From Spirogloea muscicola (lineage: Eukaryota; Streptophyta; Zygnematophyceae; Spirogloeales; Spirogloeaceae): DNA of 64,000 nucleotides. How positions within the stretch are numbered: position 1 is the first letter of the stretch; each line of letters opens with the position of its first letter. This document shows, piece by piece, positions 1 through 64,000 of the stretch. The notes under the pieces were generated by a model. That model saw nothing but the letters and a program-made list of their open reading frames with translations, was not told the DNA's origin and did not search any database. The stretch lies in the NCBI GenBank assembly GCA_009602725.1, contig WELB01000109.1:73169-137168 (forward strand). The letters run 5' to 3'. The position numbers and the translations under genes were made by a program.

Positions 1-1711
1 CGCCGCGCTGCTGCTGGCCGGCGCGCTCCTGCCGCTGCACCTCCTCCTCGCCGGCGCGCTGGGCGACGCCCCCACGCCCACGCCGCCGCTGCCGCCCGAG
101 CGCTTCGCATGGGTGACGAGCGCGTACGGGCGCAGCCCCGGGTACCGCCAGGCCACGCTGGCCATGCTCCGCACCCTGCGCTTCCACGGCGGCGCCGCTG
201 ACGACGTCCTCGTCCTGCACGACGGCCTGGCCGCCGACGAGGACGCCGCCTTCCGCGCCGACCTGGAGAGCCTCGGCCCGCTGCGACTGCTCCAGGTCCC
301 GCCCGTACCCGTGCCGCCGCACATTGCCGGCACCGTCCGGGAGGCCCGCAACGTTGCCAACTTCGTCCGCCTGCACCTCTGGAACCTCACCGACTATGAC
401 CGCCTCGCCTTTGTGGACGGCGACATGCTCTTCATCAGGTGCGCTTCACCTAGGAACGCCGCAGTCGGCCACCGGGGAGACGGGGGGCAGGAAAAGGGGG
501 GACTGTCGAGATCTCTACTACTGGATATAGTTGATGATCATGATTTCTTGTGCGGGGGGGTCGGTGAAGTCGGCTGAAGCATCGCGCCTGCCTGCCTATG
601 ACCGAACCGCTGCTTGCATCCCTGCTCGCCTGCACCGCGACCAGCCGCGTTGAAGACTTGTCCTCGTTGTCTACGAGGCATCACGCGGGGGCTGCGCCCA
701 CATTCTTACCCTCCTGCCGTCGCATTCTGTACTTGGCAGGGATGTGAGCTCCATCAGGAACTTGCCGTGTCATTCTGCAGTCCCGCAGTCGGCGGGGACC
801 GTCAATGGTGGCCTCATGGTGCTCTGCCCGGACAAGGATTTGGGTGCTGCCCTGATGAAGGTGTGTGCTCGGCAGACTTGGATATCACAGCTGTCCGCTT
901 CTGAGGTGGTTGCATGTGCCAGCACTCAGGTGCCAAGGGTCTCTTGCCTGTGGTGGGCACATGAGATGGCTCTGCTCCACAGCAGGTGGAAAGCCGTCTT
1001 CTAGAAGATGGTTGCTGCGCTGCACTTCTGTGTGTGAGGCGCTGAGCACTTGGCCTTGCCTCTACCCGGGATGCATGGCTCAAGGAGATCGCTGCATGCG
1101 CCACTGAGAAGAGGAAGATTGCAAGGCCCCACGGACTGTCGCAAGGGCACGGCGAGCTGCAGCAGCTAGGCTGTCGCTTCCTTCCAAGGCGCCTTGGCGC
1201 TGCGCGAAGAAGCATACGTAGCCGTAGTCCTGCGCCTTCGCTGACCGTCGTGCTACCTGGGCCTGTGTGACATGTGCAGAGGCTGCAGGAGAGCAAGGTG
1301 GGTGAGCGGTACCCCACTGCCGAGCAGGACTTTCTCAGCGCGTTCATCAACTGGAGGTTTGTGTCCACATGCTTCAACGCCAGGGGAGGCCAGCCGGGCG
1401 AGTTTGACTACTTCCCGCTCCTGCGATCCTATGTACACAAGCACAAATACTTCTGGCCGCCACGGGATATCTGCCCGCTTCACCAAGTGGTCCTCCTCCA
1501 CTTTGTCGGGCCGGTGAAGCCGTGGCATGTGAATTCAACACAGCGCTACCACCCAGAAATTCTAGCATACTACACGAACGCCGTCTACGGGGACTACTTT
1601 GGAGACAGGGTGCGAGCTTCGCAGGACGATGTGCCCTGTGCAGAGGGAGCCAGGCAAGCTGCATACAGAAGGATGAAGGGCGTCCCATCTACCAAACATG
1701 CTCTAAGGTGA
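1..1711 (+). CDS. GT8 family glycosyltransferase (glycogenin/PGSIP-like), 5' partial, 3 exons
   Basis: Exons are read as <1-438, 740-860 and 1280-1711, with GT donors at 439 and 861 and AG acceptors before 740 and 1280 that keep one frame. The protein enters the window in a hydrophobic Leu/Ala run (bases 2-60), which looks like a type II signal anchor of a Golgi or secretory enzyme. The luminal domain then starts at FAWVTSAYGRSPGYRQA. GT8 landmarks follow in order: the metal-binding DxD-type motif FVDGDMLFIR at the end of exon 1, TVNGGLMVLCPD in exon 2, and AEQDFLSAFINW then HFVGPVKPWH in exon 3 (the HxxGxxKPW motif). Known GT8 enzymes move sugar from UDP-sugars to protein or glycan acceptors; glycogenin and plant PGSIP/GUX proteins belong here. 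The acceptor cannot be told from sequence. The last ~35 residues are low in recognisable signal, so the 3' end at 1711 is the least certain part. The gene is convergent with chorismate synthase. Confidence 0.85.
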
Positions 1712-2260
1712 CAGTGGCAGCAAGTAGTGGCCAGCGGGAGGAGCTGCAAAGGATGATGTCAGCAACATGACGAGGAGCCTCAGATGCCTGAGCTTCTCCA
1801 ACCCTCCCTGTGCGTGCGGAATACTGCTTGCTCACCTTGGCTGCACATCTTGCCGCCCTAGTACCACCAGCCTTGTGGCCTGTACAGTGGTGGCTGTGTT
1901 AGTCGCGTTATTTGCTGCATTGAGATCAGGCCAACCAAATTGCAGCTTGCTCTGGTCTTACCTGTACACCTATTCGGCTTTCGCTCATTCTTGATTGGCG
2001 AATTACAACCTGCCCCATCCCATGTTTGCTCCTCCTGCTTTTAGTAATCTTTTGAACACACTCAGAGTACTGAGCCCTTGCCTCACTTGGTGACACTTGT
2101 CTGCTTGCGCTGTCCAATGCAAGACATGGCATACAACCACTTGGCACTGACATGCTGATGCTGTCACTACAGGCCATGTGCCAATTACATCACTGCCCTT
2201 TAACACATAACTGATGACCCCGTCAGCATACTCAACAATGTCATTGCTTGAAATGTGATA
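1712..2260. other. Intergenic space between convergent GT8 and chorismate synthase genes
   Basis: This interval should hold the 3' UTRs of both flanking genes. I see no coding signal, RNA gene or repeat in it. It is less GC-rich than the exons around it. Confidence 0.5.
2185..2189 (-). terminator. Possible TGTAA polyadenylation signal of chorismate synthase
   Basis: TGTAA on the minus strand lies about 72 bases beyond the chorismate synthase stop codon. TGTAA is the usual poly(A) signal of chlorophyte algae. A pentamer can occur by chance, so this is only suggestive. Confidence 0.35.
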
Positions 2261-5200
2261 TCACAAGACTGCGAGAGCTGGATCAGAGGTCAAAGCACTC
2301 CTTTGAGAGGAGTCTGCTGGCAGGAGATGGCACTGAGCGAAGTTCTGAAGTAGTTGATCAGCAAGCACCAGCGCAACCATGGCCTCCACCATGGGCACAG
2401 CTGCACTTGGACAAACGCAGGAAGAATTGGTCAATGCTCCTCAGGAAGCTTGCATGTCTCCCACCCAGAAGAGTCTGGCTTGCACATTTACATCAACCAA
2501 AGAGTGCTCACTCTTGATGTCAACACTGCGAGGCACAACGAGCCATGTGTCATGTGCCTATCAATCTCTCCTGACTCACCACGGGGAACCACACAAGGAT
2601 CGTGGCGCCCCCTTGCCCTCAGCTCAGTCTCCTGCTTGTCCCTCGTGACAGTTTTCTGACTCTTCTGCTACACACATCGTCCATCAGGGTCAATGAAATT
2701 CCTAGACTTAAATCAACATCTTGACAAGAAGCTGCACAGCCTGGGGTTATCTGATAAACCCAAGAGCTGGCAAAATGACAAGAGCTGCAAGCAGAGAAAG
2801 TGATGCAGCAATGCCACAGCCTTACAGTGATTGTTGATGTGGGCTTAAAAGCCAACCGCATGACAATGTTCTCTCCATTGGAGATCCCTCCCTGACAGCA
2901 GCTTGCAACCCGAGTGTTGACACCACAACGTATAATCTACTGAGCTGAGCATCCCACAGGAGATTGCTTGCATATACCAGACATTGCAGGACACAAACGA
3001 CTCATACCTGAACTCCACCTGACCGATTGGTACGAGTCCGAACATTGCCAGCTTCATCAACGTAAAACTCATCATTGTGTTCACTGCCGAGCATCCGGGT
3101 ACCTACAACCGAACAAGAGCAGATCTGATTGCAGAAGAGCTCAGCTCTTCTTTAGCATGCAGAAGGTGCCCATCTGTGGCTATGGACATCCAAGCTGATC
3201 TCCTGCATTGGCAATCAATACTGTTGGAAGTTACAAAGGTGTAGCTACAGGCTTTCTGAGCAGGTGCAGCAGAGGACAGAGACGGTGTAAGCACAAACGA
3301 CTCAACAGCAAACAGAGTCATCGAGGGGTCCTTTTGAGAAAGTTGTGAAAGAGATAGTAGGGCAAGTCTGCAGATGAACTACCAGCAAAGCCACTGCCAA
3401 TCTCGAAGCCCTTTGTAGCAGGCAATGACATGCAGGCCTTTGCGAGTTCTGCCTCCAGCTTGTCAAACACCGGAGATCCCAGGCCCTGCCAAGCACTACT
3501 GTAACAGCTGAGTTGCTTAAGGACGCACTTTCAGCTTTCCAGTACCACGTAAAGAGATAATTCAAGGCCTGGTTGATGAGGACTACAAAGGCAAGGATTG
3601 GATGAGCTAGGGGAGCCTATTGCAACCAGATGGCTAATTGTCTGCAGATAAGCTGCCTGAAAATGCTTCGGCTTGCTCATGACCCAGTACAAGAAGCTGG
3701 CAGTAGAGGATCAGTGCCCCACCTTGGGAACATTCCGAGCAATGCAGGTAACGACGCCCCCACAAGAGTCACCCTTCACCCTTATGGCATCAATGGCGGC
3801 TATCATATCTTCAGCTACCCTTGCATCCGGACACCTGATGATGTTACTTTCCACCTGCACAAACAGAAAGACGAACTGAACTGCCCTGGATCCCAGACTT
3901 TCTTGCCCTCTCAATGATGCCCCTCCAATAATTCTACTGAGGCCTTCACCTTGTGCAAGACATGCAGATGCACACCAAGTAACAATGAATAATCATCGAA
4001 CCTGCTCAAGGGAAAGGGTTCTGTAGTCCACAACATCCTCTGACAACTGCACATTGTGTACCTGTGACACAAATGCCAAAACCTGCAGCCACCAAGAAAA
4101 AGAACAACTGATTGGGGGAAAATTTTGCAAACCCTCTCTGCGGGCAGTATCTACTATGTCAGGCCATCAACTGCCACGTGTAAAGCTAATGCTCATCTAA
4201 GCCTTTACCTCACAACCAGAATGTGCCAGTAAGAGCTTCTTTGCAACTGCCCCAGCAGCCACTCGACCGATTGTCTCTCTCGCTGAAGATCTTCCCCCAC
4301 CCTAGTCAAGATGTGCATGTAGAATATGGATAGTGAATTCAGCAGTCTTGTAGTGCCAGGATAGAGTGCTCAGAAGCTAGACTTTGGCCCGTGAACCTCA
4401 AAGGCTATCCACATCAACCACATGACCCAATCCCTCGCAGCAAGACACCCAAAGTAGGGCCTTCGCAGTCTATGCTCAGGTACTACCAACAATTCACCGC
4501 CACATGGTCGCAGAACATTGTCAAGATTCACGGGTCCAGAGTTCTGTCCAGCCTGTGTGCGCTTTTAGAACACTTACTTGCACAGCGCGCACGCCATACT
4601 TGAAGTCGTACGTTGCATCTGCATGTGATGGTCTGTACGCAACTGCCATCTCCGAATAGTCCTGCCAGTCTTGGAGGTTGTGGTGGCACAGGCCAGCAAC
4701 TCCCTTAGGTGAGTGTCTGGTGAGAAGGAAGACCCTCTCGACGGGTGGTGGGCAGCCGGGGGCAAGCAAAGCTGCCCCCTAGCAGGCAATATGCAGCAGC
4801 TGTTTGCTCGTTCCCCGGAAGCACGGCTGTGCTATATGAGCACACGCTGTGGCTGCAAAGCCTTTCCCAGCTGGGGGGCGCACGTGGGTGCGAGACCGAT
4901 GCTTCGGCACGTCGCTTGCTCAAGGAGCTGCCATCGTGCTCGCAGCGGCCGGCCGGCCGGCCTGAGCGACGGTCAGCAAGATCGGGGGCGTCACAGCGGG
5001 CTTGCTGAAGGCCTGCAGTGGAGGAGAGCCCTCACCCCGCCACGTTGGTCGGTGTTGGGCACGGCGACCGCAATGGGCGTGCCCAGCGTGACACCTGCGA
5101 GGCGAAGAGGGCGGTGGGGAGAGCGGCCGAGCAGGTCGGCACCCGGTCGCCAGTGGCTCCCAGCAGAAGCGGCGCTGCCGCGCAAGGGCAGAAGGTGGAG

Positions 5201-5483
5201 GGAGGGGCGGACCGTCTGCGACGCCGGAGAGGATGCGGCAGGTGTCCGTCTCCTTGCGCGGCGTGGTGATGCGCGACTGGCCCGGCCGCCTGGCAAGGCG
5301 GCGAGTCGGGTTCAGCGGAAGTGGGGAGGCGGCCGCAGGAGCGGCGCGGCGCGCGAGGCGAGGAGAGGCGAGGCGAGGCGCGGCGGGCCCGAGGGAGGAG
5401 CACCTGCGGTCCAGGTCGGCCTGCATGTCGGCCTCGGAGAGCGGCAGGCGCGGCGGGCAGCCGTCGACGATGCAGCCGACGCN
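2261..5483 (-). CDS. Chorismate synthase, about 12 exons visible, N-terminal exon not found
   Basis: The enzyme converts EPSP to chorismate with reduced FMN, the last step of the shikimate pathway, normally in the plastid. Exons read on the minus strand are about 5483-5404, 5289-5213, 5094-5036, 4661-4578, 4301-4209, 4082-4002, 3854-3723, 3485-3383, 3102-3008, 2891-2826, 2661-2580 and 2400-2261. They splice in one frame through family signatures: [141 protein letters not shown] and [19 protein letters not shown]. The protein ends in a short divergent tail ([12 protein letters not shown]). The usual ~20-residue start with the TTYGESHG motif, plus any transit peptide, is absent upstream. A single N near base 5483 sits exactly where the preceding splice acceptor should be. 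Identity is firm; the 5' end is not. Confidence 0.93.
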
Positions 5484-6266
5484 GGGGCCGGGGGAGGCGC
5501 GGGGGAGGGGCGGCGGCGGCCATGGCCAGCACCCCGCGGCAGGGCGGCCGGGCGCGCGGGCCGTCTGGGGACGAGCCTGCTCCAGTAGGTGCAGTGGGCC
5601 TTGCTCCGTCTTGCTGGGCCAGCTTCTTCTTTGGACAGCAACGTGGGACCGAGGCCTCGGAGGCCGCCCCGCCCGCGTTGGATGCTCCCTCCAGAATGCG
5701 GCTCTCGCGTCATTTGCAGCATTTCACAGGCTCTACTCATACATCGGCATGCTGGGCGCACACAGAGCCTGGCTACTGGCTTGCGTGGTGCCGCTCCGGC
5801 TCCCCAGACATAGTCTGTCAGGTATGTATGTGCTCACTCGCGTCTGCAGTCCGGTTGTGTCTCTCGTTCTGTCACCATCTTAGAATCTCCTTTGTTCTCC
5901 TTACAAAAGAAGAAGAAGTGGCATTCCCAATCGGGGCGAGGGCTGCGAACAAACAGTGTACAGGTCTGGTCTGGCCTCACTTTCATCTCTTGCGACGCGC
6001 GCCCTTCCGCAAAGACTGAAAACACACCCTCAGCACACGCTTCTCCCTGCCCGGCCTGTGACCAGCCCGGGTGCTGAGCACGCTTGGCGCACCACGCGGC
6101 CTCCCATCTCTCTAACGCTGAGAGGCCTTCCCTTTGCCGCCAGCTCACCCGCGGCCTCCTCCCCCCGGTAGGTGCAAATGGCCAACAGCATCAGCATCTT
6201 CCGACTGCGAAGCACGCGGAATGCCAGCAAGAGGAACTTGAGCAGACACGAAGAGCTGCTACCAGC
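5484..6266. other. Space between chorismate synthase 5' end and phosphorylase 3' end
   Basis: The left part (to ~5560) is an extremely GC-rich run that should contain the chorismate synthase leader and first exon, but no conserved start of the protein can be read there. The rest is most likely the phosphorylase 3' UTR. A TGTAA on the minus strand at about 5900-5904 could serve as its poly(A) signal. No other gene is recognisable. Confidence 0.4.
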
Positions 6267-9200
6267 TCACACAACAGCCGCCGCCTCTGAACTCAAGGCA
6301 GCCGGGCGAGGACGCTCTGCAGCCAGCCTCGACGGCTTCGCATGCCAGATCTCTTCTGCATACTGCCGAATGGTGCGATCGGACGAGAACTTGGCACAAT
6401 TGGCAGTGCTTAAGATGCTCATCTGGGTCCACTTCGTCTGGTCTCTCCATGCTTCGTCCACCCGAGCCTGCCAGTGTCGCTTGGCTCGGCATTGATGAGA
6501 AGCAGGCAAGACTTTTGCAGTGATGTCCTGATTAGCAACCATGTGCCACAGGCGATGCATAGCAGCATGCAGTGCTAACTACCACAGATCTGCCCACGAT
6601 ATGCTGACATCATGCAGCGAGCCAAAAGCACATGAAGGGTGACTAGAGTTGGCAGTCATACCTGGGCATCGAGATAAGAGGCAAAGTCATTGGCGAGCAG
6701 GTAAAAGTCCCCCCCAGCCTCGCCATCCAAGGCCTCTACAATGGGGTGCAAGTAGTCAGCCCAGCCAAATTTACCCGTCCTAATTGACCTGCGAAAGTAC
6801 CAGTAGCAAAGAGGATCATTCAAAAGTCGTCCCTCCACATTCTGCATCAACTGTGGCAAACAGAGAAATGTCAGTGTCTCATTCTGGTCGCTGTGAATGC
6901 CAGCGTGATCATGTCAGGATCTCAGCTGAACATAATAGCGAGTTATGCAACCCATGAAGCCTACTCAAGAATAGCAGCAAATCGAGGATCAGGTCGCAAG
7001 TTGCGGCGCTCGGAGCGTAGCCTGGGCACGTCCTGAGCAAGAACCCCAAAAATGAACTGCAAGAAAGGCAGGTTGCCTAGTCAGGTGATGTGGTGTGGAC
7101 TCTTCTGCAGATTCCTCATTGCCAATGCACGTCTCGATTGCCAATGCACGTGCCGAGAAAACTGACCATGTTCTCGGCACCGATCTCTTCGCAGATCTCC
7201 ACATTGGCTCCATCCATCGTACCAATTATCAAACCCCCATTCATGCTGAACTTCATATTGCTCGTGCCTGATGCCTCTGTGCCAGCAGTGCTGCAGACGT
7301 GGCAAATGATGAGCACCTCAACCTCCCTCTTCCCATTCCCGGTACCTCAGCAGAGGATGTAGACTATAGGACATTTTCGAGGTCGAAGGCAGCGTAAGAG
7401 CACGTGGCAGTAGCAAGGTGAGGGATTTGGACAAACCAAAGGTCGAAGGCAGCGCAAGAGCATGTGGCAGTAGCAAGGTGAGGGATGTGGACAAACCTAA
7501 TGTGCTGAGACAGGTCGGATGCAGGAATGATGGTCTCTGCCAATGAGACATTATAGTCTGGGAGAAAGAAGACCTGAGACCGGAGGTGTGTGTGGTGAAG
7601 GCGCATTTAAAGCATGCACTTGACGCTGCACTTCCTGCCTCACTACATGCATGCCGAATTCTTATGCCGCAATGTAGCCCTTAGCGAGTTGTAGGCTCAG
7701 AGGCAAGGCGCACCTTCAGAAGGTCACCGATGTCAGTGTCTGTGTTGATTACATCCCCCACCGCGCTGACAAGCTTGATGATGCGCTTGGCCATCTCATA
7801 TCCAGGAGCAGCCTTTCCTCCAATCACAATGACCCGAGGAACCACTCCCTTTCTTTGCTCATTGTTCATGGCCTGCACGCTCAGCATTGCGCTTGTTTTG
7901 GGCGCTTGCCAGAGGTGGACCAGTAGGCAACATGAGTGAACACGAATAGGCAACATACATGAAGCTCAGAGAGAGGTTTCCCAGTGAAAATTACACCTTG
8001 ATCTGCTCATATCTGTGTATGACACTCAGAATGTTGAGGAGCTGCCGCTTGTATTCGTGGATGCGTTTGACTTGAATGTCAAAAAGCGCCGCTGTGTCCA
8101 CCTGCAAATGGAGTCAAATTGGAAGGTGATTCCTTGGTAATATTAAGTTGCTGCACCACAACTGCTTATAGGTGTTCAAGAGGACCTGACCTGGACAGAA
8201 AGAGGCTTCTCTGACCTTGACGTGGCAGAGCTTTTCTATAAGCTTGGCCAATTTCGCCTTGTTCTGCTGCTTCACCTGCATGCAGTAGATTTATAGCCAC
8301 TGTGAGAGGGTCCTGACCCAAGAACCTAGCATCAATTCATGCAGTCTTCATAATGTCCCTGCCTCAGAGCATCCAATCAGGCAACATGAGAAAGCCTGTC
8401 CGGTGCATGCTGTTTAGGGATGCATATGGTGCTTGCCTCATGCCACAAGCACAACGTCACAAGGAGTTTTGGTAGGACCATCTGCAGGACTCTTATGAAA
8501 GCACAGAAGTAGAACGGGGGGTAAATCCTTGCGAAGGATCACACCTGATGCCACTTCTCTTGGAAGGATGAGTCAGCTGCCTTGCTTTTCAGAGCTGAGA
8601 CAAGGGAGATATCTGTGATCCAAGCATCACTCCCCACTACGCTTGTGATGAGGTCCCTTAAACCGGGATTGCAGAATGCCAACCACCTCCGCTGCAGCAT
8701 GTCAGCAGCACAAAGACGACCAAGTATTAGTCAACCAACTACGTGGTATACAGCGGCTACCTGTGATCTTCGTTGGCGTGCCGAGACTCACCTGAGTAAC
8801 ACCATTGGTCTTATTTTGAAACTTGTGAGGCCATATTCCATAAAAGTCCTGCAAAGAAGAATGTTGGTGAGCATAATCTGAAGGAACCTATACAATTCCA
8901 TCATTGCTGCAGTGCGAAAGCAAGACTGCAACGAGCACCTGCAACATAGAGCTGACACAAGGAATCCCTTGCCTTGAAAATAGTGTGCTTAATGAGCTCG
9001 GAGTGGATTGCGGCCACTCCATTGACAGTATGTGATGCCACGAGAGCGAGATTTGCCATCCTCACATTCTGTGACAGCACTGACCAGATGCTGTTTGTCA
9101 ACGGAGCAGAATAAGAAGGCCACGACGTACCACAACGTAGCTCACTTGACAAGCTTTTGGAGCTGACCTTGACTTCACCCTCCTCGATGATGCTCATCCG

Positions 9201-12200
9201 GGACATCTTGCTAAAGTCATCGTTAACCATTCCTTTGATCTGCTGCAGAAAGTTGAAATTTATCTGGTAGATGATCTGTCACGATTCCAAAGGCAGCAGA
9301 CAACAGCATCACGACAGAGTCCACCCCCTGGAGTCCCCCTGCAAAGGCCAACCTGACCCAGGTTCGAATATTGCTCCTAAGCTTACAGCAGAGGCATGGG
9401 AGGCCCAAAAAAAGACAGGACGATTGAGACCTGCATGTGGCGAGGTAAAATTGTCTCAACAAGTGAGACTGGCCATTTCTCCAGGGCTTCAGGGAGCACG
9501 GTGTGATTGGTGAATGCAAATACTTTCTGGACTATTGCCCACGACTTAGTCCACCCTAGCCCCTCCTCGTCCATCAAGAGCCTCATAAGCTCTGCCACCC
9601 CAATAGTGGGATGCGTGTCATTGAGCTGCAAAGCAACCTGCATGGAAAACAGCAAGTAATGTGATCGTTTGACTTCTAAGTGAGCCAAGCAGGACCTTGA
9701 CATTGCCTGAAGATGCCCCGCTGAGCTTGCCTTCTCGGGAAGCCGTGTGAGCTCAATCTCCTTCTCCTTAAAGCGACGTATGATATCTTGAAGGGATGCA
9801 GACACCATGAAGAATTGCTGCTTCAAGCGCAGCTCCTTCCCCTGACCAATTCGCAGACCAGCAAGACATGGAAACAAAATTGGTGGAACAATCAGGCTGC
9901 GCCTTGCCTTCGCATGACTGATTCACAGGTGTGAATCTCTGAGCAGGGCAGAAGAATGTGCTCGCCCATAGAGAAGAGTGGCTGGCAGAGCAGAGCAGAG
10001 CAGTCATAGCAAGAGGGACTCACTTATACCTGGTAGGTGCGATCATCTGGGTAAAGCACACTGCTAATAGTTTCTGCCCTCTGCTTTGTCAAAATGGCTG
10101 CCACGTAGTCTCCTGTGTTGAATGACTGGAGGTCAAACTCTGTTGAGGGTCTGCCAGCCCAAAGCCGTAAATTGATTGTATTGCCAGTACCGTACCCTGG
10201 AATCGGGTTGTCATAGGCCACAGCTTCGATCTGGAAAGACAGGAGTCACCTTCAGCTTGCATCGCACAGCCTGAGCACAAAGCTGCCACAGCTTCATTGA
10301 ATGGCCGCTTATGAGAGAGTGGAGAAAACCCATGCTCTGCTCATGTAGATGAATTACTACACTCAGAAACTTGTGCTGACCTGCTCGCCAGCAACCCAAC
10401 TATACCGCTGCCGGTTTTGGTCGTCGGTGTAAGGCTCGACGTGTCCATAGAACTGTCCAATGCATGCCAACAGAGACCGACACAAGAAATGAGCAGTTTG
10501 TACGCGTGTCGTGACATGTAGAAGTCATCATGAAGCAGGGGCCTTCTGCAAGGTGATGATGAGCACTCACTTTGACATGGTAGCTGACATTCGTACGCTC
10601 TATCTCCCTGCAACTCCACTTAAGAAGCAGAGTCATCCTCGCATTTGTGATTAGATACGGGCTTGACTCATACAAGCCAGTGCTCCACGGATTCAATGAC
10701 ACAGGCTCACTCAATCTATAACTTATTTTGGAACTGCTCTTACAGGCACCACACATACAGCATAACGCACCAGGGATTGCCAACTGTAAGCCAGTAGTCA
10801 GGCTGCTCATGCTGGAAGCCATTCTCCAGTGTCTGCCTAAACATACCATATTGATAACGAATGCCATATCTGCCAGGCACCATGCAGTGATTTGGCTGTC
10901 AACATCTGTGAGAAACTATCTTTGGCAGTACTGAGCTGAGAACAGCTGCCACATAAGTGAAGACAAGTGCAGCCATCGCTTGCAACAAGCGGAGAGCTCC
11001 GAGAGAGAGATGTGACTACCCCCAGGCTGGGTAGTTGAGAGAGGCGAGGCTGTCGAGGAAACAAGCTGCCAGTCTGCAACACAGTCAAACACCTGTGATG
11101 AGCACTGACCCTCAGGTAACAGCATTGGGGGTTGCACGTCAACATCTAGCCCACATGAATATTCCAGCTCAACGAGCACCTTCCCAGCCCTCCATTGCCC
11201 AGTGCGGCATCACGCTCCTGCAGATTGCATGGCAAACAGTTAAGCATGCTTGCCAGATTCATCGCCCTTCACTGCTCCAGGATGGCGGCAGTGCATAAGA
11301 TGATTGTGTGAATGTGGAATCCAGGAGGAAGACGTAGATTAGAATACTGACTGAAGTGTACCTGCTCCACAATTGTTTCCAGATTGTAACCAAGTTGAGT
11401 GAGGGCCTCGGTGTACAGGTTCTTGACATTCAAGTTGTAGAGCGAGTTGAGTAGAGATCGACCTGATCCCACCTCGCAAGGAAAGGCAAGGAAAGGCAGG
11501 TCTTGTGAGGATTCAATCAATGCAGACGACAGTGGACAAGCATGCCAAGCTTAACCAGCCAAGATGCCACGATACATGGGACTTGCTGAGGCAAGACTAT
11601 AAGCTGTGCACATACCCATGAGAAATTCCATGGACAGGTAATAAATCCTCTTTGGATCGACTTGGCGAAAGTGTTGTTCAGTGTCATTCCAGCTCTCGAT
11701 CAGCCGATCGCGAACGCTGTGCGCTACAGCCTGCACAGGATCATCCAATACAAAAGCAGCGTCGTTAGGCACAGATTGGAAAATGTGAGCACGGTATGCA
11801 GTACCTGAAAGGCCGCCAGTGTGTCTTGAGTCTTGATTGATCAGAATGGGCGGGCAGACCGACCACCACGTACCTGGTAAGCCTCGTAACTGTCAAAATT
11901 GTAGCGGGATCGCGCCAGCGTGTACTCCACGTGATTCACAATGGCCTCCTGGACCGACAAGACGTCATTGCGGATGTATGTGTCTTTGAGCTGGTGCACA
12001 AGTGCCTTCCGGCCCAGCTCCTCGCCCTCGAGCCCCTCGAACACCCTGCCGGGCCTTCTCGCAGGCCCGCCAATGTCCCTGCAGTGAGCCTCACTAGGTG
12101 ATCAGCAACAGATTGCCCGCTCTCGCTGTCCCGGTATCAGCACTGTCGGATCAATGCAGGCTCCGATTGCCGCGGCAGTGGAAAGTCAGAATGGTCCGAG

Positions 12201-12775
12201 AAAGATACATCTGTGTCCAGTGAAGCACGAGTTGTGAGGCGGCAGGGGCGTTTGGCATTACGCGGAAATGCAGTTGGAAAGGTCTTGGAGGCGCGACTCC
12301 ACCAGTCGGATGTCGGCAGGCGAGAGGAGCTTGCCACCGGTGGCATCGGTGACGTAGAAGGTGTCAGTGGCCTGGTCGCCCTCAGTGTCCACAACGGCTC
12401 GCATCACCTGCAGGTTCAGCTCCCTGCGGCGGCAGGAAGCGCCACAACGGCGCGAGGTCAGCGGCGGGCGGGGCGGCCTGGAATGGCGGGGGCAGCCTTG
12501 TCGCGCCGCGCAGCGACTGCGGGCATGCAGCTGATGACCGGCCTGAAGGCGGTGGTGATCTTGGTGAGGAGGCCCGGGCGGTTCTGCGTCTCGATACGGA
12601 TGGCCGTCCAGTGCTCGTGCTCGTCGTTGGAGACGGAGACTCGCAGCGCGGCGGGCGGGGAGGCCAGGACGGCGGCGCGGGCAGGGCCGGGCCCGAGGGT
12701 GGCCCGGGGAGAGGCCAGAGGGCCGCGGCGCGGGCGGGNGGGGGCCGCGGGCAGCGCGGCGCGGGGGGCGGCCAT
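6267..12775 (-). CDS. Alpha-glucan (starch/glycogen) phosphorylase with N-terminal ACT domain, about 25 exons
   Basis: The enzyme releases glucose-1-phosphate from alpha-1,4-glucan ends using PLP. The start chosen is ATG at 12775-12773 (GCCATGGCC context), giving an Ala/Arg/Pro-rich leader like a plastid transit peptide. Exons 1-2 (to about 12256) encode an ACT-like domain: [19 protein letters not shown], then [19 protein letters not shown] and [18 protein letters not shown]. Exon 2 (donor GTAATG) joins exon 3 (from about 12053) in frame at the true phosphorylase start, [18 protein letters not shown]. The body then follows in family order: [127 protein letters not shown] and the PLP-lysine loop [11 protein letters not shown]. 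The C terminus is [19 protein letters not shown]. The large insertion typical of plant plastid L-type enzymes is not seen. The exon 1/2 junction appears to need a GC donor. One N (12740) lies in the leader. Confidence 0.93.
7381..7500. repeat. Tandem 60-bp duplication at a phosphorylase exon/intron edge
   Basis: Two adjacent 60-base units (7381-7440 and 7441-7500) differ at only four or so positions. On the gene's strand the second unit contains the last four exon bases and the GTTTGTCC donor after DLSQHI. The first unit, deeper in the intron, carries another GTTTGTCC. Confidence 0.9.
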
Positions 12776-12924
12776 GGCGCTGCGGCTGGCCCGCGACGGT
12801 TGACGGTTGCTCTGCCGACCAGGCACCTACCCGCCGCCGGCCGCGGCACCTTATCGGAACTTGTCCACTTGATTGGTCGGCCTGTGTCGGCCCGGCCGTC
12901 TCTCGGCCTTCCTTCGCCTTCCTT
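12776..12924 (-). promoter_or_regulatory. Upstream region of phosphorylase with a CCAAT box
   Basis: On the minus strand, CCAAT (bases 12876-12872) lies about 97 bases before the chosen ATG. This is a position where CCAAT boxes are often active. No clear TATA box is seen. Repeat sequence starts only about 150 bases upstream of the ATG, so the promoter must be short or extend into repeats. Confidence 0.3.
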
Positions 12925-13400
12925 TGTAGCCTTGTGTAGCTGCTTTCTTTCTTTGTGTGGTTTGGTTTCTTAGCGCTTCCTCTGGCTTCCTCTGTTTTGT
13001 CTGCACCCGACTCTGCCTGAACAATGTACTGGCTTGAATTGGCCTCCCTTTCAATTCATGCGCCCCGCGCGCCTTCTCTCTCATCCTCAAAACAAAGTGC
13101 TCGCCCATGGCGAAGAAGAAGGCTCGCCCATATAGAGAAAGAAGAAAGTGCTCGCCCATTGAGAATAGGGGCTGGAACAACCAGCCCGAAAAAGAGGGCC
13201 TGGCAAAGCCAGCCCAAAAACAATGGACAATGTCCAAAGCCAAAGAAAGAGGTGCCGAAAAAGAGAATGTGCTCGCCCATAGAGAAGAAAGTGCGCGCCC
13301 ATAGAGAAAGAAGAAGAAGTGGCACTCCCAATGGGGGCAAGGGCTGCGAAAAGCCAGCCCAAAAAGAATTCACAAAGGGTCAGAGGGGCCTAAGAGCCTG
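12925..13400. repeat. Cluster of LINE 3'-tail repeats with recurring GCTCGCCCAT motifs
   Basis: The segment starts with a tail variant (TTAGCGCTTCCTCTGG; similar text at ~19060 and, reversed, at ~15500). It then carries a unit containing ATTGGCCTCCCTTTCAAT, also found near 17450, 17960, 18040 and 18440. From 13095 the minus-strand tail unit repeats several times, with GCTCGCCCAT spaced by AGAGAAGAA-type purine tracts and the core GGCAAAGCCAGCCC. Open frames here are low-complexity and not credible genes. Confidence 0.7.
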
Positions 13401-13550
13401 TTTGCAGCGAGCTCAGGCTAATGCCTTGCATCAGAAAGCTGGGCGAGCTCTAGTTGGTGACAGAAGGGCTTCGTACCTGACATCTAGTATTCATGCATCG
13501 GTTAGCGACCTTTATGTTTTGACCCGTGGATTTTGAGCGGGTCAACCTGC
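13401..13550 (+). mobile_element. LINE 3'-end fragment
   Basis: The reading QKAGRALVGDRRASYL ending in SDLYVLTRGF matches the C-terminal end shared by the LINE copies in this window (AGRALAAASGFRQGDVF ... SDLHLLTRGY). It is strongly 5'-truncated. Confidence 0.65.
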
Positions 13551-13669
13551 TGTATGTCATGTTGATATCTAGATGTGCTTGCTTGCCTTTGTACTTGGCC
13601 ATTGGCCTATGTTTGTTTCAAATACACGAAATTTTCCTAAGAGCGGTGAGCAGCTACAAAGGCAAAGGG
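13551..13669. other. Spacer between LINE fragments
   Basis: A short, somewhat AT-richer stretch with no recognisable coding or repeat content. Confidence 0.4.
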
Positions 13670-14110
13670 CTCGCCCAGCTACAAAGGGGCCTGAGGATGC
13701 TATGGGAAAACAGGGGCAGGATGGATCACTCAGTAAGTACGAGTGAGGAGCCTCAGATCCGACAGACTAGCTGCCGGGAAGCTATCACCCTGACAAAAGC
13801 CAGAGCCCGCAGCGAGAGCACGGCCAGCTCGCAGATGCAGAGCGTGGGCCATGGACCGCTGCAGGGATACAGAGAGAAGAAAGAAGAAAAGCGCAGCCGA
13901 ATTAAGTGGTGGCTGGGAGAAGCCAGCCCAGAAGGAATGGACAAGGAGAAAGTGCTCGCCCATTGAGAAGAGGGGCTGGCAAAGCCAGCCCAAAAAGAAT
14001 GGACGATGTCCAAAGCCAAAGAAAGAGATGCCAAAGAAGGACTACTCTACCAAACACAACAGCACACTAGGGAAGCTCAATACTGTAGCGGGCACGCCCC
14101 TCCGGTAAAG
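13670..14110 (-). mobile_element. LINE 3'-end fragment with tail repeat
   Basis: Minus-strand reading LHLRAGRALAAGSGF then SDLRLLTRTY is the LINE C terminus (about 13866-13730). Bases 13670-13866 recur almost unchanged at 15177-15374. The tail core (GCTCGCCCATTGAGAAGAGG, AATGGACGATGTCC) follows at 13960-14040. Confidence 0.65.
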
Positions 14111-14229
14111 AGTCAGGACATAACATAACCGTAATTGTAAAGCGTCAGTCCAGCCGACAGCCACCTGTACATAGGTGGGCCTGCGGGCATAATCCGTGGC
14201 CCTCTTGGGCTAGTGGGTGTGGTTCCCGT

Positions 14230-14810
14230 TACAATACCCACGAGTGAGCAACAGCAGGTCAGAATAGCTCGATGCGGGGAAGGAGGCGCTCCGCCGAGAC
14301 CCGGAGGCGGCGGCCAGAGCGCGTCCTGCGCGCGTGTGGACGCGAGGGCAAGGGAACGTTAGAACGAGACTGCCAGGCGCATGCGAAAGACTTGGGCGAG
14401 CGACCCGGCGGCGTTGAAGCGGGCAGCGCCCCGGGCTGACCCGACCTCCGGTCAATAGCCTGACGGGCAAGCCGCTGGAGGAGATCCAGCCAGCGGCTGC
14501 CGAACGCCCCGTGGACGTCGATCGCCAAGGCCGCGAACTCGTCGCCAACCGGGTGGTCAGCGTATTTGCGCTCTTTTCCCCGGGCCGCCAGGCCTACCGC
14601 ATGCCCTGCAAGCGACGCCGACCTGGTGGGGTTGCCGGAGTCGAAGCAGTCTCTTGTCACGACGAGAAAGGGGGCCAGCAAAGCCAGCCCAGAAAGAATG
14701 GACAATGTCAAAAGCCGGAAAATACAGAAAAACACACAGCTAGGCAGCTAGAGAACAAGACACGACGAAGTCACAGGAAGCTCAATACCCCCGGGTGAGC
14801 AACATCAAGT
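14230..14810 (-). mobile_element. LINE 3'-end fragment, includes end of endonuclease region
   Basis: Minus strand reads KERKYADHPVGDEFAALAID, HGAFGSRWLDLLQRLARQAI and later the usual C terminus near 14240-14400, in more than one frame. It is a 5'-truncated, frame-broken LINE copy. Tail core sequence lies to its right near 14670-14730. Confidence 0.65.
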
Positions 14811-14812
14811 CA

Positions 14813-14996
14813 GAGAAGAGTGACTGGCAAAGCCAGCCCAAAAAGAATGGACAATATCCCAAGCCAAGAAAGAGGAGCCGAAAAAGGAACTACACTAAAG
14901 GCATGGACTGTAGTGTAATTCTTTTTCGGCTCCTCTTTCTTTGGCTTGGGATATTGTCCATTCTTTTTGGGCTGGCTTTGCCAGCCACTCCTCTCT
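14813..14996. repeat. Large foldback of LINE tail repeat (arms about 85 bp)
   Basis: Arms at about 14813-14896 and 14908-14996 are near-perfect reverse complements around a centre reading GGCATGGAC. Each arm is one copy of the tail unit (TTTGGCTTGGGATATTGTCC, GGGCTGGCTTTGCCAGCC). The same unit occurs singly at 45297-45400. Confidence 0.9.
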
Positions 14997-15029
14997 ATGG
15001 GCGAGCACATTCTTTGGACTAGGACGAAG

Positions 15030-15560
15030 ACATCAGCAAGAGGACGCTCAGTAACCTCTAGTCAGGAGATGCAAGTCGGAGTAGCTAGCCGAGGGAAAGA
15101 GAAGTGGTACTCCAATGGGGGCAAGGGCTGCGAGAAGCCAGCCCAAAAGAATTGACGAAGGTGCGAAGGGGCCTAAGAGCGTTGAGCAGCTACAAAGGGG
15201 CCTGAGGATGCGATGGGAAAAACAAGGGGAGGATGGATCACTCAGTAATTACGAGTGAGGAGCCTCAGATCCGACAGACTAGCTGCCGGGAAGCTATCAC
15301 CCTGACGAAAGCCAGAGGCCGCAGCAAGAGCACGGCCAGCACGCAGATGCAGAGCGTGGGCCATGGACCGCTGGAGGAACACTGACAATCTCATCCGGTA
15401 CACCTGAGCCCACGAGAGAGGGGGCTCGCCCTTTGAGGATAGGGGCTGGAAAAGCCAGCCCAAAAAAGAATGAACAAAGTACGAGAAGGGGGGGGGCCAG
15501 AGGAAGCGCTAAGAAAATAAAGCACACAAAGAAAGAAAGCAGCTGCAAATCACTCAGCAA
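15030..15560 (-). mobile_element. LINE 3'-end fragment with tail repeats
   Basis: Minus strand reads LHLRAGRALAAASGFRQGDS then SDLRLLTRNY near 15242-15400. Tail sequences occur on both sides (15100-15160 and 15420-15545, the latter with a GGGGGGGG run). Bases 15177-15374 are a near-duplicate of 13670-13866. Confidence 0.65.
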
Positions 15561-15604
15561 ACTCTGCTAAGCAGCCGCAAATCAGAGAGGCTAGGGTCCT
15601 GAAA

Positions 15605-17040
15605 GTGGTCCCCCTGGCCAGAGCCAGAGGCAGCAGCAAGAACCCGGCCGGCACGAAGGTGCAGCGCACGGGCCATCGACCGCTGCAGCGAGACGGCCAG
15701 GCGCATGCGATAAAATTGCGCCAGCGACCCTGCTGCAGGGAAGTCTACAGGCTCCCCATGAAAGCGACGGGCGATGGTGTGGCGGGCGAGCTGGGTGAGC
15801 AGCTCGAGCCACCGAGCGCCAGCGCCCCATGGGTGTCTATGGCCAACGGGAAGAACTTGTCTGCCGGCCGATGGTCAGCGTATTTGAGCTCCTTGGCGCG
15901 AGCGGCGCCGGCGACCGCATACCCAGCCTTGGTGGCACACTGGGCTGGGTGGGAGCGGTCGAAGGCGTCGGTGGTCACCACGTCCAGGAGAAGACGTGGC
16001 CCGCCGGCCTGTGGGGTGGCCATTAGGTCTACGCGCCGGGCGTGGAGACCGTCGGCCCTGTCCTGGAGCGGCATGACGCCGGGGTGCTCTGCAGCCACCG
16101 AGAAGCCCGCTTCCGCCAGGATGCCATGCATCGCATTGCGGAGGCGGTCGTGGGCCGCCGTCCGCTCGCCGCCGCGGGCGCAGCGCAGGACGTGGGCGGC
16201 CAGCTCCCCAGACTCGGCCCCTCGCTCACCGCCTTCGCATTGTCGCACGCCCTGGAGACAAGGAGGCGGCAGTCCCAGGAGCCGGTGGACTGCGGTGCGA
16301 AATACCTCATCGGGAAGCGTGAGGGCGTTGGTGATGGGGAGGGCCTGAAGCCACGCCGCTGCTCCCGGGGACGAGGCAGATTGAAGTCTCGCGCGCCCGC
16401 GCAGGTAGGCCTCAGGGAGCTGCAGCAAGGCGGTGGTGTAGGCGGCCTTGTCGACGACGGCCGCAAAGCGCGCTTGGACGCGCAGGTCAGCGGTGTACGC
16501 GAGGTGCGCAAAGGAGACCGCCTGGCCGGCCATGTCGGGGTGCGCCGCGAGCAGCTCCTGGTGGGCGGTGCGAAGCGCCACCTGGAACGGCAGCGCGCCC
16601 TTGTCCACCTCCACCACCGCCTGCTCCAGTGCACGCCCCGGCCATGGACCATGAAGCGCTGAGCCACGGAGGCGGCAGTCTGCGCCCAGCTGCCGAGGTA
16701 GGCAGCCCGGCATGAGCGGACGAGCGGGCGCAGGCCGAGACCCCCGTGGCTGATGGGTAGCGTCGCCTGGTGGATAGCGGCTGGCGACTGGGGGAAGCCC
16801 TGGTGGCGGACCAGGGCCGCCAAGCTCGCCACTATGCCCGCGTCGAAAGCCTCGTACGCCGCCAATGCCTCTGGGGACGGCGGAGTGGCCCCCGTCAAGT
16901 ACTGGGGACGCTGCCCGATGGCCTTGGTCAGCATGGCCAACGACAGCTGCATATCCTCCAGCTCGGGGAGCCGGGCCGCCGGGCTGAAGGTGCTCCGCGA
17001 GGCGGGCTCGCAGCTGCCCCTCCAGCTGCCCACGAGCCAG
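15605..17040 (-). mobile_element. LINE C-terminal half: RT thumb, Cys/His motif, restriction-like endonuclease
   Basis: A long minus-strand open frame (17085-15745) encodes the part of a LINE ORF after the RT core. In order: LPELEDMQLSLAMLTKAIGQ-type thumb sequence, the Cys/His cluster CEGGERGAESGELAAHVLRC, then HDRLRNAMHGILAEAGF, RRVDLMATP, LLLDVVTTDAFD and KELKYADH. The spacing of R-x-D, D-V-V and K-x-x-K-Y-A-D resembles the PD-(D/E)XK endonuclease of R2/NeSL/CRE-type LINEs. The RT core itself is missing, so the copy is 5'-truncated at about 17040, where it abuts an older LINE fragment. The assignment to a restriction-like class is inferred from motif layout. Confidence 0.75.
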
Positions 17041-17160
17041 TTGCATTAAAGTCAGCCGGCTCGCCGCGCCGGCGGGATACAGCACGCCGTGCGAGCCTGG
17101 CCAGCAGGTCGAGCCACTGGGACCCGAGAGCCCCTTGCACGTCCACTGCCAGGGAAATTA
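17041..17160 (-). mobile_element. LINE fragment (C-terminal linker region)
   Basis: Minus-strand LISLAVDVQGALGSQWLDLL then RRRGEPADFNATGSW is the LINE region after the endonuclease. It is cut on both sides by other copies of the same family in the same orientation. Confidence 0.65.
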
Positions 17161-17445
17161 ATTCATCTGCAGCCTGGGGAAAGACGTCGCCCTGACGGAA
17201 GCCGGAGGCCGCCGCCAAAGCTCGGCCTGCGCGCAAGTGGACCGCGAACGCAAGGGACCGCCAAAGCGAGACGGCCAACCGCATGCGGAAGACCTGCGCG
17301 AGGGACCCGGCGACATTGAAGCCGGGCTGCTCGCCCTGCTGCCCGTGGCGGCGGGCCGTGGCCTGCTGCGCCAGGCGGTGAAGCAAGTCGAGCCACTTTG
17401 CGCCGAAGGCCCCGTGTACGTCGACTGCAAGAGAGAGAAGGCGCG
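17161..17445 (-). mobile_element. LINE 3'-end fragment
   Basis: Minus-strand GAFGAKWLDLLHRLAQQATA, QQGEQPGFNVAGSLAQVF and LRAGRALAAASGFRQGDVF form the C terminus of the family, interrupted before the usual LLTRGY end. Confidence 0.7.
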
Positions 17446-17940
17446 CGGTGCGCATGAAATTAAAGCGAGGCCAATTCAAGCCATTACATTGTTCAGGCAG
17501 AAAATGCAGAAAGTGCAAAGAATGCAGCGCAAAGAATGTGGCTACATGAAAAGACGCCCTATACTAGGAGGGCCGGAGGTGCCACAGAGCGGGGGGAGCC
17601 GTGCTGACGGGGGCCATGTCGACTCGACCGGTACCGCTTGTGGAGCTGCTAGAGGAGGTTGAGGAAGCAGCAATGGCAGGAGGGAGGGCGGGTGGGGGAA
17701 CAAGGGGAACAAATTCGTCGCCCACCGGGTGGTCTGCGTATTTACGTTCCTTGGCGTCCGCCGCTTGGCGGACTGCGTAGCCCGCCTCCTCCGACGATCG
17801 CTTGGCGCTGCCGGAGACAACACAGTCAGTCGTGACCACATCGGCGATGAGCCGAAAAAGGACTACTTTACCAAACACGACAACACACTAAGGAAGCTCA
17901 GTACCCGCAAGTGAGCAACATCAGGTCAGAGTAGCTCGAT
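17446..17940 (-). mobile_element. LINE endonuclease-region fragment
   Basis: Minus strand (17878-17690) reads ADVVTTD, AKRSSEEAGYAVRQAADAKE and KYADHPVGDEFVPL, the second half of the endonuclease motif. Flanks contain tail-like sequence (AAAAAGGACTACTTTACC near 17850). Confidence 0.6.
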
Positions 17941-17959
17941 GCAGGGCTTAGGGTCAGAA

Positions 17960-18490
17960 GGCCTCCCTTTCAATGTCATGCGCACCGCGCACCTTGTCTC
18001 CTCGGAAGGAGAGAAGGCGCGCGGTGCGCATGACATTGAAAGGGAGGCCAATTCTAGCCTTACAAATGTCCTGTTACCTGGGTAATGAGCTGGCCGGGAG
18101 AACCACTGAAATCCCTGAGTAAGCACATGCATACTTGACAAGCTATACTGAGGAGCCAAACGCCACCACGGAAGCCACTAGCCTGGGCTAATGCACGACC
18201 AGCACGCTGGTGAATCGCGAGTGCCTGGGAGCGCTGCAGACTCAATGATAGCCGCAGAAAGACAGAAAGCGCTCTCCCGATGCGTGCGTGCTGGTCGTGC
18301 ATTAGCCCACGCTAGTGGCTTCCGTGGTGGTGGTTTGGCTCCTCGGTATAGCTTGTCAGATACGCATGTGCTCACTCTGGGATAATAGTGTCCCCCTAGC
18401 CAGCTCATTACCCGGTTAACATGACGTTTGTAAGGCTAGAATTGGCCTCCCATTCGATCTCATGCGCACCGCGCGCCTTCTCTCTTCCGA
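17960..18490. repeat. Compound foldback built from LINE 3' ends (arms ~40 bp and ~200 bp)
   Basis: A small palindrome pairs 17960-18000 with 18008-18049. A larger, imperfect one pairs about 18008-18206 with 18285-18485 around a ~78-base loop. The outer parts are the ATTGGCCTCCC...GCGCACCGCGCGCC unit. The inner parts are LINE C termini on opposite strands (RAGRALAQASGFRGG on minus, GRALAHASGFRGGG on plus). Confidence 0.85.
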
Positions 18491-19130
18491 TATTCATCAG
18501 CGTGCAGGGCACGCTCCAAGTCAGGCCACCGGTGCTCCAACTCCCCGACTTAGCTTGACGGATTCGTCTGTGCTCACCCGTGGGTACTAATGTCCCTGGA
18601 CGTGGTGATCACCGACTCGGTCGCACTCACCCCACGCAATCTGCCTCCGAGGCTGGGCAAGCGGTGGCCTGCGCCGCCAGCGCCAAGGAGTTAAAGTACG
18701 GCGACCACCCGCGGGAGGACGAGTTCTTCCCGCTCGCCATCACCATCCACGGTGCGTTAGGTGATCGATCGGTGGCTCTAGCTGCTCCACCAGCTCTTGA
18801 ATTGCGCTATCTCCAGCCGATATCATGGGGAGCCCGTGGATGTCCATGCAGCAGGCCGCTCGCGCAGGTCTATCGCATGCGCCTGTCCGTCTCGCTGCAG
18901 AGGTTCATGGCTTGCGCGCTGCATCTGCGTGCTGGTCGTGCCTTGACTGCATCCTCTGGCCCTGGCCAGGGGACCCGCTACCAGAAAATCAATTTCTCCG
19001 ACCTGCGGCTGCTTAGCAGGGGTTGCTAAGTGTTTCGTAGCTGCTTCATTCCATGTGCTTTAGCGCTTCCCCTGGGCCCCTTCAAAGTTTGTTCATTCTT
19101 TTTCTGAGCCGCCCACTCCAGGAAGCGTCT
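18491..19130 (+). mobile_element. LINE 3' portion with 3' tail
   Basis: Plus strand 18580-19029 reads EAGQAVACAASAKELKYGDH, EDEFFPLAITIHGALGD and LHLRAGRALTASSG, then stops after SDLRLLSRGC. A tail with TTTAGCGCTTCCCCTGGG follows. The copy begins inside the endonuclease region. Confidence 0.7.
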
Positions 19131-19554
19131 TCCTTATTCTGGTGTCACCCTAGGAACCAAAAGCGCTGTCTCAGAATCTGGGTAGGATGGATCACTCATT
19201 AACCACGGTGAACGGCTCAATAGCAGTCGCATTTTTTACCAGTCTGTCTATCTTCATAGTAAGTTATCTTTGACCTCGACTAGTAGGAACTAAACTATCA
19301 ACGGCTTTTAGTCCTGTTTGCATGGGTTCCTGAGCAGATATATTTGCAATAAAACCAGGGACCTTTAAATCTACACGAGTTCGCGTCTAGCAGCTTCTAG
19401 CAGCCGCAGCTTCCCACAGCCTTTTGGGCTGTGAAAGAGCAAGTGCGGCCAGATTGACTGGTGGCTGAGAGAGGCCAGCCCAAAAGAAATGGACAAGGAC
19501 AGAAGAAACCTGGGTGCTAAGTACTAAGACAGCAGCAAGGGAACTCTCAGTAAC
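19131..19554. other. Stretch without recognisable genes, some tail-like sequence
   Basis: Bases 19131-19430 show no coding or repeat similarity that I can name. Bases 19430-19555 carry LINE tail variants (GCCAGCCCAAAAGAAATGG). Confidence 0.4.
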
Positions 19555-19930
19555 CTCTAGTCAGAAGATGCAAGTCTGAATAGCTAGACGGCAGAAAGAC
19601 GTCGCACTGACGGTAGCCGGAGGCCGCAGCCAAAGCGCGGCCGGCGCGCAGGTGAACCGCAAAGGCAAGGGACCGCTGCAAAGAGATAGCCAAGCGCATC
19701 CGGTAGACCTGAGCGAGGGACCCGGCCACGTTAAAGCCAGGCTGCTCACCCTGTTGCCCGTGGCGGCGGGCCGCTGCGCGCCGCGCAAGGTGGTGAAGCA
19801 GGTCCAGCCATTTGGTGCCAAAGGCGCCGTAGACGTCAACAGCCAGTGGGACAAATTCGTCGCCCACCGGGTGATCGGAGTATTTCCGGCCCTTGGCGCC
19901 CGCCGCTTGGCGGGCGCTGTGAGAGGCCAG
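19555..19930 (-). mobile_element. LINE 3'-end fragment
   Basis: Minus strand reads KYSDHPVGDEFVPLAVDVYG, KWLDLLHHLARRAAARRHGQ, FNVAGSLAQVYRMRLAISLQ and SDLHLLTRGY. It is intact in frame over this stretch but lacks everything upstream of the endonuclease lysine motif. Confidence 0.75.
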
Positions 19931-20300
19931 CCCGACTGGGATGGCTGACGATGGACATGCACGGGCCACATGGCAATCGGTGGCTGGACCTCCTGCAGCC
20001 GCTTGCACAGCTGGCCATCGATTTTCGTCAGGGACAGCAAAGTCAGCTCACTTACCAGAAGGGGCTGTTCATTGTCCATTCTTTTTGGACTGCCTTTGCC
20101 AGCCAGCCCCTCTTCTCTATGCGCGAGCACTTTCTTTCTTCTTTCTTTGTTCAAAGGGGGCTAGGCCTGTGGATAGCCAGCCCAGGAATGAACTAAGAAA
20201 TCCTTGCATAGCTGTGTGGCTTTAGCGCTTTCGACGGCCCTTTGAACCTTGTCCAGATAAAATAAGGTGCGTTTCACAGCTCCCGCCCTCTTTGGAAGAG
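19931..20300 (+). mobile_element. LINE fragment plus 3' tail in opposite orientation
   Basis: Plus strand MDMHGPHGNRWLDLLQPLAQ is the LINE linker. The tail core (GTCCATTCTTTTTGGACTGC, CTCTTCTCTATGCGCGAGCA) follows at 20070-20150. The segment at ~20200-20260 recurs, altered, at 20937-20998 beyond the solo LTR. Confidence 0.55.
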
Positions 20301-20308
20301 CCAGTTTC

Positions 20309-20886
20309 TGTGATGAACCAGCCGTTTGGTCAAGCCACATGGCTCTGTTGGCATTACATGACCGGCCATTTGGGACAAGTGGCCCGCCAGGTGGCGGGCT
20401 GGCTTGCCGGGTAGGTGCCCCGCCCAGAGGAGGGCCCCGCCCGTGTTGAAGTACCCTCGCCAGGATCCACCCATTCAAGGGAGGACCTTTTGGCCTGCCG
20501 CAAGGCGGGCCTTGGGGCGACCGGCTCACACCCCTGGAGGGGGGGTGGCACGGGGAAGCACAAGGAGCCTTGGGGCTGAGGCTCGACAAGGAGTTCGGAC
20601 TGGTGAAGCTCAGGAGCAGCCTTGCCGCTACTCGCCGCCGCAGCCGCCGCCACAGCCTGCTGCGGGGCTCGCTGCAGGGAGTCCGCGGCTGCGCCTGTAA
20701 TGGGCCAGTTGCTGGCTCGCGCCTAGGAGGTGGAGTCGCCGCCGGACGGCGGCGCCACAGGGCCTGTCTTCCGCTGCGCTGTGCGCTAGTGCTTTGCCGT
20801 GAAGTGGGTTGGTCCCTAAACCCCCTACAGCCGAACTAACAAGGACGACTCACCCTAACTGCGTGTGTAGAGGTGAGTTCACTACA
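20309..20886 (+). mobile_element. Solo LTR, group A (Ty3/gypsy type), 578 bp, TSD GTTTC
   Basis: It starts TGTGATGAACC and ends TTCACTACA. GTTTC flanks it at 20304-20308 and 20887-20891. No PBS or coding sequence adjoins it, so it is a solo LTR. Confidence 0.9.
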
Positions 20887-20979
20887 GTTTCTGTGGCTGC
20901 TGGCCATGGGTTATTGAAATCCCAATCGACATACCCACTTGCATAGCTGTGTGAATTTTGCGCCTTTTGACCCTTCGGC

Positions 20980-21229
20980 CCTTGGACCTTGTCCAGTCAA
21001 CGTCCACGGGCCGTTGAAGACTTGCAGGCTCGACCTACTCCATTGGTTTGCACGGCGTACTGGGTCTGCCGCCGCCATGCCTCCAGAGTGTGCGTCAATG
21101 TGAATGTGGCGAGCGAGGGGCCGAGCCTGGGGAGCTGGCCGTCCATGTTCTGCGCTGTTCCCAAGGCGGAGAGCGGACAGCGGCACACGACCTCCTCCGG
21201 GATGCGATGCATGGCATCTGTAGCATCCC
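20980..21229 (+). mobile_element. LINE fragment carrying the Cys/His motif
   Basis: Plus strand reads LGLPPPCLQSVRQCECGERG, then HVLRCSQGGERTAAHDLLRD. It is the same zinc-binding-like stretch as in the LINE at 15.6-17.0 kb. It is cut at its right end by an LTR. Confidence 0.7.
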
Positions 21230-23816
21230 TGTCCCTAATCACACAGTTAGGGTCAGAATGTCCTGGTTTGGATTCAAGCATAGGGTGTTTAGCAGACGAC
21301 CCTCATACAGGATAACGCCGACGCACAGACGCGCACAGAGTGCAGCAGAAGTCTTACCCTGAGGCACCGCCCTAGGGCGGTGACTCTATCAATAGACTTA
21401 CAGGGAGCCGGCGGGGCCCGCAGCGACGAGCTGCGACGACGGGCTGGGCCTCAGGCAGCAGCAGCAGAGCTGTGGCGGCGGCGGCGGCAGCAGGCAGCAG
21501 CAGGGCTGTGTCTCCCTCGGCGCTGGTCGGACGGAGGGGTCCCGGCCAAGGCCCACTACTTCTAGCATTTCTCCTGCCACCCCTCCCCAGAGGTCGTGAC
21601 GAGGGTCGCTCCCATGGCCCTCCCCCGGAGAAGGTGCTCGCCCATTGAGAAGAGGGGCTGGCAAAGCCAACCCAAAAAGAATGGACAATGTTCAAAGCCG
21701 AAGAAAGAGGTGCTGAAAAAGGACTACACTACAAAGTGCAAGATGGTGCAGAGAGGAGGGGCGGGCCACAAGGGGAACGACGAATATACCGGAGGCTGCC
21801 GCGCGCGGGGGGAGTGAGAGTCCAGGGAACACGACGGATCTGCCGGACGCTGCCGCGCGCGAGCGAAGCGGCGCCTGTCGGCTGGAGGGAATTTTCAGGG
21901 GGCACGACGGATCTGCCAGACGCTCCCGCGCGCGAAGGAAGCGGCGCCTGGCGGATGGAGTTAAACTCCCGGACGATGCCGCGCGCGAGCGAAGCAGCGT
22001 CCGCCGAAAGGAGTACGACAACTCCCGGACGATGCTGCGCGCGAGCGAAGCAGCGTCTCTCGGACAACCTGGCGGGCGAGGCCGCCTGCACGTGCGGCGC
22101 GGAGCCCGGGGGCTTCGGACCGTATTTAGCTACACGGAGTTGCAGCGAAGTTGATCGCACCGTCTGGGAGTCCAACGGTAGATACGATACGCTCAGGTAA
22201 GGTTACCGGCACCCTTGGCACGCCCAAACGGTGGAAACGTTACATACTCCCCCACTTAGGTGTTCACGTCCTCGGGAACAAGAAGGGAGCACTACAGGGG
22301 CTCAATTCAGGGGGCTTAAGCCCGGCAGGAAGATACTGGACGTCCGAGAGAAGAGGCGTTGTTGCGTGTCAAATATTTCTGGACGCGAGAGCAACAATGG
22401 GCAAGGTTGACCGCAGGTTCCCACGTATTGTGCTCAGGCCCATAGCCGAGCCACTTGATAAGGAACTCACGGGACGCACGACGCCCACGGAGATTGTCCC
22501 AGTGTGACAAAATCTCCTCCACTTGAAACTCCTTCTCGCCATCAATTACGAGGGAAGGTGGGGGCGGTTGGACACGGCCATCCGTATGGTATGGCTCGAG
22601 TTGAGACACATGGAAAACGTTGTGGACTTTCCATCGTACCGGTGTATCGAGCTCATATGCGACCTTGCCGACCAGGCACACTACACAAAAGGGTCCAACC
22701 CACTTTGGTAGCAATTTAGGCGTGCCGACAGCCCGTAAGACTAAGTGCTTAGTGCTCAACAGCACTTGGGTACCCACGTCAAAGGACACATCCCTGCGAC
22801 GTTGATCAGCATACTGCTTTTCCGATTCTGAGCAATTGTCAAGAATTACTTAGCCCTCCGCTGAGCTTCCAAAAGGGTACGGATGAAGCTCGCTGCGGCC
22901 AGAACGCGATCCGGCCTCCCACCTGCAACGGTGATGGGGGATGCTGACCAGAATTTAGGAAAAAGGGTGTATCTTTGGTTGAGTCATGAAAGGTGTTGTT
23001 CACAGTATATTCCGCTGGAGCAAGATACTCATCCCAGTCAGTCTGACTGGGGTTTCCATAGTGCCTGAGCATGTCTTCCAAAACCCGATTCATCGTCTTG
23101 GTCTGACCATCTGTTTGCGGGTGGAAAGCAGTGGACATGGATTGCTTCGTGCCAAGAAGCCTGCACACTTCCTTCCAGAAGTGACCCGTAAAGCGCGGAT
23201 CGCGGTTAGACACGATGCGCTCGGGTACTCCGTGCATTTTCCATACTCGGTCCACAAATTTGCCAGCAAATCCCTTAGCGGATACCCGTGTGGTCGTAGG
23301 TACAAAGTGCACCAGTTTAACTCAAACGATCCACAAACACGACAATGGCGTCATAGCCGTTGCGCGTCTTGGGCAACTGGGTGATGAAATCCACACTAAC
23401 ATCAGACCAGTTCCGCGGAGGAATAGCCAAAGGGTGGAGCAACCCGGCAGGCTTGTGAGAGCGTGCTTTACTACGCTGGCAGGTGGCACAAGTCTTCACA
23501 AAATACTTTGCGCGAACGGACAAGCTCGGCCACCAAAAGAGAAGCTGGGTAGCTTTCTTTGTCTTTTCCATACCCATATGACCACTGTACGGAGGCTCAT
23601 GCATCTCTTGCATGATACTAGTGCGCAAGGCATTGCAGTTGGGCACCACAATGGCGTCACCTCGCCACCAGAAGCCTTGGTCATATACTACTGTGCGTGC
23701 TTTGGTTGCGGATGCAAACCAAGGGTCTGTGCCATACTCATCACGAATGCGCACATACAGCTCAGAAAGGTTGGTGGTACTTTGCCCTGCGGCCCCACGG
23801 GAGGCTGCACGTTTGC
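21230..23816 (-). mobile_element. Ty3/gypsy fossil: group C 3' LTR plus integrase half of pol
   Basis: The LTR spans 21230-22244 in minus orientation (TGTAGCATCC ... CGTTACA) and includes a stretch resembling the LINE tail near 21630-21745. Next to it comes a purine-rich tract, then a chromodomain-like end ([14 protein letters not shown]) and integrase parts: VGPFCVVCLVGKVAYELDTP, HPQTDGQTKTMNRVLEDMLR and the HHCC zinc-binding start. It is a broken fossil with several breaks. The rest of pol is replaced by the next element at 23817. Confidence 0.85.
21780..22090. repeat. Minisatellite in group C LTR
   Basis: Five or so degenerate units of about 45-65 bases share ACGAYGNNGCCGCGCGCGAG-type cores (for example ACGATGCCGCGCGCGAGCGA). 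Confidence 0.75.
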
Positions 23817-26800
23817 TGTAATAAATATCGCCCTGAACACGCAGTTAGAGGGAGAGAGTCCTTATTGTATTCGAGCATAGGGGGTTTAGGAGCCAACCCA
23901 CTACACAAGGAAGCACTAGCGCATAGCGCAGCGGAAGACAGGCCCGGTGGCGCCGCCTTGACGGCGACTCCAGCTCCTGGGCGCAGGCCGGCGCAGCAGG
24001 CCCCGCAGCGCAGTGCGGCGGCGGCTGCGGCGGCGAGCAGTGGCAAGGCTGCTCCAAGGCTTCCTCGGCCCGAACTGATTGTGGAGCCTCTGCCCCTGAG
24101 GCCCCTTGGTGCTTCCCCGTGCCACCCCCCCTCCAGGGGTGTGAGCAGGTTCGCCCCAAGGCCCGCCTTGCGGCAGGCCCAAAGATCCTCCCTTGGCCGG
24201 GCGGATCCTTGAGGGGTATTTCCGGACGGGCGGGACCCGCACCCGGGCGGGCCACCGACCAGCCAGCCTGGCAGCTGGCAGGGCACCTGGCCCAAATAAT
24301 CGGTCATGTAATGCCAACAGAGCCATGTGGTTTGACTAAACGGCTGTTTCACTACATACCTCCCCACTCTGGTGTTCACGTCCTCGGGAACTCGAGAGAA
24401 CAACCGACAGATTTTACACCCGACGGTTGCTGCCTCGACCAAGCCTAGGAGCATTACCAACCTTGGCCAGGTATTCCCTGAGAGCATCCGGACAATTTGC
24501 CAAATTGGCCGCAGGCTCCCACGTGTTGTGCTCAGGCCCATACCCGAGCCACTTCACCAGATACTCACGGGTCTTACGCCCTCGAGGCTTGTCCCTATGA
24601 GACAGATCTCTTCCACCTCAAACTCAAGAGCATTTTCGATCAGTAGTGGAGGTGGGGGCGGTTGGACACGACCATCCGAAAGGAAGGCCCTCAGCTGAGA
24701 CACATGGAAGACGTTATGTACCTTCCAATGCACTGGTGTCTTGAGCTCGTAGGACACCGTGCCCACAAGGCGTACTACGGCAAATGGTCCAACCCACTTG
24801 GGTAGCAACTTGCGCGTACCCACAGCCCGCAAGGATAAGTGCTTTGTGCTAAGTAGCACTTGTGCACCAACATCGAAAGAGACGTCCTTCCGATGTTTGT
24901 CAGCATAAGCCTTCTGACGACTCTGAGCAATTTCCAAGAATTGCCGAGCTCGTCTCTGAGCCTCCAAGAGGGTCCCTGTAAAGGCGACCGCGGCGGGAAC
25001 TCGTTCCGGCCTCCCACCTGAAGTGGAGCTCGGGGATGCTGACCATAGTTGAGGAAGAATGGAGTCTCTTTGGTGGACGCATGATAGGCATTGTTCACAG
25101 CATATTCAGCTGGAGCCAAGTACTCATCCCAGTCAGTCTGGCTGGGGTTGACGAAGTGCCTTAACATGTCCTCGAGAACTCGGTTCGTTCGCTCAGTTTG
25201 GCCATCAGTTTGTGGGTGAAAGGCTGTGGACATGGCTTGTTTCGTGCCAATAATTTTGCAAACTTCTGTCCAGAAGTGACCTATAAAGCGAGGATCGCGG
25301 TCCGAGACCATCGCTCAGGTACGCCATGCAATTTCCACACTTTATCCACAAAGATGCCAGCGAAATCCTTCGCAGAAACCCGCGTAGTTGTGGGAGCAAA
25401 ATGCACCATTTTACTGAAGCGATCCACAAAGACAACAATGGCATCATAGCCATTCCGCGTCGTAGGCAATTGTGTGATGAAATCCACACTTACATCAGAC
25501 CAATTTCGCTCCGGAATCTGCAAGGGCTGAAGTAAACCGGCAGGTTTGCCAGGGATTGCCTTACTACGCTGGCATGTGGCACAACTGACCACAAAAGCGT
25601 GGACCTGGGCTGAAAAGCCCGGCCACCAAAAGAGGCGTCGCACAGCCTTTTGGGTTTTGCCCACGCCCAGATGACCACTGTAAGGCGGATCATGCAGCTC
25701 CTGCATGATGTCAGTGCGCAAGACATTGCAGTCCGGGACCACAATAGCGTCACCTTGCCACCAAAAGCCTTTGTCATCGGTGAGGGAGCTCACGTTGGCG
25801 GCCTCAGCAAACCACGGGTCGGTGCCATACCCTTGACGGATACGGACATAGAGCTCAGAGAGGTCTGCCGTGGGTAGCTCAGAAGCTTGACGAGTCGGAC
25901 GCAATCCAGCAGCCCGCACTCCAGAAGCATTCAAGGTGGCCAACGCAGCAGCGCCGTGAATGTTGTCAAGTGCTGCAGCTGCTGCGTGACAATCACTTGT
26001 ACGCAAAGCGGTCGAAGTGCGCATCTAACCAGCAAGAATTGACATACCTCGGGCATGTCGTAGGCAAGGACGGAATACGTTTTGATCCCAAGAAGACTTC
26101 GGTCTTCCGGGATTGGCCTGTGCCAAAGACGGTCCCTGCATTGCGCTCCTTTTTGGGCTTTGCAAACTACTTTCGAAAGTTCCTACAAGGCTATGGTAAC
26201 TTGGCACTTCCTCTTACGAAATTGACTCGTAAGGACGTCCCTTGGGAATGGTCGTCCGAATGCCAGAGTGGATTTGAGGAAATCCAGCACGCGCTGACAT
26301 CTCCGCCTGTGCTGGCCTTTCCTCGGGAAGGCGTGCCATATGAGCTTGTCTGCGATGCCTCTTTGACCGGCATTGGTGCCGTGCTCTTGCAAGAGGGTCA
26401 CCCGTTAGCGTTTGAGAGTCGCCTGCTCATACCTGCAGGGCGAAATTACACTACGGGCGAGCAGGAATTGCTGGCTGTGGTGCACGCCTTACGTGTCTGG
26501 CGTTGCTACCTGGAAGGTGTGGCATTTACGGTTGTCACGGATCATTGCCCGTTGACATATTCCACACACAGCAGCATTTGACTCGGCGTCAAGCTCGATG
26601 GTCGGAGTGCATGGCAGGCACAATTCGACTTCCAATGGGTTTATCGCCCTGGCCGTCTTCATGTTGCGGACCCTGTGAGTCGCGTGATCCTCAGGTGTTT
26701 TGCTGAACACGAGGATATCGTCCAGATATACCAGCACAAAATGATATAGAGCAAGGGGCCCTAGACCCTCGACATCACCGCCTGGAAAGTCGCCGGTGCA

Positions 26801-29696
26801 TTGGTTAGACCAAAGCTCAGCACTTTGAACTGAAAATGTCCAAGCGGCGTCCGAAACGCTGACTTCGGAACATCTGCAGGCGTGATGCGAATTTGATGAT
26901 ACCCACTTGCCAGGTCCAGGGAGCTAAACACCGTAGCCCCTGCGAGCCAATCGAACAGATCATATATTCGAGGCAATGGATATCGATTCTTGATGAAAAG
27001 CTCGTTCAAAGCCCGGTAATCGATGCACAGCCGTAGAGTGCCATCCTTCTTTTTGACAAGGAGAATGGGTGCTCCGTATGGCGACTGAGAGGGCTCAATG
27101 TAGCCCTACGCCAGCAGGTCCTCGACCTGGGATTGCATCTCTCGAAATTCGAGAGGGCTAAGCCGGTACATGGGACGGTAAGGCGGGTGAGCGCCTGGCT
27201 CCAATGGAAGTGTGTGAGCCACACCTCGGTGAGGAGGGAGACCGTCCGGAAGAGAGTCGGGAAAAACGTCCGCAAACTCATCCAGCAGCTTATCAAGAAT
27301 TTTGCCATGTGAATCCGCAGCATTCACACACAAGTCAGGCTTGGACTCGTCATGATTGAACGCCACCATCACAAGAAATGCCGTCTCGACAGTGTTCTGG
27401 TGAATCAGCCGCTTCATCTGCATGGCGGACAGCAGAATGGGAGCCCCTGCCGCCAGCGGCGGTGCACAGGGAAGCTGCTTGCATAGGACAAGGCGCCGTG
27501 CGCCACGTTGTACCGTGCAAGTTCGGCGTTCATAGTCAAGGCATGCTGATGTGGCACGAAGCCAATCATCTCCCAATATGACATCAAAAGCGACGGACAA
27601 CGCAATTGTGTAGCAAAGCACCTCGGCTTTATATTGCTGAATGCAAATTGAAATTGAGCACAAACCCAGCACATTGGTGGGGTGGCCATCGGCCAATGTC
27701 ACTCTAGATAGACCGTCTGCTTGCAAATGCAAGCCAGCGGAGCACACCAAATCCCTACTCACGAAGGACACTGAGGCCCCTGAGTCTACGAGGAATCTAG
27801 CCGGTGCCGAAGCAACCAGCCCCTCAAACAGCATAGTATGTCCACCATGCACGCTGCCAAGAAATGAGTGCGAGCGACGTGGACCCGGACCGAGGTCGGG
27901 TAAGGCCTATGCCCATAAGCATCAACGCTACGCCTGAGGAGCGTGTGACCTGCCTCGTGCGAGGACAGCAGGTCCATCCCCAGCGGAGCTCGTTTAGGTA
28001 CGCCCCGCCTCTGCGGCACAATGAAGAACAGCATTTCTTCAGCCTCACGGCGCTCAGGCCAGCTCAAGTAAAACATCAGCAGCCATTTGCAAAACATTGT
28101 GGGCAACCCACACAAATAGAGGCCCTCCAGCCTCCAAGCCTTGCAGATAGGGAGCGCACAACCGGCACGGTTGGCGGCCAAGCAATGCCAGCAAGATCGA
28201 ACAACTCAAGTGCGTCTGGCTGAATGATGTGGCGCCCAGAGGCAAGGGTTAAGCACTCACGCTTCCCCTTGAAGTTGCCCTTGTGTCCTGGCCCATTGGG
28301 CGCTGTGGACGTGGCTTCGAAGCCGCCAGGCAGTCCTTGATCTGGTGGCTCTTGGCGTTGCAGCCATAGCAGCCACCACCTCCTGCCACTCGCGGGCCAG
28401 CACCTGTCACGTGTGGCTTCTGAAAGCCGCCATGGGAATGAGAGTTAGAGCCCTCGTTAGGGTTAAGCCTCTTCCTGTCCCGCTGTGCCTCGGCAGGTCC
28501 GCGTACGTCCAGCAGGGGACGCTTGCCACGCCCAAGGTCCGGCATTCCGCTGAGCCAAGCCTGGAGCTCGCTCTGATCATCCTGACCGGCAAATGGCGCG
28601 TGGGCCTTAGCATATCCATGCTTAGGGTTACCACCGCCCTTGCACGCCAAGTGCATTGCGGAATCGACCTGTAGCAGACCCTGCTCCCCGCGCAACCTCG
28701 CGAGGAGACGGTAGCCGCGGTCCATCGCAGGCTGGACTGCTGCCAGATGCTGCGCGAGGAGTGCTATGCGTTGCACCTCCCCAGCCGATATGCCCTCTTG
28801 GCCCGCGGCCTCAGGCTCGGCGCGCCCCCTGTGGGCGTACCCTGCAGCAGCCACCGCCTCAGCAGTTGGCCCTGCAATGTGGGCCTCGTGCTCCTCGCTC
28901 ATCCTCGCAAGGAGGCGGTACAGCACGCGCGGAACTGCGTCCGCCGCAGCCTGGACAGCCGCCAGGTCCTGCGCGAGGAGTGCGGTCCGTTGCACATCCT
29001 CCGCCGACAAGCCTTGGGCTCCGAGCTCGGCATACCCTCCCAGGGCTTGCCGCGCAGCGACCACTGCATCCACAGTATCTGGCCCTGCCACGGCCGCTGT
29101 ATCCACAGCCGACCGTCCTAGAGCATCCACGGCGGTCTGCTCCGCGGCGCGGACCGCTGCTGATGCCATGAGCTTGGTGTCGAGCTTGGACAGCAACATG
29201 TGGACGTAGTCCTAAAAATCGCTGTACGCATGCGAATCACGTCCAGTTCGTTTGGGCGTTTAACTCGGCATGCACTTCGCCGTACATGCTCGGTAAGGAC
29301 CGCACAAAGAAGTCCCAATGTCTGTAGATCCCCGGAGTGACGACTTCTTCACACTTTCCCACCACAGGGCGGGATTGCCGGAGAGATAAGTAGCTGCAAG
29401 ACCAACGCGGTGTTACGTGCTCGTACCACACTGCACGAACCAAGCCCTTATTTCTGCCAGCCAGGAATTGAGGCCGCCTTGAAAGGACTGAACTTTGCTG
29501 GCAAGGCGGGCTTAGCACGCCCCACCTGCGACTCACGGAGTGTGCCCTTGAGCTTCCGGATGGGCCGCTGGTGCCAGATCGACGGCTCAGCGGCGGGTCT
29601 GCATTCTCTTGAGCGGTTGGATAATAGGATGATGACCGCCCGCCGATGTCAGATCGACGACGCAGCGGCAACAGCGCAATTACCTGACCGGGGCTG
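23817..29696 (-). mobile_element. Ty3/gypsy fossil with group A 3' LTR, integrase, RT/RNase H, protease and gag
   Basis: The 3' LTR is 23817-24356. Leftwards from gag the minus-strand parts are: gag 29690-28249 with CCHC knuckle CYGCNAKSHQIKDC; aspartic protease (FLVDSGASVSFVS) near 27850-27400; RT 27110-26700 ([26 protein letters not shown]); integrase 25975-25000 with HHCC and DDE-region text; and a chromodomain-like end 24970-24480. The RT tail and RNase H part (FLGFANYFRKFLQGYG, TDHCPLTYSTH) lie on the plus strand at about 25976-26690. No 5' LTR is visible; a LINE piece starts at ~29697. It is a broken fossil with several breaks. All major domains remain recognisable, so it is not very old. 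Confidence 0.88.
28249..29199 (-). pseudogene. Gypsy gag region with CCHC zinc knuckle and internal duplication
   Basis: An Ala-rich open stretch of about 316 codons lies in the element above. A block with SAEDVQRTALLAQDLAAVQA is echoed about 80 residues later by SAGEVQRIALLAQHLAAVQP, so the N-terminal half looks duplicated. The gag regions at 32.7 and 39.8 kb carry only one such block. The knuckle is near the C terminus. Part of a decayed element. Confidence 0.75.
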
Positions 29697-30375
29697 AGCT
29701 GGAGTTGCCGCCGGGTCCCTTGCTCAAATTTTCCGGATGCGCTTGGCCATTTCCTTGCAGAGGTCCCTCGCCTTCGCTGTCTACTGGCGTGCAGGCCTCG
29801 CCTTGGCTGCTGCCTCCGGTTTCCGTCAGGGCGACGTCTATCCGCCTGCTTGTCACTCTGACTTGCACTTACTGACTCGAATTTACCGAGAGCCCCCTTG
29901 CGGCCGTCTTCGCAATTAGTCTCTTGCTTTTTGCGCTATCCGGCTCTTCCAGACCTTGTCCATTCTTGTGGGCTGGCCTCTCACAGCCACCAGTCATTTC
30001 GGAAGCGGTATTCTTTCACTCGTAGCTACTGAGTGGTCCATCCTACACCCATTCTGACCAAGCGCTATAGGCCCCTCCGTCATTTGGCTCCTTCGAACCC
30101 TTGTCGAACCTTGCACTTACTGACTCGAGGTTACCGAGAGGCCCCTTGCTGCCGTCTTCGCAACTAGTATCTTGCTTATTGCCCCATCCGGCCCCTCCAG
30201 ACCTTGTCCATTCTATTGGGCTGGCCTCTCCCAGCCACCAGTCAATTTGTGAGCGCTGTTCTTTCACTTGTGAGTGGTGCATCCTACACCCGTTCTGACG
30301 TAGCGCTTTAGGGCCCTCCGTCATTTGGCCCCTTCGAACCTTTGTCAATACTTTTCGGGCTGCCTTTCACAGCCC
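29697..30375 (+). mobile_element. LINE 3' end with duplicated 3' tail
   Basis: Plus strand 29737-29880 reads MRLAISLQRSLAFAVYWRAG and LAAASGFRQGDVYPP, ending at SDLHLLTRIY. The tail then appears twice with a period of 248 bases (starts at 29863 and 30111), each copy with TTGTCCATTCT and GGGCTGGCCTCTC. Confidence 0.75.
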
Positions 30376-30579
30376 ATGCCCCCATTGGAGGAGCCATTTC
30401 CTCGCTGGAGGTGCCGTGTTCGCAACCTCCAGTAAAATCCATAAATCTCCAGCAACTCCTGATGCACATAAGTATAACAGTTGACGTGCCTCAGATGTCC
30501 ACGTGGGCAGCCACCGTACTTGCCTTGTCAGATCGACATCAATTAGCCACCGACAGGATATTTCATGACACCGATCCCC
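30376..30579. other. Unassigned stretch
   Basis: I see no coding signal or repeat match between the LINE tail and the LTR fragment that follows. Confidence 0.35.
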
Positions 30580-30774
30580 GTGCACAGTCTGGGTCAGAGC
30601 ATCCATTCTGGGGGTCGGACATAGGGGGTACCAAGCAAGCATCCCGACAGAGCGGCAGCGCATGCAGCGCGCACATGCGCACGCAGCGCAGCGGAAATCT
30701 TATCTGAAGCGTGACTCTACTGAGGTCAGCGGTCAAGTAGCTGTCTCCATAGGCGGCAGTCACGGTACTTTCAG
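30580..30774 (-). mobile_element. Fragment of group C LTR (R-U5 side)
   Basis: Text such as CGCAGCGCAGCGGAAATCTT followed by TCAGCGGTCAAGTAGCTGTC matches the inner part of group C LTRs in minus orientation. It is truncated by the LTR-A at 30775. Confidence 0.6.
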
Positions 30775-31616
30775 TGTAAAGAACCAGCCTTTTGGTTAAG
30801 CCACATGGCTCTCTTGGTATTACATGACCGGCCATTTGGGACAAGTGGCCCGCCAGGTGGCGGGCTGGCTTGCCGGGCAAGTGGCCCGGGCGAGAGGCGG
30901 GCCCCGCCCGTCCTAAAATACCCTCGCCAGGATCCACCCGTTCAAGGGAGGATCTTTGGCCTGCCGCAAGGCGGGCCATGGGGCGACCCGCTCACACCTC
31001 CGGGGGGGGGGGGGGGGGGGGGGATGGCACGGGCAAGCACGAGGAGCCTTGGGGGCCGAGGCTCGACAGGAGTTCGAGCCCGGCAAGCCCAGGAGCAGCC
31101 TTGCCGCTGCTCGCCGCCGCCGCTGCGGCCGCACTGCGCTGCGGGGCCTGCTGCGCCGGCCTTCGCCCAGGAGGTGGAGTCGCCGCCGAACGGCGGCGCC
31201 ACAGGGCCTGTCTTCCGCCGCGACGATGCGCTAGTGCTTTCCTGTGTAGTCGGTTGGTTCCTAAACCCCTTACAGCCGAACTCAACAAGGACTCCTCACC
31301 CTAAGTGCGTGTGTAGGTCGAGGTTCGCTACAATTTGGTATCAGAGGAGGTCTTGCATCCATCGCGCTGGTGACTATTGTGCTCGCCGCTGATGATGCAA
31401 GGATCACCCTGATGTGCTGGCTTGACCTTTTTGGTAGAAGATAAGTGCCTAGCCAGACGTTGGTCCAGGAGGCTGCGACTCAGCAGGGGCGCCAGGGGCT
31501 GCGTCCCGAGCCAGCAACGACCAACGCCAGATTGACTGACTGATCCTTGAGGACCACTTGCTGCGTTCGCTTCTTTTGAGGTGTGGCTTGAGCCTGCAGT
31601 GCAACGTTTCCACTTA
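30775..31616 (+). mobile_element. Group A 5' LTR with PBS and leader of a truncated gypsy element
   Basis: The LTR is 30775-31332 (TGTAAAGAACC ... GCTACA). A primer site TGGTATCAGAGG, as used with initiator methionine tRNA, follows at about 31335. The leader to ~31616 resembles the leader at 39179-39440. The element is then cut by the group E LTR. A 22-base G run lies at 31002-31023. Confidence 0.8.
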
Positions 31617-32949
31617 CTGTGAGCTTTAATTCAGGTGGATACGCTCACCTAATTGGCACGTGGCCGACCTGGCCTGGCCAGGCGGTCCGTACGGGGGCCT
31701 CGGTGGCGCGGTGTCCACCCTGGCGCCCGGCGCACGGGGGCCGCGGTGGCGCGGTGTCCACCCCGGCGCCTCGACACGTCGGCCCCGACAGCGGGGCCTT
31801 CCACACGACAGGCCTGCCCCTCGGGCCGGGCCGCATGCGGCCCGCCCCAGGGGTGGGCCATGGAGCGACCCCATGCGCCCCTGAGAGTGGGCGGCACCGG
31901 GAGCACCAGGAGTCTGGGGGCAGAGACACGGACACCAGTTCGGATCAGTGAAGCCCCGAGAGCGGCGCAGCCCTGCTGCTGCGCCTGCTGCTGCAGCCCG
32001 TCGCCGGCAGGACGCTGCCGGCTCGCTGCAAGGCGTCCGTGGCCGGCCCTTGGTGGGCTAGCTGCGGACTGGTGCCCGAGAGGTGGAGGCGCCGCCGGAC
32101 GGCGACACCACAGGGCAAGACTTCCGCTGCGCGCCAAGGCGCGAGGTGCTTCACGGTGTAGGGGTTTGCTCCTAATTTTCTACGTCCGAACCCAATCAGG
32201 ACTTGACCGCCTAATTGCATGTAACAGGGGTCGGGTCATATATTTGGTATCAGAGGCTGTTCTTGCATTTTGCAGGTTTTTTTCTACAAAGACTGCTGAT
32301 GCAAGGATCCTCGTGATGCTCTGCCCTGACTTTCTCGTTCGAGCGAGAGCAATTTTATCAGAGCAGGGACGTGGCAGCGCAGTCGGGCGGCCATCGCAAT
32401 TTCGTTGACCCGCCACGCCCATCGGCATCGGCTGCCGGATTTTCCTACGCACGCGTACCACGGTCTGTCGGCGGATTGCCTATCTGAGAGTGGGAGGTGA
32501 AACCGGCAGCCGCTGGGCGGCGAAGGTCAATCGTTCCACCAAGCTCAGCTTTGTGCTCCGGTCTTGGACCTCTCTGCAGTTGCTTGTCTGCCATGCTGTA
32601 TGGAGGTACGGGTTAGCGCGCTGTCTTGCTTGCTCGCTTGCTGGGGCACCGGTATTGCGGTGTCCTGCTATTCAGTATGGAGTCGTGATATGCTGACCAT
32701 CGGAACCTGACTTGATCACTCAATTTTCCTTTGGAAGGCATGGAGTCGCAATACTCCAGTGCGCGCCCCAGCCCTTCTCGGCCCGTTGCTCAAACAACTG
32801 AAGTGGAGGCGCAGACCAACGAGCTGGCACAACGGCTCCGGACGGAGCTCCGGACGATGGCCGTTGCTGATGGCCCGGCCCTCCGGACGGCTACCGGCCC
32901 TGGGGGCCTGTCGCTGGAGGCCTTGCGCCGAGTCGCACTTCTCGCGGAG

Positions 32950-33748
32950 TGTGACGTTCCTGACCCTTAAGGAGCACAGTCAAGGGTCATTTAGTCCTTA
33001 CTGGTTTCGGTCATAGGGGTTAGAGATAAACCCCCAGCACAGAGAAGCACCACATGTACTACGCAGCAGAATACCTTGCCCTGAGGCGCCGCCGACAGGC
33101 GGCGACTCGCCTCTCAGGTACGGGCCGGCAACTGTCCCCAGTGGGAGCAGCCACAGTCCACTTACAGGAGAGCCGATGAAGATCCGCAGCGATGGGTTGC
33201 GGCGTCGGGCTGCGGCAGCAGGCAGCAGCAGGGCTGCGTCGGCGGGCTGCGGCAGCAGGCGGCAGCAGGGCTGCGCGCTTCTCTCTCGCGTGGACTTCAC
33301 TGACCGATTACCCTGAGCCTGTTCTCAGCCCTACTTGTAGTGCTTCATGTGCCCCCCTCCCCAGGGGTCTCTGGGAGGTTCGTCTCAGGGCCCACCTTCG
33401 AGAAGGCAGGCCCGACAAGGGGAATCTAGTACGTGGCCAGGCCACGTGGCTTCCTTCTGAAGTAGCGGCCAGTGGCGGCCAACGGCGGCCAGCCTGCGGC
33501 GCGGCTTGCGGCGCCGCCAGTGCGTCACGGGTGCGGCACGGCGTCACGGGCGCGCCACACGTGTCATATACACTTCATCATGAGTCTGTCGGCAGATACC
33601 AGAACATGCCGAGGAGCTTCTCTCCGGAAGTCAGGAATCCGCCGCCTCTGCTGGACGCGGCGCGCCTGTGCGTCACTTTGCTGACAGGCGCGTCACACCG
33701 CGCGTCACATCGCGCGGTTAAACGGCACGTAACGGTGGGAGCGTTACA
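32950..33748 (-). mobile_element. Solo LTR, group B, 799 bp, TSD CGGAG, inside gag
   Basis: It starts TGTGACGTTCC and ends GCGTTACA. CGGAG is repeated at 32945-32949 and 33749-33753. Gag-like sequence of the host element lies on both sides. Confidence 0.92.
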
Positions 33749-35289
33749 CGGAGCGTCTGGAGGCGGAGATGGCTATCGTACCTGCCTCACACGCCTTGGG
33801 GGCGTTGTACGAGGAGGTGCAGGCCACAGGCAATACCGCTGAGCGTCGGCGTCGTAGGGCCTGGGTCCAAGTGCACTGGCTGCACGGGGCCCGGTGCATG
33901 GTGCACCACGGCCAGAGCCAGGCGAACCCGTCGTGGGTCGGGTCGCCCGTCCGGACCCCGGCATTACTCCGGCCACATGGAGCCTGGGGGCCTCCAAGCG
34001 TGGGTGGACGATGTCACGGTTTGTCTCGTGCTATGCGGCACAGCCGAGCAGGCAAGATTGGGTCTTGCCGCTGCACACCTGACTAGCGCGTCTCTCCAGT
34101 GGTGGGATTCCGAGAAGAAAAGCTCTACTTCCGAGATGTATAACACATGGGAGTATTTCTCGCGCTCGTTGGCTGCATCGTTTGATTAGGTCCTAGACGC
34201 ATGCTTGGGGCTGGCGTGGATCCCATCACGATTGAGACATTTGTGATTTTAATCGATGGCGGCGCATGGCGCAAGCTTACCACTTTGCATTGTCACCTAT
34301 CGATGAAGCGCCCTCCTGCTGAGGCGGGACGACGGCGAGGTCCACTGAGGGGCCGCATGTTCGCGCTCTCTTGCTGAGGCGGGCATTCCTTCTTACCAAG
34401 CTGTGGCAGCTCGGACGAATGTGAGGCCCACTGAGGGGCCACACCTCAGTCCCGCCGGAGACTCGAGGATGTGGCGTCGGAGCCACGCGCCGGTTGCATT
34501 CGCTGCGGCGACCCGAACCATCGCATCCGGATTTGCAAGGCTTTGGGCCTTCTACCTCTCGGCTGGCACGTCTCCTCGGGCGGGGCGGCAAGGGCAATGA
34601 CAAAGGCACGCGAGAGTACCCTGCCAAGCCTCGATGAATGAGCTCAAATGGCAAGCTGTTTGACCTCGTTGGCCAGGCCTGCCTGCAATCGGACGTACCT
34701 GGTGTACGCTCGATGTCTGCTCTTTTGCAAGCTCTGGGGGCTGCTGGGCCTCTATGTGTGTGGGTGTCCCACGCTGACTTGCGCGCAGCAGCGAACATGT
34801 ACTTGAGCGGCCTTTTCGGCCTGAAGACGTGGTGTCCTTCCTTGTGCCTTGGAGGCGCAACGTGATCCATCGACCTCCGCGTGGGATGTCGTTGTTGTGC
34901 TCGTGTAATGCGGGACACCAGCTCCTACTGCCTGCCGTGATGGTACTCAGGAGAGGCCGCATCCAGCGAGACTGCTGGTCGATGTCGCTTGCCACCCAGT
35001 TCTTGGTGCTGTACACGTGGTACAGACGGTGATACTTGAGGGGCTGGTTGAGGATGCACCGGCTAGGATCCTCATGGACTCAAGGGCCACTGCGTCCTTT
35101 GTCGATAAGAACTTGGATGTGTCAATAGCTTGAATGTGGAGTCCATTACTCTGGAGCGCGTGACATTGGCGATTGGCTTACCCACCGATGTGCTGGGTCT
35201 ATGCACAGTTCTCATTCGCATCCAGAAAGACAAGGCCGTAGTGTCTTGTTATGCCATTGAGCTGGCTGGTAATTTTGGATGTGAACTTA

Positions 35290-35577
35290 GGGAATGAGTG
35301 GTTTGGTGCCACATCAGCATGCCTTGACTTTGAGCGTCATACTTGCACTGTACAACGTGGCGCACGGCGCCTTGTCCTGTGCAATGAGGATGATTGGCTT
35401 GGTGCCACATCAGCATGCCTTGACTTTGAGCGTCGTGATCGCGCTGTACAAGTGGCGCTCGGCGCCTTGTCGTTTGCAATGAGGATGATTGGCTTGGTGC
35501 CACATCAGCATGCCTTGACTCTGAGCGTCATGATTGCACTGTACAAGTGGCGCTCGGCGCCTTGTTTCTTGCAATGA
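35290..35577. repeat. Three tandem ~95-bp units in a gypsy protease region
   Basis: The phrase TTGGTGCCACATCAGCATGC recurs three times at about 95-base spacing, each followed by CGGCGCCTTGT-type text. It is part of the decayed element above. Confidence 0.85.
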
Positions 35578-35875
35578 GCAGTTCTTCACACCGCCATGGG
35601 CGGCTGGCAATTTGACTCTGCTGTGCCACGCAGCTGCTGCACAAGCAAGCGGTCGAGTTCGCGAACCTTGTGTTGATGACGTCGTGTGACGAGTCTGCCC
35701 CTGACTCGTATGTGAGTGCTGAGTCCTCACAATGCGGGGTTCTTGATAGACCTGCCGGATGAGTACCTCGGTGTGGTACCCAAGACTATCCCGGACGGTC
35801 TACCTCCTCACCGAGGTTTGGCTCGTACCAGTCGGATGGAGCCAGGCGCTGAGCCGCCGTACTGACTAATGAGCC

Positions 35876-38545
35876 TGTGATATCTCTGTCCCTAATCACA
35901 CAGTTAAAGTCAGAACGTCCTGTTTGGGTTTCGGACATAGGGTGTTTTGGAGACAACCCCCTTACAGAGTGGAACGCCAGCGCACACAGCGCACACGGAC
36001 GCGCACAGAGCGCAGCGGAAGTCTTACCTTGAGGCACCGCCGGAAGGCGGCGACTCACCGAGGGTCAGCAGCTGTCCCCGCAAGGGGCGCGGCCATGGTA
36101 CTTACAGAGAGCTGGCGAGGCCCGCAGCGACGAGCTGGGCAGCAGCCGGCAGCAGCAGAGCTGTGGCGGCGGCTGCGGCAGCAGGCAGCAGCAGGGCTGT
36201 GTCTCTCTTGGCGTCACGGGTCCGACTGAGGAGTCTGGCCTCGGCCTCCTACTGATAAGCGTTCCATCTGCCACCCCTCCCCCGAGGGTGTGACGAGGGT
36301 TGCCCCAAGGTCCTCCCCCAGAGGGGCGGGCCTGACAAGGAGTTACGAATCTAGGGGACTGGCGCGTGCCACGCGTGGCGCGTGCCGCGCGTGGCGCGTG
36401 CCGCGCGTGGCGCGTGCCGGACGTGCCCAGGCCTCAGCCCACACTTAGCTACACGTAGTGGAGCGGCGTTACCCGGTAGATACGATGCGATCATGTAAGG
36501 TAACCGGCACCGTTGGCACGCTCAAATGGAGGGAACGTTACATAAGTCCCCACTTAGGTGTTCACGTCCTCGGGAACAAGAAGGGAGAACTAAAGGATTT
36601 GACCCAGGGGGTTAGCCCCGGCGGGAAGATACTGGACGACGGAAAGAAGAGACAGTAATACTCGTCAGATACTTCTGGACGAGGGAAGGTCAGTTGGCAA
36701 GATTGACCGCAGATTCCCATGTACTGTGCTCAGACGCATAGCCTAGCCATTTGATAAGGTACTCACGGGACTTACAACGACCACGGAGATTGGCCCGGTG
36801 GGACACAGTCTCCTCCACTTAATAATACTCGTCCTCGTTCTCAAGAACGGAGGGAGGTGGGGGCGGTTGGACACGGCCATCGGAATGGTATAGCCCGAGC
36901 TGAGACACCTTGTACCGGTGTATCAAGCTCGTATGCGACCTTGCCGACCAGTCGCATCACACGAAAGGGTCCAAACCACGTTGGCAGCAACATGTGCGTA
37001 CCCATTGTCCGCAAGGCTAGGTGCAGAGTGCTCAACAGCACTGGGGCACCCACGTCGAAGGACACATTCTTGCGACGTGAATCAGCATACTGCTTTTGCC
37101 GGTTGTGAGCAATTGTCAAAAATTGCTTAGCCCTCCGCTGAGCCTCCAGGAGGTCACCGGAAAAGCTTGCTGCGGCCGGCATGCGCTCCGGCTTCCCCAC
37201 CTGTATTGGTGATCGGAGTTGCTGACATTCAGGAAGAAGGGTGTGCTTTGGGGGGTCATGAAAGGCGTTGTTCACAGCAAACTCATTGGAGCAAGGTACT
37301 CGTCCCAGTCAGCCTGACTGAGGGTCACAAAATGCCTGAGCATGTCTGCCAAATCCCGCTTAAACCTCACAGTCGGACCGTCTGATAGTTGGTGGAAAGC
37401 TGTGGACATGGATTGCTTGTGCCAATAAGCCTGCACAATCCCCTCCAGAAGTGACCCGTGGAGCGAGGATCGCGATTAGACGATCCGCGCGGGTACTCCG
37501 TGCAGTTTCCATACTCGGTCCACAGACATGCGCTGGCAGCAACTTGGCAGGCTTGGGAGAGCGTGCCGTAAGACGCTGGCAGATGGCGGAAGTCCTCACA
37601 AAGACTCTACTGGACTCTACAAGCCCGGCCACCATAAAATTAGCTTTTATAGCTTTGCTTGGCTTTCGAATCACCAAGTGACCACTGTACTGAGGCTCAT
37701 ACGTCTCTTGCATGATACTAGTGCGCAAGGCATTGCAGTTGGGCACCACAATGGCGTCACCTCGCCACCAAAAGCCTCGGTCAAATACTATAGTGCGTGA
37801 TTTGGTTACTCGTGCAAACCAAGGGTCTGTGCCATACCCATCACGAACACGCACATACAGCTCAGAGAGGTTGGTGGTGCAGTGCCGAGCGGCCCCACGG
37901 GCAGGCCGCATTTCTGCGGTCTGAGCCCGTGTGGCACACAAGACAGGCGCCACAGCAGCCCCTACAATGTTGTGGCCACCGAGTCCGCAGAATTTATACG
38001 TCGAGGGTGGTACACCCGCTGATTAAAATGGTACCGAACTACTAGCTCACCAAGCTTGACGCCTGCTCTTTGCTGTTGTGTGCGAAAGACGGTCGACTGG
38101 CTATGGCCCGTTACAACCGTGATTTCAGCACCCTTGAGATAGCATCGCCACACACGGAGGGCGTGCACAACAGCAAGGAGCTCTTGCTTCCCCCGTACTT
38201 GAGAAGCGTCCGGCAGGACTGAGCAGGCGAGCCTCAAACGCTACGGGGTGACCCTCCTGCAAGAGAACGGCAAATGCCGATCAAAGAGGCGTCACACAAT
38301 CTATGACTATAATGAAGCGCCTGCTCGAGGCAAGGCCCAAACAGGTGGGGATACTAGAACCCGTTTTAAATTTCCTCAAATGCCCGCGGGCATTTGGACG
38401 TCCACCCCAGGGTACGTCCTTACGAGTGAGATGCGTAAGAGGAGATATCAAACTTCCGTGTCCTTGCCGGAATCCTGACAGGAACGGGTACACTGTGCGA
38501 ATTCTCGAACGGAACGCAACTGCAGCACATCCGTGGCACTTAGCC
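35876..38545 (-). mobile_element. Ty3/gypsy fossil: group C 3' LTR with integrase and RNase H (left part)
   Basis: The LTR is 35876-36542 (TGTGATATCTC ... CGTTACA), with a 17-bp GC-rich minisatellite (GGCGCGTGCCGCGCGT units) at 36361-36420. Minus-strand pol follows: chromodomain and integrase end 36660-37280, integrase core and HHCC 37360-37960, RNase H and RT end 38000-38545. A younger LTR-A element interrupts it; the rest continues at 42706. Broken, with many breaks; old. Confidence 0.82.
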
Positions 38546-41500
38546 TGTGGTCTGCCAGCCGTCTGGTTAAGCCACATGGCTCTGTTGACATTACATGAGT
38601 GGCTATTTGGGCCAGGTGACCCGCCAACAGGCGGGCTGGCTGGCTGGGCAAGTGACCCGCCCAAGGACGGTTCCCGCCTAGAGACGGCTTCCGCCCAGAG
38701 ACGGTTCCCGCCCAGAGACGGCTCCCGCCCGTCCTGAATTGCCCTTCGCCAAGGTCCGCCCATTCAAGAGAGGATCTTTGGGCCCGCCGCAAGGTGGGCC
38801 TTGGGGCGACCCGCTCACACCCCTGGAGGGGGGGTGGCACTGGGAAGCATAAGGAGCCTTGGAGGCAGAGGCTTAACAATCACTTCGAGCCAGTGAAGCC
38901 CCAGGGGCAGCCTTGCCGCTGCTCGCCGCCGCAGCAGCCGCCGCACTGTTGCGGGCCTGCTGCGGGGCGCCCGTGGCTGTGCCCGTCAAGGGCCAGTCGC
39001 TAGTCTGCGCCCAGGAGGTGGAGCCGCCACCGGACGGCGGCGCCACAGGGCCTGTCTTCCGCTGCGCGTTACGCTAGTGCTTCCTGGTGTAGTGGGTTGG
39101 CTCTCCTATACCCACTATGTTCGAAGTCAATAAGGACTTCTCTCTTTAACAGACGTGTTCAGAGCGTAGTTCACTACAATTGGTATCAGAGGTGGTCTTG
39201 CATCTATCAGGCTTGTGGGCTTGTCAAAAGTTTTATGTGCCTGCTGCTGATAATGCAAGGACCTCCCTGATGTGCTGGCCTGACCCTGTCTGTTGAAGAA
39301 GTGTCTTGCCAGACTTTGGTGCGTGTGGCGGCTCAGCGGGAGCGCCGAGCCAGCAGCGACCAACGCCAATCATCGACTACCTTTGAGGACCACATCCTGC
39401 GTTCGCTCCTGCTGAGGTGTGGCTATGAGCTTGCAGTCTTGTGCGAAATGGTTAGTCGTGTGGCCGAGTCGAGTGCATCGAGTGCATCGGTCTTGGTCAT
39501 CTTTGCGGCTGTCTGCCTGCCTGCTTTTAAAGGTGTGAAGCTGCGCGCTGCCTTGCTTGCTCGCTTGCTGCGGCCGCAGTCTTGCGATGTCCTGTATGGC
39601 TGTATGGATTGTGCGAAATGCTGACTGCTAGGGCCTGAACTGATCATTCAGCGTTCTTCAGACAGCATGTCTTCGCCCACTTCCAGTGCGCGACAGAACC
39701 AGAGGGGGAAGAGCGGTCGGCTGCGGATGCAGCGCCTGCTGCGGATGCAGCGCCTGCTGCGGGGCAGCCGGCTGTGGATACAGCGGCTGCTGCAGGGCCA
39801 GTGGCGGATGCCCTGGTTGCTGCGGGGCAAGCCCTTGAGGGGCATGCCGAGCTGGGCGCCGAAGGCAACGACGGCTTGTCGGCGGGGGAGGTGCAGCGCA
39901 TGACCCTCCTCGTGCAGGACCTGGCGTCGGCCCAGCCTATCACGGACCCAGCTCAACACCGCCTCTACGCGAGGATCTGCGCGGAGCTCCGCAACCTACT
40001 CGTCGTGCAGCGCGCCGAGAAGCGGCACATGCAAGAGGTGGATGCCTCGCTGCACTTAGTGCGCAAGAGCGGCGGAGCCCCGGAGCATGGACTTGCTAGG
40101 GCTCATGCACCGCGCCATTTCTCGGGCCAGAACGACCGAGGCGGGTTGCAGTCGTGGCTGGACGAAATGGACGAATGGTTTGAGTGCTCAAACACGGACG
40201 CGGAGGCACGCGTGCGTCTCGCAGTGACTTACCTGTCAGGGGAAGTACGGGAGTGGTGGGGTACCCTTAAGCAGAGTTCCACCCCTGCAGAGTACAACCG
40301 TTGGACCTTCTTCTCCGACTCTCTCATCTCGGTCTATGGGGACCCGCACGCGGAGCTGCGTGCTCGCGATGAGGTTGACAAGCTCTTCATGGACGGCGAG
40401 ACACTCGAGGCCTATGAGGCTTATGTGCGGCGTATTCGGCTGTTGTCGTCCAAGCTCCGCAAGGAGCCTATGCGGCCTATCGATCGGTGCCAGCGCTTTA
40501 AGGCTGGATTGCCTTCCCGCATGCACAGCTGGGTCACGATCGACTCCGCTACATCTGAGCCGGTGACAGACTTTACGAAGATGGTGGAGCTTGGCCGCAA
40601 GGTGCTCAGCACTACCGATATTGCTGGTCCCAGCAAGCGTCCCCAGTTTGAGGCAGGCGCATCTGAGGAGCCAGATCGCGACTTGAAGCGGTTCAAGCAG
40701 AACTATGCTCGTCCAGGCGGCTTCCCCAAGCCGCGAGTGCAAGGCGCTGGCTGCTTTCGGTGCGGTGCCAAAACTCACTTGCTCAGAGACTGCCCGGAGG
40801 CAGATCAACCTTCTGCGAACCCACGTCCACAGCGCCCTATGGGCCGGGACAAGGGGAACTACAAGGGCAAACGTGAGTGCCTGACCCTTGCTTCCAATGC
40901 TGCCAATGGCTGCAAATGGCTCTCTGAGCTGGCCTGAGTGCTGTCAGACTGACGAAAATTTGTTCTTCATTTGCCACAGAAGCGCGGCGTGATTGACCAA
41001 GCTCCGCTGGGGATGTCGTCGTTGTGCTCGCACGAGGCGGGATACCGGCTCCTTGGGCGTAGTCTTGATGCCTAGGCCTATGACACACTATGATTTTGAG
41101 GGGCTGGATGCTTTGGCACCGGCCATAATCGTCATAGCCTCAGGGGGCTTTCGGCCTTTCCGTTTGGTGTGGTGTGGTTTTGTGTGCTCCGCTGACTTGA
41201 CTTTACAAGCAGCTGGTTTGTCTAGGCTGACATTGGCCGATGGCCCATTCACAATATCAAGCCCAAATGCCTTCTTACGCCATGCGTTGGCCGCTGCATT
41301 GGATGTGCTGTTGGGTGATGACTGGCTTTGTGCCCACATCTGCATGCCTTGCTCTTGAACACCTTGTGTGTGAATGCTGCGGATTCACATGGCGGAGTTC
41401 TTGCTATGTTGCTGCACGAGAAATGAAATCCCAGGTCGAGAACCGCTGCCGATGGGCTCCATTGAGCCATCTTGCCATACAGAGTGCCTGTCCTCTTTGT

Positions 41501-42700
41501 CAAAAGAAGATTGGTACTCTACAGATGTGCATTGATTCTCAGGCTTTGCATCAGCAACATTCGCAACGCCGTTGTGTTGGCTACCTTGACTGCTTCTTGA
41601 GGGCGGGCTGCAGGATTGCGTCCGACTCGTCAAGCTTCTCGGCCAACCTCGGCTGACCCTTATCAACTGTACATGCGTGTCCGTAAAGGGTATGTTTGTG
41701 CTTTGGTAGAGGGGCTTCTCAGCCCAGGTGGCTAACATTCCCGCGCTCCGCTCCAAGTGGGGAGGAAGGCCGGAACCATGTTCCCGCCGTGGAAGTTTTC
41801 ATTGGGACCCTCTTGCAGGCTCCGAGCTGAGCTGGGCATGTCTTGGAAATTGCCCAGAGTCGCCAAAAGCTTATGCTGCCCAACATCGAGAGGATCTGTC
41901 CTTCCATGTGGGTGCTCAAGTGCTCCTGAGCACGGAGTACTATCTGATGAAGTGTCTCAGGTATGGGCCTGAGCACAAAACGTAGAACACCTGTGGTCAA
42001 TTTGGCCAATTGTCCAGGTGACTGTTCTCTTGGTGTTCCCGAGGACGTGAACACCAGAGTGGGGAGGAATGTAGTGAACCAGCCGTCTGGTTAAGCCACA
42101 TGGCTCTGTTGACATTACATGAGTGGCTATTTGGGCCAGGTGACCCGCCAGCAGGCGGGCTGGCTGGCTGGGCAAGTGACCCGCCCAGGGACGGTTCCCG
42201 CCTAGAGACGGTTTCCGCCCAGAGACGGTTCCCGCCCAGAGACGGCTCCCGCCCGTCCTGAATTGCCCTTCGCCAAGGTCCGCCCATTCAAGGGAGGATC
42301 TTTGGGCCCGCCGCAAGGTGGGCCTTGGAGCGACCCGCCCACACCCCTGGAGGGGGGGTGGCACTGGGAAGCATAAGGAGCCTTGGAGGCAGAGGCTTTA
42401 ACAATCACTTCGAGCCAGGAAGCCCCAGGGGCAGCCTTGCCGCTGCTCGCCGCCGCAGCAGTCGCCGCACTGCTGCGGGCCTGCTGCGGGGCGCCCGTGG
42501 CTGTGCCCGTCAAGGGCCAGTCGCTGGTCTGCGCCCAGGAGGTGGAGTCGCCGCCGGACGGCGGCGCCACAGGGCCTGTCTTCCGCTGCGCATTGCGCTA
42601 GTGCTTCCTGGTGTAGTGGGTTGGCTCCTAAACCCACTATGTTCGAGGTCAATAAGGACTTCTCTCTTTAACAGACGTGTTTAGAGCGTGGTTCACTACA
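38546..42700 (+). mobile_element. Nested LTR-A element, gag-only, with both LTRs and TSD TAGCC
   Basis: The 5' LTR is 38546-39178 and the 3' LTR is 42070-42700. By eye they differ at about 20-25 places (~96% alike), so the insertion is fairly recent. TAGCC is present at 38541-38545 and 42701-42705. A PBS (TTGGTATCAGAGG) follows the 5' LTR. A purine-rich tract (GTGGGGAGGAA) precedes the 3' LTR. Gag lies at 39662-40937, protease-like remnants at 41000-41650, and a short chromodomain-like end (LRYGPEHKT) near 41960. No RT, RNase H or integrase core is recognisable, so it looks like a non-autonomous derivative. Confidence 0.9.
39662..40937 (+). pseudogene. Gag region of the nested LTR-A element
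   Basis: A long open stretch of about 390 codons or more. It contains LSAGEVQRMTLLVQDL near the N terminus and a retrotransposon gag core (FSGQNDRGGLQSWLDEMDEW, LSGEVREWWGTLKQ). A CCHC knuckle CFRCGAKTHLLRDC lies near the C terminus. It is the least decayed coding part among the LTR elements here. Classed as part of a fossil element. Confidence 0.85.
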
Positions 42701-42705
42701 TAGCC

Positions 42706-43635
42706 AGTCCATTACGTCAGTCTCTGCAGACAGATGCAGCATGATTGACTACTACTTTTGGGGTCGTCGCAAACCCCGTCTTTGCCCACAACGCCCTACT
42801 ACTGGTGACATACACTTGGCATACAAGTGATTTTCAAATCGCAAAGGTAGCACTAGCTGCAGGTGCACTTCGTGATCCTCGAGTGTCATACGAACACCGA
42901 TATGTCATCCAAGTGTACCAGCACAGAGTCATACTATGGGGCCAAGGACTCCCACTGTCACAGTCTGACACGGGGCTGGAAGTGTCCGAGCGGCGCACAG
43001 AAAGCCAACTCGGAACTTTCCCAGGCGTGACACAAAGGTGGTGATAAGCTGTCACGAACCGAGGAAGCAAAGCACGCTTGCTTCTCTAACAATCACACAG
43101 ATCATCAATGCCAGGCAAAGGGCATTGGCACTTGACAGTGAGCTTGTTTAGAGCTCGATGCTGGATGCACATCCAATGACAACTACAGTGCTTCACAAGG
43201 AAGCGGATAGGTGCACCATACGGCGACTAAGGAGGCTCACTTTGCCCGTACTTTAGCAAGTCCGCCACTTGGGATTGCTTCTCTCAACACTTGAGAGTAC
43301 TCAGCCGATACAGAGGGCAGAACGGCGGCAGAGCGCTGGATGTCATTGAGCCACGTCGAATGAGGGGGCACCCGTCCAGAGGAGTTCGAAAATTACATCC
43401 AACTCCTTCGGTGACTGATTGTCAAGAGCCGCAGCAGGTGAGGCAATCACACGTACTACAGAGTCAGGGGGAGACTCATTACCCAAACATCAGATTTAGA
43501 TACACAGCAAAGCTGGTTGCGTCTGAAGGGACGTCTTCATCAACAGCTGTTGGTCGCAGAGTGCAAGGATGCTGTTCCAAAGCATCCACTATAAGTCAAT
43601 CATTTGAGATTCAAAAGCGGAGACGAGCACTCACC
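42706..43635 (-). mobile_element. Right part of the older gypsy fossil (RT and upstream)
   Basis: Degenerate minus-strand RT text (VLVYLDD-like at about 42910, the RT start region at 43080-43300) continues the element of 35876-38545. Its left edge pairs with the TSD of the nested element. The right edge is cut by a LINE at ~43636. Close relatives lie at 50011-50960 and 56353-56590. Confidence 0.75.
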
Positions 43636-45410
43636 CTGGACATCCGCGCATCGAAGTGCAGCGCTTGGTCCCCCCAAGGACCCCAAGGATTGCCAGCCCT
43701 CCCCCGCCTACCCACCGGCTGCCTGACACCAGACGGAGGCATCACACTCCTTGGGGTTCCTTTGGGCTCTCCTGCCTTCGTCGACGAGCAGCTGCGCGGC
43801 AAGCTGCAGGAGCACCTCAAGCCGGCGGCCCGCCTCCCTGAGCTGCACGACATGCAGCTCGGGCTCGCCATGCTGACCCGCAGCATCGCCCAACGCCCCC
43901 TGTACCTGGCTCGAGCCCTTTTCCCCTCCCCGGCGGCCCAGGCCGCCTATGCAACCTTCGATGCAGGCATCCTGGCCAGCGCAGCGGCCCTCGTCCAACA
44001 CCCGGCCTTCCTGGCGACGCCGGCTGCCGTGCACCAGGCCTCCCTGTTTGTGAGCCGCGGGGGTCTGGGCTGCCGGCCGCTGGCTCGTGCCTGCCGGGCA
44101 GCACACCTGGGGAGTTTGGCGCAGGTTGCGGCTACGGTGGCCCAGCGTTTCCTCCGGCATGGGAGTCGCCTTCTGTGGCAGGCGACGGCGGACGTGGAGA
44201 CTGGCACGTTGCCCTTTCAGGAGGCTCTCCACTCAGCCCGGGATGAGCTGCTTGCGGATCACCCAGCCCTGGTGTCACGGGCCGTCCCGTTCGCGCACCT
44301 CGCGCGCACGGCCGACCTCCGGGCTCAAGCTCGCTACATGGCAGAGGTGGATGCGGCCTCTTTCACCACGGCGACGGGGCTCTTGCCAGCGGCCGACCTC
44401 CGGGGGCGCGTGCGGCTGCTCTCGGCATCCTCACCTGGGGCGGCCGCTTGGTTGTCTGCCCTGCCGATTTATGATGCGCTGCGCATGCCCGATGCCGCCT
44501 TCCGTACGGCGGTGCACCCCTTCCTCGGCCTCCACCCACCCTGCCTCAGTGGAGTACAGCAGTGTGAATGCGGGGAGCGCGGTTCAGACGCGGCATCGCT
44601 GGCAGCTCACATGCTCAGGTGCGCACGGGGCGGGGAGCGGACAGGAACACACGACCTGCTGCGGAACGCCATTTTGGTATCTTTGTCGAGGCCGGTTACA
44701 CGGTGGCGCTCGAGAGTACCAGCATCATGCCCCCGACCACTGGGGCGGATGGCCGCATCCACATCCGGCGCGCCGATCTCGTCGCCAGCGCGCTCGGTGG
44801 GGGGCCTCGGCTCATCGCCGACGTTGTCACGACTGACAGCTTTGTTTCCAGCAGCGCCAAACGCTCGTCAGAGGAGGCGGGCTACGCAGTCCGCCAAGCG
44901 GCGGACGCCAAGGACCGTAAATACGCGGACCACCCGGAGGGCGACGACTTTGTTCCCCTGGCAGTTGACGTACACGGGGCTTCCGCGCAAAGTGGCTAGA
45001 CTTGCTTCACCGCCTTGCGCAGCAGGCCGCCGCCCGCCGCCACGGGCAGCAGGGCGAGCAGCCCGGCTTCAATGTCGCCGGGTCCCTCGCGCAGGTCTTC
45101 TGCATGCGGTTGGCCGTCTCGCTTCAGCGGTCCCGTGCGTTCGCAGTCCACTCGCGCGCAGGCCGCGCTTTGGCGGCGGCCTCCGGCTTCCGTCAGGGCG
45201 ACGTCTTTCCCCCGGCTAGCTATTCAGACTTGCATCTCCTGACTAGAAGTTATTGAGCGTCCTCTGGCTGATGTCTTAGTCCTAGTCCACAGGCATGGCC
45301 TGTAGTGTAATTCGTTCTCGGCACCTTTTTCTTTGGCTTGGGATATTGTCCATTCTTGTTGGGCTGGCTTTGCCAGCCACTCTTCTCTATGGGCGAGCAC
45401 TTCCCTCACC
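43636..45410 (+). mobile_element. LINE, 5'-truncated, longest copy in window
   Basis: It starts inside the RT region (CSAWSPQGP, then TLLGVPLGSPAFVDEQL, the RT 'LGVPLG' motif). The thumb-like segment, the Cys/His cluster CECGERGSDAASLAAHMLRC, the endonuclease motif (RRADLVAS, LIADVVTTDSF, DRKYADH) and the C terminus SDLHLLTRSY follow. The frame changes near 44,660 and again near 44,995, with a stop (SAQSG*) before the C-terminal piece at 45002-45256. So the copy is dead. The 3' tail (TTTGGCTTGGGATATTGTCC, GGGCTGGCTTTGCCAGCC) ends near 45405. It is inserted in a gypsy fossil. Confidence 0.85.
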
Positions 45411-45655
45411 CGTGGGCGACGTAAGTCCCGAGAGTATCTTGTATAGTGCTTAGGCTACGGGCCTGAACACAGTACGTGGGACCTTCGGCCAATCTAGCCA
45501 GTTGTCCATCCGTTCTTCGTAAGTATCTTCTACAGGGGCATGTCACCCCCTTGCGTCGTAGTATTGGACGCACCCATTGGAAGTATTCTCTTCGGTTTGT
45601 CTCCTCTGTACCGTGTTCTTGTTCCAAAGGACGTGAACATCTAAGCGGGGAGGAA
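45411..45655 (+). mobile_element. 3' internal end of a gypsy fossil
   Basis: Short plus-strand chromodomain-like remnant (GYGPEH text near 45455) followed by a purine-rich tract GCGGGGAGGAA just before the 3' LTR at 45656. Confidence 0.65.
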
Positions 45656-46148
45656 TGTAACGTCCTCCCTGTTTGGGGGAACCAAACGGTACCGGTAAGC
45701 GGCTTCACGCGCGCCACACGCCAGTCACGCGCCAGTCACGCGCGGCACGCGCCAGTCACGCGCGGCACGCGCCAGTCCTCAGGACTCGTGTACCATTCGT
45801 CAGGCTCGCGCCACGCGAGCCCGCACCTTGCGCGTCACGCGCCAGTCGTATCTAAATTGTGCGGATCCGCTCCTCAGGGGGCCCGGCCCTTGGGGCTACC
45901 CTCGTCACACCCTCGGGGAAGGGGTGGCAGGTGGAACGCTATAAGTAGTAGGCCGAGGCCAGACTCCTCAGTCGGACCAGTGACGCCCAGAGAGAGGCAT
46001 AGCCCTGCTTGCCTGCTGCCGCAGCCGCCGCCCCAGCTCTGCTGCTGCCGTCTGCTGCCCAGCCCGTCGCCGCAGCCTGTTGCTGCGGACATCGCCGGCT
46101 CTCTGTAAGTGCTACAATTGCGCCCCGTCTGGGGCCAGCTACTAAACC

Positions 46149-46834
46149 TGTGACGTCCTGATCCCTATACACGCAGTTAGGGGTTAGTACGTCCTTATTG
46201 AGTGCGGACCTAGGGGGTTCAGGAACTACCCCCCTACATAGTGGAACGCCAGCGCACACGGTGCACTCAAGTGCATCACATAACACAGCGGAAGTGTTAC
46301 CCTGAGGCGCCGCCAGAAGGGCGCGACTCTACTTAGGGTCTGCTTTAGTGGCTGTCCCCAGATGGGGCGCAACCATGGCACTTACGGAGAGCCGGCGATG
46401 TCCGCAGCGACGAGCTGCGGCGACGGGCTGGGCAGCAGACGGCAGCAGCAGGGCTGGGGCGGCGGCTGCGGCAGCAGGCAAGCAGGGCTATGCCTCTCTC
46501 CGGGCGTCACTGGTCCGACTGAAGAGTCTGGCCTCGGCCTACTACTTAGAGCGTTCCACCTGCCACCCCCCCCCGGAGGGTGTGACGAGGGTAGCCCCAA
46601 GGTCCGGCCCCCGGAGGAGCGGACCCGTACAATGCGGAGACGACTGGCGTGTGATGCGCAAGGTGCGGGCTTGCGTGGCGCGAGCCTGACGAATAGGAAA
46701 CGAGTCCTGGGGACTGGCGCGTGCCGCGCGTGAGTGGCCCGTGCCGTGCGTGACTGGCGTGTGGCGCACGTGAAGCCGCACGTGAAGCCGCTTACCGGGA
46801 CCGTTTGGTTCTCCCAAGCAGGGGGGACGCTACA
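46149..46834 (-). mobile_element. Solo LTR, group C, 686 bp, nested in a sister LTR, TSD AAACC
   Basis: It starts TGTGACGTCC and ends ACGCTACA. AAACC is present at 46144-46148 and 46835-46839. The host LTR is of the same group on the opposite strand. Confidence 0.92.
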
Positions 46835-46993
46835 AAACCAGACCCTCGGTAGAGTCGCCGCCTTCTGGCAGCGCCTCAGGGTTAGGCTTCCGCTGTGTTA
46901 TGTGATGCACTTGAGTGCACCGTGTGCGCTGGCGTTTCACTATGTAGGGGGGTAGTTCCTAGTCCCCCTAGGTCCGAACTCAATAAGCACGTA

Positions 46994-47348
46994 CAGTCAA
47001 CCCTGTCTAAGGTTATACGGTCGATTGGGGTGTATAATGATGAACAGGATATAACGGTACACAGGTCGCACGGTCCGTCGCACGGCCGTCGCACGACCGT
47101 TGCACGGTCCGTCGCACGGTCCGTCCGTTGCACGCCGTCGCACGGTCCGCCGCACGGTCCGTCCATACAGAATGCGTGTTATTAAGAGATATCCATAGGT
47201 ACAAGCTCATTTTTTGAAAAGAATGTTAAAAGTATGGAAGTATAGAGGACTATAAGCAAACGCCACTAGACCGACTCGGTTTTCCAAATTTTGATAATGT
47301 TATATAGGATATAAGCTAATGGATGATAAGCTTAGACAGATACTACTG
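46994..47348. mobile_element. MITE-like DNA transposon (mariner/pogo type), 355 bp, TA target site
   Basis: The ends read CAGT...ACTG, flanked by TA on both sides (46992-46993 and 47349-47350). The terminal inverted repeats share CTGTCTAAG-N-TTAT after a variable five bases. The inside is AT-rich, unlike its surroundings, except for a tandem array of a ~12-base GTCGCACGGTCC unit at about 47065-47165. There is no coding capacity. TA plus CAGT ends are typical of the Tc1/mariner/pogo superfamily. Confidence 0.85.
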
Positions 47349-47389
47349 TACTAACCCCTAACTGCGTGTATAGAAATCAGGACGTCACA

Positions 47390-47635
47390 TTAGTCGTGTG
47401 ACCAGCATCGATCGTGTGCATCGGTATTGGCCCCATCTATCTGGGCCTCGGACCGTATTTAGCTCATACAGTGGAGCAAAGCTACTGGTACCGTTTGGGA
47501 CTTCCATATTGTAGATACGATACGATCATGTAAGGTTACCGGCACCGTTGGCACTCCCAAACGGAGGGAACGTTACGTACCTCCCCAATTCAATGTTCAC
47601 GTTCTCGGGAACAAGAGGGAGCACTACAGGGGCTC
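47390..47635 (-). mobile_element. Fragment of group C LTR (U3 end) and adjoining internal tract
   Basis: Text from about 47450 to 47577 (CGATCATGTAAGGTTACCGG, ACGGAGGGAACGTTAC) matches the minus-oriented end of group C LTRs. It is followed by the reversed purine tract and CACGTTCTCGGGAACAAGA. Confidence 0.7.
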
Positions 47636-48020
47636 TGTAACGTTCTGATCCCTGTACACACGGATAGGGGTAAGAACGTCCTGATTATATTGAGTCACTT
47701 GCATTTAGAGTCGAAACCCCCAGCACAGAGGAGCACAACGTCTACACGCAGCGGAAGACCTTGCCCTGAGGCGCCGCCGACAAGCGGCGACCCTCTCGGG
47801 CCAGCAACTGTCCTCAAAGGGAGCAGCCACAGTCTACTTACAGGCGAGCCGATGAAGATCCGCAGGGACCGGTTGCAGCGTCGAGCTGCAGCAGCAGGCA
47901 GCAGCAGGACTGCGTTGACGAAGTGCGGCAGCAGGCAGCAGCAGGACTGCGCGCCTCTCTCTCGCGTGGGCTTCGCTGACTTGGACCGGGTCCCCCGAGT
48001 CTGGTCTCAGCCCTACTTAC
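47636..48020 (-). mobile_element. Partial group B LTR, head-to-head with the next one
   Basis: It starts TGTAACGTTCTGATCC and covers the R-U5 side of group B in minus orientation. It ends abruptly at CCTACTTAC where a plus-oriented group B LTR begins. Confidence 0.8.
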
Positions 48021-48965
48021 TGTAACGTTCCCCCGTTACGTGACGTTTAAACGCGCGATGTGACGCGCCTGTCAGCAATGTGACGCGCAGGCCTCCAGCA
48101 GAGGCAGCGGATTCCTGGCTTCCAGGAGCTCCTCGGCATATTCTGGTATCTGCCGACACACTCGTTATGACGTGTATGTGACACGTGTGGCGCGCCCGTG
48201 ACGCCGCGCCACACCCGTGACGCACTGGCGGCGCGGCAAGCCGGCGCCGCAGGGCGCCGCTCGGCGGCGCCGCAGTCAGAGCGCCGCCGCAAGGCGGCGC
48301 CGCAGGGCGCCGCTCGGCGGAGTCGCAGGCTGGCCGCCGTTGGCCGCCATTGGCCGCCACTAGCCGCCACTTCCAGAAGGAAGCCGCGTGGCCTAGCCAC
48401 GTACCAGATTCCCCTTGTCGGGCCCGCCTTCCCGCGGTGGGCCCTGAGACGAGCCTCCCAGAGACCCCTGGGAGGGTGGCACATGAAGCACTACAAGTAG
48501 GGCTGAGAGCACACTCGGGTCACTCGGTCAATCTCAGTGAAGCCCGCGAGAGAGAGTCGCGGCCCCGCTGCCGCCTGCTGCTGCAGCCCGCCGACGCAGC
48601 CCTGCTGCTGCCTGCTGCCGCAGCCCGTCGCCATATCTTGTCATCGCGGATCTTCATCGGCTCTCCATAAGTAAGACTGTGACTGCAGTCGCTGGCCCGC
48701 ACTTGAGAGGTGAGCTGCTGCCTGTCGGCAGCACCTCGGGGCAAGACTTCCACTGTGTAGAACACGTGGTTCTTCGCTGTGCTGAGGGTTTGTCTTTAAA
48801 CCCCTATGACCGAAACCAATCAGGACTAACTGACCCTTGACTGTGCACCTAAGGGTCAGGAATGCTTCATTGGTATCGGAGGTGTCCTTGCATCTGACTA
48901 GCCTCGTCATATGGCTGCAGTGCAAGGTTCCTTCTGCTGTGCTGGTACTGATTAGTCCTTGTGAC
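48021..48965 (+). mobile_element. Group B 5' LTR, PBS and short leader
   Basis: The LTR is 48021-48869 (TGTAACGTTCC ... AATGCTTCA), then TTGGTATCGGAGG as PBS. The leader breaks off near 48965, where an unrelated minus-strand pol fragment starts. Confidence 0.82.
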
Positions 48966-51050
48966 TTGAGCTCACTGCGGCCGGAACGCGCTCCGGCCTC
49001 CCCACCTGCAAAAATTGATGCTGACATATAGGAAGAAGGGTGTGTTTCTGGTGGAGTCATGAAGGGCCTTGCCCAGCAAACTCTGCTGGAGCAAGATACT
49101 CGTCTCAGTCAGCCGGACTGCCTTAGCATGTCTTTCCAACACCCAAATTACCACTGTACTGAGGCGCATGCGTCTCTTGCATGATACTAGTGCGCAAGGC
49201 ATTGCAGTTGTGTACCACAGTGGCGTAACCTCGCTACCGGAAGCCTTGGTAAGATACTACTGTGCGTGAGTGGGTTGCTCGTGCAAAGCAAGAGTCTGTG
49301 CCAAACCCATCACGAATACGCACATACAGCTCAGAGAGGTTGGTGGTGCACTGCCAAGCGGCCGCACGAGCAGGCTGCACGTCTGCGCCTTTGTCTGAGC
49401 CCTTGTGGCACACAAGACAGGCGCCACAGCAGCCCCTACAATATTGCGGCCACCGGGTCCGCAGCATTGATACTTCCAGGAGAGTACACCAGCTGGATTG
49501 AAATCGTACCGTACTACTAGCTCACCAAGCTTGACGCCTGCTCAATTACTGCTGTGTGCGAAAAAGGTCGACTGGAGATGGCCCATTACAACCGTAAATT
49601 CAGCACCCTCGAGACAGAATCGCCACGCATGGAGGCCGTGCACAACGCAAGGAGCTCATGCTCACCCCGTAGTTGAGATGCGTCCTGGAGGACTGAACAG
49701 GCGAGTCTCGAATGCTACGGGGTGACCCTCCTGCAAGAACGGCACAAATGCCAATCAAACAGGCGTCACATCACAAATGACCACAATGGAGCGCCTTCTC
49801 GAGGCAAGCCCCAAAACAGGTGGGGATACTAGAAGCCGTTCTGCTTTTTCGCTAATGCACGCGGGCATTTGGACGTCCAAAATAGGGTACGTCCTTACGA
49901 GTGAGCTTCGTAAGAGGAGATGCTATTCTTCCGTGTCCTTGCAGAATCCTGACAAGAACGGGGATACTGCGCAAATCCCGAAGGGAACGCAACTGCGGCA
50001 CATTCCGTGGCACCTAGCCAGTCCTTTACGTCAGTCTCTGCAGACAGATGCAGCATGATTTGAAGACTACTTGTGGGGTTGACGTTAACCCCGTCTTAGC
50101 CCACAGCACGCCCGAATACTGGCACACACACTTGGCAAACAAGTGATTTCACGTCGCAAAGGCAGCATAGCTGCAGGTGCAATACGTGATTCTCGGGTGT
50201 GATACAAACCACTAGCATATCATCCAAGTATACCAGGACAGAGTCATACCAGCACAATGGGAGCCAGAGACTCCCATTGTCACAGCCTGACACGGGGTTG
50301 AAAGTGTCCGAGCGGCGCACAACAAGCCAATTTCGGAGCTTCCCCAGGCGAGATACAAAGTTGGTGATAATCCCTCACGAACCGAGAGAGCGGATCACAC
50401 TTGCTCCTTGGAGACGATCACACAGATCATCAATGCCAGGCAAAGGCCACCGGTCTTTGACAATGAGCTTGGTTAAAGCTTAGAGCTCGATGCTGGATGC
50501 ACAATCGATGACTACCACAATGCTTCACAAGGAAGGGGATAGGTGAACCGTACGGCTACCGAGGGGGCTCACTATGCCCGTACTCAAGCAAGTCCGCCAT
50601 GTGGGATTGCATCATTCAACACTCGACAGTACTCAGTCGATACAGAAGGCAGCACGGCGGCAGAGCGCTGCACGTGCTTGAGCTACTTTGGATGAGGAGG
50701 CACTCGGCCAGGGGATTTTGGAAAATACATCCAACTACATTGGTAACTACTTGTCAAGAGCAGCACCAGGTGAGGCTACCACACCTACTACAGAGTCAGG
50801 GGGGGACTCATTACTCATGATCAGAATAAGATACACAGCCAAAGCCGGATGCGTGTGAAGGTACGTCTTCAACAACAGCTGTTGGTCGCAGAATGCAAAG
50901 ATGCTGTTCCAAAGCATCCGTTACAAGTCAACCTTTAGACATACAAAGGCAAAGACGAGCACTTACCGAGAGTACTCTGATGCACTAATTAGCTGCAGGC
51001 AGTCAATGCCAGCAGCCATTTTAGCTACGAGTGCACAGGGACACTCAGCA
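48966..51050 (-). mobile_element. Degenerate gypsy pol (integrase, RNase H, RT)
   Basis: Minus-strand parts are integrase with HHCC region 48966-49480, RNase H 49500-49770 and RT 49780-50830. It is a close relative of the fossil at 36.5-43.6 kb. Bases 49990-50060 match the uninterrupted form of the target region of the nested LTR-A element. Many breaks; old. Confidence 0.75.
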
Positions 51051-51679
51051 CTTACCTGGGCTAATGGCCCAAATTTCGCTACCCAGCAATATGGCCAACA
51101 TTACAGGACACTCGGGCAGGACGTACTGCAGCTGCTACGTGAGTACCTCATCAAGTGGCTCTGCTTTGGGCCTGAGCACAATACATGGGAACCTGCGGTC
51201 ATCTTGCCAATTGTCGTTCCCGCGTCCAGAAGTGTTTGACACGCAATATTGCCTCTTCTCTCCGACGTCCAGTATCTTACCGCCGGGGTTGATCCCCCTG
51301 GGTTGAGCCCTGTAGTGCTCCCTTCTTGTTCCCGAGGACGTGAACATCTAAGTGGGGAGGTATGTAACGGTCCCCCCGTTTGGGCGTGCCAACGGTGCCG
51401 GTAACCTAACATGAGCGTATTGTATCTACCGTTTGGAGTCCCAAACGGTCCGGTAGCTTTGCTCCACTGTTTGTAGCTAAGCAAGGTCCGAGGCCCCCGG
51501 TTCTGTAAGTGCTCCGCCCAGGAGGCGCCGCTTCGCGCCTCCTTGGAGCCGCCCGAGGCGCCATTTCGCGCCGCTCGAGGCTGCTCGTCGCGCCTCCTTG
51601 GTGTTGCCCAAGGCGTCGCTTTGCACCTCCTTGGTGCCGCACAAGGCGCCCCGTCGCGCCTCAGTGGTGCCACCTAGGG
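51051..51679 (+). mobile_element. Gypsy 3' end and group C 3' LTR (left part)
   Basis: Plus-strand chromodomain-like text ([16 protein letters not shown]) is followed by a purine tract and an LTR from 51363 (TGTAACGG). The U3 contains GC-rich inverted units (AGGCGCCGCTTCGCGCCTCC) at 51530-51670. It is interrupted by an LTR-A at 51680. Confidence 0.75.
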
Positions 51680-52223
51680 TGTAATAAACAGCCGTCTGGT
51701 TAAGCCACATGGCTCTGTTGGCATTACATGACCGACTATTTGGGCCAGGTGACCCGCCAGCTGGTGGGCTAGCTGGCCGGGCAAGTGGCCCGCCCGGGTG
51801 CGGGCCCCGCCCGTCCCGAAATACCCCTCGCCAGGATCCGCCCGTTCAAGGGAGGACTTTTGGGCCCGCCGCAAGGCGGGCCTTGGGGCAAACCTGCTGA
51901 CACCCCTGGAGGGGGGGTGGCACGGGGAAGCACTAAGGAGCCTCAGGGGCTGAGTCTCACAATCAGTTCGAGCCCGGGATGCTCAGGAGCAGCCTTGCCG
52001 CTGCTCGCCGCCGCAGCCGCCGCCGCACTCTGCTGCGGGGCCTGCTGCGCCGGCCTGCGCCCAGGAGGTGGAGTCGCCGTCAAGGCGGCGCCACAGGGCC
52101 TGTCTTCCGCTGCGCTATGCGCTAGTGCTTCCTTGTGTAGTGGGTTGGCCCCTAAACCCCCTATGCTCGAACCCAATAAGGACTGCTCTCTCTGCCTGCG
52201 TGTTTAGGGCGAGGTTCCTTACA
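51680..52223 (+). mobile_element. Solo LTR, group A, 544 bp, TSD TAGGG
   Basis: It starts TGTAATAAACAGCC and ends TTCCTTACA. TAGGG is repeated at 51675-51679 and 52224-52228. It sits inside the U3 of a group C LTR. Confidence 0.92.
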
Positions 52224-52360
52224 TAGGGCGCCCCTTCTGAATCGTTCCTAGCCCTATACACACAGTCAGGGATTAGTACGTCCTGATTGTATCCGGTCGC
52301 TGGGTTTTTTAGACGAAACCCCCAGCACAGAGAAGCACCACAATCACACGCAGGTGTCGT
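52224..52360 (-). mobile_element. LTR remnants: a few bases of group C, then group B fragment
   Basis: After the TSD a short stretch of group C remains. Text from ~52240 (TATACACACAGTCAGGGATT, AAACCCCCAGCACAGAGAAG) matches the minus-oriented end of group B. Confidence 0.6.
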
Positions 52361-52677
52361 ACTGCTCCTCAGGCATTCTACTGAACAACAGTATGTCATT
52401 CACATAGACCAGCACAAAGTCATACAGTAGGGGCCAAAGACTTTCGTCATCACAGTGTGAAATGTGGCAGGTGCACTGGTTAAACAAAAGCTGAGCACCT
52501 TAAAGTGGAAGTGACCGAGCGGTGTACGGAACGCCGACTTCGGGACTTCCTCAGGTGTGATCCGAATTTGATGGTGATTGCTTTGTAGATTGAGGGAGCT
52601 GAACACATTGGCTCCCGCGAGATTATCGAACAGGTCGTCAATCCGAGACAAAGGATAGGAATTCTTGACAGTAAGGT
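52361..52677 (-). mobile_element. Gypsy RT fragment
   Basis: Minus strand reads LSRIDDLFDNLAGANVFSSL and RTPLGHFHFKVLSFCLTSAP, the RT fingers/palm. The same element continues at 53627 after an inserted LTR. Confidence 0.8.
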
Positions 52678-53626
52678 TGTACCGTTCCCTCCGTTTCAGA
52701 GTGCCAACGGTGCCGGTAACCTTACATGATCGTATCGTATCTACCGTTTAGTAGTCCAAAACCGTACTGGTAGCTTTGCTCCACCGTATGTAGCTAAGTA
52801 CGGTCCGAAGCCTCGGGTGTCGTACCGCACGTGCATAATCCAGGAGGCGCCGTTGAGCGCCCCCTTGGCGTCGCCAGGAGGCGCCGCTTCGTGCCTCCGG
52901 GAAGCCGCCCAGGCGCCGCGTCGCGCCGCCCAAGGCGCCGCGTCCCGCCTCCTTGGTGCCGCCCAACTGGCGTCGCTTCGTCTCTCCTTGCACCCGCCCA
53001 AAGGGCGTCGCTTCGTGTCCCCATTGGTCAGGCCCGCCCCTCCGGGGAGGACCTTGGGGGCAACCCTCGTCACACCCTCGGGGGGAGGGGTGGCAGATGG
53101 AACGCTTATCAGTAGTAGGCAGAGGCCAGACTCCTCAGTCGGACCCGTGACACCAAGAGAGGCACAGCCCTGCTGCTGCCTGCTGTTGCAGCCGCCGCCA
53201 CAGCTCTGCTGCTGCTGCCTGCCGCTGCAGCCGCCGCCACAGTTCTGCTGCTGTCGTCTGCTGCCCAGCCCGTCGCCGTAGCTCGTCGCTGCGGGCCTCG
53301 CCGGCTCTCTGTCAGTACCATGGCCGCGCCGCTTGCGGGGACAACTCCTTTGACCCTCGGTCGAGTCGTCGCCTTCCGGCGGTGCCTCAGGGTAAGACTT
53401 CCGGTGCGCTATGTGCGCGTACGTGTGCGCTGTGTGCGCTGACGCTCCACTTTGTAAGGGGGTTGTCTCCAAAACACCCTATGTCCGAAAACCAAACAGG
53501 ACGTTCTGATACTAACAGTGTGATTAGGGATAGGGACCTTACAGGTTGTCTCCAAATCACCCTATGTCCGAATCCCAAACCGGACGTTCTGACCCTAACT
53601 GTGTGATTAGGGACAGGAACGTCACA
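52678..53626 (+). mobile_element. Group C LTR with a duplicated 3' end
   Basis: The first copy ends at 53543 (GACCTTACA). A second, ~83-base copy of the last part of the LTR (GGTTGTCTCCAAATCACCCT ... AACGTCACA) follows to 53626. The U3 contains GGAGGCGCCG-type units (52840-53020). A CTGCTG-rich stretch lies at 53170-53260. Confidence 0.8.
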
Positions 53627-54816
53627 GAGCTTGTTCAAGGCTCGATAATCGATGCACATCCGAAGACTACTATCCTCCTTCATCACGAAGAGGATTGGTG
53701 CACCATACGGCGACTGAGAAGGCTCAATGTGCCCTTTTCGTAGCAGGTTCCTCGACTTGGGACTGCATCTCCCGAAACGAGAGGACTCAGTCGATACATC
53801 GGACGGTACGGCGGCATAGCACCGGGCTCCACTGGAATTTCATGAGCCACGCCTCGGTCAGGAGGCAAACAGTATGGGAGCGCATCAAGAAAAATGTCCG
53901 CAAACTCTGTCAACAAATTGTCAAGAGCCGCACCATGTGAGGCCACATTACTCACTACTACTGAGTCAGGGGGGGACTCATCTTCCATCACCATTAGCAG
54001 ATACACAGCCGAAGTGGGTTCTGCGCGAGGGACACTCTTAAACTGCACAGCCTACAGCTGAATGAAGGAGTCTGCTACAGGCGATGATACAAGGGGAACG
54101 TCTTTGTGCAGTACAAAACGACGAGAACCCCGTCGGCCCGGGCAAGTCCGTGCGTAAAATCGAGGAGGGCCCCGGTAGCACACAACCAGTCATCGCCCAA
54201 TATCACATCACAGCCAGTGCCAACTCAATGGCAAGACACTACCATTTCATTGTTTTGAATGCGTAGAGGACTTGACATAGGCCCAAGTTTCGAGACACTA
54301 CTTGATTTTACAATTAAGCCATAGTCACTATCGAAAGCCTTACTAACAGGAGACCATAGCTCCCGTAACTATATATATTCGATAAGAATCTGGGCTGGCT
54401 GATTGGCCACCAGTCCTGAGAACAGCGTAGTTGGCACGTCAGCGCTGAGTGCCAAAGCACTTACTACCGTAAGAATATGACTACGTGCTACAACGCTGAG
54501 TGCCGAAGCACTTACTACCGTAAGAATATGACTACGTGCTACAAATACGAGCAGTTGAGGAGGTCTTGGAGAAAGGCCTCCCCCTTTGCACTTCACGTGA
54601 AGGTAGCTTGCCCTCCGGCGACACAACAAAGCCAGCGTAGAGGTCTTACGTAGAGGTCTTACTCCGCGACTGCACGGCACAATAAAGAAGACCTGTTCTT
54701 TAGTACCGTGTAAACTGATCCAGCTCACGTACATGCTAGCCGCTTCCTGACTGATTAGAAGGAACCCATACAACAAGGGGGCCTTCGTCCATCAGCGGTT
54801 GCATAAGCACATGCAC
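53627..54816 (-). mobile_element. Gypsy fossil: start of RT and protease
   Basis: Minus strand reads [16 protein letters not shown] (RT start), [20 protein letters not shown] (pre-RT linker) and, near 54400, LFSGLVANQPAQILIE (protease). It is the upstream part of the RT at 52361-52677. Broken, with several breaks. Confidence 0.75.
54443..54544. repeat. Tandem 51-bp duplication
   Basis: Two adjacent 51-base units beginning CGCTGAGTGCC differ at one base. Confidence 0.92.
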
Positions 54817-55713
54817 TGTAACGTCCCCATCCGTTACGTGACGTTTAACCGTGGGTTGAACGCTAACGCGTGGTAACGGCACGCGGCCCCGGTATCGTTG
54901 GCGTGCGACACGTGGGCGACGCGCGGCAAGTGAGACGCGGCTCACCGCGGCTCACCGGAGCAGTCGCCGCAGGGCCGCCCGGGCCCCCGGGCCATGGCCG
55001 CCGCCGCCCTCACGACCGTTTCCGCAGGGCGGCACCGCGCAGGGCGGTACCTCGACGTGCCCGTCGGCGACATGTCCGCCGAACCGGTGAGCGCCATCTC
55101 ATGGCCGCCGGACTCGTAGTGACATACCTGTGACGCGTGCAGCGCTGTGACGCGCCTGGCGGCGCCGCGCAGGGCGGCACCGCGCAGGGCGGCACCGCGC
55201 CGCGAAGGGCGGCGTCGCCGCCCTCACGACCCGTTTCCCCCCGTAGGGCCCGCCTTCTCGAGGTGGGCCTTGAGGCGAGCCTCCCAGAGACCCTTGGGGA
55301 GGGGTGGCACTTGAAGCACTATAAGTAGGGCTGAGACCAGCCTCCGGGCACCCGGCTCTGGTTAGCGAAGCCCACGCCAGAGAGAGGCGCGCAGCCCTGC
55401 TGCCGCCTGCTGCCGCTGCTCGTCCGCGCAGCCCTGCTGCTGCCTGCTGCTGCAGCCCGACGCCGCAACCTGTCCCTGCGGATCTTCATCGGCTCTTCTG
55501 AAGGTAGACTGTGGCTGCTCCCTTTGGGGACAGTTGCTGGCCCGTACCGAGAGGTGAGTCGCCGCCTGTCGACGGCGCCTCAGGGCAAGGTAGTCCGCTG
55601 CGTGTGCATGTGGTGCTTCTCTGTGCTGGGGGTTTCGTCTCTAAACCCCAGAGACAGAAACCAATCAGGACGTCCTGCCCCTTAACTACTTGTGACGGGC
55701 TTAGAATGCTTCA
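54817..55713 (+). mobile_element. Group B LTR, 897 bp
   Basis: It starts TGTAACGTCCCC and ends AATGCTTCA. The flanking five bases do not match (TGCAC and CCACG), and no PBS follows. This suggests recombination between copies or flank loss. Confidence 0.82.
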
Positions 55714-56592
55714 CCACGGGCAGCCCGCACGTCTGCGGTCTGAGCCCTAATGGCACACAAGATAGGCGCCACAGCAGCCTGCGGCTACCGGGCCGCAGCA
55801 TTAATACGTCCAGGGTGGTACACCCACTAAATTGGAGTAGTACCATACTACTAGCTCACCAAGCTTGACGCCTGCTCAATTGCTGCTGTTTGTGAAAGTA
55901 CGTCGAATGGCTATTGCCCGTTTCAATCGTAGATTCAGCACCCTGAAGATAGCAACGCCACACATGGAGGGCGTGCAAAACAGCAAGGAGCTCTTGCTCG
56001 CCCCGTAGTTGAGATGCGCCCTGCAGGACTGAGCAGGCGAGTCTCAAACGCTGCGGGGTGACCCTCCTGCAAGAGAACGGCAAATACCGATCAAAGAGGC
56101 GTCACACACATTTGACTACTATGGAGCGCCTTCTCGTGGCAAGGCCCAAAACAGGTGGGGATACTAGAACCCGTGTTGGTGTTTCTCAAATGCCCGCGCG
56201 TCTGGACGTCCACCCAAGGATACGTCCTTACGAGTGAGCTTTGTATGAGGAGATGCCATACTTCCGTGTCCTTTGCAAGACTCCTGACAGGAACGAAAAT
56301 ACTGTGCGAGTCCCAAAAGAAACGCAACTGCGGCAGAAGCCGTGGCACTTAGCCAGTCCTTTACTTCAGTCTCTGCAGAGAGATGCAGAATGACTCGACG
56401 ATTACTTTTGGGGTTGACGCAAACCCTGTCTTCGCCCACGATACGCCCTACTACTAGTAACACACACTTAGCAAACAAGTGACTCTCACATCGCGAAAGG
56501 CAGACTCGCTGCAGGTTCAAGACGTGATCCTCGGGTGTCATACGAACACCACTATGTCATCCAAGTATACCAGCACAGCGTCGTACGGTGAG
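55714..56592 (-). mobile_element. Degenerate gypsy pol (RNase H to RT)
   Basis: Minus strand reads LRGEQELLAVLHALHVWRCY (RNase H) near 55900-56040, with RT text to 56590. It is a relative of the fossils at 38.0 and 49.6 kb and continues beyond the solo LTR at 57520. Confidence 0.75.
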
Positions 56593-57519
56593 TGTAACGT
56601 CCCCGCCGTTACGGGACGCTTTACTCCGAGTTAAGCGCAACCGTGTACCCACTGACGCGCACGTGCCTGACGCGCGCGACGTGCGAGCGACCCGCGCAAG
56701 TGTCGCGCGGTGTGACGCGCCTGCTGACGATGTGACGTGCAGGCGCGGCCCCCTTCAGCAGAGGTGGCCAATCCTGGACTTCCGGAGAGAAGCTCCTCGG
56801 CATATTCTGGTATCTGCCAGCACACCCGTAATAACGTGTATGTGACACGTGTGGCGCGCCCGTGACGCCGCGCCACACCCATGACGCACTGGCGGCGCCG
56901 CAAGCCGGCGCCGCAGGGCGCCGATCGGCGGCGCCGCAGTCAGAGCGCCGAAACTCGGCGGCGCCGCAGGCTGGCCGCCATTGGCCGCCACTGGCCGCCA
57001 CTTCCAGCAGGAAGCCGCGTGGCCTGGCCACGTACTAGATTCCCCTTGTCAGGCCCGCCTCCCCGAGGTGGGCCCTGAGACGAACCTCTCAGAGACCCCT
57101 GGGGAGGGTGGCACATGAAGCACTACAAGTAGGGCTGAGACCAGGCTCAGGGTAATGGGTCCAAGTCAGTGACGCCCACGCGAGAGAGAGGCGCGCAGCC
57201 CTGCTGCCGCCTGCTGCCGCAGCTCGTCCACGCAGGCCTGCTGCTGCCTGCTGCTGCAGCCCAACGCCGCAACCCGTCGCCGCGGATCTTCATCGGCTCT
57301 CCTGTAAGTAGACTGTGGCTGCTCCCACTGGGGACAGTTGCTGGCCCGTACCTGACGAGGTGAGTCGCCGCCTGTTGTCGGCGCCCCAGGGCAAGGTATT
57401 CCGCTGCGTAGTACACGTGGTGCTTCTCTGTGCTGGGGGTTGTCTCTAAACCCCAGCGACCGAAATCAATAAGGACTTACTGACCCCTGACTGTGCTCTT
57501 AAGGGTCAGGAATGTCACA
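56593..57519 (+). mobile_element. Solo LTR, group B, 927 bp, TSD GTGAG
   Basis: It starts TGTAACGTCCCC and ends GGAATGTCACA. GTGAG is repeated at 56588-56592 and 57520-57524. It lies inside an older minus-strand pol. Confidence 0.93.
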
Positions 57520-57524
57520 GTGAG

Positions 57525-57825
57525 GGCCAAACAATTCGATTGTCACAGCCTAACACTTGGCTAAATGTGTCCTAGCGGCGCACCACAAGCCAATTTCGGA
57601 ACTGCCCCAGGCGTGATACATAGTTGGTGATGATCTCTCACAATTCGAGCAAATCACACTTGCTCCTCGGAGACGATCACACCAATCATCAATGCCAGGG
57701 CAAGGGCACCGGTATTTGACAATGAGCTTTTTTAGAGCTCGATGCTGGATGCACATCCGATGACTATCACAGTGCTTCACGAGGAAGCGGATAGGTGCAC
57801 GGCGACCGAGAGGGCTCACTATGCC
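57525..57825 (-). mobile_element. Continuation of degenerate gypsy RT
   Basis: Minus-strand text at 57680-57800 corresponds to the RT start (IVKYRCPCPGIDDWCDRL). It is the same element as 55714-56592. Confidence 0.7.
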
Positions 57826-58163
57826 TGTAACGTCCCCCCTGTTTGGGAGAACCAAACGGTATCGGTAAGCGGCTTCACGCGCGGCTTCACGCGCGCCACA
57901 AGCCAGTCACACGCTTCACGCGCCAGTCACGCGCGGCACGCGCCAGTCACGCGCGGCACGCGACAGTCCCCAGGACTCGTATACCAATCATTAGGCTCGC
58001 GCCACGCGAGCCCGCACCTTGCGCGTCACAGCCAGTCTATCCCCATTGTGCGGGTCCGCTCCTCTGGAGGCCGGACCTTCGGGCTACCCCCAGGGGGAGG
58101 GGTGGCAGGTGGAGTGCTATGAGTAGTAAGCCGAGGCCAGATTCCTCAGTCGGACCAGTGACG
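57826..58163 (+). mobile_element. Group C LTR, left part only
   Basis: It starts TGTAACGTCCCCCC and carries the CACGCGCCAGTCACGCGCGG minisatellite. It ends abruptly near 58163, before the R-U5 side. Confidence 0.75.
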
Positions 58164-60123
58164 CGGAAGGTGTGGACTTTGTCGTGAGATCGGCACAGTG
58201 TGATCCCTGGGCATGGGCGAACCCTGTTGTAGTACTCACATTGTCGTATCTCTTGTGTTGGCGGCTGGTGCGCCCTCACCCTGGTGTGTGCATTGGCACA
58301 CTCCATGATGTACTGGAGAAAGTATAGTGCTTGTGCACTGTAGTGAGATGAGCAATGTGGCTGGCCGCCATCCTCATTGACCTAGAGGCGTGTGTGGCCC
58401 TGGTCAGTAGCACCTCGGCAGGATCTTCTTCCAGTGCAAGTCCATGGCTCTCCATAATTGTTGATGATGTTATCACGGCTACGGGCTAAATGGTTGTGCT
58501 GAGGTAGGGTTGGCGAATATTGTCAATAACCCCTGCAGCACCCGCTGTCTGGAATTCGCCTGTATACCCCTTGCGGTTCCTACGTATCAAGCCACGTGTG
58601 TCGGGAATGGACAAGACCATGTGTGTCCTATGTCCCGCTCGAGTTATCTGTATGTAAAGCCCGTCTACTGAGTGGTGAAGATTGCGCCATTGACCCAGCT
58701 ATGTGCCTGAGTATCTCTGTAATCTTGAGTAAGCTGCCGGCACGTCATGCCTTCAGCTGGCTAGTGCATTTTGGGTTCTCTGGGTGAATGCTCGTCTCCA
58801 CCTTTGGTCGTCAAAGGGTTGACTTGCATGGGACTGCTTTGACCAGCATCCTGGCAAGCTGAGCCGAAAGGCTGTATACTTGAAGACGTACTCTCACATG
58901 AAGCCAGCTTTGGCTGTGTATCTCATTGTGATGATGCGCACAGAGTCTCCCGCTGATTCTGCTGTAAGTGTTGTATTCTGACATGGTGTGACTCTTGACA
59001 ATTGTCGTGCGGTGCACCCATCCTCTTCGTTGTAAGAAGGCTGGAGTCTTCGATGTGCATCGACTATGAGCTCTGATTAAGCTCAATGTCAAGATAGCAT
59101 ACCTTTTGCAAAGCATTGATGATCTGTGAAATTGTCTTGCGTAAACTATGTGTATAGCTCCCTCGCTCTGCAAAGTGGTAATGACCATTTTCGTCTCACA
59201 CCTGAGGAGGTTCCGTGGTCGGCTTGTCGTAGGCCGCTCGGCTACTTCTGATGCAAGATGCTCCGTTTTGGTTTCACCAGAAGTACTTCCACGTGTCAGA
59301 TTGCGATGATGGAAGTCTTTGAACTCCTTCTTTACATCTGTGCTGGTTTACTTGTATGGCAAACTGGTCTTAAGTTAAACGCCTGAGGATCACGTACTGC
59401 ACCTGCAGAATGTACTGCAATTGCTGCGTGCTAATCAACCGTATGCCAAATATGTCCCTAACCATCCGGAACATACATAGGGCATGTTCTGAAACAAAGA
59501 CGGGGTTCGCGTTAACTCCCACCAAGTAGTAGAAGACTGTAGTAGTCAATTTGCCCAGGAATGTGCCACAATGCGTTCCTTCTTGGAATCTGCAAACGAC
59601 TTCCGTAAGTTCCTGCAAGGATACGGAAGTATGGCATCTCCTCTTATGAAGCTCACTCGTAAGGACGTCGGCTGGGTGTGGACGTCCGAATGCCAGAGGG
59701 CATTGGAATATATCAAACGGATCCTGGTGAATCCACCCGTTTGGCCTTGCCTCGAGAAGGCGTGCCATTGGAAGAAGTCTGTGACGCTTCTTGATCGGCA
59801 CTTGTGCCGTTCTGTTGCGAAAGGGGTCACCCCGTAGCATTTGGAGGTAGCCTGCTTTGTCCTGCAGAGCGTGATTTCGATGCGGGGGAGCAAGAGCTCC
59901 TTGCTGTTGTGCACACTTTTACGTGTGTGGAGATACAATCTTGTGGTGTTGAATCTATGGTCGTAACGGCTCATTGTCCGTTTACCTACTTTCACACACA
60001 ACAGCAATGGAGCAGGCGTCAAGCACAGTGGGCTTAAGTGCCACATTCCGTTCGAGCGGGTGTACCGACCTGGAAGTATCAATGTTACGGATCCAGCGAG
60101 CCGCAACACTGTAGGGGTTGCTT
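58164..60123 (+). mobile_element. Degenerate plus-strand gypsy: protease, RT, RNase H
   Basis: Protease-like AAILIDLEACVALVS is near 58360. RT start text (MCIDYEL) is near 59055. The RT end and RNase H follow (FRKFLQGYGSMASPLMKLTR at 59600, GEQELLAVVH at 59890, VVTAHCPFTYFHTQQQ at 59960). Bases 58400-58950 hold little that can be read. Many breaks; old. It is cut by LTR-A at 60124. Confidence 0.65.
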
Positions 60124-60204
60124 TGTAATGAATCAGCCGTCTGTTTGGACCACATGGCTCTGTTGGCATTACATGACCGGCCATTTGGGACAAGTGGCCC
60201 GCCA
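60124..60204 (+). mobile_element. Left end of a group A LTR
   Basis: TGTAATGAATCAGCC up to GGCCCGCCA matches the first ~80 bases of group A. A minus-oriented group A LTR follows at once. Confidence 0.8.
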
Positions 60205-61384
60205 TGTAAGGAGCCTCGCCCCTACACATGCAGTCAGGGTGAGCAGTCCTTGTTGAGTTCGGCTGTAGGGGATTTAGGAGCCAATCCACTACACGGTAAA
60301 GCACTAGCGCATCGGCGCAGCGGAACACAGGCCCCGTGGCGCCGCCGTCCGGCGGCGACTCCACCTCCTGGGCGCAGGCCGGCGCAGCAGGCCCCGCAGC
60401 AGAGTGCGGCGGCGGCTGCGGCGGCGAGCAGCGGCAAGGCTGCTCGTGGACTTCACCGGTTCGAAGTGCTTGTCGAGCCTCAGCCCCAAGGCTCCTCATG
60501 CTTCCCAGTGCCACGCCCCCTCCAGGGGTGTGAGCGGCTCGCCCCAAGGCCCGCCTTGCGGCAGGACAAAGATCCTCCCTTGGACGGGTGGATCCTGCCG
60601 AGGGTATTTTAGGACGGGCGGGGCCCGCCTCTGGGCGGGGCACCTGCCCAGCAAGCCAACCCGCCACCTGGCGGCCCACTTGTCCCAAATGTCCGGTCAT
60701 GTAATGCAAACAGAGCCATGTGGCTTGACCAGACGGCTGGTTCATTCCATTTCCTCCCCACTCTGGTGTTCACGTCCTCGGGAATAACGAGAGAACAGCC
60801 GACAGGGATTAAGATGCCCGACGGCTGCTGCCTCTACCAAGCCTAGAAGAACTACCAACCTTGGCCAGGTAATCCCTGAGAGCATCTGGACTATTTGTCA
60901 TATTGGCCGCAGGCTCCCACGTGTTGTGCTCAGCCCATACCCAAGCCACTCACCAGATGCTCAAAGATCTTACGCCCTCGAGGCTTGTCCCTGTGAGACA
61001 AGACCTCTTACACCTCAAACTCAAGATCATCCTCGATGACTAGTGGAGGTGGGGGCGGTTGGACACGACCATCCGAAAGGAAGGCCCTCAGCTGAGACAC
61101 ATGGAAGACGTTATGGACCTTCCAATGCACCGGTGTCTCCAGCTCGTAGGACACCTTGCCCACAAGGCGTACTACTGCAAATGGTCCAACCCACTTGGGC
61201 AGCAACTTGCGTGTACCACAGCCCGCAAGACGAGCAGCTTCGTGCTTAGCAGCACTTGCGCACCAACATCGAAGGACACGTTCGTCCGATGTTTGTCAGC
61301 ATAAGCCTTCTGGCGACTCCTGGCATTTCCAAGAAATGCCGAGCTCGTCTCTGAGCCTTCAAGAGGGTCCCAGTAAAGGCTACT
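60205..61384 (-). mobile_element. Group A 3' LTR and integrase end of a gypsy fossil
   Basis: The LTR is 60205-60749. The purine tract and minus-strand chromodomain/integrase end follow (WVGPFAVVRLVGKVSYELET, VHNVFHVSQLRAFLSDGRV). The element stops near 61384 where a Copia-type sequence begins. Confidence 0.82.
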
Positions 61385-62896
61385 GAGATCGCAAAGATCT
61401 CTAGACGCGCAGACGCGCCTGGCACAGGGACTGAATACCCCTCTATAAGCAGGGCACTTGCCCACCCTCAGCTCAGTCGAGCGGGGTCCCTTTCCCCCAT
61501 CCAGGCTCGGTCTCCCTTGCCCTCTGCTGCTCCCCGCGCCGCTCCCAGCTGCTTCCCAGACGCTGTCATTTAGCCCTCGTTTAAGCGACCCCCTCGACGC
61601 TTCCGCAGTTAGCAGTGATGGAGACTGCTAACCCCTCTAAAACTACAAGGTATCAGAGGGGGTAGCGAGGCGTTCGTCCGGCACGCAGTCTTCGACGGAT
61701 ACGACTTCTCAATCTGGAGGTTCGGGTTGGAGTACCACCTTGAGTCCCTTCGATCCCGGGAGGTGGTGAGTTAGCCTGCAAAGGCTGACCAGCAAGGCAA
61801 GGCCGCAGTTCCTCCGGCAGCGCCTCTCGACCACGACGAGGAGGCGGCTGCATCGACTGCACCAGCAGCATCGGCTGTTGAAGGGGCTTCCAGGACTGCC
61901 ACCAGGATGGCGGCAGCTGCGGTCAAGAAGGCGGCAGAGGAAGCGGCATTGCCAGCATGGAGGAGACTCAACAAGGAGGGGACGCATTCTATGCTCCTCT
62001 CAATGCGGCAGGAATGGCGGCCGCATGTGTTGAGCACAGCACAGAAGCAGCAGAAGCACGACAACCAGAACAGCTTTAGCAGGGCTCACATGGCGGCGTC
62101 ATCGGTCAACAGGGTCGATCATAGGCTGCAGCAGCTATCAAGGAGGCCCAAGAAGGACCAGCGTGCCGACATCTGCAGCGGGCGCAAGAAGAGAGGCCAT
62201 GGGGTCCCCGTGCTCAACCATTACTAGGTGCAGCAGCAGCAGCACAGGAGCAGCAGGCCGCGTTAGCTGATCAGACACGCCAGCTGGGAGGCAGCCGCGC
62301 TCAACCGCAGGCAGCAGCACAGGAGCAGCAGGCCGCGTTAGCTGAGCAGACACGCCAGCTGGGAGGCAGCCGCGCTCAACAACAGGCAGCAGTGCCAGGG
62401 CAGCACACCAGCTGAGGAGCAGCCAGAGCCGCAGAGCCAGGGCAGCACACCAGCTGAGGAGCAGCCAGAGCAGCAGAGCCAGGGCAGCGCGCAAACAGCA
62501 GAAGCAGGTGGAGAGCAGCAGGCCGTGTTAGCTGAGTTCCAGGGGAAGCCAGCAGTGAGGCAGCCACGCTCAACCAGAGGCAGCAGGAGCAGCAGGCCGC
62601 GTCAGCCGAGAGGCAGCCGCGCTCAACCTGGAGCAGCAGGCCGCTTTAGCTGAGAGGCAGCCGCGCTCAACCGAAGGACTGGTCCAGGGCATCGACTTCG
62701 ACGACTGGAAGGAAGAGAAGCTAGGCATCTGCATGGGGTGCCAGCTGGGGAAGCAGCACAAGAAGCCCTTTCCCACTCGACAACCGTGACAACGCTTGCC
62801 ACCGCAGCTCGTGCACATGGACCTGGTGGGGCCACTTCCAACAAGCATCGGAGGGGCCAGCTACTTCCTCACCATCGTCAGCAACTACACTCACAA
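61385..62896 (+). mobile_element. Copia-type fossil: LTR end, PBS, gag, pre-integrase piece
   Basis: A TATA-like CTCTATAAGC (61440) and CTACA end (61645) precede GGTATCAGAGG (PBS). Gag-like FDGYDFSIWRFGLEYHLESL follows, then a Gln/Ala-rich repetitive stretch (62230-62660). Next come DDWKEEKLGICMGCQLGKQH and LVHMDLVGPLPTSIGGASYF, the GAG-pre-integrase and integrase start of Copia elements. A large part of pol is absent. It is cut by an LTR-A at 62897. Broken, with several breaks. Confidence 0.75.
62225..62670. repeat. Degenerate repeat array (GAGCAGCAGGCCGCGTTAGCTG units)
   Basis: A unit with CAGCAGGCCGCGTTAGCTGA and GCCAGCTGGGAGGCAGCCGC recurs at about 40-90-base spacing. It is probably a Gln-rich coding repeat of the Copia-type fossil. 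Confidence 0.8.
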
Positions 62897-64000
62897 TGTA
62901 GTGAACTCGCCCTACACACGCAGTTAGGGTGAGTCGTCCTTGTTGAGTTCGGCTGTGGGGGGTTTAGGGACCAACCCACTACACGGCAAAGCACTAGAGC
63001 ATAGGGCAGCGGAAAACAGGCCCTGTGGCGCCGCCGTCCGTCGGCGACTCCACCTCCTGGGCGTGAGCCAGCAACTGGCCCTTTACGGGCACAGCCACGG
63101 ACTCCCCGCAGCGAGCCCCGCAGCAGACTGCGGCGGCGGCTGCGGCGGCGAGCAGCGGCAAGGCTGCTCCTGGGCTTCACCGGTCCGAACTCCTTGTCGA
63201 GCCTCAGCCCCAAGGCTCCTCGTGCTTCCCCGTGCCAACCCCCTTCCAGAGGTGTGAGCGGGTCGCCCCAAGGCCCGCCTTGCGGCAGGCCAAAGGTCTT
63301 CCCTTGAACGGGTGGATCCTACCGAGGGTATTTTAGCACGGGCGGGGCCCGCCGCCGGGCGGGGCACCTGCCCGGCAAGCCACCTGGCGGGCCACTTGTC
63401 CCAAATGGCCGGTCATGTAATGCCAACAGAGCCATGTTGCTCAAGCAAACGGCTGATTCATTACATACCTCCCCACTCTGGTGTTCACGTCCTCGGGAAC
63501 AACGAGAGAACAGCCGACAGGTTTAACGCCCAGCGGATCGGCCTCGACCAAGAGGGATTCACAATTCTTGGCCAAGTGTTCCAGAAGAGCAGGCGGACAA
63601 TGTGCCAGATTGGCCGCAGGCTCCTACGTGATGCGTTCAGGCCCATACCCGAGCCACTTTACCAGACTCATGGGTCTTGGACGAGGTCTTACTGCCACAG
63701 CGAAAGCAACCATTCCCCTCCATAGCTGGCTTCTCCAAGCCTCTCATGGGACGGAACTCGTTCCGGCCTCCCCACCTGACGTGGAGCGGGGATACTGACC
63801 GTGGTTGAGGAAGAATGGAGTCTCCTTTGTGGACGCATGATAGGCATTGTTCACAGCATATTCAGCTGGAGCCAGATACTCATCCCAGTCAGTCTGGCTG
63901 GAATTGACAACGTGCCTCAACATGTCCTCGAGAACTCGATCCATTCTCTCAGTTTGGCCATCACTTTGTGGATGAAAGGCTGTGGACATGGCCTGTGCCA
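62897..64000 (-). mobile_element. Gypsy fossil: group A 3' LTR and integrase, runs off the window
   Basis: The LTR is 62897-63465 (TGTAGTGAACTC ... TTCATTACA). Minus-strand integrase at 63989-63744 reads MSTAFHPQSDGQTERMDRVL and LAPAEYAVNNAYHASTKETP. The 5' part lies beyond base 64000. Confidence 0.85.

Follow-up and report, generated by a model that had tools for sequence, protein, structure and literature searches.

The window, that is the whole 64,000-nucleotide stretch of DNA that was analysed, contains on its minus strand a gene predicted to encode an alpha-glucan phosphorylase with an ACT domain at its N-terminus. The gene runs from 12775 to 6267 and is modelled with 25 coding exons and a product of 984 residues, in which the ACT domain precedes the phosphorylase domain within one protein. 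Judged by architecture and class, this is very probably a PHOB/PHO3-type alpha-glucan phosphorylase, where PHOB and PHO3 are compared by their published description. The fusion as such is not new, since it has been described for Chlamydomonas and some plants, among them Lotus, and the window gene is a further example of a poorly understood enzyme. What is added here is the GlnD-type character that sequence comparison assigns to the ACT domain of the phosphorylase. The class has been in print since 2015-2016, and from the match to the GlnD sensor a first candidate ligand can be named.

Exon Structure and Domain Order

The 25 exons were modelled manually on genomic sequence alone, guided by open frames, splice sites and homology, and the joins were checked by script. 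Exon 1 (12543..12775; all exons lie on the minus strand) begins with the start codon at 12775 and encodes an N-terminal stretch followed by the beginning of the ACT domain. It ends in a GC donor (GCCGGT), which opens a GC-AG intron. Exon 2 (12262..12423) encodes the second part of the ACT domain and has the donor GTAATG. Intron 2 (12046..12261) separates the ACT domain from the phosphorylase, and exon 3 (11874..12045) encodes a linker and the N-terminal part of the phosphorylase, up to SYEAYQ. The catalytic core of the phosphorylase is spread over exons 4-23 (6965..11730), which include the segment aligned to a solved phosphorylase. Exon 24 (6662..6788) encodes a C-terminal phosphorylase segment and is joined to exon 23 at 6965/6788, with a GT donor and the acceptor TTTCGCAG. 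Exon 25 (6267..6467) is the final coding exon and closes with a TGA stop.

The two protein stretches that were quoted in the initial annotation were both found on the minus strand. An in-frame splice from exon 2 into the phosphorylase, with a GTAATG donor and a CCGGCAG acceptor, had also been described. The frame and both sites were recovered in our model, but the junction had been placed at 12256/12053 and really lies at 12262/12045. The first 44 residues of the product include 14 alanines, 10 prolines and 6 arginines. This N-terminal stretch is a possible plastid transit peptide, as judged by its composition only.

The ACT Domain

Neither exon 1 alone (77 aa) nor exon 2 alone (54 aa) gave a Pfam match at E <= 0.01. 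When joined (132 aa), they matched PF01842 (ACT) with E 4.1e-7 and 30.1 bits, which bears out the initial annotation's reading of the two exons as one ACT domain. In the full model the ACT match has E 2.3e-6 and 27.7 bits; both scores are little above the gathering cut-off of 27. PF00343 (Phosphorylase) scores 1058 bits over residues 248-960. The proposed ACT-phosphorylase fusion, for which a domain search on the spliced protein had been named as a check, was thus found in the spliced model.

The best NCBIfam match of the 91-aa ACT piece was the C-terminal ACT domain of PII-uridylyltransferase (GlnD), with E 1.8e-17 over positions 841-921 of a profile of 940; in the whole protein the GlnD match had E 9.0e-16. 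The match covers the C-terminal ACT part only, with 62 bits at best against a cut-off of 959 for full-length GlnD. When genome contigs were searched with the ACT query, one relative was found, a planctomycete GlnD, and its second ACT domain aligns without gaps over 66 residues with 48% identity. The local alignment score was 146 for the second ACT domain of this GlnD and 45 for the first, compared with maxima of 50 and 49 in 200 shuffles each. Among plasmid records, 30 matched the ACT query; in the best 20 of these 30, four carry an annotated feature, which is PII uridylyltransferase each time, and 16 carry none. The Pfam ACR9 model matched the 132-aa piece weakly and below its cut-off (E 0.00028). 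Viral contigs contained no relatives of the ACT query, and known structures no significant one (two matches at E <= 1, the best at 0.057). These comparisons point to an ACT domain of the GlnD type.

The likeness to the C-terminal ACT domain of bacterial GlnD and to the plant ACR family lies in the sequence of the ACT domain. Unlike GlnD and ACR proteins, the window protein has a single ACT domain attached to a phosphorylase, with no nucleotidyltransferase and no further ACT repeats. Since the closest similarity reported for the plant proteins ACR11 and ACR12 is likewise to the ACT domains of GlnD (PMC3173338, accessible part of the text), the domain could equally well derive from an ACR-like plastid protein.

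The Phosphorylase Domain and the L78 Site

The full model matched TIGR02093 with 1150 bits against a cut-off of 553, over residues 162-960. Among solved structures, 48 distinct sequences match, and in all 48 the best stretch starts at residue 157 at the earliest. Therefore, no solved structure covers the ACT part by its best stretch. The best structure match was 4bqe (973 bits), a cytosolic alpha-glucan phosphorylase 2 that we take to be an Arabidopsis protein. In the alignment, a 10-residue segment of the catalytic core is identical to 4bqe, and this segment presumably holds the cofactor lysine.

A second aligned stretch was given by 5 of the 48 structures. In the model with exon 24 starting at 6850 (see section “Integrity of the Gene Model”), the starts are 159 and 161 for 5lr8 and 9lpw. 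Between the two aligned halves, these two structures exceed the query by 85 and 88 residues; in the same model, the L78 site of the query counts 22 residues in the alignment with 5lr8 (107 residues) and 17 in that with 9lpw (105 residues). We take both to be plastidial PHO1, a reading that agrees with the insert, although their records say only alpha-1,4 glucan phosphorylase. The catalytic core is shared with plastidial PHO1 and cytosolic PHO2, but PHO1 has the L78 insert and the window phosphorylase, as modelled, lacks it.

The catalytic segment was also used for a scan of the IMG/VR viral contigs, which gave one locus (L001). This locus, at 5326..7779 of a 128 kb contig, encodes an 817-aa glycogen phosphorylase that is 44% identical over the 173-residue query segment.

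Relation to Described ACT Phosphorylases

The closest published description is that of Lotus japonicus PHO3 (Qin et al., 2016; PMC5005325, cited throughout from the accessible part of its text). There, PHO3 and Chlamydomonas PHOB/STA4 are described as plastidial enzymes with an N-terminal ACT domain, and the absence of L78 is stated at least for PHO3; among the Lotus phosphorylases the ACT domain is reported for PHO3 only. The likeness of the window protein to LjPHO3 and to Chlamydomonas PHOB/STA4, compared by description, consists of an N-terminal ACT domain followed by a phosphorylase without L78. The same text cites Wu et al. (2015) for a subclade that includes Ostreococcus and Chlamydomonas PHOB, and it already proposes regulation of PHOB by amino acids. 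According to this literature, other green algae share the ACT-phosphorylase layout, a point on which the initial annotation had made no claim. Exons are many in both cases, with 15-20 in the Lotus genes (PMC5005325, accessible part) and 25 as modelled in the window gene.

Overexpression of LjPHO3 led to reduced leaf starch, and crude E. coli extracts with full-length PHO3 had raised activity (PMC5005325). Purified LjPHO3 was inactive in both directions, and the authors propose a need for additional factors; the accessible text therefore leaves the catalytic role of the PHO3/PHOB family itself unproven. When nitrogen is deficient, mutation of PHOB leads to less starch (Dauvillee et al., 2006, as related in the accessible part of PMC5005325). 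A 2025 review reports reduced starch in the Chlamydomonas mutant and the absence of the insert from algal Pho1, and the term ‘ACT domain’ is absent from its accessible text (PMC12267944). Starch breakdown, the process named in the initial annotation, is one of two candidate roles: by analogy, the Chlamydomonas PHOB mutant points to starch synthesis and the Lotus overexpression to breakdown. In a literature search with few subscription papers within reach, the accessible texts contained no ligand test for the ACT domain of these phosphorylases and no mention of its likeness to GlnD. Among the texts consulted, only PMC5005325 describes such a fusion.

Possible Role of the ACT Domain

How starch storage is coupled to nitrogen supply in algae and plants is, to our knowledge, not settled. 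Animal phosphorylases have a control segment at their N-terminal end, and in the window enzyme the ACT domain is located at the same end. We propose that a single transcript would encode a probable transit peptide, a single GlnD-type ACT domain, a short linker and a phosphorylase without L78, and that the enzyme would work in the plastid. The ACT domain would bind a small molecule, in the most likely case an amino acid that signals nitrogen status, and ligand binding would alter the activity of the enzyme or its assembly with partners from the N-terminal side. Starch turnover would thereby track nitrogen supply. We hold the ligand-control step of this proposal tentatively, at somewhat less than an even chance.

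Control by an amino acid or by nitrogen had been suggested in the initial annotation, and the idea is reasonable. The neighbouring chorismate synthase gene had been taken as a hint to the ligand, which fails because the ACT domain appears to be of the GlnD type and because, in an intron-rich eukaryote, the proximity of two genes carries little weight. What had been observed in the sequence was thus confirmed, and of the interpretation the fusion holds by sequence while the chorismate hint does not.

Glutamine is the first ligand candidate, since the ACT domains of GlnD are regarded as glutamine sensors (PMC3173338, accessible part). In a lone ACT domain, ligand specificity may have shifted or binding may have been lost. 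In one study of Arabidopsis acr11 mutants, in which a GlnD-like ACT protein is missing, glutamine synthetase activity was normal, and the authors infer a mechanism unlike that of GlnD (PMC12702975, accessible part). By analogy, this result would count against GlnD-like ligand control here. It seems improbable that the phosphorylase ACT domain both has a common origin with the glutamine-sensing ACT domain of GlnD and has kept the sensing of glutamine or of the glutamine/2-oxoglutarate balance. If so, nitrogen status would act on starch metabolism in plastids through a direct allosteric connection, and this could explain the starch defect of Chlamydomonas PHOB mutants under nitrogen starvation. 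Control of starch metabolism by glutamine or nitrogen is put forward here as a hypothesis.

ACT domains are also able to serve as protein-protein contacts. The fusion could be real and the ACT domain could be a ligand-free module for structure or assembly, a credible reading that we would nevertheless bet against. Next to the capacity of ACT domains for such contacts, the inactivity of purified LjPHO3 and the additional factors proposed by its authors (PMC5005325, accessible part) would fit a module of this kind. On the other hand, the NRPGLL turn of the window protein keeps a glycine that is called nearly invariant and is tied to the ligand site in another ACT enzyme (PMC3173338, accessible part), which speaks for ligand binding.

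The Junction Between the ACT and Phosphorylase Exons

Both the ligand-control proposal and the structural reading take the ACT domain and the phosphorylase to be encoded by one gene. The points on start codon, splicing and GC content favour a single gene, as far as can be judged from the DNA. Intron 2 contains 12 AG dinucleotides, of which six are in phase, and five of these six are stop-free (12093, 12078, 12057, 12054 and 12045). The ACT-phosphorylase frame therefore stays open whichever of the five acceptors is used. The acceptor of exon 3 is uncertain: the site at 12078 (CTCACTGCAG) is by eye at least as plausible as CCGGCAG at 12045, and it would add 11 residues. In the frame of exon 3, no ATG was found as far back as the preceding stop, and therefore an upstream exon must supply the start. 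Third-position GC has values of 0.94, 0.79, 0.79 and 0.58 for exons 1-4 and does not jump at the ACT/phosphorylase junction; in later exons it is 0.37-0.80 (model with exon 24 at 6850). The usual polyadenylation motif of chlorophytes, TGTAA, was sought in intron 2 and is absent. This absence is weak evidence because the motif also occurs in three later introns (10744, 9387 and 7995) and in exon 20 (7753); past the stop it is present once, downstream of exon 25 at 5905.

It is very unlikely that exons 1 and 2 form a separate small gene for an ACT protein and that the phosphorylase starts elsewhere. Such a gene could end where exon 2, if not spliced, reads through into a TAA at the donor, right after residue 132, and the G+C content of exon 1 (0.78) is far above that of later exons. 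However, a phase-2 GTAA donor yields TAA on read-through in every case, and the biggest GC drop is at the boundary of exons 1 and 2, which lies within the ACT domain. A GC-rich stretch (0.67-0.78) is likewise found upstream of the chorismate synthase segments. Furthermore, the reading frame of exon 3 offers the phosphorylase no visible start codon further upstream, and published relatives carry the same ACT-phosphorylase fusion (PMC5005325, accessible part). The missing TGTAA in intron 2 adds a weak point in the same direction.

Integrity of the Gene Model

The single gene is also predicted to be intact. Its 984-residue product is read in an uninterrupted frame from the start codon at 12775 to the stop that ends at 6267. 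In the final model, AG is found at each of the 24 acceptors and GT at 21 of the 24 donors; the other three donors, at introns 1, 12 and 15, are GC. These site counts indicate consistency and are not independent proof, because the sites were picked to fit open frames and homology.

Two alternatives for the junction of exons 23 and 24 were rejected. When exon 24 started at 6850, the junction with exon 23 had no GT or GC donor, an in-frame TAG was present and about 21 residues were left without a counterpart in 4bqe. The second alternative, 6965/6890, was rejected on the same grounds. Relative to the model with the 6850 start, the junction 6965/6788 raised the scores from 1040 to 1058 bits for PF00343, from 1131 to 1150 bits for TIGR02093 and from 950 to 973 bits for 4bqe. 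Because this canonical junction raised the scores and removed the extra residues, the suspicion of a damaged gene was dropped. A decayed or misassembled copy, to which a single ambiguous base of exon 1 might point, as might the prediction of the exons from genomic sequence, is extremely unlikely in view of 984 residues that are open throughout, GT/GC-AG sites at all junctions and an alignment to a solved phosphorylase that spans its whole catalytic domain.

Other Features of the Window

Pieces of a chorismate synthase (PF01264) are encoded on the strand of the phosphorylase gene, downstream of it, in two open frames at 3318..3530 and 3711..3992, with E 6e-10 and 5e-9. The window has only two N bases, one at 5483, upstream of the chorismate synthase segments, and one at 12739 in exon 1, and both have very GC-rich surroundings. 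RNA families (at the gathering threshold) and tRNAs were sought in the window and none were found.

Retrotransposon parts are located at 25784..26581 (+), 27106..27906 (-) and 39639..40937 (+); by Pfam they comprise the RNase H domain of reverse transcriptase, a retroviral-type aspartyl protease and gag. Two long open frames, at 15745..17157 (-) and 43231..45219 (+), appear by eye to be related and gave no Pfam match at E <= 0.01. As a guess, they are possibly the C-terminal parts of non-LTR retrotransposon proteins.

Lastly, the region just upstream of the phosphorylase gene, at 12935..15697, is dense in direct and inverted repeats. It contains, for example, seven copies, at least 65% alike, of a 32-nt unit starting with AAGCCAGCCC, and a pair of inverted arms at 14812-14900 and 14908-14996, separated by 7 nt and 83% complementary.
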